Positions 1 through 38,580 of a stretch of 38,580 nucleotides of DNA are shown here, piece by piece. Every line of letters begins with the position of its first letter. Positions within the stretch are counted from its first letter, which is position 1. The DNA is from Candidatus Woesearchaeota archaeon (GTDB lineage Archaea; Nanobdellota; Nanobdellia; Woesearchaeales; WJIZ01): positions 70,600 to 109,179 of the forward strand of contig JAGVYS010000002.1 in the NCBI GenBank assembly GCA_018303125.1, read 5' to 3'. Both the position numbers and the translations under genes were made by a program. The notes under the pieces were generated by a model. That model searched no databases. It was not told the DNA's origin and saw only the letters and a list, made by a program, of their open reading frames with translations.

Positions 1-1
1 A

Positions 2-499
2 CCAAAAGGGTATGACCATAAGAATATATACAGCCATATGGGTTTTAATCTTAAGCCGACAGACATGCAAGCTGCCATTGGCATCGCACAGCTTAAAAAA
101 ATAGATTATTTCATAAGTAAGAGGAAAGAAAACTTTGACTTTCTTTCCATGCATCTGAAAAAATATGAAGACAAAATAATAATGCCAAAGAGCCTTGATG
201 AGTCTGACCCTAGCTGGTTTGGCTTCATTATATCTGTAAAGGAAGATGCAGGATTCACAAGAGAGCAGCTTATTTCGCACCTCACAAAACACAAGGTTAT
301 GACAAGGTCATTGTTTGCAGGCAATATAACAAAGCAGCCTTCTTTCTCTGACGTAAAATATAAGACTGTTGGTTCATTGGAAAATACGGATAAAACAATG
401 TTCAGTACCTTCTGGATAGGTGTGCAGCCAAATATTACTGAAGAAAAGAGAAAATATGTTGCAGATGTATTTGACTCTTTCTTTAAGGAACTTATTTAA
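2..499 (+). CDS. rfbH: CDP-6-deoxy-L-threo-D-glycero-4-hexulose-3-dehydrase-like (RfbH/DdhC family, DegT fold), 5'-truncated by window edge
   Basis: The frame is open from base 2 (PKGYDHKNIYSHMGFNLKPTDMQAAIGIAQLKK...), resembling the C-terminal part of RfbH-type PLP enzymes; stop at 497-499. The N-terminal PLP region is outside the window. Confidence 0.8.
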   Translation, partial: PKGYDHKNIYSHMGFNLKPTDMQAAIGIAQLKKIDYFISKRKENFDFLSMHLKKYEDKIIMPKSLDESDPSWFGFIISVKEDAGFTREQLISHLTKHKVMTRSLFAGNITKQPSFSDVKYKTVGSLENTDKTMFSTFWIGVQPNITEEKRKYVADVFDSFFKELI

Positions 500-522
500 A
501 TGAGTAAAAAGACTAGAAAGTA

Positions 523-1980
523 ATGGATTACTATAGGAAAATTGGAAATCAGATAAGTTGGGTATATGTAATAAAAATCGCTGATTTCTCAATAATGCTT
601 GCACTCTTTGCCATATTAACAAGATTCTTATCTAAGGACGATTTCGGCTTGTATTCCCTGCTCAACGTAAGCATATTGCTTCTTACCGGAATTCTTTCTC
701 TTGGCTTGCCTGATTTTATAGTAAGGACCTTTACAGGAAAGAAAGAGGATGAAAAAAGACAGGCATTCAGACAGGTATTCTGCCTCTCCTGCATAATAAG
801 CCTCATAAGCACGATAGTTCTATTGTTCCTTACCTACTTTGTCCTTGAGGCACTGAAATTAAGCACTATTTTCCTAGCAACTTCGCTGGTCATATTATGT
901 TCAGGGTTCATTGTCATTGGGAGCATTGTTGAAGCATATATTTATTCGGAAAAAAATACAGTAAAGTCAAAACTGCTAAGCGTTTCACTGAGGAGCTTCT
1001 GGGCTTTGCCTGTAATTATTCTAGCACTATCTGACGCAATAGGCTTAAACATGATATTCGCGACAAGGCTTATATTCACTATTCTTGTGCTTATCTGCGT
1101 TTTTACCTATCTCAGAAGCATGAATTTTAAGTTTATTCAAAAAATAGACTGGAGTTATGCCAAAAAAGCCCTATTGTTCGGAATTCCATTAGCTACTCTT
1201 GTTGTGTCGCAATGGGCCATAACAGCTACTGACAGGTATATGCTTGGATGGTTTCATTCGGCTGCAAGTGTTGGAAACTATTCATTTGTTTATACTCTCC
1301 TGGATTTCATATTTGTTTTCTCTACTTCCGCCATCAGCTTGGTGCTTTACCCTTACATCGTTGAGGAATACAACCATGGAAAAAAAGAAAGAAGTAACTT
1401 CCTAATGAACAGTATGCTAAAGTACATATTAATCCTTGCTGTGCCTGCCCTTGCAGGATTTTACATACTCAGTAAGGAGATAACTACAATGGTATCAGGC
1501 CAAGGTTATCTGCCTGCATTGGTTATACTGCCTTACCTGATAATTTTCCCACTGCTAAAAAGCATTACAACAGTATTCACATACGCATTAACCTTGAAAA
1601 ACATGACAAAGATAATTGCCTTCCTTTACGGTGGAGGCATTGTCTTGAACATAATTCTTAATATGCTCCTAATACCGGCATATGGAATAACCGGAGCCGG
1701 CATTGCAACAACTGTGACTTATATCGCAATGGCTGCGTTCTTCATGCAGATAGGGTCAAGGCATGTTGCGCTTGATTATGCATATTTGGGGATTGGAAAG
1801 ATTTTATTGAGCACTGCAATAATGGCTCTTCCTTTATTGTTTATACATCCGTACAATGTATTTTCAAAGATAGCAACGATAATCTTGGGGGCTGCAGTAT
1901 ATGTCGCTTGCCTGCTGTTACTAAAGGCCTTTCGAGAGGATGAAATAACACTAATAAAAAATCTTGTATTAAGAAAGTAG
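523..1980 (+). CDS. Wzx-like polysaccharide flippase (MATE/MVF superfamily)
   Basis: 485 aa, about 12-14 hydrophobic segments, N-terminal 'YRKIGNQISWVYVIKIADFSIMLALFAILTRFLSKDDFGLYSLL' typical of polysaccharide biosynthesis flippases; ATG start. Confidence 0.88.
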   Translation: MDYYRKIGNQISWVYVIKIADFSIMLALFAILTRFLSKDDFGLYSLLNVSILLLTGILSLGLPDFIVRTFTGKKEDEKRQAFRQVFCLSCIISLISTIVLLFLTYFVLEALKLSTIFLATSLVILCSGFIVIGSIVEAYIYSEKNTVKSKLLSVSLRSFWALPVIILALSDAIGLNMIFATRLIFTILVLICVFTYLRSMNFKFIQKIDWSYAKKALLFGIPLATLVVSQWAITATDRYMLGWFHSAASVGNYSFVYTLLDFIFVFSTSAISLVLYPYIVEEYNHGKKERSNFLMNSMLKYILILAVPALAGFYILSKEITTMVSGQGYLPALVILPYLIIFPLLKSITTVFTYALTLKNMTKIIAFLYGGGIVLNIILNMLLIPAYGITGAGIATTVTYIAMAAFFMQIGSRHVALDYAYLGIGKILLSTAIMALPLLFIHPYNVFSKIATIILGAAVYVACLLLLKAFREDEITLIKNLVLRK

Positions 1981-1998
1981 AGCTGCTTTCTTTAATGA

Positions 1999-3480
1999 TT
2001 AATCCATAGTAGCGTTATTTTTGCCAATTTGATGCTTTTTTTCTAATATGGCATTCGCCAGGTTCTGAGCTATAAGGTTATTCCCTTTTTTTGTAGCGTG
2101 CCCAAAATACCCGAATTCCCTGTCCAAAAAAACATCATCATAATTATAACCTTGAAAATTATCTTCATTGCTAACAATTAATACCTCCTTTATGCCTTCA
2201 AAAATGCTTTTTAGTGTATCAATTTTTAAGGTTGGATATTGCATTATTATGATTTGTCTGCCTTTAGTCATCTCGTGCATCTTTCTAAAATTTATTGCAG
2301 TCTTAATCCCCAAGTATTCTTCCCTAATATTCATTGAGAGTTTAAGCCATTTTTGCCCTTCAGTAGACATGTTTAGTTCAATATACTTGGCACCTATGTC
2401 TGAGTATACCCTTGCCATCATTGCCTTATTCTTTTTATATCCATTAGCGAATAACTTCTCCGCATATTCTGTCTGGTTTTGCCTAAGATAATGCCAGCCA
2501 AATTCTCTGTAAACAGATGCCCTGTCAGGAAACTTTTCTAGGGCTATGCTAAATAGGAAAAGAGCTACTTGCGATTTTTCTTTTTGATTTGTACTATCCA
2601 CAGTCTTGGCAAGTTCAATCAGAAGCCTTTCGTGCTTTGGGTCTATAGCGTCATAAGCGTTATCAAATTTGTCTAAGATTGCGATTGCATCTTTAGGCCT
2701 ATTTAGAGAGAAGTAGTCATTAGCCATTACCAAGTAAGCTCTTTTGTCGTGTGGAACGATCTCAATGTATTTTAGAAGATACTCTAGTGATTCTTCGTAC
2801 ATACTGTGTTTAAAATACTCTATACCTATTGCTTGTAAAGCATAAGCTGAATCATTATTATTACTGATTAACTTATTAAAATTATTTTTTGCAATATCTA
2901 ATTCTCCTTTATTGAGATAGGATACGCCCAAGTTGAATATAGATTCACTATCTCCTAAAAAATTCTTAACAACCGGTATAAAAATAGGCTCCGGTTTGTC
3001 TTTCTTTTCTATGTTTGAATTAAAATAGTGTTCTATAAGCTCATATAGCCTGAAATTTTTCAAAAATTCGTTCGCTGAAAAATATTTTGCAGAATTGTCA
3101 TGTACTAATTTTTCATTGACTTCGTCTGCCATACCCAACATAACAATAACAATATCTGGATTGTATTTAGGCAGGTTCTCTTCTAGTAAAGAAATTGCTT
3201 CAGAAGTATCTAGTCCTGCATGCCCTACTACAAACACATGCGCAGAGCGATTCGTGGCATTAGAAAGTATAACTTCAAGTTGCTCCGGCCAAGGATCTTC
3301 TCCTTCTATAGTCATTGAATCGCCTATAGCGAGTACATTCAAGTCTGTATCTTGGCCATATTTCATGTCATTTGAAAAATGCTGCATTTGAATCCTTGCG
3401 TAGCCGCTAAGTCTCATGCCAAATTCAAGAAGAAACAAGACAAGGAATATCCTGAACAATATAACTAAAATCTTTTTCAT
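1999..3480 (-). CDS. SGNH/GDSL-type hydrolase with internal TPR repeats, N-terminal signal/anchor
   Basis: N-terminal hydrophobic helix; GDS motif in 'LNVLAIGDSMTIEG'; TPR-like repeats 'IFNLGVSYLNKGELDIAKNNFNKLI', 'YALQAIGIEYFKHSMYEESLEYLLKYIE'; C-terminal 'GYFGHATKKGNNLIAQNL' like SGNH block V. Confidence 0.75.
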   Translation of the reverse strand: MKKILVILFRIFLVLFLLEFGMRLSGYARIQMQHFSNDMKYGQDTDLNVLAIGDSMTIEGEDPWPEQLEVILSNATNRSAHVFVVGHAGLDTSEAISLLEENLPKYNPDIVIVMLGMADEVNEKLVHDNSAKYFSANEFLKNFRLYELIEHYFNSNIEKKDKPEPIFIPVVKNFLGDSESIFNLGVSYLNKGELDIAKNNFNKLISNNNDSAYALQAIGIEYFKHSMYEESLEYLLKYIEIVPHDKRAYLVMANDYFSLNRPKDAIAILDKFDNAYDAIDPKHERLLIELAKTVDSTNQKEKSQVALFLFSIALEKFPDRASVYREFGWHYLRQNQTEYAEKLFANGYKKNKAMMARVYSDIGAKYIELNMSTEGQKWLKLSMNIREEYLGIKTAINFRKMHEMTKGRQIIIMQYPTLKIDTLKSIFEGIKEVLIVSNEDNFQGYNYDDVFLDREFGYFGHATKKGNNLIAQNLANAILEKKHQIGKNNATMD

Positions 3481-3506
3481 GATTATAGTAATATGATTTT
3501 AGTAAG

Positions 3507-3516
3507 TTATAAATAA
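3507..3516. promoter_or_regulatory. Central TATA-like element in 59-bp divergent intergenic region
   Basis: 'ttataaataa' about 29 nt upstream of the MBOAT ATG (3540) and about 30 nt upstream of the SGNH-TPR ATG (3480, minus). Confidence 0.5.
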
Positions 3517-3539
3517 ATGTTATGTAAAACAACTTGAAT

Positions 3540-4910
3540 ATGCTCTATCTTTTCCATAGTCAAGAGTTCATGCTCTTTTTTGTTGTTATTTTCGTAATAT
3601 ATTGGATTAGTAAGAGATTCAAGAATGCTGTTTTACTGATAGCCAGCTATATATTTTACGCAAGCTGGGATTGGAGATTCCTAAGTTTAATAGTGGCATT
3701 AACAGCAATAAATTATTTCTGTGGATTAAAGATAGAAGCCTCAAAACATAGGAAGGCGTATTTACTTATAGGTATAATATCGGGCATTTCCATCCTGGGA
3801 TTTTTCAAATATTTCAATTTCTTTGTGGAAAGCTTTGTTACGCTGCTTAATTTTTTCGGATTTGGGTTGAACTATAATGCATTGAATATTATATTGCCAA
3901 TTGGCATATCCTTCTATACCTTCCAGACATTAAGCTACACTATTGATGTCTACAGGAAAAAAATGTCTCCAGAAAAGAACATAATAAACTTTTCTCTTTT
4001 TGTATTTTATTTTCCACAGCTTATAGCAGGACCGATAGAAAGAGCCAAGGACTTGTTGCCTAGAATAAATTCTACAAAAAATATAAGGAATATCAATTTC
4101 AGAGATGGCTCTTATCTTTTCATATATGGCTTATTCAAAAAGGTGGTCATAGCCGATTCACTCGCTATAATTGTAGACAAGGTCTTTTCTATGCAGGACC
4201 CTACAGGCACACAGGTTATGATGGCAGCTTATGCTTTTGCCTTGCAGATATATTGTGATTTTTCAGGTTACTCAGATATGGCAAAAGGAATCTCGCATTT
4301 TTTTGGGATAGAGCTAAGCACAAATTTCAACCTTCCTTACCTATCAAGAACACCCTCAGAGTTCTGGAAGAGGTGGCACATTACACTCTCTTCATGGGTA
4401 AGGGATTACTTGTATATACCGATGGGTGGAAAAAATTCAAAATTTGCTGCACTTTTTTTTAGCATGCTATTAATGGGTCTTTGGCATGGTGCAGCTTGGC
4501 ACTTTGTACTTTGGGGACTTTACTGGTTCTTCGTAATTATGGCATACAGGATAATTAAGCCAAAGATAAATAGTCTAGCAACTAAAGTGCTTTCAACAAT
4601 AGTTATGTTTCATATAACTTCCTACAGCTGGATTTTATTCAGGGGAAGCGATTTCGGACAGATAATAAGCCTGACTTCCTCGCTTGCTTCTATAAATCTT
4701 ATCGGCATTCTTGACGCTTCTTTCTTCCCGCTTTATGCCGGAGCACTATTCCTGTTAGTTTATGAGGCTATACAGTATACAAAAAAAGACCAGTTATTCA
4801 TTGCAAAGAAAGGATTTTACCACCAGATGATTTTTTATTTGGTTTTGTTCTTTCTCTTTGTTGAGATAGGAAGCACTTCTAATGTAGCTTTTATCTATTT
4901 TCAGTTTTGA
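3540..4910 (+). CDS. MBOAT-family O-acyltransferase (AlgI-like)
   Basis: ORF track begins at TTG 3534; ATG at 3540 is more likely. Contains 'FYFPQLIAGPIERAKDLLPRI', 'CDFSGYSDMAKGISHFFGIEL', 'PYLSRTPSEFWKRWHITLSSWVRDYLYIPMGG' and 'GLWHGAAWHFVLWG', all MBOAT hallmarks. Confidence 0.95.
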   Translation: MLYLFHSQEFMLFFVVIFVIYWISKRFKNAVLLIASYIFYASWDWRFLSLIVALTAINYFCGLKIEASKHRKAYLLIGIISGISILGFFKYFNFFVESFVTLLNFFGFGLNYNALNIILPIGISFYTFQTLSYTIDVYRKKMSPEKNIINFSLFVFYFPQLIAGPIERAKDLLPRINSTKNIRNINFRDGSYLFIYGLFKKVVIADSLAIIVDKVFSMQDPTGTQVMMAAYAFALQIYCDFSGYSDMAKGISHFFGIELSTNFNLPYLSRTPSEFWKRWHITLSSWVRDYLYIPMGGKNSKFAALFFSMLLMGLWHGAAWHFVLWGLYWFFVIMAYRIIKPKINSLATKVLSTIVMFHITSYSWILFRGSDFGQIISLTSSLASINLIGILDASFFPLYAGALFLLVYEAIQYTKKDQLFIAKKGFYHQMIFYLVLFFLFVEIGSTSNVAFIYFQF

Positions 4911-6552
4911 CCGCTGAATTGGTTATATTGTAAACCAGGATATTTGGTGCTAACCTGTCAATTGGCTTATATTTCTGAAGCCAGTCAAAACAATTTGGAT
5001 ATTCTCCGTAATTATAAAGCTGAAACATACTGATTATTGTGATACCTTCCAATTCATGGCAGATTGGCTCCTGCTTACCGAATTTCTGTAATGAAGCATA
5101 GCTGCTGAATTCAAGAGGTGCATAAGTAAAGTTGTAATAGCTTAGGTCCTCTGTTCCATGATAGGCAATGTTTGGATTTATTATTCCTTTCGCATTAAGG
5201 TACGGCTTAATCCTGTCCGCCCCTTGCCCGAAATCACAGTCTCCATCCAATGATATTGTGCAGCCGTTATTCTGGCCGACAATCTCATTGTAGAAATAAA
5301 GGTATTCTGGGAAGCTTGTCAAAGGTACAATAGCGTATGCCAAAAGCAGTATAGCAGCTTTATAGTCTACCCTGAAAACATTAGCAGATCTTGAAATGAA
5401 AATGAAAACGAACGGGAAGACTGGAAGAAAATACCTGATTCCGCGGCAATAAGGTATAAGATTAAGTACCAAGAAAAAATAGACCAATGCAAAAATAATC
5501 CAATTTTCATCTTTCATTAACTTTAGTCTGCGGAGAGAGAAAAAAGCTAATCCTATCAACACTATGAAAACAATACTTGATTTAATGAAAAAAACAACAA
5601 AAGAGCTGTACCAGGGAGGAGAATTATGTATGCTCCCGGAAAAATAGCATGGTTCTGAAGGCCTTACAGCCTGTGAAATAAATCCCCTTACATAGTTGTA
5701 AGGCAGCGGAGAAGGCACGGCATCTATGCCAAATAAAACTATTCCAGGAAGTTTGCCCCTCATTTCAAAATAACCATCACGGTCAAGAAGAGTGTCTGAA
5801 TCAATGGATTTTCCAAGCGAGACGAAAGAGCCCTCAAAAAAATATATACAGTTAATAGTAACAATAATCACAAAAATATAAACCATGTAAGACTTGAAAA
5901 GGCTCATAATCCTAGATAGCTTGAATCTCTGATAATGAATCAAAAAAATCGATGTCATTACAAAAGGGATAATTATTACAGATGTGAATTTAGTTGATAA
6001 TGTTAATCCTGACACAACAGAAAGAAGAAAGAGCCTTTTTGCTGTTGGCATGTCCTTATACCACATGAATACAAAAAACGTGAGGAATATAAAGAAAGTC
6101 AGGCCTATATCCGGAGTGGAAAGCCTTGAGTGGCCTAGTATAACTGGATGGAATGCATAAAGAAATAGTGCAAATATAGCTGCCTTTTTTGAGTATATCC
6201 TCTTTGCGATGAAGTATATAAGCAACCCAAGCAATACAGATATAATCACGCTTGAGATACCTGCAAGCCTAAGAATAGTATAGGGCTCATATTTATTTCC
6301 GTATAGTAGTTTATGCGCAAAAGGCTCGTATGCCTGTGTTTCCGGGTATTCTAGGTCAAGAAACAGTAAAGGTATTGCAGATAGTATGTTGAGCAAAGGA
6401 GGATGAGCGATGCTCATATGCATGTTATGGTTAACTAGTATATTTGCCCCTCTTGCAATATTTAGTGGCTCATCTATTACTGGGCTCCTGTAAAAAATGC
6501 TTGAAGCTAAAAGTAGGATGAAAACAAATAGTATTGTCTTTTTCATCGGCAA
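4891..6552 (-). CDS. GT-C family (PMT/ArnT, GT39-like) polytopic membrane glycosyltransferase
   Basis: 553 aa with many TM helices; first loop 'DEPLNIARGANILVNHNMHMSIAHPPLLNILSAIPL' (acidic loop 1), 'GHSRLSTPDIGLTFF' PMT-type motif. 3' end overlaps the MBOAT gene by 20 bp. Confidence 0.82.
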   Translation of the reverse strand: MPMKKTILFVFILLLASSIFYRSPVIDEPLNIARGANILVNHNMHMSIAHPPLLNILSAIPLLFLDLEYPETQAYEPFAHKLLYGNKYEPYTILRLAGISSVIISVLLGLLIYFIAKRIYSKKAAIFALFLYAFHPVILGHSRLSTPDIGLTFFIFLTFFVFMWYKDMPTAKRLFLLSVVSGLTLSTKFTSVIIIPFVMTSIFLIHYQRFKLSRIMSLFKSYMVYIFVIIVTINCIYFFEGSFVSLGKSIDSDTLLDRDGYFEMRGKLPGIVLFGIDAVPSPLPYNYVRGFISQAVRPSEPCYFSGSIHNSPPWYSSFVVFFIKSSIVFIVLIGLAFFSLRRLKLMKDENWIIFALVYFFLVLNLIPYCRGIRYFLPVFPFVFIFISRSANVFRVDYKAAILLLAYAIVPLTSFPEYLYFYNEIVGQNNGCTISLDGDCDFGQGADRIKPYLNAKGIINPNIAYHGTEDLSYYNFTYAPLEFSSYASLQKFGKQEPICHELEGITIISMFQLYNYGEYPNCFDWLQKYKPIDRLAPNILVYNITNSAVKTENR

Positions 6553-6589
6553 TTAATGCCTATTGGATGCACTATAAAAATCTTTCATG

Positions 6590-8134
6590 TTAAGGCCCTA
6601 TAGTTGTGCTTATTCTGAAAGATCTGTTGGCGCCAATAAACTTAGCATCAGGCATTTTAAGTTCCTGGGCTGTAAAAAATTTTGCAGAAGGTATGTACCT
6701 AAATGAAAATTTGCCAACCCTATAAAGTCTAATCTCATTTTCAGAAGTTATGCTGTCTTCAACTTTTATGCCAGCCTTAAAATAAAACACACGGCAAAAG
6801 CTTATTTTAACAAGCCGTTTCTTTGTGATAAGCACATATTTCAGCATTTCTCTTAAAACCTTGCTGAATAAGCCAATAGATATGAGCCTCAATATTATGT
6901 GCTTGAAAACAGATGGGGTAATGGGCTTTATCCTGTAAAAAAGTCCGTTCACGGTTATACTGTCCTTTTCCACAGATATACTCCTGGTGTCGTCAAAATA
7001 GCTTGAGCATAACACTTTCTTTCCATTGACAAGATAACCGCAGTCGGAAATTACTTTTTCTCCGGAGTAATACCTATAAACGCCTCCTTTCTTAGTCCCT
7101 ACTATGAGATAATAATTCGCCCCTTTTCTCACATAAATTCCGGCACCGGGGAAATACTTTTCAAAACTTTCCATTTGGAAAGGTAATTTTGCTACTGCCT
7201 TTTTTCCTTTTAACATACCTGTCTTAAGATACTGGTGAACATACAATGGAAGGTACCTATTATCAAGGCAATCCAATCCCACTAAATCCCTAGACTCTTC
7301 TATAAATTTTAATATTGCCAAACTAAGGTGAGTTGAGCGCGCTGCAAAACCTGAGGGTACAAGATACTCAGTATCCCTTGCCGTATACTCTCCACCCGCA
7401 GAGCCGTTCGGATGCAGGAAATAACTTATAAATTCCACAGCGCGGTCTATTGCGTTGGGTATTTGGCTATTTCCTGTCTTGGCATACAGCTCAGACAAAA
7501 AGTCAATAGTATAGCTTAAGTATCCAACATCGCATCCTTCATATTCCGGAAACCATCCTTCATGATTCTGCGCCCTTAGGATAAGAGATAGCTTTTTATT
7601 CAATACATCCTTATAACACGGAAATTTCTCATTAACGCATGCTATGGCAAGGCATGCCATTGCTTCCTGATTTATGACTTTTGGTTCATGGTTTTTTGAG
7701 AGGTAATCTGCTGCTTTCCTCAGGACTTTTCCTATTCTTGCTCTTTGTTCAGGCTCAATTTCATCAAAAAGCAAATTAAAGGATTCTGAACAGGGATAGA
7801 TTGTCAACGAAGTGCCGATATAAGAGTGCTCGTTTGGATAATATTCGTCAAAACTGCCATCTTTTTTCTGTATTTTTTCAAGAAAAAGCAGCCCTGCTAT
7901 TATCCATTCTTTAATTCTTTTGTTTCCATAATACACATTTGAGGCAAATTTTTTCTTGTAAAGAATTGAAAGCGCATATACGGCTCCCTGCACGCTTGCA
8001 TAAGGAACATCTGTCTTCCTATATTGCCAATGCTCCCTGTCAAAACATCCATATGTGGGGGAGAACTGCGTCCTGTCCTGAAGGCTCAAAAGGGAGGGCA
8101 TTGCTGAAATTGCCATAGACAAAAAGCGGTTCAT
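6590..8134 (-). CDS. Heparinase II/III-like or other alpha/alpha-toroid glycan-acting protein (function uncertain)
   Basis: 514 aa; N-terminal part rich in helical toroid-like repeats ('YGCFDREHWQYRKTDVPYASVQGAVYALSILY', 'QEAMACLAIACVNEKF'); C-terminal half beta-rich ('GAGIYVRKGANYYLIVGTKKGGVYRYYSGEKVISDCGYLVNGKKV'). Confidence 0.55.
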   Translation of the reverse strand: MNRFLSMAISAMPSLLSLQDRTQFSPTYGCFDREHWQYRKTDVPYASVQGAVYALSILYKKKFASNVYYGNKRIKEWIIAGLLFLEKIQKKDGSFDEYYPNEHSYIGTSLTIYPCSESFNLLFDEIEPEQRARIGKVLRKAADYLSKNHEPKVINQEAMACLAIACVNEKFPCYKDVLNKKLSLILRAQNHEGWFPEYEGCDVGYLSYTIDFLSELYAKTGNSQIPNAIDRAVEFISYFLHPNGSAGGEYTARDTEYLVPSGFAARSTHLSLAILKFIEESRDLVGLDCLDNRYLPLYVHQYLKTGMLKGKKAVAKLPFQMESFEKYFPGAGIYVRKGANYYLIVGTKKGGVYRYYSGEKVISDCGYLVNGKKVLCSSYFDDTRSISVEKDSITVNGLFYRIKPITPSVFKHIILRLISIGLFSKVLREMLKYVLITKKRLVKISFCRVFYFKAGIKVEDSITSENEIRLYRVGKFSFRYIPSAKFFTAQELKMPDAKFIGANRSFRISTTIGP

Positions 8135-9042
8135 AGAGTATCCCTACGTAGCTTAGAGATAACAGAAACAAGCAAGCCGAAGCTAAAAATCTGCAACCCT
8201 ACAACAAGCAACACTACCGATAGGATTATGAGAGGAAGGCGGTTCCCTATTATTCCTGTACTGGCTTTTAGATAAATGAGATATGCTGCAACAATCAAGC
8301 CTGAGAAGGATATTAAAAATCCAGATACTCCAAATACCTTCATTGGCCGGTACATGTAGGCAAACCTGAAAGCTGTTGTAAAAAATTGGATAAAATCTTT
8401 TCCAATCTTAAGCTTGGATTTTCCAGCCTTCCTATCCTTAAATGTTATAGGTATCTCTTCTATTTTGTATCCCCTAAAATAGGCCTCACAGACAAATTCC
8501 ATGTTGAATGCGAAGCCGTCTGCATCTATGTGCAGCTTTTTCCAAATGTCCTTTCTGAAAGCTCTGTACCCATTTGTGACATCCGAAACATGCGTTCCTG
8601 CAAAAAAACTTGCCACCATATTCGCTCCCCTGCTGATTATCCTTCTCTTTAATGGCCAGTTAATTATTTTCGAATCTTTGAGGTATCTGCTCCCTATAAC
8701 AATGTCAGCCCCATTCTTAATTTTATTGACGAATTGCGGGATATAGTCGGGATTATGTGTATTGTCGCCTTCCATGCTGATTATTATATCGTGCTTAGAC
8801 TCAGAAAACCCCTTTCTTCTTGCCGAGCCTACTCCTTGCTTTCTCTCTCGCACAAACAAGCGGATATTGCCATATTTCTTGCTCAACTCCTGCACGACAC
8901 TCCATGTTTTGTCAGGGCTGTTGTCATCTATTACAATTATTTCCCCGTCAATTTTGTTTTCCTTAAGAACTTCTTCTATTCGAGGTATGAGAAGGGGAAT
9001 ATTTTCCTTTTCGTTGTATGTGGGAATTACGATTGATACCAT
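8131..9042 (-). CDS. Polyprenyl-phosphate hexosyltransferase (DPM-like GT2) with C-terminal TM helices
   Basis: 'VSIVIPTYNEKENIPLLIPRIEEVL...IIVIDDNSPDKTWSVVQELSKKYGNIRLFVRERKQGVGSARRKGF', 'GADIVIGSRYL', 'SDVTNGYRAFRKDIW'; two hydrophobic C-terminal helices. Confidence 0.92.
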   Translation of the reverse strand: MVSIVIPTYNEKENIPLLIPRIEEVLKENKIDGEIIVIDDNSPDKTWSVVQELSKKYGNIRLFVRERKQGVGSARRKGFSESKHDIIISMEGDNTHNPDYIPQFVNKIKNGADIVIGSRYLKDSKIINWPLKRRIISRGANMVASFFAGTHVSDVTNGYRAFRKDIWKKLHIDADGFAFNMEFVCEAYFRGYKIEEIPITFKDRKAGKSKLKIGKDFIQFFTTAFRFAYMYRPMKVFGVSGFLISFSGLIVAAYLIYLKASTGIIGNRLPLIILSVVLLVVGLQIFSFGLLVSVISKLRRDTL

Positions 9043-10335
9043 CTACCAGCACACACCATTATAGTTGGCTTTTGTCTCATTTGTTATCCTAACCAAGTCT
9101 ATAACTATTTTTCCGCTTGGAAGCGACTCTATAACTGGCTTGAATTCATCTATTTTATTTTTTACAATTATAACATCGCAATCCAAAGCCGTATTGATAT
9201 CGTTCGAGAGCATGTCTCCCAGGTAAGGTTTCTCCTCAAATATGCCCTTATTGACGCCAAAAAGCCTGGACTTGGATATATGCGGGTCGTATACACGAAT
9301 GTGCTTGCCCATGGATTTTAGCCTGTCAATAATGGATACAATTGCACTAGACCTAAGGTCATCTGTATTTTCCTTAAAGCTCAACCCCAATACACCTATG
9401 CGCTTTTTTCCTGTATGCTCGACAAGACTGACTATATGGTCTATATGCTCTTGGTTACTTTCATCTATTGCTTCCAGCACAGGTGCCCTTATATTCCTTT
9501 TCCTTGCTTCGAAAAGCATTGCCTTTATATCCTTAGTCAGGCATGAACCACCAAAAGGAACTCCGGGAGTTAGATAATAAGATGAAATGTTCAATTCCTT
9601 GTCCATACAAAATATATTCATAAGTTCATGGCTGTCAATACCCAGAGACTTAGAAAGCCTGCCAATCTCATTGGCAAATGAAACTTTCAGACCATGGAAA
9701 GAATTGTTCACATATTTTATCATTTCTCCTATTTTCACTGATGTCCTGACAATTTCTGTGCCTTTGTATAACTCAGACAACAAATCACCGGATTTTTTGT
9801 CGTACTGTCCTATTACAGTTACAGGTGGATGAAAAAAATCATGCATGCCTCTCCCTTCCCTTAAGAACTCAGGGTTATGACATACTCCAAAATCCTTTCC
9901 AGCCTTCTTGCCTGACTCCTCCAGTATAGGGATTATTATTGATTCTATTGTTCCGGGAAAAAGCGTGCTCTTGAATGCGATAACATGGTAGCCATTCTTT
10001 TTCTTTAAGCCTGTTGATATATCCTTACAAACTGATTCTGTATGTGTGAGGTCTATTTCGCCGCTTTCCTTGGAAGGAGTGCCTACACATACTAAGCTTA
10101 TATCAGATTCTATAACTGCCTTAGGCGCATCTGCAGACACATTAAGCTTGCCTTCTTTTATGGCCTTAGAAATATAATCTTGCATCCCTGGCTCAAACAC
10201 AGGGCTTTCTCCTCTCTTAAGCAACGACAGCTTCTCATCATTTACATCAACACCAATTATAGAATGGCCTTGAGAGAAATGTCCTGCTGCCAGAACACAA
10301 CCAACATATCCCATCCCGAAAATACTGATGTGCAT
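9043..10335 (-). CDS. Nucleotide-sugar 6-dehydrogenase, closest in pattern to GDP-mannose 6-dehydrogenase (AlgD-like)
   Basis: Start revised to ATG at 10335 (MHISIFGMGYVGCVLAAG). 'SLVCVGTPSKESGEIDLTHTESVCKDI', 'KKAGKDFGVCHNPEFLREG', 'IGEMIKYVNNSFHGLKVSFANEIG', 'GVPFGGSCLTKDIKAM' (catalytic Cys), 'IGVLGLSFKENTDDLRSS' follow AlgD more closely than UDP-Glc DH, by memory. Confidence 0.85.
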   Translation of the reverse strand: MHISIFGMGYVGCVLAAGHFSQGHSIIGVDVNDEKLSLLKRGESPVFEPGMQDYISKAIKEGKLNVSADAPKAVIESDISLVCVGTPSKESGEIDLTHTESVCKDISTGLKKKNGYHVIAFKSTLFPGTIESIIIPILEESGKKAGKDFGVCHNPEFLREGRGMHDFFHPPVTVIGQYDKKSGDLLSELYKGTEIVRTSVKIGEMIKYVNNSFHGLKVSFANEIGRLSKSLGIDSHELMNIFCMDKELNISSYYLTPGVPFGGSCLTKDIKAMLFEARKRNIRAPVLEAIDESNQEHIDHIVSLVEHTGKKRIGVLGLSFKENTDDLRSSAIVSIIDRLKSMGKHIRVYDPHISKSRLFGVNKGIFEEKPYLGDMLSNDINTALDCDVIIVKNKIDEFKPVIESLPSGKIVIDLVRITNETKANYNGVCW

Positions 10336-10361
10336 TGTATGGTAAACTTGAAATACATTTA

Positions 10362-11765
10362 TCAAGTTTTCGGATAGATTCTATTTGCGCTAAGCTTTTT
10401 ATTTTTTGCTTCAAACACAGAAATGCTGCCAAAACAGCTCTTTCTGCTATTCTGTATACGAAGTAAGAAGGAAAACATCCCTGTAAACTTGTTTTCATGC
10501 CTTTTCCTGTGAAGGTAGCTTGAGCCTTCGCTCTTCTTGTATTGCAAAAACATCTGTAAAGCCTCATCGAAGAAAGGCGGAATTAGAAAATATCTTTTCT
10601 CAGTTATGTCTCTAAATCCTGCATCAGACAAAAGCCGCTTTATTGCCTTTGATTTTACCGGCTTGTACGGGCCGAAAAAAGCATAAATCCCTGTTTTCCT
10701 TATATCATCCTTGAATAGCGCAATTATAGTCTTGTAGAAAAGATTGAAGAGCAATGACGACCTTCTTGATATTATAACCATAGTGCCGCCCTCTTTCAAT
10801 GTTTCACGAGATTGCTTGAAAAGATTAGAAAGTTGTTTCCTGGAAAGGCGTTCTGCTTTGTAGAGCATTGTAATTGTTGGCACTGTAGAATGCAGGGATT
10901 TCTTATTTTCTTCATAGATTTTGTATTCCACATTCTGATTAAGAGTATTCTGCCTAACTGCTTCCTTGGTGTACTCGCTTGTCTCCTGGCAAATGTCCAG
11001 GCATATTATCCTCTCTTTTGGAAATTCCTTAAGATATGCTCCATCATATGACATAATATCCAGAATCGGGCCTTTTTTGCCTTGTATTGCATCTCTGACA
11101 AGCTTTTTCTCGAAGTTATTGCTTATGTCCATCTCCTTTCCTAGAAAGGTCTTTCTGCAATAGTATTTCTGGTATTCGACAAGATGCCCAAAAGACCATT
11201 TTTCTGGATTGTATGAGTAAGTGATATTATCAAACTCCTTAAACCCCTCATTATGTATTATTTCGCCAACATCTCTCCTTAGTACTGGCTTTGTGGTTTT
11301 GTATATCTCTTCAGGATAGCCTAAGCATACGAAACAGCATATCTCATATCTCTTTGGTATATTGAGCACTTTCTTTATCTTTGAGTCTGCACCATAGCTG
11401 TTCATGGCCAATGCCCCTACGCCATAATAAGTTGCAGCAAGCAGAATATTCTGGACAGCCATGCTTGACGCTTGTATGGCTTCCTTGTAGCTCCATCCAT
11501 CATATAAAATCACTATAACAACTGGCGCCCTCATTATTAAGGTTGAAGAATAGCACTGCGAAACAAGCTTTTCTTTGACTGATTTGCTTTTAACAACAAC
11601 AAACTGCCAGAGCTGCTGATTGCATGATGTTGGAGCGTAAACCCCAAGCTGTAGAATCTCCTTTACAAGCTCGTCAGGCACGTCCTTCTCTGTAAACCTC
11701 CTGACGCTTTTTCTGCCCTTTATGATGTCTATGAAATCCTTATTCATTGCTTCGCATAACCTCAT
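10362..11765 (-). CDS. Fusion: N-terminal nitroreductase domain + C-terminal SAM-methyltransferase-like domain
   Basis: N-term 'DFIDIIKGRKSVRRFTEKDVPDELVKEILQLGVYAPTSCNQQLWQFVVV' (nitroreductase); C-term 'KKGPILDIMSYDGAYLKEFPKERIICLDICQE...LKEGGTMVIISRRSS...KRLLSDAGFRDITEKRYFL' (class I methyltransferase-like with degenerate motif I). Confidence 0.78.
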   Translation of the reverse strand: MRLCEAMNKDFIDIIKGRKSVRRFTEKDVPDELVKEILQLGVYAPTSCNQQLWQFVVVKSKSVKEKLVSQCYSSTLIMRAPVVIVILYDGWSYKEAIQASSMAVQNILLAATYYGVGALAMNSYGADSKIKKVLNIPKRYEICCFVCLGYPEEIYKTTKPVLRRDVGEIIHNEGFKEFDNITYSYNPEKWSFGHLVEYQKYYCRKTFLGKEMDISNNFEKKLVRDAIQGKKGPILDIMSYDGAYLKEFPKERIICLDICQETSEYTKEAVRQNTLNQNVEYKIYEENKKSLHSTVPTITMLYKAERLSRKQLSNLFKQSRETLKEGGTMVIISRRSSLLFNLFYKTIIALFKDDIRKTGIYAFFGPYKPVKSKAIKRLLSDAGFRDITEKRYFLIPPFFDEALQMFLQYKKSEGSSYLHRKRHENKFTGMFSFLLRIQNSRKSCFGSISVFEAKNKKLSANRIYPKT

Positions 11766-11788
11766 TATTCTTTAATAATCTTTTTGAA

Positions 11789-12187
11789 TCACTTGAATTT
11801 GAGCAGCCCTATCTTTCCAAAGAAGGCATACCTGACTACAAAAAGAAATCCTATTACGATAGCAGAACTGATTGCTCCCGAAAATCGAAGGATATCTACG
11901 AGTAGCCATATTCCAAATACTATAGTAATGTCAAAAACTATAGTGGCAGAAAGGTATTTTATGAATTCCTGCTTTATTATCCCTGTAATAACATAGATAA
12001 AGTAAGCAATGAAAAACATGGTTGCAACTATTATTATTGACGCTGTAAATGTTTGCAACTTTAAAAAATCTATCATGAGCCAAGAGAGAAAAACTGTTAG
12101 GGCTCCCTTGAAAGCACCTATAACAGCAAAGATTGAAAATTTCTTGCCGTGACGATGTACCTTTCCCTTGATATATTCAATAGGCAT
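11789..12187 (-). CDS. GtrA-like small four-TM membrane protein
   Basis: 132 aa: 'KKFSIFAVIGAFKGALTVFLSWLMIDFL...ATIVFDITIVFGIWLLVDILRFSGAISSAIVIGFLFVVRYAFFGKIGLLKF', GtrA topology and C-terminal Lys/Phe pattern. Confidence 0.75.
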   Translation of the reverse strand: MPIEYIKGKVHRHGKKFSIFAVIGAFKGALTVFLSWLMIDFLKLQTFTASIIIVATMFFIAYFIYVITGIIKQEFIKYLSATIVFDITIVFGIWLLVDILRFSGAISSAIVIGFLFVVRYAFFGKIGLLKFK

Positions 12188-12190
12188 TGC

Positions 12191-13795
12191 TCAATCCATC
12201 CTTGGTTTCTGTTCATCCAGCCAGTTGCAAGGAGCCAAAACCAATGGGTCTATTGCTGAGGACATATTGTATACCACTATCTTCCTGCCAATTACTGCTG
12301 TATCATATTGTATAGAGCTCTTGTTAAGGTGTTCCATAAGTTTTTCAGAGATTGTGGAGCCGAGAGCGAATGTATATGCTGTGTCCTTAGTGTTCATCAT
12401 TTTTTCCTCAATTTTTGGATACTGGTTTACGCATGGGCATATGTTACAAGAGGCTATAATCTGCTCATTGCCATAGAAAAGTATCTGCCATTTAGTTGGA
12501 TGGTCAGTATAAAGATAATATAAACCATTTGCCCTATAAAATTCCATCAGAGGCGATATGTCTTGCTTATCATCCATGAAAATTGCCTGCATATTAGGAA
12601 TAACAGCTGATGTTAGGAGTGCTGTCAGTACAAGCAAAGAAATAATAAAGTTCTTTAGTCTTGATATTGCTATTGCCAAAAGGATTGCTACGAAAGGAAA
12701 AATAGGAGAGAAATGCTTTGGGTCTGACCTGCCTGAGGCAAGATAAATGAAAAACCAGAAAGTGAAGAAGCATAGTATAAATAGCTCTTTGCCGTGCTTT
12801 TTTATGTCGAGATTGTATTTGGAAAGTGGAATGAGTGACTTTATTGCCGGGATTATAGAGTTCCGATTATAGTAAATAATCAACGCCATCAGTGATACAG
12901 CCAAGAGGTAGTAGGGCCAGTTTCCAAAAATCTGGAGAAGTGTTTCTGTAAAGAATCCTGATAAAGTAAAGGTACCATGTATTTCCTCCTTGAAAATTGC
13001 GCACGGGTCTATCTGCCTCCCCTGATAAGCTACTGCTTCTGGAAATAAGCCATTATCGCATGCAAACTTATGAACAACAGTTCCTGCAAGAAAATGCCTT
13101 ATGTTGTCAAAATTATGGGTAAGATTATAGTATATTAAAGGGCTTAAGGCAACTAGGATACTTGCTACAAATATCCAGAAGAGCTTTCTTGTAAAAAATC
13201 GTTTATCCATTAAGTACCAGAAAAAAACAAAAAACAGGAGGAAAGCTATGACATACTCAGATATCCACCAGGCAATGCCTGCTATAATTCCAAAAAGTGC
13301 CATATTCCTTGCCTGATTCCTTTCCTCAAGAAAGATGATATAGAAAAGCCATGTTAAAAGTATGAGATATGTGAGGGTTTCCATATAGCCTGACATACCG
13401 AGAACAGACAAGCGTGTAAAGAAAAACGGCGTTATTGCCATGATTATTGCAGCAAGATATCCCGCTCTTTTTCCAAAGTATTTCTTTACAAAAAGAAAAG
13501 TGACCGCGGCTGAAGCTAGCGCAAACATAACGCTAAGTAGCTTGAAGGATATGTCCGATACTCCGAAAAGTGAGAAAGGGACTATTGCGAGATATGCATT
13601 AAGCGCAGCCGCACCTACATAGGGCTCACCATATATGAAATAATGAAACTCTCCGTGCCTGAAAGTGTTCATCGCCATGACTGCAATTGATGCTGAATCT
13701 CCTTCAAGCGACTTTTCAGATGTAAACAACAGAGGGAGGCGCAAAAGCAGGAATACTACCAAAAGCAACACTATAAAATAATCTACTTTTTTCAC
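12191..13795 (-). CDS. GT-C family (GT39-like) polytopic membrane glycosyltransferase
   Basis: 534 aa; 'LEGDSASIAVMAMNTFRHGEFHYFIYGEPYVGAAALNAYLAIVPFSLFGVSDISFKLLSVMF' loop 1 with acidic residues, about 10 TM segments. Confidence 0.8.
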   Translation of the reverse strand: MKKVDYFIVLLLVVFLLLRLPLLFTSEKSLEGDSASIAVMAMNTFRHGEFHYFIYGEPYVGAAALNAYLAIVPFSLFGVSDISFKLLSVMFALASAAVTFLFVKKYFGKRAGYLAAIIMAITPFFFTRLSVLGMSGYMETLTYLILLTWLFYIIFLEERNQARNMALFGIIAGIAWWISEYVIAFLLFFVFFWYLMDKRFFTRKLFWIFVASILVALSPLIYYNLTHNFDNIRHFLAGTVVHKFACDNGLFPEAVAYQGRQIDPCAIFKEEIHGTFTLSGFFTETLLQIFGNWPYYLLAVSLMALIIYYNRNSIIPAIKSLIPLSKYNLDIKKHGKELFILCFFTFWFFIYLASGRSDPKHFSPIFPFVAILLAIAISRLKNFIISLLVLTALLTSAVIPNMQAIFMDDKQDISPLMEFYRANGLYYLYTDHPTKWQILFYGNEQIIASCNICPCVNQYPKIEEKMMNTKDTAYTFALGSTISEKLMEHLNKSSIQYDTAVIGRKIVVYNMSSAIDPLVLAPCNWLDEQKPRMD

Positions 13796-13851
13796 TGCCT
13801 GCCTTCTTGCCTTTTGCTTTAAAAATTTATTCGAAGTATACTGAGAAAAAG

Positions 13852-13860
13852 TATTTATAT
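13852..13860 (+). promoter_or_regulatory. TATA-like box upstream of DUF4346-like gene
   Basis: 'tatttatat', 22-30 nt upstream of ATG 13882. Confidence 0.5.
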
Positions 13861-13881
13861 TGGGTTGAATATCGGTGTTTT

Positions 13882-14250
13882 ATGGCAGCTCCGCCAAGGC
13901 CTGCATGGGTCAAGGACAAGAAGATTGGAAAGGATTTCGAGGTAATTGAATCTCCTGAATGGGATGATTACAAAGATTTCAGGATTGAACCCACAGAACA
14001 TTATGCCCTCATAAGGATAGAGTGGGATAGGGGCAAAATCTCAGTTGCCATATGCAACAAGGAACACGAGATACTAAAAGTCTTTACAGGCAGAAGGCCC
14101 CAGGACATTTACTGCGCAATTTTCGATTATGAGCAAAAAAACAATATAAAGTGGTTTACTGAAAAGAGCCACATAGCTTATCTTGGGAAGGAGCTAAAAA
14201 AGGCTGAGATGGCTCTTGCCGTAGGGAATTCTGCGTATTACCAGGAATGA
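13882..14250 (+). CDS. Free-standing DUF4346-like protein
   Basis: ATG at 13882 follows a TATA-like 'tatttatat' at 13852-13860. Product MAAPPRPAWVKDKKIGKDFEVIESPEWDDYKDFRIEP...ends 'SHIAYLGKELKKAEMALAVGNSAYYQE', resembling the DUF4346 C-terminal signature 'H.aYLGrEL.KAE.AL...Y.QD' (from memory). Confidence 0.65.
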   Translation: MAAPPRPAWVKDKKIGKDFEVIESPEWDDYKDFRIEPTEHYALIRIEWDRGKISVAICNKEHEILKVFTGRRPQDIYCAIFDYEQKNNIKWFTEKSHIAYLGKELKKAEMALAVGNSAYYQE

Positions 14251-14278
14251 CTTGTAGAATTGTTAAAATATGGAATAA

Positions 14279-14288
14279 TATTTAAATA
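14279..14288 (+). promoter_or_regulatory. TATA-like box upstream of radical SAM gene
   Basis: 'tatttaaata', centre about 28 nt upstream of ATG 14312. Confidence 0.5.
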
Positions 14289-14311
14289 CGCCCCTCAATT
14301 TGAACTTGAAT

Positions 14312-15802
14312 ATGGTAGATGTTGTTCTTATAAACCCGAGATATCAGTATGTTGACTTCGGTGATGATTTAGGCATTCACCAGCCTCTGGGACTCATGCA
14401 ACTCGGCAGCCATCTGATACATAATGGTATTTCTGCAAAGCTGATTGACGCAAATGCCTCGGGTATACAAAATGATTCCGTGGCAGATGCTATCTCTAAG
14501 CATGATGCAAAGCTTGCGCTTATTACAGTCCCGACAATCCTTTTCCCACAAGCAGTAAAGATTGCAAATGATATAAAGGAAAAGTACCCTGGAATGCTTG
14601 TAATAGCCGGGGGAGCGCATTTCATGTCAATGCCTCACACGCTCAAGGGAACTCCATTTGATGCTGCATTTGGGGCAGCTGAAGCAGATACTATAATAGT
14701 CAAGTTGGCTAAAGAAGCAGTAGAGAACAACAAAATTGATTATTCTACGCCCGGCCTGATATATTATGAGGATGAGAAGTTCGTAAGAAATCCTAACCCT
14801 CCTCTTATACCTAAAGACCAGTTCGACAGTATCCCGCACCCTTACAAATACGCCAATGAGATGGGGTTCGACATGTCTCTCTACAAGGGTTATGCGAACA
14901 CTGCAGTATATGGGAAAGGGCATTATGCCAGTCTTATAACTAGCAGAGGCTGTGTGTATAAGTGCACTTTCTGCCTCGAGGCAGAAGTTTTTGGCAGGAC
15001 ACATAGGGCACATTCTGCTGAATACGTCTATAATATGATGCTGGATATGGAGAAGCTAGGAGCAAAGGAGTTCTATTTCATGGACAGCGAATGGTCCATA
15101 CCGAGAAGAAGAAACATGGAATTCATGCAGATGATAATTAATGACAAGAAAGACTGGAGATGGGAATGCCTTTCAAGGTCCACTGATTTCAATGATAACA
15201 CAAGGGACTACCCAAAAACAATGAAAAAAGCAGGATGCATATCAGTAGGAATGGGTGTTGAAAGTGGTAGTGATGAAACGCTCAAAAGAATAAAAAAAGA
15301 TGCTACAAAAGATGATTACAGGAAAGCATTCAAGATATTGAGAGAGTGCGGGATAGAAAGAAGAGGCTCTTTCATGATGGGATATCCATGGGAAACTGCA
15401 AAGGACCTTTACGATACTTTGAAATTTGCCATAGAGCTTGACCCTGATTTTGTCTATTTCCAGCCTTATGTTCCTTACATGAACACCCCCCTTTATGAGG
15501 AAGCCAAAAGATTCGTAAAGATAGATGCAGCAACTGATTTCGACAAATGGTGGCAGCATTCCATCGTAGGCGGCAAGGTAATAATGAGTACCATAGAACT
15601 CAGTTCTGAGGACATAACAAGGATAAATGCAGAGGCATATAAGAAGTTCTATTACAGGCCATCATACATAATGAAGCAGATATTGAGAAGTTGGGACAAC
15701 CCATACAGGCTAAAAGTAATGGCAAAGAATGGCATCACCTTGATGAAACAAATAATCAAGAGGACAAGGATTGAGAACCAGGCTGCACCTGAGATAGTCT
15801 AG
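14312..15802 (+). CDS. B12-binding-domain radical SAM protein (BchE/P-methylase-like family)
   Basis: N-terminal 'VDVVLINPRYQYVDFGDDLGIHQPLGLMQLGSHLIHNG' (B12-binding fold), CxxxCxxC in 'SRGCVYKCTFCLEAEVFG', 'GCISVGMGVESGSDETLKRIKKDATKDDYRKAFKILRECGIERRGSFMMGYPWET'. Confidence 0.92.
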   Translation: MVDVVLINPRYQYVDFGDDLGIHQPLGLMQLGSHLIHNGISAKLIDANASGIQNDSVADAISKHDAKLALITVPTILFPQAVKIANDIKEKYPGMLVIAGGAHFMSMPHTLKGTPFDAAFGAAEADTIIVKLAKEAVENNKIDYSTPGLIYYEDEKFVRNPNPPLIPKDQFDSIPHPYKYANEMGFDMSLYKGYANTAVYGKGHYASLITSRGCVYKCTFCLEAEVFGRTHRAHSAEYVYNMMLDMEKLGAKEFYFMDSEWSIPRRRNMEFMQMIINDKKDWRWECLSRSTDFNDNTRDYPKTMKKAGCISVGMGVESGSDETLKRIKKDATKDDYRKAFKILRECGIERRGSFMMGYPWETAKDLYDTLKFAIELDPDFVYFQPYVPYMNTPLYEEAKRFVKIDAATDFDKWWQHSIVGGKVIMSTIELSSEDITRINAEAYKKFYYRPSYIMKQILRSWDNPYRLKVMAKNGITLMKQIIKRTRIENQAAPEIV

Positions 15803-16577
15803 CCATATCAGACATCGTTGTAAGTTTATATCCTTCTGATTTAAGAAAGAAAATTGTTTTCTCAAGCGTTCTGCGTGCTTTCTTCTGCCTGAATCTATAC
15901 CACAAGCTAAGAAGTATGCCGCTTTTTCCACTCTTTCTTGCAACAAGGTCAAAAGGGTGCATATACATGACCAGCATATTTGGTTTTTTTGACATTTTAA
16001 AGAGAAGCCTAAACACAGGGAAGCTGATAAAGTTCATCCATAATAATCCCATAGGTATCCTTATGAAAGGAATTTGTGACACAGGTATTTCTATCAATTT
16101 GCCTATCTTGAAAGGCTCTGCACCTATAGAGGCATTTGAATAGCGACCCGGTAGAGTACCTTTTACAAGAGAAGAGTCATAAAAAAAGCCAGAGCTGGAA
16201 ATGGCATCAAGATGTTCCTTGCCTATCCTGAACTGCGGCGCCCTAAACCCTAGAAGCTCTGTTTCGAGTTCTTTTGCAAATAAATCCCTGCAAGCTACAA
16301 TATCTGAGATGAACATTGTCTTTGTCATTTGCAAAAGCGAGGAATGATTTAATCCATGCGATGCTATCTCATGCCCTTGTTTCTTAATATCAAGTATATT
16401 TTTCTTGTATTTTGGAAGGAGATTTCCTGAAACAAAAAAAGTTGCCTTAACCTTGTTTTTTCTGAATAAGTTCATGATGTAAGGTAGCTCTTCTTCTATT
16501 CCTTTATTTACAGAGTCAGCTTTTCTCCTTCCTCCCCAGTCGGTTTCTACATCAACTGTTAAAAGAGCATGCTTCAA
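15756..16577 (-). CDS. Polysaccharide deacetylase (NodB homology domain)
   Basis: 'ALLTVDVETDWGG' (motif 1), 'KVKATFFVSGNLL', 'GHEIASHGLNHSSL' (metal-binding His), 'LLGFRAPQFRIG' (motif 3). 47-bp antisense overlap with the radical SAM gene end. Confidence 0.9.
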   Translation of the reverse strand: MKHALLTVDVETDWGGRRKADSVNKGIEEELPYIMNLFRKNKVKATFFVSGNLLPKYKKNILDIKKQGHEIASHGLNHSSLLQMTKTMFISDIVACRDLFAKELETELLGFRAPQFRIGKEHLDAISSSGFFYDSSLVKGTLPGRYSNASIGAEPFKIGKLIEIPVSQIPFIRIPMGLLWMNFISFPVFRLLFKMSKKPNMLVMYMHPFDLVARKSGKSGILLSLWYRFRQKKARRTLEKTIFFLKSEGYKLTTMSDMARLSQVQPGSQSLSS

Positions 16578-16580
16578 ATT

Positions 16581-17444
16581 TCACCTTGGCCTCCTTACAA
16601 GAATAGATATCTGGTCAGCGATAAGGCCGAAAAAGAATACAATAGAAGAAGATAGTATAAACAGCATGGCGGTTTCGCTGGTACGCTGATATAATATAAG
16701 CCTTGATATCAGCAAAGGAAGGCCCGCTATGAAAAGCAGTATGCTTACTGGTAGTAATACCCTCAATGGGTCGAAAAGCATGGTCATTCTAAGTATTTGA
16801 ATAGTGAATCTAAACCCATCTCTAAATGGATGGATTGCACTTTTTCCTGTTTCCCTGTTCCTAATCCTTATTGGAACATACCCTACATTATAGCCATCCT
16901 TAATCAATGCAAGGGTTATTGTTGTTGTGAAGGAAAAAGAATTTGGCAGCATATGCATGCGCTCAAGAATAAGGTTCCTCTTTATGAGCCTAAACCCTGA
17001 ATTGAGGTCAGGTATTTTCCTCTCAACAAGGTAGTTTGCCAGAGCATGCAACATAACCTTTCCGAATCCCCTTAACAACGATGCCTGCCTTGACCTTGCT
17101 CCCACAATCATATCATATTTTTCAATACCAGAGACTATTTTTTCTATATCCTCTGCATAATGCTGCCCGTCACCATCAAGGTATAGCACATAATTTCCGC
17201 GGCTGTTCATTGCACCTGTTTTCAATGATGCACCGTAACCCTTGTTATACGGGTGGGATACTACCTTTGCTCCTGCCTTTGATGCTATAGAAGCAGTTTT
17301 GTCTGTGCTGCCATCATCAACAACTATAATCTCGAAAGAGTGCTTGATTTTCTTAATTTCCCTCTGAACGTCTTCTATAACTGACTTGATTGCTCCCTCT
17401 TCATTGCATGCTGGTATGACAATTGATATGTCTGGTTTTTCCAT
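16581..17444 (-). CDS. DPM-like GT2 glycosyltransferase with C-terminal TM helices
   Basis: 'DISIVIPACNEEGAIKSVIEDVQREI...IIVVDDGSTDKTASIASKAGAKVVSHPYNKGYGASLKTGAM', 'YLDGDGQHYAEDI', 'SGFRLIKRNL'. Confidence 0.92.
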   Translation of the reverse strand: MEKPDISIVIPACNEEGAIKSVIEDVQREIKKIKHSFEIIVVDDGSTDKTASIASKAGAKVVSHPYNKGYGASLKTGAMNSRGNYVLYLDGDGQHYAEDIEKIVSGIEKYDMIVGARSRQASLLRGFGKVMLHALANYLVERKIPDLNSGFRLIKRNLILERMHMLPNSFSFTTTITLALIKDGYNVGYVPIRIRNRETGKSAIHPFRDGFRFTIQILRMTMLFDPLRVLLPVSILLFIAGLPLLISRLILYQRTSETAMLFILSSSIVFFFGLIADQISILVRRPR

Positions 17445-17447
17445 GTT

Positions 17448-18728
17448 TTAAAGCGATTTATAGATAAATCCGTTCCTTATCGCATCCTCCTTATTGAAAA
17501 AAGATTTTATGTCAACGAGTATTGGACTTTTTTTTGATTTCCTTTTTAATGATTCAAGGGTAAGCGATTTAAACATGCTGTGAGCGTTATATAGCACTAT
17601 GCAATCAACAGCAGGAATGTCCTTGAATGAAGTATTGCCCAGGGAAAAAACTCTCTTAACATCCTCTACTGATAAAAGTGGTTCGTGAGCTATTATGTTT
17701 ACCTTCCTCTGCCTCAAATAGTCTATCATATCCTTTGCCTTGCTGTTCCTCAGGTCAGGAACATCTTCCTTGAAAGTTAAGCCCATAAAAAGAACACTTG
17801 ATGATGAGAGTATTTTTTTAAGCTTTTTCAGCTCACTGATGATGTATCTTGAGACATGGATGGGCATGAAGTTGTTTATTCCGCGGCCTGCGAGTATTAC
17901 CTCAGACTTATAGCCAAGCTGTTCGGCCTTGCTTGTCAGGTAATATGGGTCAACACCTATGCAGTGCCCTCCGACCATTCCAGGATAATATGGATGAAAA
18001 TTCCATTTTGTGCTTGCTGCTGCTATCACTTCTCTCGTGTTAATCTCCATTCTTTCAAAAATAAGCGACAGCTCATTCATAAGCGCAATATTAAGGTCCC
18101 TCTGTATATTCTCTATAACTTTAGCGGCTTCTGCAACTTTTATTGAGGAAACCTTATACACGCCGGCGCTTGCTACCATTGAGTAAACTTGTGCTATGTC
18201 ATTGAGAGAGTCCTCGTCCATTCCTGATACCACTTTTATTATGGAATTAATAGTGTGCTCCTTGTCTCCGGGATTTATCCTTTCAGGGGAATACCCTATC
18301 TTGAAATCTGTGCCGCATTTTAATCCTGAGTACTTCTCAAGCAAAGGTACGCATATCTCCTCTGTGGCACCAGGGTATACAGTGCTCTCGTACACAACAG
18401 TCGAGCCCCTAGAAAGGTTTTTGCCTATTATTTTTGACGCACTTTTTATGTTTCCGAAATCAGGCTTGTAAGATGAAGTTACTGGAGTAGGTACGGAGAC
18501 TATAATGAAGTTAGATTTGGATATGGACTTGGAGTCTGTTGTGAATTTAATCTCTGCCTTCTTTAACTTCTCCTTTGAAACCTCTCCTGTCCTGTCATGC
18601 CCGCTTGAAAGCTGCGATATCCTTTTCTCATCTATGTCAAAACCAACAGTCTGAAAATGTCTTGAGAGTGCAACAGCAAGAGGCAACCCGACATACCCAA
18701 GCCCTACAACGCATATTTTAAAGCTCAT
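17448..18728 (-). CDS. UDP-N-acetylhexosamine 6-dehydrogenase (WbpA/TviB/WecC-type)
   Basis: ATG at 18728 (MSFKICVVGLGYVGLPLAVALSRHFQTVGFDID); 'IGYSPERINPGDKEHTI', 'AEAAKVIENIQRDLNIALMNELSLIF', 'KWNFHPYYPGMVGGHCIGVDPYYLTSKAEQLGYKSEVILAGRGIN'. Confidence 0.9.
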   Translation of the reverse strand: MSFKICVVGLGYVGLPLAVALSRHFQTVGFDIDEKRISQLSSGHDRTGEVSKEKLKKAEIKFTTDSKSISKSNFIIVSVPTPVTSSYKPDFGNIKSASKIIGKNLSRGSTVVYESTVYPGATEEICVPLLEKYSGLKCGTDFKIGYSPERINPGDKEHTINSIIKVVSGMDEDSLNDIAQVYSMVASAGVYKVSSIKVAEAAKVIENIQRDLNIALMNELSLIFERMEINTREVIAAASTKWNFHPYYPGMVGGHCIGVDPYYLTSKAEQLGYKSEVILAGRGINNFMPIHVSRYIISELKKLKKILSSSSVLFMGLTFKEDVPDLRNSKAKDMIDYLRQRKVNIIAHEPLLSVEDVKRVFSLGNTSFKDIPAVDCIVLYNAHSMFKSLTLESLKRKSKKSPILVDIKSFFNKEDAIRNGFIYKSL

Positions 18729-19659
18729 TTTTGTTCCATTCAACTGTATTTGATATGCCCTCTTTCAATGAAACCCATTTATCATGCCCGAGTATTGATT
18801 TTGCCTTCGATATGTCTGCTGGGTTTTCCTTAATCTCTCCTTTTATTTCTTCCATATGTTTAACTATGGCTTTCTTGCCTGTGGCAGACTCAAGCAGGCT
18901 TATAAGCCTGTTTATTGTAACTTCTTCTATGGTTGACACGTTTATTGTCTCTCCAACCGCATTATTTGCTTCAGATGCCTTTACAGTGCACTCAACAGCA
19001 TCTCCAACAAAAGTAAAGTTCCTCTTCTGCTCTCCAGAGCCATATACTTCTATTGGCATAGAGTTCATAATCCTGTAAATAAATTTAGGTATGACAGCAG
19101 CATGCTCTATAGTGCCCAACTGCCTTGGACCATAAATGCTGAAATATCTCAGGTTTACAGTTTCAATGCCGTAGAGCTCATTGTAGACATTGGCATAATG
19201 CTCGCTTGCTAGCTTTCCCACACCATATGGGTGGGTGGGGCTCAAGATGGAATCTTCCATCCTTGGCATGGCTTTGGATGAGCCATACACAGAGGAGCTT
19301 GAGATGTTAACAACCTTGCTTACATTATTCTTCCTTGATGCTTCCAGTACGTTAAGTGTCCCGGTTATGTTAACTTCATTTGCCAAAAGTGGCTCATTTA
19401 TCGACTTTACTGCCCTGTTCATGGCAGCAAGGTGGAAAACTATGTCCACATCTTTAAAATATCCAAAAATCTTCTTATATGAAGTTATATCTGCCTCAAT
19501 TACCTCAATATCTTTTGATTTAAGAACAGGGACATTATTCCTTGTGATACTTAAGTTATCAATGACAGATACATTATTCCTTAATTCAGTAAGCCTTTCT
19601 GCCAGATGGCTCCCTATAAAACCTGCTCCTCCTGTCACCAATGCTCTTTTTTCTTTCAT
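18718..19659 (-). CDS. Extended-SDR NAD-dependent sugar epimerase (UDP-hexose(NAc/uronate) 4-epimerase-like)
   Basis: 'RALVTGGAGFIGSHLAERL', 'VFHLAAMNRAVKSINEPLLANEVNITGTLNVLEA', 'YGVGKLASE', 'LRYFSIYGPRQ'. Confidence 0.88.
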   Translation of the reverse strand: MKEKRALVTGGAGFIGSHLAERLTELRNNVSVIDNLSITRNNVPVLKSKDIEVIEADITSYKKIFGYFKDVDIVFHLAAMNRAVKSINEPLLANEVNITGTLNVLEASRKNNVSKVVNISSSSVYGSSKAMPRMEDSILSPTHPYGVGKLASEHYANVYNELYGIETVNLRYFSIYGPRQLGTIEHAAVIPKFIYRIMNSMPIEVYGSGEQKRNFTFVGDAVECTVKASEANNAVGETINVSTIEEVTINRLISLLESATGKKAIVKHMEEIKGEIKENPADISKAKSILGHDKWVSLKEGISNTVEWNKNEL

Positions 19660-21545
19660 ATTAAAGTATTAATCTTCTCCTGCCTTATGTAAATTTTGTG
19701 CCAGAGCTCAAATGTCAACACGCTCCAAAGCTGCCTGCCATAGAAAAGAGGAGAGTTATTGTATCTTTCCATTATCTTCTCAATGCCTTTCTGCTTGAAG
19801 TATCCTGAGCCGTTTCCTAGTCCGTGAAAAAAACTTTTTAAATCCCGTGTCATCCATTCATCCATTGGTACATAGAACCTCTGTTTTTTCCTTTTTATTG
19901 TATCATGTGGCAAATATTTTTTCATCGCTCTCCTGAGTATGTATTTTTCCCTGAAATTGTGGAGTCTTAGAGAGGGCTGCATTTTGAATGACAATTCAAC
20001 TATCCTGTAATCAAGGAAGGGCACTCTTGCCTCCAATGAATGTGCCATGCACATCTTGTCATTTTTCATCAGGAATTGGTCTGGAAGCAATGTCTTGACA
20101 TCTGCCTCCTGTAGCTGGTTCAAATGGGGAGCAGTATTGCTGAAATATTGCCTAAATTCCAGAGCTAAATCGTATGAGGAGTTTTCTTGGATTATGTCTT
20201 CTGCTTCCAGCTTGTTGAATATTGAAACAAATTCAAGATATGATTTTGGCCTGTCATCAAGGCTTTTTATCACGGATAATGCCCTTTTTTTGCCCTCCTC
20301 CCCTATTGCTTTGCTATACTTAAAAAACCCGTTAAGCAGCGTGTAAGGCATGAATTTGAAAGATGAAAGCATTGTTCTGTGGAAAGGTAGCCATTTAATC
20401 CTATCCATGTGAGTCAGGAACTTGTACTGCTCGTAACCTGCAAATATCTCATCAGAGCCATCACCTGTAAGTATCACAGTGGAGGTATCTTTTGCTTTCT
20501 CTGATAATATTTTGATTGGTATAAATGCCGGGTCTGATATAGGCTCATCAGAATGCCAAACCACATCAGGCAAAGAGTTTATTATGCCTGCATCAAGCTG
20601 GAATGATTTATGGTTGGTGGAGAAATGTTCTGCAGTCTTCTCGGCAAAGTTTATCTCGTCTTCGCTATGGCCAAATCCAACAGAATATGTCTGAATTTTT
20701 GAAGAATCAGAATTCAATTTCCTTATATTGTGGACTAAGGCAAGTATTGAGCCAGAGTCTATCCCTCCGCTCAGAAATATTCCCACTGGCCTTTCTGATA
20801 CAAGCCGTTTCTCAACAGAATCTTTCAAAAGGCTTTCAAGCTGTTTTTCATAGTATATGGTGCTTTTTTTCTCAATCACGGTACTGATATCCCAGTATCT
20901 TGTTGATTTCATCTCGCTATTTTTCAGGTCAAATTGCATTGTATGGCCTGGCAAGAGGCGAAATATGCTCTCAAAGATTGTTTCGCGCCCACTTGCATAT
21001 CCAAGCGAAACATATCTGCGAAATGCATTTTTGTTGACTTTCCTTTCTATTTCCCTGTTTTCCATGATTGCCTTTATCTCAGATGCAAACATGAAAATCC
21101 CGTCCTTCAGATAGTAATATAGTGGCTTTATGCCAAGCCTGTCCCTTGCAAGAAAAAGCCTCTTTTTGCCTGAATCATAAATAGCAAAAGAGAAGAAACC
21201 GTTAAACAGCTTTACGCAGTTATCCCCATATTCCTCATATGAATGGAGTATCACCTCAGTGTCGGTATCGCTTTCAAACCTATGCTTTTTTGATTGAAGG
21301 TCCTGCCTTATCTCTTTATAATTGAATATTTCGCCACCAAAAATTATGCACATATCCCTATTCTCGTTGAATATAGGCTGCTTTCCTCTCTCAGAAAGGT
21401 CAATGATGCTGAGTCTTTTGTGACCCAAGGAAACATATTTATCAGCAAATGTGCCCTGTTGGTCCGGGCCCCTATGATGCATGCTTGACATTGCTTTTTT
21501 CAGCAAAGATAGGTCATCCCAGTTAAATCCTATGATGCCGCACAT
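19656..21545 (-). CDS. Glutamine-dependent asparagine synthase-like amidotransferase (AsnB family)
   Basis: Starts MCGIIGFNWDD (N-terminal nucleophile Cys2); 'MHHRGPDQQGTF', 'IFLSGGIDSGSILAL' PP-loop, 'ILTGDGSDEIFAGYEQYK'. Confidence 0.92.
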   Translation of the reverse strand: MCGIIGFNWDDLSLLKKAMSSMHHRGPDQQGTFADKYVSLGHKRLSIIDLSERGKQPIFNENRDMCIIFGGEIFNYKEIRQDLQSKKHRFESDTDTEVILHSYEEYGDNCVKLFNGFFSFAIYDSGKKRLFLARDRLGIKPLYYYLKDGIFMFASEIKAIMENREIERKVNKNAFRRYVSLGYASGRETIFESIFRLLPGHTMQFDLKNSEMKSTRYWDISTVIEKKSTIYYEKQLESLLKDSVEKRLVSERPVGIFLSGGIDSGSILALVHNIRKLNSDSSKIQTYSVGFGHSEDEINFAEKTAEHFSTNHKSFQLDAGIINSLPDVVWHSDEPISDPAFIPIKILSEKAKDTSTVILTGDGSDEIFAGYEQYKFLTHMDRIKWLPFHRTMLSSFKFMPYTLLNGFFKYSKAIGEEGKKRALSVIKSLDDRPKSYLEFVSIFNKLEAEDIIQENSSYDLALEFRQYFSNTAPHLNQLQEADVKTLLPDQFLMKNDKMCMAHSLEARVPFLDYRIVELSFKMQPSLRLHNFREKYILRRAMKKYLPHDTIKRKKQRFYVPMDEWMTRDLKSFFHGLGNGSGYFKQKGIEKIMERYNNSPLFYGRQLWSVLTFELWHKIYIRQEKINTLI

Positions 21546-21653
21546 CTTGTTCCATAACGTAAATTAATTTAAAAAGTTACCGACAAGATTTATATATCAT
21601 GCTTCAACCTGAATCTATGAAAACTGGTATAATTAAACCTGGTGGGTAAAGAA

Positions 21654-22775
21654 ATGAGTTTAAGAGTGCTTATAACAGGTGGTGCAGGATTTATAGGTTC
21701 ATTTCTTGTAGACAGGCTGATTTCTGAAGGCCATTATGTAAGGATTCTTGACAGCCTTGAGCCACAGGTACATCCTGGAAGAAAAAGCCCTTTATACCTC
21801 AACAGCAAGGCAGAATTGCAAAAAGGAAGTACAATGGACAGCAATGATGTCAAGAAAGCAATTGAGGATATTGATGTCGTTTTCCATCTTGCGGCTCTTG
21901 TAGGTGTTGGCCAGAGCATGTATGAGATAAAAAGATACGTTGACGCCAATACAGCAGGAACTGCCAACATGCTTGATGTGCTGGCTAATTCAGAGCATCA
22001 AATAAAGAAGGTTATTGTTGCGAGCTCTATGAGTACATACGGGGAAGGTGTTTATACAGACAAATCAGGCAACAGGCTAAGGCCCCCTGTAAGGAGCACT
22101 AAGCAGATGTCAAGAAAGGACTGGGAAGTAAAGCATCCTGAAACAGGAGAAATGCTTAATCCTGTAGGGGTAAAAGAAGCTGATGCCCAGATATGCAACT
22201 CCATCTACGCTATAACCAAGAAAGACCAGGAAGACATGGTTATGAATGTCTGCGATGCCTATGGCATAGCATCAACAGCACTAAGATACTTCAATGTTTT
22301 CGGCCCAAGGCAAAGCCTAAGTAATCCATATACTGGGGTGGCAGCAATATTCATGAGCAGGATAAAGAACAATAACTCTCCAGTTATATTCGAAGACGGG
22401 CTTCAGAGCAGGGACTTTATTTCAGTGCATGATATAGTTGAAGCTAATATACTGTCTATGAAGATGAAGGCTGCCAACAATGAGGTATTCAACGTGGGAA
22501 GCGGCAAAAAAGTGACTATCCTGCAGGTAGCTGAAACATTAGCTAGCCTGTATGGCAAAAAGATAAAGCCTGACATAGTGGGTAAATTCAGGAAAGGCGA
22601 TGTAAGGCACTGTTTTTCTGATATATCAAAGATAAAGTCAAAGCTTGATTTTTCTCCTAAAGTTAGCTTTAATGACGGGATGAAAGACCTAATAAGATGG
22701 GCAGGAGAGACTGATTCTGTAGATAAGGTAGACATTGCGACAAAGGAGCTTGAGGAAAGAGGCCTCCTTGGGTAA
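21654..22775 (+). CDS. Extended-SDR epimerase, dTDP-L-rhamnose 4-epimerase-like
   Basis: MSLRVLITGGAGFIGSFLVDRLISEGHYVRILDSLEPQVHPGRKSPLYLNSKAELQKG...'VGVGQSMYEIKRYVDANTAGTANMLD', 'VIVASSMSTYGEGVY', 'ALRYFNVFGPRQSLSNPYTGVAAIFMSR', 'IFEDGLQSRDFISVHD'. Substrate assignment by motif memory only. Confidence 0.8.
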   Translation: MSLRVLITGGAGFIGSFLVDRLISEGHYVRILDSLEPQVHPGRKSPLYLNSKAELQKGSTMDSNDVKKAIEDIDVVFHLAALVGVGQSMYEIKRYVDANTAGTANMLDVLANSEHQIKKVIVASSMSTYGEGVYTDKSGNRLRPPVRSTKQMSRKDWEVKHPETGEMLNPVGVKEADAQICNSIYAITKKDQEDMVMNVCDAYGIASTALRYFNVFGPRQSLSNPYTGVAAIFMSRIKNNNSPVIFEDGLQSRDFISVHDIVEANILSMKMKAANNEVFNVGSGKKVTILQVAETLASLYGKKIKPDIVGKFRKGDVRHCFSDISKIKSKLDFSPKVSFNDGMKDLIRWAGETDSVDKVDIATKELEERGLLG

Positions 22776-22783
22776 GGTGTTTT

Positions 22784-23503
22784 ATGCGCATAAGCATAGT
22801 CATTCCGGCATACGAGGCTGCTGAGACAATAGGGAGTGTCCTTGACAGGATACCGAAGAATTTCTATGAAAAAACCTACAAGATAATTGTAGTTAACGAT
22901 GGGAGCACAGACAACATTGAGAGTGTTGTAAAAAAGCTGAAGAAAAAATACGGCAAGATAATTCTCATTAACCACATTAAAAATATGGGCTACGGTGCTG
23001 CACAGAAAACAGGTTTTAATGAAGTCCTGAGAGAGGATGCTGATATCGGGGTTCTTCTTCACTCGGATGGCCAGTATGCCCCTGAATTGCTGCCAAAGAT
23101 GGTTTCACCAATAGAGAGAAATGAAGCTGATGTTGTTCTTGGCTCAAGAATACTCGGAAAATCTGCCTTGAAAGGAGGGATGCCACTGTACAAGTATCTT
23201 GGTAATAGGTTCCTTACATTTATTGAGAATATGGCGTATGGCATGAAAATATCAGAATTCCATTCAGGTTATATGGTATATTCAAAAAAAGCGCTCTTGG
23301 CTATACCTTTCAATAAGCTAAGCAACACTTACCATTTTGACGGCGAGATGACAATGATGGCAGGTAAAAAGAAACTAAGGATAATGGAAATACCTATACC
23401 GACAAGGTATGCAGAGGAAAAATCGCATTTAGACCCTATAAAATACGGGTTTGATGTGCTGAAGATAGTATGGAAGAACATGAAAGGAGGCTATAATTTC
23501 TAG
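22784..23503 (+). CDS. GT2 glycosyltransferase (DPM/AglJ-like, no C-terminal TM)
   Basis: 'RISIVIPAYEAAETIGSVLDRIPKNFYEKTYKIIVVNDGSTDNIESVV', 'HSDGQYAPELLPKM', 'SGYMVYSKKALLAIPF'. Confidence 0.9.
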   Translation: MRISIVIPAYEAAETIGSVLDRIPKNFYEKTYKIIVVNDGSTDNIESVVKKLKKKYGKIILINHIKNMGYGAAQKTGFNEVLREDADIGVLLHSDGQYAPELLPKMVSPIERNEADVVLGSRILGKSALKGGMPLYKYLGNRFLTFIENMAYGMKISEFHSGYMVYSKKALLAIPFNKLSNTYHFDGEMTMMAGKKKLRIMEIPIPTRYAEEKSHLDPIKYGFDVLKIVWKNMKGGYNF

Positions 23504-25032
23504 GAAACCCTATATATCTCTGTTCCTGTCGCTTTGTTTGCATATAATAGCTTGAAATCTTCAGATGGGTTTAAAATAGGCATCAGCATTTCAGGAAACC
23601 TTGACTCCATTGCAGGAATGAACAAAGTGTTGGCAAAAACGAATTTTACATTATGCTCACGCAAGTTTGAAGCATTAAACAGGCCATAAAATCTAGGTTC
23701 GAAATCTGTAAGGTAAACTTCCCTGTTTAAATAAAAAGCACTGCATACGCCGGGAGCGAAAAAAATGTCATTCTGCCCAGAATTATCCCTAGCCCAGGAA
23801 AAATCCTCAATATATGGATTCCAAAGTGAAGCCGCATGGTAGGTCTTGAATGCTTCTGCTGAGACAAATCCGGTCGCAATGACAATTAAAACTGCAGCTA
23901 TTAATTTATTTTTTGGCAGTGCTGGAACTCCTGTTGCCCATAATATTGCTACTGCAGGGAGTGCAGGAAGGAATAGTCTTGCATAGAAGCCGCTGAAAAG
24001 TGAGAAAACAAATACAACAGCAATAAAGGAGGCTATCCAGCAGAGAAGAAATGCCTTGTGGTCGTTTTTGCGCACAAGCCCGATGAAAAAAGGAACCAGA
24101 AAAACTATAGTTGACACAAACCATATTGATAAAACTAAAGGAAATAAGGGGACATTAACCAAAGAAAATAGCTTGAAATTTCCTTCTGGTACTCCAAAAA
24201 AACCTAGGTAAAAAGATACCAGATTAATCATTATTTTATGCAATGACAGAAGCTGGGGAGTTGCTGAGATATCTTCTGCTACAGAGCTGTAATATCCATC
24301 AGGAAAAATAAAGCGCAGCATCGGCCAAAAAGGATTGCCGAGAATAACAAAGTTCCTTATGAACCAAGGCATGGCAACTGAAAATGAGATTAAAAAAAAC
24401 AAGAAAGATTTACGGAAAAATCCTGCAATACTTACCCTTTTCTGCCATAGAATAAACAATATAACAGGGACAATAAAAGGGCCGCTGTATTTTGTAAGCA
24501 TGCCCAAGCCAGTTGTGACTGAGGCTAATATGAGCCTTCCTTTCAGTAAAAAGTATATTGCCAAAACAGTAAAGAAGGTGATTGTTGATTCCTGGTGTGA
24601 TATGGAGCTAAAGTAAATGTCAAGAGGGAAGAAAGACAAAAAGAAAGATGAATAAAGCGCAATTTTCTTGTCGAATAGCATTTTAGCTATCAGGTAGGAA
24701 AAAACAAGCGTGAGCGAGCCGAAAATTGGTGAAACGAACTTTATTGCAATATCTCCTGCTTGATATCCAAAAATAGAAAAAAAGTAATACATTGCTCCCA
24801 CAATTATATGAAAGAGGGGAGGCCTTGCGAATACGTCTCTGCCTAGCTGCTCAAAAATAGGTATATCCAAATTTTGGCCGATATACCTGCCTATATTAAG
24901 ATGCCAGCATGAATCCCCGGAAGGAGCAGAGAATGCTGCCAAGGCGAACCTGATAAATATTCCAATAGCTATTACTATAACAGCCGTCTTGGTGAGCCTA
25001 TCCAGATTCCTAAATCTTGCCAGCCATTTCAT
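23500..25032 (-). CDS. GT-C family (GT39-like) polytopic membrane glycosyltransferase
   Basis: 510 aa; 'SGDSCWHLNIGRYIGQNLDIPIFEQLGRDVFARPPLFHIIVGAMYYFFS' loop 1, 'FFPLDIYFSSISHQESTITFF' PMT-type motif. Confidence 0.85.
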   Translation of the reverse strand: MKWLARFRNLDRLTKTAVIVIAIGIFIRFALAAFSAPSGDSCWHLNIGRYIGQNLDIPIFEQLGRDVFARPPLFHIIVGAMYYFFSIFGYQAGDIAIKFVSPIFGSLTLVFSYLIAKMLFDKKIALYSSFFLSFFPLDIYFSSISHQESTITFFTVLAIYFLLKGRLILASVTTGLGMLTKYSGPFIVPVILFILWQKRVSIAGFFRKSFLFFLISFSVAMPWFIRNFVILGNPFWPMLRFIFPDGYYSSVAEDISATPQLLSLHKIMINLVSFYLGFFGVPEGNFKLFSLVNVPLFPLVLSIWFVSTIVFLVPFFIGLVRKNDHKAFLLCWIASFIAVVFVFSLFSGFYARLFLPALPAVAILWATGVPALPKNKLIAAVLIVIATGFVSAEAFKTYHAASLWNPYIEDFSWARDNSGQNDIFFAPGVCSAFYLNREVYLTDFEPRFYGLFNASNLREHNVKFVFANTLFIPAMESRFPEMLMPILNPSEDFKLLYANKATGTEIYRVS

Positions 25033-26572
25033 CGTACATTAGCAACATTGTTTTCTTCGTTTCCATGGAATATCTCCTGTAAACAGGATTTGGGGAATCC
25101 ATCCATGCTGTATCCTGATAATCACGTATTACCATAGTCTTATACTTTGATGCTCTGGAAAGGAGCATCTCCTTGTTCTCATCGTAATTGATAAGGAATA
25201 CTGATGCATTTTCCTGGATATCCTCAAGTGTCAAGAATTTTATGCCAATCCCTCTTTTTACTGCATGATAATTTAGCTGGTTATGGTCTAGATCCGTATA
25301 GATTGTCATGCCTTTGTACGCGAGGCCATTCTCTATTATGGCAGGAAATATTGCATCATGTATCGAACTATAGTCATGGGATATCTCAAATATAAGCGGT
25401 ATTAAACCTGAGTTTGGCTTGAGGCTTCTATCCACGAATCCGGAGTAATGCTCTTCACTATAGCTAATCCTATCTTCAAGATTTAGTAGCTTTAAAGGAT
25501 ACAATGGCAGAATAGATAGCAGGTTGCTGAAAACAAGAAGGCAAAGAATGGATGCAGAGATTAATGCATTCCTCTTGTAAGCTGAATGGAGTATGCCTGC
25601 TATAAGTATAGCGGCAAAAGGAAGTGTAAGGCTTACTATCTTCCTTGGCTCAGGCAATGGATTCCAGCCTATGAGCGGCATTAAGACAAGAGTAGAGGCG
25701 ATTATGCAGTAAATTATAGCATATTCTCTTCTCAATAGTATCTCCCTTGTTCCTTTACTTAGAAATAATATTAGGAATATGGCAGGAAAAACAATAAGCA
25801 AAAAGTAATATGTGCCGAATGAGAAGCCAAAGACAAAGGAAAAAAATGAAGTGGCATGAGTGCCTGTTGAAAGGCTGCCTGATGAAAGCCAGTAATAAAT
25901 CCAGGGTGCAAAAACAAGCAAGGACAAGAATGAGTTTGTTATCAGTCTTGTAAATAATTTCCTTTCGAATCTGAAAATAAAAAAATGGAACATTATGCCA
26001 GCTGCCGCATATGCCCAAAGCTGTATGTGTGTGTAAAATAGTGCGATATTCACCAGTACAAAAACAACATCATTTTTTATGCCACCCTTGTCTAGGATTC
26101 TTAGGTAAGAATAAGCAAGCAATAGTGTCAGGAACATAATCATTGTGAAATATCTTGCCTGCCTTGCATGAATGTAGAAAACATATGATGTAGCGAGCAC
26201 TAAAACAGAGGTATTCGCCAATACCTTGCTTTTTGTCAGGTAAGCAGAGAAAAAGTAAAGCATTACCAGAGTAGCTATGCCAAACAGTGCAAAAGGAAGT
26301 CTGCTAACGAAGTCAGTTATGCCAAATATAAGATAAAAAGCTGCGAGCAGGTAATATGAGAGCCACGAGTCAAATGTCGGGACAAAGCCATTCTTAAAAA
26401 AATTATAATCCTTTGTAACTAGTGGATAGCCATTATAGAGTATATTCTCTGCAAATATTACAGTCCATGTTTCATCTGTGCCTATGTTCCTGTCACCAAG
26501 GCGGACAAAAAGTAGCATAGATGATATAATAAGAAGAGTTATCAGGAAAATTTTTCCTTTGTACCTCGTCAT
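25010..26572 (-). CDS. GT-C family (GT39-like) polytopic membrane glycosyltransferase
   Basis: 520 aa; 'DRNIGTDETWTVIFAENILYNGYPLVTKDYNFFK' loop 1, 'YVFYIHARQARYFTMIMFLTLLLAYSYLRIL' PMT-type motif. Confidence 0.85.
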   Translation of the reverse strand: MTRYKGKIFLITLLIISSMLLFVRLGDRNIGTDETWTVIFAENILYNGYPLVTKDYNFFKNGFVPTFDSWLSYYLLAAFYLIFGITDFVSRLPFALFGIATLVMLYFFSAYLTKSKVLANTSVLVLATSYVFYIHARQARYFTMIMFLTLLLAYSYLRILDKGGIKNDVVFVLVNIALFYTHIQLWAYAAAGIMFHFFIFRFERKLFTRLITNSFLSLLVFAPWIYYWLSSGSLSTGTHATSFFSFVFGFSFGTYYFLLIVFPAIFLILFLSKGTREILLRREYAIIYCIIASTLVLMPLIGWNPLPEPRKIVSLTLPFAAILIAGILHSAYKRNALISASILCLLVFSNLLSILPLYPLKLLNLEDRISYSEEHYSGFVDRSLKPNSGLIPLIFEISHDYSSIHDAIFPAIIENGLAYKGMTIYTDLDHNQLNYHAVKRGIGIKFLTLEDIQENASVFLINYDENKEMLLSRASKYKTMVIRDYQDTAWMDSPNPVYRRYSMETKKTMLLMYDEMAGKI

Positions 26573-27270
26573 AACCTGCCCCGAAGCTTCAGAATGTATG
26601 GAATCATTCTCAGCTCTCTTTTAAAGGAAAATGTGCTTTTTTCCCCACTTTTCCATTCAACAGGAAACTCAACAATCTTATAATGAAGCTTCTGTGCTCT
26701 TATCAGCAATTCTGCGTCCCAAAACCACCCTCTTGCCATGCTAGAGTCGTATCCCATTATATCAAGAATCCTTAACAATACATCTTTTCTGAATGCCTTG
26801 AAGCCGCATTGATGGTCCCTGACTCTTGAGGAAAATAATGTCCTTATAGATGCATTATAGGTTCTGCTATATGCCTTCCTTGCTATGCTTCTGTCTGGTT
26901 TTATGGACATGAATTTGCTGCCTATAGATATATCTGCGCCGTCTTGTATGTTCCTGAACAATCTTGGGAGGTGCTTAAGGCTTGTGGAAAGGTCTACGTC
27001 GCAGAATGCAACTATGCCAAATTTTGCATCCCTGAATGTTTTTGCCAGATTTTCTCTCCTAGACGGACCATTGCTAAACCTTTTATACCTTATATGCGGC
27101 AATTTTGCCAATGCTGATGCTATTGCGCCGCTATTATCTGTAGAAGAATCATCAACAAGCACAAGCTCAAATCTCTGTGTTGTTTTTTTCAGTTCGACAT
27201 ACAACAACATTGTATTCTTGTGAAGTATTGCCTCCTCATTATAGAATGGGAGGAAAAAAGATACGTCCAT
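26569..27270 (-). CDS. GT2 glycosyltransferase (DPM-like)
   Basis: 'DVSFFLPFYNEEAILHKNTMLLYVELKKTTQRFELVLVDDSSTDNSGAIASAL', 'GIVAFCDVDLSTSLKHLPRL', 'DHQCGFKAFRKDVLLRIL'. Overlaps the downstream GT-C gene by 4 nt. Confidence 0.9.
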   Translation of the reverse strand: MDVSFFLPFYNEEAILHKNTMLLYVELKKTTQRFELVLVDDSSTDNSGAIASALAKLPHIRYKRFSNGPSRRENLAKTFRDAKFGIVAFCDVDLSTSLKHLPRLFRNIQDGADISIGSKFMSIKPDRSIARKAYSRTYNASIRTLFSSRVRDHQCGFKAFRKDVLLRILDIMGYDSSMARGWFWDAELLIRAQKLHYKIVEFPVEWKSGEKSTFSFKRELRMIPYILKLRGRL

Positions 27271-27277
27271 TTTCCAC

Positions 27278-29110
27278 CTATTGTACCTTTAAGGCTATAA
27301 GCGTCTTTCCCTGATAGAGTACTCCAAAAAACCCTGAATTAAGCATTTCCTGAAGCCTTTGGTTTGTCAGATTTGCTCCGTGCCTTGCTACTGCCCTTTG
27401 GTCTACAATAACAACAGGATAATCGTTGGAGGCAAGCCACCTCTGCATAGACTCTGGCGATTGGTTTATGGCTGTTTCCCTGAATTCCTTCTCTCCAGGG
27501 CACCATGGGCAGGTGAACATGTCAAAGCCAAGCACATAATTGTTGTCTGCAAAGGTAAAGACATGTGTATTCTGTGGCAGGCTTGCCGTTACTTGGGCAT
27601 ATTCTGCCACTTCATCAAAAGAGTTCCAGCCGAGCCCAGGTGGCCAAGTGCTCGTATTCAGCGTGAATTTCTGCTGGGTTGATGTAAAAATAGTCCCAAC
27701 AATAACAACTCCTATGATAAGGAACTTGTATTTTGCAAAAAGCCTGTAAAGGAATACTGTACCTAATGCAGCCATTATTGAGCCGAACAACGCAAAAAGC
27801 ATCCAGAACCTGAATGAGAAAAAGCCAAATGGAAGGTTAAAGGTAAGGCTATTTAAGCCAAGGAAAGTAAGTAACGCCCATAACAAGGCAGTGAATTTCC
27901 ATGACTCCTTCCTGAAATCCCTTATTGCTATAAATGTTGCCGCAACCCCCACCACTATTAGTATTGATATGACTATGCCTATGCCTATCGGGTTGGTGAA
28001 AAGCCCTTGAGGCTGGGCATAAACTATATCATTAAAGGTATATGCCCTTGTTGCACTCCCGCTACCTGGAGGGAATATAGTCTTGGCCATAGAATAAAGC
28101 TTGGCAAAGATGTTTGAGCCTGATGATGCGACATCTGCTATTTTCTCTGGTGCTCCGCTTGGAAATATGTCTTTATACCTTGTAGCCCACCAAATCATTG
28201 CTAACAAATATCCTGAGATTATTGCAGTTGCGGATTCCCACTTAATCCTTTTTTCAGCTATGCACTTTATGATAAAATAGACAAAGTAGAGTACGAGGAA
28301 CTTAAGTGGCTTTGTTGGCTGCACAAACCATGTGCTGCATACCATTATAGCAGTAGGTATAATCCATCTTCTGTCTTTGCTTATCATCTCCAACCCGTAA
28401 AGTGAGACTATGAAAAGCGCCATGACAAGTGTCTGTGCCCATATAAAATGACTAAGGTATGCAGGGAATGAAAATAGGAAAAATGAAGAGAGCAATGCTA
28501 TTTCCTTGCTTGACGTGAATTGGTGGACGAAGAAATAGAAGAATATGATGCTTAGCGCTATTATTAGGTTATTGAAGAACTTAAGTGTCCATTGGAGAGA
28601 TGGAGAAGTTTGGTGGAGTATGCCGAACAATACATCGTATGCCGGTGGATAAGGGTCTATATACTGTGCAGGAGTTGGACCTTTAATTGATTTCTCTGTT
28701 GCAACTAGCTTTATTCCAGTGGCATGATTCCATGGGTCATCATCCTCAAGCCAGGGATAGCTGAATGCGCCCTTGTTAAACAAGAGCAATAGGATAATAG
28801 CAAGAACTATTGCAGAGATGGCAAATAGGTCTGATTTCTTTATGCTTATTTTAGGTATTGTAAACTTGCTTCTGTTCTTTATTAGATAGTAAGCTGGCCC
28901 TGCCAATGATAATATAAGAAATATCCACCATTCCAAAGGGATTCCTATAATGCTTAAAAGCGTGGTCAAGAATGATAAAACGCCCAAACCTATGGCAACA
29001 CGCATAACTGTCCTTTCAATAAAACTCTCCTTATAGCCAAAAAACATTGTGGCCGAGAAGCCCAATCCGTAGGTGTATACGAAGAACAACAATATCGTTA
29101 TAATGCTCAT
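27278..29110 (-). CDS. Large polytopic GT-C/STT3-like membrane protein
   Basis: 610 aa, about 12 TM helices; first extracytoplasmic loop 'PWLEDDDPWNHATGIKLVATEKSIKGPTPAQYIDPYPPAYDVLFG' resembles STT3/AglB loop 1; soluble C-terminal tail; no WWDYG motif found. Confidence 0.6.
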   Translation of the reverse strand: MSIITILLFFVYTYGLGFSATMFFGYKESFIERTVMRVAIGLGVLSFLTTLLSIIGIPLEWWIFLILSLAGPAYYLIKNRSKFTIPKISIKKSDLFAISAIVLAIILLLLFNKGAFSYPWLEDDDPWNHATGIKLVATEKSIKGPTPAQYIDPYPPAYDVLFGILHQTSPSLQWTLKFFNNLIIALSIIFFYFFVHQFTSSKEIALLSSFFLFSFPAYLSHFIWAQTLVMALFIVSLYGLEMISKDRRWIIPTAIMVCSTWFVQPTKPLKFLVLYFVYFIIKCIAEKRIKWESATAIISGYLLAMIWWATRYKDIFPSGAPEKIADVASSGSNIFAKLYSMAKTIFPPGSGSATRAYTFNDIVYAQPQGLFTNPIGIGIVISILIVVGVAATFIAIRDFRKESWKFTALLWALLTFLGLNSLTFNLPFGFFSFRFWMLFALFGSIMAALGTVFLYRLFAKYKFLIIGVVIVGTIFTSTQQKFTLNTSTWPPGLGWNSFDEVAEYAQVTASLPQNTHVFTFADNNYVLGFDMFTCPWCPGEKEFRETAINQSPESMQRWLASNDYPVVIVDQRAVARHGANLTNQRLQEMLNSGFFGVLYQGKTLIALKVQ

Positions 29111-29127
29111 TCTATCTGAACAATTAG

Positions 29128-29142
29128 AAATTTATTTAAATA
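29128..29142. promoter_or_regulatory. Central TATA-like element in 51-bp divergent intergenic region
   Basis: 'aaatttatttaaata' lies about 26 nt from both ATGs (29110 minus and 29162 plus). Confidence 0.55.
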
Positions 29143-29161
29143 GTTTACCGATAGTAGGGGC

Positions 29162-30049
29162 ATGAACGTATTAGTTACCATCCCGGCTTACAATGAAGAG
29201 AAATCGATAGGGAAGGTTATTTCTGATATAAAGCACGAACTCTCAAAGACAAAGCACACGTACAGGATAATGGTAATTGATGACGGTTCAAGTGATGAAA
29301 CTGAAAAAGTTGCTGTAGAGAATGGTGCTCTTGTATTCTACCATCAAGGCAATTTCGGCTTGGCAGAAACATTCAAGACAGAGATGAAAAAAGCAATTAT
29401 GCTCAAGCCGGATGTGATAGTCCATACTGATGCTGACGGCCAATATCTTGCTTCTGAGATACCGAAGATACTAAGGCCGATTGAAGAAAAGAAGGCAGAC
29501 TTAGTTATCGGTTCAAGATTTAGGGGTAAGATAGAACACATGTCCTTCGTAAAGAGAATTGGAAACAAGGCCTTCTCAAAAGTCATTTCAGGCATAACAG
29601 GCTTGAGGATAAGCGATGCACAGTCAGGTTTCAGGGCTTTTACTCCTGAGGTTGCAAAGTTAAACATAACCTCAAACTATACTTACACGCAGGAGCAGAT
29701 AATAAGATGCTCAATAGAAAAGCTCAGGGTATGTGAAGTGCCAATAACTTTTGTAAGAAGAAAAAATGGAAAGAGCAAGCTTATGAAAAACCCTTTTGAG
29801 TTCGCTGCAAAGGCATGGATAAATCTACTTAGGATTTACAGGGACTATAAGCCACTGAAGTTCTTCGGGATTGTAGGGGGTCTCTTTTTCATGATGGGGT
29901 TCCTTATAGGATTATACTTTATCTTCCTGCACTTTACAACAGGGATAGTTGGCCACATAGGGCTCATTTTCCTCATGCTCCTACTTTTGACAATGGGGGT
30001 ACAGATTGCTCTTTTTGGCTTCCTCGCAGATATGTTGAAGAAGAGATAA
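29162..30049 (+). CDS. DPM-like GT2 glycosyltransferase with C-terminal TM helices
   Basis: 'NVLVTIPAYNEEKSIGKVISDIKHELSKTKHTYRIMVIDDGSSDETEKVAVENGALVFYHQGNFGLAETFKTEM', 'HTDADGQYLASEIPKI', 'DAQSGFRAFTPEV'. Confidence 0.92.
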   Translation: MNVLVTIPAYNEEKSIGKVISDIKHELSKTKHTYRIMVIDDGSSDETEKVAVENGALVFYHQGNFGLAETFKTEMKKAIMLKPDVIVHTDADGQYLASEIPKILRPIEEKKADLVIGSRFRGKIEHMSFVKRIGNKAFSKVISGITGLRISDAQSGFRAFTPEVAKLNITSNYTYTQEQIIRCSIEKLRVCEVPITFVRRKNGKSKLMKNPFEFAAKAWINLLRIYRDYKPLKFFGIVGGLFFMMGFLIGLYFIFLHFTTGIVGHIGLIFLMLLLLTMGVQIALFGFLADMLKKR

Positions 30050-30088
30050 TGCCAGACTTTAGACAAATTAATTTTATATGTAAAGGTT

Positions 30089-31723
30089 CTACTTTTTGTA
30101 GTAGATTTTCAGCCTGTCTCCTTTATAGCTGTTTAATCGCACATGGGCATAACCATTTTCAATAAGCTTATTTTCTTCCTCATTATTTGATGCACAAATT
30201 ATTTTTGTTTCTTTATAGATGAATTCATCCATGCTTATGTAATCAGTGGGTATCCCATACTTCTGTAATAGCTCTCTTGAGTTAGATATTAGGTATTTGC
30301 TATCGGTCACGAATAACCAATGGTATTCTATATAGGGATTATAAATGAAATTACAATTTGTTGGCTCATCTTTGAAGTTGTTCAGGTAAAAAGAGACAGC
30401 GGCTGCTTCTCCTGGAATGAGCAAGTTAAACAAAATTGATGCTGTTGGAATTAAAACAATGAAGACAAGAGCGATAGCCGAAATGTAGGGATGCCAATTT
30501 GCTCTGATTTTTCTGAAGAGGAATAGTAAGGCAGGCACTGCAGGCACTGCGAGGAATGGCACGAAGTAGAGGTAATCCTGTGAATAAAGATGGTTCTTTG
30601 AGATAAAGTAAAAAATAATAAACAAATTAAAGATGCAAAGTAAAATAATTTTTTTCCAGTTTTGTATTTTTATTTTGCTTATCAGTAAAACAAGGCCAAG
30701 AAGGCCAAGAAGTATATGGAAACCGTTCGTAGCAAAGGTTGCAGACAGCATTTGTATTATATTGTTGTTATAGAAATTTGAAAAATTTAGATTTAGCAGG
30801 AAAGTCATGATAAAGTATTGCTTAATTCCTTGAAAACCATTTTGCCGAAAAAAGAGCAGAATAAAAATCATTATTGGGGATAACACGCCCAATAAGAAAT
30901 AGCTTTTTCTCTTTAGATTATAGAGGATTTTATAATCAGAAAGAAAAATTACAAGGGCGATAGCCGTTATGTACAGTACTGCCTTCTGGAGAAAAAGAAA
31001 GCTTATGCCCATCAAAAAGCCTAAAAGAAAATATTTTGGCTTTTCAGAAAGAAGGTAGTATAATGTGATTATCATTAAAAGAGCAGAAAAGATATCGGCC
31101 CTAATCTCATAGGATATTAATACGTGCCTAAATGATAAAAATAGTATAACAAGCAGGAAGGGCGAACTTTTCTTGATATAGAGCACTTTTCCTATTTTGA
31201 AGAGAAAAAAACATGTTGTGACCAATATTGCAAAAGAAAGCAAATATAGGGCATATATGGCAGTAAAACCGTTCAGAATAAGAAACAATGGTGCAATAAG
31301 ATACCAATAAAGAGGATTATGAGTCTCAAAAAAGTCTATGTAAGGTACCTTACCTTGCGAGACAAGAAAAGCTGCTCTTGCGTGCTGGGCGTCATCTACG
31401 TAAATAGGCACGGAAAATTTGAGTATAATGTTTAAAGCGAGGAAAAATAGGATGGTTAGTTTATATATTTTAATTTCATGTTCCAGGAAAAAAGTCTTGA
31501 TAGTTTCGAAGAAGACAAAGAATAGTTCGATGCAGATTAGGAAAAGCACAACTGCGACATTTATCGCCAAGCTGCTAAACATTCCGCTAAAAAAAGATGG
31601 ATTAGCCAATATCTTCAAGGCCAGTGTTTTGAGCAAATCCGGGAAAGCCATTATTAGCGTGATAAAAGCTATGTAAAAAGCATATCTTGCTATTTTAAGT
31701 ATTTTCATGAGATTGGCTTTCAT
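30089..31723 (-). CDS. Polytopic GT-C-like membrane glycosyltransferase
   Basis: 544 aa; 'VPIYVDDAQHARAAFLVSQGKVPYIDFFETHNPLYWYLIAPLFLILNGFTAIYAL' loop 1 with DD and FETHNPLYW, many TM helices. Confidence 0.78.
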   Translation of the reverse strand: MKANLMKILKIARYAFYIAFITLIMAFPDLLKTLALKILANPSFFSGMFSSLAINVAVVLFLICIELFFVFFETIKTFFLEHEIKIYKLTILFFLALNIILKFSVPIYVDDAQHARAAFLVSQGKVPYIDFFETHNPLYWYLIAPLFLILNGFTAIYALYLLSFAILVTTCFFLFKIGKVLYIKKSSPFLLVILFLSFRHVLISYEIRADIFSALLMIITLYYLLSEKPKYFLLGFLMGISFLFLQKAVLYITAIALVIFLSDYKILYNLKRKSYFLLGVLSPIMIFILLFFRQNGFQGIKQYFIMTFLLNLNFSNFYNNNIIQMLSATFATNGFHILLGLLGLVLLISKIKIQNWKKIILLCIFNLFIIFYFISKNHLYSQDYLYFVPFLAVPAVPALLFLFRKIRANWHPYISAIALVFIVLIPTASILFNLLIPGEAAAVSFYLNNFKDEPTNCNFIYNPYIEYHWLFVTDSKYLISNSRELLQKYGIPTDYISMDEFIYKETKIICASNNEEENKLIENGYAHVRLNSYKGDRLKIYYKK

Positions 31724-31737
31724 TTGAAAGATAGCTA

Positions 31738-32025
31738 TTATTTTTTCCTTGCGGTTGTTTTATTGCCTAAGCTCTTCCCTAATACATCTGGAATTGCTCT
31801 TTTGGCCACTCCATCACTTTTTAGTTTGAAAAAATCATATGTTGCTGCAAAAGTGAATATAACCTGGAGCATTATGAATATTGCGTCCCTTATATGAAAA
31901 CTATATGCAGTCAAGCATGCACCACCTATAATAAAAAGGATATCCCTCGCTTTCCTTTCCTTAATTATTACTCCAACTGTTATAAGCAAAAGCCCTATTG
32001 CGCCTATAATCTTAAAAATGCCCAT
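31738..32025 (-). CDS. Small membrane protein (3 TM), function unknown
   Basis: 95 aa: 'MGIFKIIGAIGLLLITVGVIIKERKARDILFIIGGACLTAYSFHIRDAIFIMLQVIFTFAATYDFFKLK'. Confidence 0.55.
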   Translation of the reverse strand: MGIFKIIGAIGLLLITVGVIIKERKARDILFIIGGACLTAYSFHIRDAIFIMLQVIFTFAATYDFFKLKSDGVAKRAIPDVLGKSLGNKTTARKK

Positions 32026-32108
32026 GAGGAAGAATATCCTCTAATCCTTATAAGTTTAGCGAAATTTTTTTAAAAAGAATTAAATATTAATGTCAGAGTA
32101 ATAATTTG

Positions 32109-32600
32109 ATGAGAGGTAAGGGCGCTATAAATCTATCAATACTCCTTATTCTTGCGATTTTCAGCCTTCTCTTTCTCTCTGATACGCTTCCCCGAACAGG
32201 GAAGGCAAGAGAATTTCCGACAGGCATACAAAATGGCGGCTCAATAAAAGTGCACGTATTTGATTCCGATTCGAAAAAACCCATTAGGAACGCTGAGGTT
32301 GCCTTATATGATGATAGCCTCACTGAGATTGAAGCAGGAAAAACCACTAGAAAGGGACTTATGATTTTCAACAATGCACCTATAGAGTTTAATGAAGATA
32401 TAATGGCACTGTATAAAGAGGATGGAAAAAGTATCCCGGAAATAAACAAACTTGACAGTAGAATTTACTATATTGACATTGCTGCCCCTGGATATGGGGC
32501 GCACGTCACATCTGTAGATTTTGCTGAGGGAATTGACTCAATCATAAATGTTTACCTTTTTAGGGATTCTATTGGTTTAGGTATTACAGCCCAACTTTGA
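32109..32600 (+). CDS. Secreted/anchored protein with carboxypeptidase-regulatory/Ig-like beta domain; C-terminus altered by IS insertion
   Basis: ATG at 32109 (ORF track TTG 32106). N-terminal hydrophobic helix 'INLSILLILAIFSLLFL'; 'GGSIKVHVFDSDSKKPIRNAEVALYDDSLTEIEAGKTTRKGLMIFNNAPI' resembles CarboxypepD_reg/Ig-like fold. Its stop codon lies within the IS left TIR. Confidence 0.6.
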   Translation: MRGKGAINLSILLILAIFSLLFLSDTLPRTGKAREFPTGIQNGGSIKVHVFDSDSKKPIRNAEVALYDDSLTEIEAGKTTRKGLMIFNNAPIEFNEDIMALYKEDGKSIPEINKLDSRIYYIDIAAPGYGAHVTSVDFAEGIDSIINVYLFRDSIGLGITAQL

Positions 32601-32603
32601 CAG
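32590..32603. repeat. Left terminal inverted repeat of the IS1634-like element
   Basis: cccaactttgacag; reverse complement of 34117-34130 is cccaagtttgacag (1 mismatch). Confidence 0.88.
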
Positions 32604-32638
32604 ATAAATAGAATAAGTCCGTAGGTGCGTTTGAATTT

Positions 32639-34066
32639 ATGACAAAACAAAGACAACTACGGACAAGAATCATAGAACCGAACCAGAATATATCTTTTCC
32701 GGTTGGGACTGCCAAGGCAGTCCAAAAATATAGCGAGAAGCTGGATTTTGAGGATATTTTCTCCAGGTTCAAGAAACGAGGCACAGGCATAAGCAAGCTC
32801 ATAGAAGCACTGCTTACCTATAAGCTGACCGAGAATCAAAGCATATCATGAGCAAGTGGCTGGATAAACCGGCCTGCTGTTCTTGAGCAGTTCTCATTAA
32901 ATTCTTTTGAGGAGCGTACCTTGTTTCGCGTGCTTGAGATTATTGGCGATAACTATGAGGAGATAATTCAACTCGTGCAAGACCAGCTCTTTTCCAAATA
33001 TGACTTCCCACATACAGATGTGAACCTGGACTGGACAAGCTTTGTGCTTTGGGGGAAGAAAGCTGAGCTTGGCGAGTATGGATACAGCCGTGGCCATCGG
33101 CCTGACAAGAAACAAATCACTGTTGGCATCTCCGAGATAAGCTCACCGGTGAAGATACCGATTGGCCTTACTATCCGTGTGGGAAACATCAATGACCAGA
33201 CTCATTTCAGGCAGACTTTCCTACAGGTCTGCGGGAGGCTAAGGGAAGGCTCACGGGTTGTCTTTGACAAGGGCGGCCAGAGTAAAGACAACCTTGATCT
33301 TGTGCTTGCGCACAAGATGAAGTATCTCTCAGCAAAAAAGCTCAATAAGAACGACGATGCACGTATCAGAAGGTATGTCAAATCTGCTGGCAAGCTGGTT
33401 GAGCCTGGCATCTATGGCGAGATTATCGAATACCCAAGCAGATACGATTATTTCTTCTTCTCCGAAAAACTCAAGCGGGACCAGATAGAGGCAAAGCTTC
33501 GCATGGCAGAGCGGAAGCTTGCTGAAGCACAAGAGATAGAGTCTGCATTAAGCCGTGGAAAGCCGTTACTGAAGCGATTCATGATAAACAATCCGCTGGT
33601 TGACATCAAGTACACCTTCCAGACAAAGCTCAGCAAACTTACTGAGAATCAAGCCAGAGAGCTGGTGCAGAGCGCTTCAATCAACGGGAGAGAGGGTTTT
33701 TTCTGCCTTGTTTCAAGCGAGAAATTGACACTTCAGGAAGCGCTCAAAATCTATCGCATGAAAGACTCAATCGAGAAAATCTTTCAATCGCTAAAGAACG
33801 ATATCGATATCAAGCCGCTCAGAGTATGGACGACAAAAAGCCTGTGCGGAGCAATTCTCATCGGCTTTCTGGCACAACTTATTATATCGCTGATGCGATA
33901 TGATTATGAAGAACTCAGCAATGTTGCGCCGAAATTCATCAAAATCAGCCTAGCCAATTTGACAGTTACGGTAGTTTATGAGAAAAACAGATGGAAACAC
34001 GAGATTTTCTCCAATTTTGACCCACTAAACACCCTGATTTTAACCAAGAAAGCAGTCGAAACATAA
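32639..34066 (+). pseudogene. IS1634-family-like DDE transposase, interrupted by a single in-frame TGA (32849-32851)
   Basis: ORFs 32639-32851 and 32921-34066 are in the same frame. Translation across the stop reads 'LTENQSIS*ASGWINRPAVLEQFSLNSFEERTLFRVLEIIGDNYEE'. Downstream 'YGYSRGHRPDKKQITVGIS', 'FDKGGQSKDN', 'YRMKDSIEKIFQSLKND' are IS1634-type. Confidence 0.88.
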
Positions 34067-34116
34067 GAAATCAGGCAAACTGTCAAACTATATTTTCCAT
34101 CAAAATAATTGAAGAA

Positions 34117-34130
34117 CTGTCAAACTTGGG
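34117..34130. repeat. Right terminal inverted repeat of the IS1634-like element
   Basis: ctgtcaaacttggg; pairs with the left TIR at 13/14 positions. Confidence 0.88.
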
Positions 34131-34199
34131 TTAAAAAGAAAATTTAATTTATGCATCCATTTATCATTGATATTATGTCGAAGCAGTTGTTTTCAGAAA

Positions 34200-34958
34200 T
34201 TATTGCTTGCTATTCACAAATGGCGTGCCTTCAGAATATTGATAGGAGATAACGACTGCCAGCCTAAGCGGATACATTATAGCATAAGCAAAAAACAGGA
34301 TATGCATCATGTCTAATATGGCGAATATAAATACTAAATGGGAAATCTTGAAAAGGTTGAAGAAAAAAGTTGGCTTTTCCCTCTCCTTTTCAAAAAAACG
34401 CATCATGATTGTTAATGCTTTGCCGACTTTATACCCTTTCTCAAATTTTTTACCGTGCTTTAAAACAAAAGAGCTATGCAATGCATATCTGCTGTCCCTT
34501 ACAACCCTATAAAGCGGTATGCATGCAACTGTCATGAGGCCACATATTATCGTAAGCAAGCTTGGAAAATCCTTGTAAACGCCTATTGAAATAAAGAGGA
34601 ACAATGTCGCTTCAGTGATATACCCGCTCATATAATCCAGAAAATACCCCTTATATGAGGTGACCTTTCTAAATCTCGCTACTTGGCCGTCCACATGGTC
34701 AAGCAATATCCAAATGTAAAGGAGCAAAGCGCCTGCTATACTCAATGCTTGAGAACTGAAGGCAAATAGCACAGAGGCAAAAATGCCGAGGAATATCATA
34801 AATGTCGTTACTTGGTTTGCAGTTGCGGGAGTATAGAGCAGAATCCTTGTTATGCATGTGCTGATATACCTTATCACCTTTTTCTGAGCTGATTTTTTCT
34901 TCTCAGATGGCTTTGCTGTCATGGCATGCAATTCCTTCACTGATGGTATTTTCATCAT
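34200..34958 (-). CDS. CDP-alcohol phosphatidyltransferase-family membrane protein (variant active-site motif)
   Basis: 'LLDHVDGQVARFRKVTSYKGYFLDYMSGYITEATLF' matches DxxDGxxAR(x)8GxxxD but has Gly where the last Asp of the motif is expected. Confidence 0.82.
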   Translation of the reverse strand: MMKIPSVKELHAMTAKPSEKKKSAQKKVIRYISTCITRILLYTPATANQVTTFMIFLGIFASVLFAFSSQALSIAGALLLYIWILLDHVDGQVARFRKVTSYKGYFLDYMSGYITEATLFLFISIGVYKDFPSLLTIICGLMTVACIPLYRVVRDSRYALHSSFVLKHGKKFEKGYKVGKALTIMMRFFEKEREKPTFFFNLFKISHLVFIFAILDMMHILFFAYAIMYPLRLAVVISYQYSEGTPFVNSKQ

Positions 34959-34966
34959 TACCCCTC

Positions 34967-35893
34967 TTATATGGAAGCTTTAACTTTTTTAATGTTACCT
35001 AGCGCAAGGCAACCAAGAGCCGCTACAGAGTACTTGTTTATCAGGCCAATAACATATCTTCCCGCTATTATTGCAGGAGGGATACCGATGCTGCTGTAAA
35101 GAACAAACCCAATAGACTCCCTTAATCCCAAGCCATTAAGTGTTATAGGTATTATAGCAACAGATAGCTCAGCACACATTATGAGGAGGATATACATTAT
35201 ACCCACATTTTGCCCTAGGGCAAGGAATATAGTGAATGGGACAAGGCCGTTGAATAGGAACTTTGCCAAGCTTATTCCAGCATTGACACCAATTCTCCAT
35301 TTGTGATTTTTTACGAACTCAATAGCTATTTTAGAAAAACCCTTGAAAATTGCAGAATATCCTCTTAATATATATCTCTTTATCAACCCTCTGCTTAGGT
35401 CAGAATAAAGCACAAAAATTGCTGCAACTATTAGTGCAAAAAGGACCAGCAATAGCCAAACTGAGTTTACTATTCCGAATAGGAAGGATGCTCCAATTAC
35501 AGAAAATGTACCCAAAACAGCAACTGTAATTATCTTGTCCACTGTAAGTATGCTTGTTGCTTCGCCTATTGGTATGCCCTCCTTTTTCAGGAAATATACC
35601 ATGGAAAAACCACCAAGCTTTCCAGGTAGGAACAAAGAGATAGATGTAGTGAACATAGAATACCTGAACATGCTCCAAGAAGGTATTTTCCTAACAGTAT
35701 CTGAAAGCAACTTTACGTTCTGGCTTGCTATAAAGATCGAGGTTATGTAAACTAAAGGAGCCAGGAACAATATCAAAATATTGCTGCCTGATATAGTTTT
35801 TACTATCTCTTCAATTCCAATTTTTAAGAATAGTATGGCAAGTACAAACAATCCAAAAGCTAATCTGATAATGTTTAGGGCAGCCTTTCTCAT
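34967..35893 (-). CDS. Lysylphosphatidylglycerol synthase TM region/UPF0104 (flippase-like, AglD-C-terminus-like) membrane protein
   Basis: 308 aa; 'RYSMFTTSISLFLPGKLGGFSMVYFLKKEGIPIGEATSILTVDKIITVAVL' and 'AELSVAIIPITLNGLGLRESIGFVLYSSIGIPPAIIAGRYVIGLI' typical of the LPG_synthase_TM family. Confidence 0.85.
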   Translation of the reverse strand: MRKAALNIIRLAFGLFVLAILFLKIGIEEIVKTISGSNILILFLAPLVYITSIFIASQNVKLLSDTVRKIPSWSMFRYSMFTTSISLFLPGKLGGFSMVYFLKKEGIPIGEATSILTVDKIITVAVLGTFSVIGASFLFGIVNSVWLLLVLFALIVAAIFVLYSDLSRGLIKRYILRGYSAIFKGFSKIAIEFVKNHKWRIGVNAGISLAKFLFNGLVPFTIFLALGQNVGIMYILLIMCAELSVAIIPITLNGLGLRESIGFVLYSSIGIPPAIIAGRYVIGLINKYSVAALGCLALGNIKKVKASI

Positions 35894-35894
35894 G

Positions 35895-36929
35895 CTAAAA
35901 TATTTCCCTATTCTTCTTCACAAATTCCACGAGACTTTTAAGACCATCTTTCGGGGATACCTTTGGTTCCCACCCTAGGTTTTTTTTTGCTTTCCTAATG
36001 TCGGATATGTAGACTTTCTGGTCTGACGGCCTCCAATCGGACTTTGAAAACTCTGCTTTCTTTCCAGTTATATCGTGCAGTATATCAAGCAGCTCAAGAA
36101 GAGACAATGTGTTATTCGGGCCCCCTCCAGCGTTGAAAACTCCATGCTTTATGTTTGAGCCAATAAACTTATCATACAGATTTATCAGGTCCTGTATGTA
36201 AAGCACATCCCTTACCTGTTTTCCATCACCATATATTGTTATTGGCCTGTTGAGTATATTTGCTATTGCAAACCATGCTACCCATCCTTGATCCTCCAAC
36301 CCAAACTGGTGAGTGCCATATATGCATGACATCCTGAATACACCAGTGGAGATGCCATAAAGGTGACCATAATCCTGGCAGTATATATCTCCAGCAAGCT
36401 TTGATGAGCCATAGGGAGTATGCTCGCAAATGTCAATAGAAAAATCTTCAGGTATGCCGTGCTTGAACTCATCCTCAAATTCATATCTTTTTTCACTCTC
36501 AATTATCCCAACATTATTCACATTATTGCCATAAACCTTGTTGGTGGAGCAATAAAGAAATTTCTTGACATCCTTGAGCCTGCTTGCCTCCAGAACATTA
36601 AAAGTTCCGACAGCATTAGAATAGAAATCAGTTGCAGGGTCCTTGATTGATGTTGTTACGGCAGTCTGGGCTGCAGCATGCAAGACATAATCGCATCCAG
36701 AGCATGCACTCTTTGCTGTTTCAATATCCCTCACATCTCCCTCTATTGCCGTGACGTTCTTAAGGGTCTTAAGATAATTCCAGTTGAAGTACTTATTCCT
36801 TATTTCCTTGCCCAGTAGCTTGTCCCTGCTTAGATTGTCTATAGCTACAACATCATATCCCTTTCCAGCGTAGAAATTAGCTACTCTACTCCCAATGAAA
36901 CCAGCAGCGCCTGTAACGAGTATTTTCAT
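35895..36929 (-). CDS. CDP-paratose/tyvelose 2-epimerase-like extended SDR
   Basis: ATG at 36929. 'MKILVTGAAGFIGSRVANFYAGKGYDVVAIDNLSRDKLLG', 'CSTNKVYG', 'IDICEHTPYGSSKLAGDIYCQDYGHLYGISTGVFRMSCIYGTHQFGLEDQGWVAWFAIA' (the QFG.EDQGWVAWF segment is characteristic of TyvE-type epimerases, from memory). Confidence 0.82.
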   Translation of the reverse strand: MKILVTGAAGFIGSRVANFYAGKGYDVVAIDNLSRDKLLGKEIRNKYFNWNYLKTLKNVTAIEGDVRDIETAKSACSGCDYVLHAAAQTAVTTSIKDPATDFYSNAVGTFNVLEASRLKDVKKFLYCSTNKVYGNNVNNVGIIESEKRYEFEDEFKHGIPEDFSIDICEHTPYGSSKLAGDIYCQDYGHLYGISTGVFRMSCIYGTHQFGLEDQGWVAWFAIANILNRPITIYGDGKQVRDVLYIQDLINLYDKFIGSNIKHGVFNAGGGPNNTLSLLELLDILHDITGKKAEFSKSDWRPSDQKVYISDIRKAKKNLGWEPKVSPKDGLKSLVEFVKKNREIF

Positions 36930-36951
36930 ATACAAAAACTGCTTTTCTTTC

Positions 36952-36962
36952 CATTTAAATAA
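36952..36962 (-). promoter_or_regulatory. TATA-like box upstream of tyvE-like gene
   Basis: Minus-strand 'ttatttaaatg', centre about 28 nt upstream of ATG 36929. Confidence 0.45.
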
Positions 36963-37042
36963 CTTATTCGAAATGAAATATGGATGTGATTATCTTCTAT
37001 ATAGAAAATAATTTTACTAGGCACTATTGGTTATTTTAGAGT

Positions 37043-37579
37043 TTATGAAAAAGGGATATCTGCCTGGTAAATACAAAAACCATTGTCAGTGCATGAGCCT
37101 ACTTTGCTCCCGATTTTGCAGGGAGTGCCAACCCGAGCAGAGTCATAGTAACAGACAGGATAACTCAAATTGAGTTCATGTTGACGGGTTGAGTATGATG
37201 GAGTCCTCAACTTCCCATTTATGAGGCAACCACCATTTGAAAATTTTGTACAATACTCTGTGCAACTCTTTCCCGGTTCTGCAGCAAAAAAGGTATTACT
37301 AATTAGTCCCCTCTCTATCAAAAATCTCAGTTTCGCAACAACTTTGCCATTCTGTTGTCCCATCCGGCAATATGCATAGAGTTCCAGCATTCTCTCCTGC
37401 TTTTTTTGGACAGAGTTCAAGACATCATCAAAACTGCATGAAGAAGATCCGGCTTTGGCACATACTGAAGGAGGGCAGAATTCACCGGGCTTTGAAAATT
37501 TACCCTTGTTGTAGTTGCCTTCTGAAATATATGGCCTGCAGCATGATTGTGTTGAAGTCTTTCCATCGCTCAGTATCTC
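37043..37579 (-). pseudogene. 5'-truncated cysteine-rich (probably exported) protein, function unknown
   Basis: The frame is open beyond the listed ORF (37043-37420), up to a TAG at 37580-37582. Manual translation gives EILSDGKTSTQSCCRPYISEGNYNKGKFSKPGEFCPPSVCAKAGSSSCSFDDVLNSVQKKQER...SCTEYCTKFSNGGCL...YPVCYYDSARVGTPCKIGSKVGSCTDNGFCIY, 13 Cys, no convincing start; abuts the second IS. Confidence 0.5.
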
Positions 37580-37592
37580 CTAATATAAAATG

Positions 37593-37632
37593 ACTCCTAC
37601 CCAGTGCTCGGAAAAAAGCACATAGTAGGAGT
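37593..37632. repeat. Two-tier inverted repeat (hairpin) at the left end of the second IS
   Basis: actcctac (37593-37600) pairs with gtaggagt (37625-37632), 8/8; inside, gtgct (37604-37608) pairs with agcac (37617-37621), 5/5; 3x3 internal loop and 8-nt loop cggaaaaa. Confidence 0.75.
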
Positions 37633-37659
37633 GCATAGTTTGTTTTTACGAACAAAACT

Positions 37660-38580
37660 ATGGCTAATATACATGCTTTTTTACAAAAATCTTTCTCTTC
37701 CTTGCTCAGTAGCATCATTCTTCCCCTCCCCTTAGTCAACTACCAGCTGGTGAAGGTTGCTAAGGCAAATAGTTATGTGGAGACTCTTGGCTCGTGCGCT
37801 GATACGCTTCATGGCTGGATTAAGAAATCCTATGAAGAAGACTTCAGGGCCGCCTTTGAAAAGCAAGTAAGAAAGGCCTTAAAGCACCTTAGTGTAAGAT
37901 ACGCCAAGCTCGCCTTTGACATAACAACCGAGCCTTTCTATGGAAAAGCGAGAACACTCCATATCATCGAAACAAAGGGCGAATCGTATGGCGCAGAGTT
38001 CAAGTTCATCACGGTCTGCCTCATAACCAGAAACAAGCAGATCTCACTTATGGCATTGCCTGTGCGTTTAGGCAACCAGACAAAGCTTGCCATTGATCTG
38101 CTGGAGTACTGCGAAACCCTCTTTGCAGGCATAAGGCTTGCCCTATTTGACAGGGGATTTTACATCGCAGAACTGATTGATTATCTGGAAGCAAAGAGAA
38201 TTAGGTATATCATACTCGTCCCAGAAAAGAAAGGCAAATTGCAGGAGTACGTGAGGCAAACCCAAGAACTAGGCAAGTTCATTCACCCCATGAAGTACGC
38301 AAAGGAGAAAAGCACATGGAAGCCAAAAACCATGATTGTGGTGTACAAAGGCATCGGCGAATATGATTGGATATTTGCCACGAACATCAATTTCAGGACA
38401 AGGGTTGAGTACATCTGGCATTACAAGAGAAGGTAGCAGATAGAAACCAATTTTCGTGTTGAAGATGAGGCAAGGATAAAGAGCAAGAGCACCTGCTACA
38501 TCATACGCTATTTCTACTTTTTGGTGAGCTTATTGCTCCATTTGCTGTGGATCGTCAACAAAAACATGCATTACTATGCC
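37660..38580 (+). pseudogene. DDE transposase (IS4/ISH3-like), interrupted by a single in-frame TAG (38434-38436) and cut by window end
   Basis: 'KLAFDITTEPFYGK' (first D), 'LALFDRGFYIAELIDYL' (second D), then 'YIWHYKRR*QIETNFRVEDEARIKSKSTCYIIRYFYF', where the expected Y-(2)-R-(3)-E motif continues in the same frame after the stop. Confidence 0.82.

Follow-up and report, generated by a model that had tools for sequence, protein, structure and literature searches.

Closest Described Systems

In the AlgI–AlgJ/AlgX, PatA–PatB and BcPatA1–PatB1 pairs, a membrane MBOAT protein adjoins a membrane-anchored, outward-facing SGNH protein. In the AlgK–AlgX complex, a TPR scaffold is combined with an SGNH O-acetyltransferase-like domain (PMC9734138). 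His217 of GDP-mannose dehydrogenase contacts the 2-OH group of mannose (PMC4794789). An alpha/alpha-toroid joined to a beta-sandwich characterizes dermatan sulfate epimerase 1 and the toroid uronate lyases (PL8, PL17, PL33 and heparinases). Proteins resembling members of all these groups are encoded at positions 1999–10335 of a 38,580-nucleotide stretch (hereafter, the window) of the genome of a DPANN archaeon, Candidatus Woesearchaeota (GCA_018303125.1). A literature search found no work naming both Woesearchaeota and MBOAT.

Based on the results below, we suggest, with a probability of about 0.6, that this interval is the junction of two separately conserved modules, one for uronate and one for O-acylation, within a larger Woesearchaeal surface-glycan island.

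Gene Organization and Conservation of the Locus

The four proteins named in an earlier note on this DNA are encoded by intact ORFs with unchanged coordinates: SGNH/TPR protein (1999..3480, minus strand), MBOAT protein (3534..4910, plus strand), toroid protein (6590..8134, minus strand) and NDP-sugar dehydrogenase (9043..10335, minus strand). That list had left out two glycosyltransferase genes, namely a PMT/GT39-like GT-C membrane glycosyltransferase (4891..6552, minus strand), tail to tail with the MBOAT gene, and a GT2 glycosyltransferase (8131..9042, minus strand) with C-terminal membrane helices, of the AglJ or polyprenyl-phosphate sugar transferase type. The MBOAT gene is opposite in strand to the other genes of the interval and is separated by 53 bases from the divergent SGNH/TPR gene. 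A nitroreductase–methyltransferase fusion gene (10362..11765, minus strand) is located directly upstream of the dehydrogenase gene in the same orientation; nitroreductases repeatedly adjoin toroid homologues in other genomes. Mis-binning of the window is unlikely, as many island genes have counterparts with 50–62% identity in genomes of other members of its order.

The full quartet (dehydrogenase, MBOAT, SGNH and toroid) recurs in none of the relatives examined, and a synteny check succeeded only for its two parts. The dehydrogenase–GT2–toroid module was found in three genomes, this one included, and is collinear in the two others (G055 and L061), where the stretch read contained no MBOAT gene. 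The MBOAT–SGNH/TPR module was found in four genomes; in the three others (G035, G021 and G069) the two genes are also adjacent, there without the toroid gene. Among the relatives examined, both modules are linked only in this genome.

Toroid Protein

A confident model of the protein 6590–8134 (mean pLDDT 93.3) exhibited an alpha/alpha-toroid and an antiparallel beta-sandwich. The top Foldseek matches (E ~2e-8) were, with few exceptions, to uronate lyases or to dermatan sulfate epimerase, and most of the structural neighbours were lyases (GAGase, PL33, PL8, PL17 and heparinases). The fold related to uronate polysaccharides, proposed earlier, is thus borne out by the model. Pfam gave only a marginal Pec_lyase match (22.3 bits against a cut-off of 22) and none to Hepar_II_III or Alginate_lyase, and a PDB sequence search with this protein returned no match. 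The protein belongs to a family without a name, which is spread over many phyla of bacteria and archaea and usually adjoins a GT2 gene in biosynthetic clusters. Asn155 and Tyr205 are invariant in the family. In a weak profile match, N155-Q/H156 aligns with Asn-His in dermatan sulfate epimerase; the catalytic His of that enzyme corresponds to Gln156 in 6590–8134. The conserved acidic residues E97, E102, E192, E197 and D202 are accounted for by neither an epimerase nor a lyase reading.

It is suggested that the protein acts on a uronate residue, and C5-epimerisation is more likely than cleavage because the gene belongs to a biosynthetic cluster and no signal peptide is visible. That it is instead a lyase or hydrolase, degrading a uronate glycan and not maturing it, is a serious alternative, which we rate somewhat below even odds: the prevalence of lyases among the structural neighbours and the Gln at the catalytic His position would suit it, but a degrading enzyme is less expected beside GT2 genes in the biosynthetic clusters of many phyla, and the lack of a visible signal peptide also speaks against it.

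NDP-Sugar Dehydrogenase

Pfam recognised three UDPG_MGDP_dh domains (3e-53, 1e-25 and 5e-17) in the protein 9043–10335, and the ATG at position 10335 coincides with the first residue of AlgD in the alignment; therefore, the start of the gene is correct. By far the best PDB match was AlgD (1mfz, 411.8 bits), with an alignment that spans the whole protein and takes in the C-terminal GxCW; UGDH came next with 242 bits. In the phylogenetic tree, the protein formed one clade with AlgD and three others (support 97/89), apart from the UGDHs, which together with the score gap bears out its placement among AlgD-type enzymes and not among UDP-glucose dehydrogenases. Of the two motifs cited earlier for this assignment, GGSCL and NPEFLRE, both are present. 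NPEFLRE is common in UDP-glucose dehydrogenases too, and therefore only GGSCL is informative. His217 is kept throughout the AlgD-type clade, including 9043–10335, and is replaced by Leu in UGDH-type paralogues. UGDH identity is rejected on the basis of the score gap, the tree and His217.

The preference for GDP-mannose is less firmly drawn. Four of the five published residues of the GDP-mannose-dehydrogenase group differ in 9043–10335 (Arg122 to Lys, Leu126 to Phe, Cys213 to Asn and Ala263 to Pro), and the best NCBIfam equivalog is the UDP-Glc dehydrogenase AglM, although its 293 bits are far under the cut-off of 670. In G055, moreover, the dehydrogenase gene adjoins PfkB-kinase and HAD/nucleotidyltransferase genes resembling an NDP-heptose pathway. 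Another NDP-sugar (e.g., UDP-glucose or another NDP-manno sugar) could accordingly be the substrate, with a uronic acid other than mannuronate as the product. We consider this unlikely in view of the AlgD clade, the bit-score gap and the conserved His217, and the genome already has a separate UGDH on another contig (31% identity to 9043–10335) and a TviB-like dehydrogenase. Other genes of this genome include one for a phosphomannomutase/phosphoglucomutase-family mutase and one for a mannose-1-P guanylyltransferase-like protein.

MBOAT and SGNH/TPR Proteins

The protein 3534–4910 matched Pfam MBOAT (PF03062) with 95.4 bits (5e-27, cut-off 27) and contains an AlgI-type motif of 23 residues and the WHG His318, so the earlier description of it as an AlgI-like MBOAT holds. 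We annotate it as an AlgI/PatA-like acyl-export protein. A different possibility is that the MBOAT and SGNH/TPR proteins have nothing to do with the uronate glycan and instead make up a system for lipid acylation or one of the D-alanylation (DltB/DltD) kind. The best NCBIfam match of the MBOAT is indeed DltB (TIGR04091, 136.6 bits, cut-off 375), and other MBOATs of the relatives adjoin DUF1574/DltD-like proteins. However, the motifs are AlgI-type, and the protein is closer to an MBOAT from a bacterial cluster that contains AlgF (41% identity) than to DltB (27%). Furthermore, no protein of the genome reached the DltA cut-off (560 bits; the best scored 116), and Pfam does not identify the SGNH protein as DltD. 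All of this makes such a system rather improbable. The DltB/DltA reading itself was rejected, both being under the NCBIfam cut-offs.

In the membrane-anchored, extracytoplasmic protein 1999–3480, several TPR models exceeded their Pfam cut-offs, while Lipase_GDSL_2 scored just under its own (30.2 bits against 32.9, 7.6e-7). Comparison with homologues positioned about seven TPRs inside the SGNH domain, between blocks III and V. Ser55 (block I), Gly89 (block II) and Asp453/His461 (block V) are invariant among the full-length homologues, and with the TPR matches they support the earlier SGNH and TPR annotation. The single-sequence model, obtained without an alignment, is unreliable for the SGNH part (pLDDT 53). 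The Asp-His spacing is 8, as against 3 in classic SGNH proteins, and the oxyanion Asn of block III is absent, with GMAD in place of GxND. All MBOAT-linked copies of the family (7/7) have GDS and lack the block III Asn, and all unlinked copies (11/11) have GES..GxND. This correlation with MBOAT linkage is new here and represents one evolutionary split and not repeated events. A search for the family in plasmids gave no match. The protein is predicted to be a glycan O-acyltransferase and a partner of the MBOAT.

Proposed Pathway and the Alginate Question

The following scheme is suggested. Module 1 (9043–10335, 8131–9042 and 6590–8134, read leftward) would be cytoplasmic. The AlgD-type dehydrogenase probably converts GDP-mannose to GDP-mannuronate, the GT2 enzyme probably transfers the sugar, either to a carrier of the dolichyl-phosphate type or to a lipid-linked glycan, and the toroid/sandwich enzyme would modify the uronate, with C5-epimerisation more likely than cleavage. 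Module 2 (3534–4910 and 1999–3480) would work at the membrane, possibly on the same glycan. The MBOAT may carry acyl groups (probably acetyl) out of the cytoplasm and hand them to the SGNH/TPR protein, which faces outward and would use its Ser-His-Asp site to place them on the glycan; the TPRs may hold the glycan or partner proteins, as a one-chain analogue of the AlgK–AlgX pair. An O-acylated, uronate-containing surface glycan can fairly be inferred. The complete version, in which a Woesearchaeal archaeon makes an O-acylated, mannuronate-containing surface glycan by an AlgD-type dehydrogenase, a cytoplasmic toroid epimerase and a one-polypeptide SGNH/internal-TPR acyltransferase doing the work of AlgK–AlgX, is tentative and has the odds against it.

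Individual steps are reminiscent of alginate synthesis in bacteria, but an alginate pathway at this locus is not supported, and the "alginate-like gene logic" of the earlier note was an overstatement. The quartet is unconserved in the relatives examined, and no alginate-specific part was detected: none of Alg8/Alg44, AlgG, AlgK, AlgX and AlgE was recognised within the window, the glycosyltransferases of which look dolichyl-phosphate/GT-C type and AglJ-like. Nor is 1999–3480 of the AlgJ/AlgX type: its Ser comes first, not in the permuted order with Asp-His before Ser. A genome-wide profile search with PF16822 (AlgX family), which lacked a working positive control, gave no match in this genome or in the control genomes. 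A true archaeal alginate-like system, with the named proteins building, trimming and acetylating one mannuronate polymer as in Pseudomonas, is therefore very unlikely, even though an AlgD-type dehydrogenase and an AlgI-type MBOAT lie within one 8 kb stretch and "alginate lyase family" proteins occur in some bacteria together with GDP-Man-dehydrogenase-like genes, in Loktanella with an MBOAT and AlgF as well.

If the two-module reading is true, DPANN archaea would make O-acylated uronate glycans with enzymes known until now chiefly from bacteria. Two enzyme families, both unnamed and testable, also emerge from it: one of uronate-modifying toroid proteins and one of SGNH proteins with an MBOAT-linked branch. 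The former, found in glycan-synthesis clusters of many phyla, may help to show the relationship between uronate lyases and epimerases; the latter branch, having lost the oxyanion Asn, provides a natural comparison of acyltransferase and esterase.

Comparison with Known Systems

The dehydrogenase shares with AlgD of Pseudomonas aeruginosa (PDB 1mfz/1mv8) full-length homology, the clade, the GGSCL Cys, His217 and the C-terminal Trp. Unlike AlgD, it has Lys122, Phe126, Asn213 and Pro263, is archaeal and adjoins GT2 and toroid genes. Besides the fold, the toroid protein has in common with dermatan sulfate epimerase 1 and the lyases an Asn before the catalytic-His position and an invariant Tyr about 50 residues further on; in contrast to them, it is shorter, with ~10% identity, no signal peptide and Gln at the His position, and its family occurs in glycan-synthesis clusters. 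The MBOAT and SGNH/TPR proteins repeat the arrangement of the AlgI–AlgJ/AlgX, PatA–PatB and BcPatA1–PatB1 pairs, but 1999–3480 differs from the SGNH partners there in its classic residue order, in the TPRs within the SGNH domain and in the lost oxyanion-hole Asn. Like the AlgK–AlgX complex (PMC9734138), it unites a TPR scaffold and an SGNH O-acetyltransferase-like domain, a likeness without demonstrated sequence kinship; unlike that complex, it does so in a single polypeptide and in a cell with no outer membrane.

Dehydrogenase and the Surrounding Glycan Island

The entire window is a glycan island, located on a contig of 109 kb in a genome of 1.35 Mb. It includes a flippase, several transferases of the GT2 and GT-C types, NDP-sugar SDRs and a dehydrogenase resembling TviB (DH2). 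Two further proteins, an amidotransferase of the asparagine-synthase type (19656-21545), which lies close to the XrtA exosortase family, and a polysaccharide deacetylase (15756-16577), are kin of bacterial exosortase (XrtA) exopolysaccharide proteins, found here in an archaeal island; their matches to TIGR03108 and TIGR03006 were both below the cut-off. A 610-residue protein (27278-29110) had no Pfam match and showed 39% identity to a gene in an equivalent glycan cluster of the genome G042. Two DDE transposase genes were also found, one right-most in the window (37660-38436) and the other about 4.5 kb inside (32921-34066).

The AlgD-like identity proposed in the earlier note for the dehydrogenase (9043-10335, minus strand) was borne out. 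Based on Pfam annotation, all three UDPG_MGDP_dh domains are present, and the best match among PDB sequences was AlgD (411.8 bits, full length), followed by UGDH with 242 bits. In a tree of 46 proteins, this dehydrogenase and those of the locus L061 and the genomes G055 and G016 were placed in a clade with AlgD (support 97/89), while UGDH-type paralogues from the same order fell outside it. Same-order relatives are Woesearchaeota where identifiable (G055 corresponds to JAGVXP010000020 and G062 to JACPBN010000034). A housekeeping UGDH was ruled out for 9043-10335, since the same genome has a separate UGDH on another contig (C41) and DH2 lies inside the window.

The substrate was considered using the group-specific dehydrogenase residues described in PMC4794789. 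His217, which is replaced by Leu in UGDHs and by Arg in UDP-ManNAc dehydrogenases, is kept in 9043-10335, yet Arg122, Leu126, Cys213 and Ala263 are not. Together with the AlgD clade and the match scores, these residues make GDP-mannose a likely, though not a sure, substrate. Both bacterial relatives checked (Deinococcus and Shinella) keep Arg122, Leu126, His217 and Ala263. In G055, HldE-like genes for a PfkB kinase and a HAD/nucleotidyltransferase (L056:6629-8591) adjoin a gene of the GDP-mannose dehydrogenase type, which suggests an NDP-heptose pathway at this locus.

Toroid Protein

Sequence searches with the toroid protein (6590-8134, minus strand) yielded almost nothing: the PDB sequence search gave no match, and Pfam gave a marginal match to Pec_lyase. 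Across 84,980 scanned genomes, 56 relatives turned up, in archaea and in many bacterial phyla. The AlphaFold model, built from an input of 44 sequences, reached a pLDDT of 93.3, and its top Foldseek matches were dermatan sulfate epimerase 1, GAGases, PL33, PL8 and PL17 lyases, and heparinases. These results uphold the proposed heparinase/alginate-lyase-like toroid fold. In a profile alignment that is statistically weak alone (E 0.27), the invariant N155 and the following Q/H156 align with the Asn-His pair in dermatan sulfate epimerase, whose catalytic His is His205. Residue 156 is His in half of the family and Gln in the other half, including the protein studied here. Tyr205 of the toroid protein is also invariant and lies about 50 residues past N155-Q/H156, a spacing that we liken to that of Tyr261 after His205 in the epimerase. 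No signal peptide was visible in 6590-8134.

Linkage in Relatives

Among 99 relatives, the toroid protein was found in 8 genomes, the MBOAT in 14 and the SGNH/TPR protein in 9. The usual neighbour of the toroid gene is a GT2 gene, and an MBOAT gene was nearby in 1 of 55 neighbourhoods. Collinear dehydrogenase, GT2 and toroid genes occur in G055 and in L061, a contig filed under Nomurabacteria (LBZW01000015.1), with identities of 54-60% and an adjoining nitroreductase gene; for L061 and the window alone, identities of 51-56% were also recorded. The likeness of L061 to the archaeal window points either to gene transfer or to mis-binning of the contig. G016 carries the dehydrogenase but neither the toroid protein nor the MBOAT. 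The complete set of four genes occurred, among the relatives examined, in the window only; its linkage as a set was not conserved.

In 11 of the 55 loci, belonging to various phyla, the toroid gene has a nitroreductase-family protein encoded nearby (L061, L062, L064, L066, L068, L069, L071, L072, L096, L097 and L113). The nitroreductase of the window (10362-11765, minus strand) is fused to a methyltransferase-like domain.

MBOAT and SGNH/TPR Proteins

The MBOAT protein (3534-4910, plus strand) carries AlgI-style motifs, namely a stretch of 23 residues and WHGAAW, in agreement with its proposed AlgI-like nature. It shares 41% identity with the MBOAT of an AlgF-bearing Loktanella cluster and 27% with DltB. 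The MBOAT gene adjoins the SGNH/TPR gene in the window's own genome and in G035, G021 and G069.

The SGNH/TPR protein (1999-3480, minus strand) contains, from the N- to the C-terminus, a membrane helix, GDS (S55), G89, GMAD, the TPRs and D453...GH461. Because the last of these motifs come only at the C-terminus, the TPRs represent an insertion inside the SGNH domain; this layout is shared by the homologues (G012, G015, G021, G035, G042, G046, G069, G118, G174, G192, G208 and G222). Both an SGNH domain and TPRs are therefore present, as the earlier note described. However, the residue order is permuted in AlgJ/AlgX and not in 1999-3480, which places the protein outside the AlgJ/AlgX family.

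In a comparison of 18 SGNH/TPR proteins, all seven linked to an MBOAT have GDS and lack the block III Asn, and all 11 without such a link have GES and GxND. One change on the tree explains this split, so GDS without the Asn marks a single subfamily and does not constitute repeated evidence. According to a review of SGNH proteins (PMC9487903), PatB1, an O-acetyltransferase, works without using the block III Asn, which fits a putative role of the MBOAT-linked proteins in acyl transfer.

Comparison with the Alginate System

PF16822 had no match in the window's own genome, and the control genomes likewise had none. Membership in an alginate system was not supported. The gene content observed earlier was confirmed, and its interpretation as alginate-like logic for an O-acetylated, uronate-containing surface polymer was only partly supported. 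The polymer, its acyl group and the chemistry of the toroid protein are predicted; by analogy, the single parts may function like steps of alginate synthesis without belonging to the alginate system.
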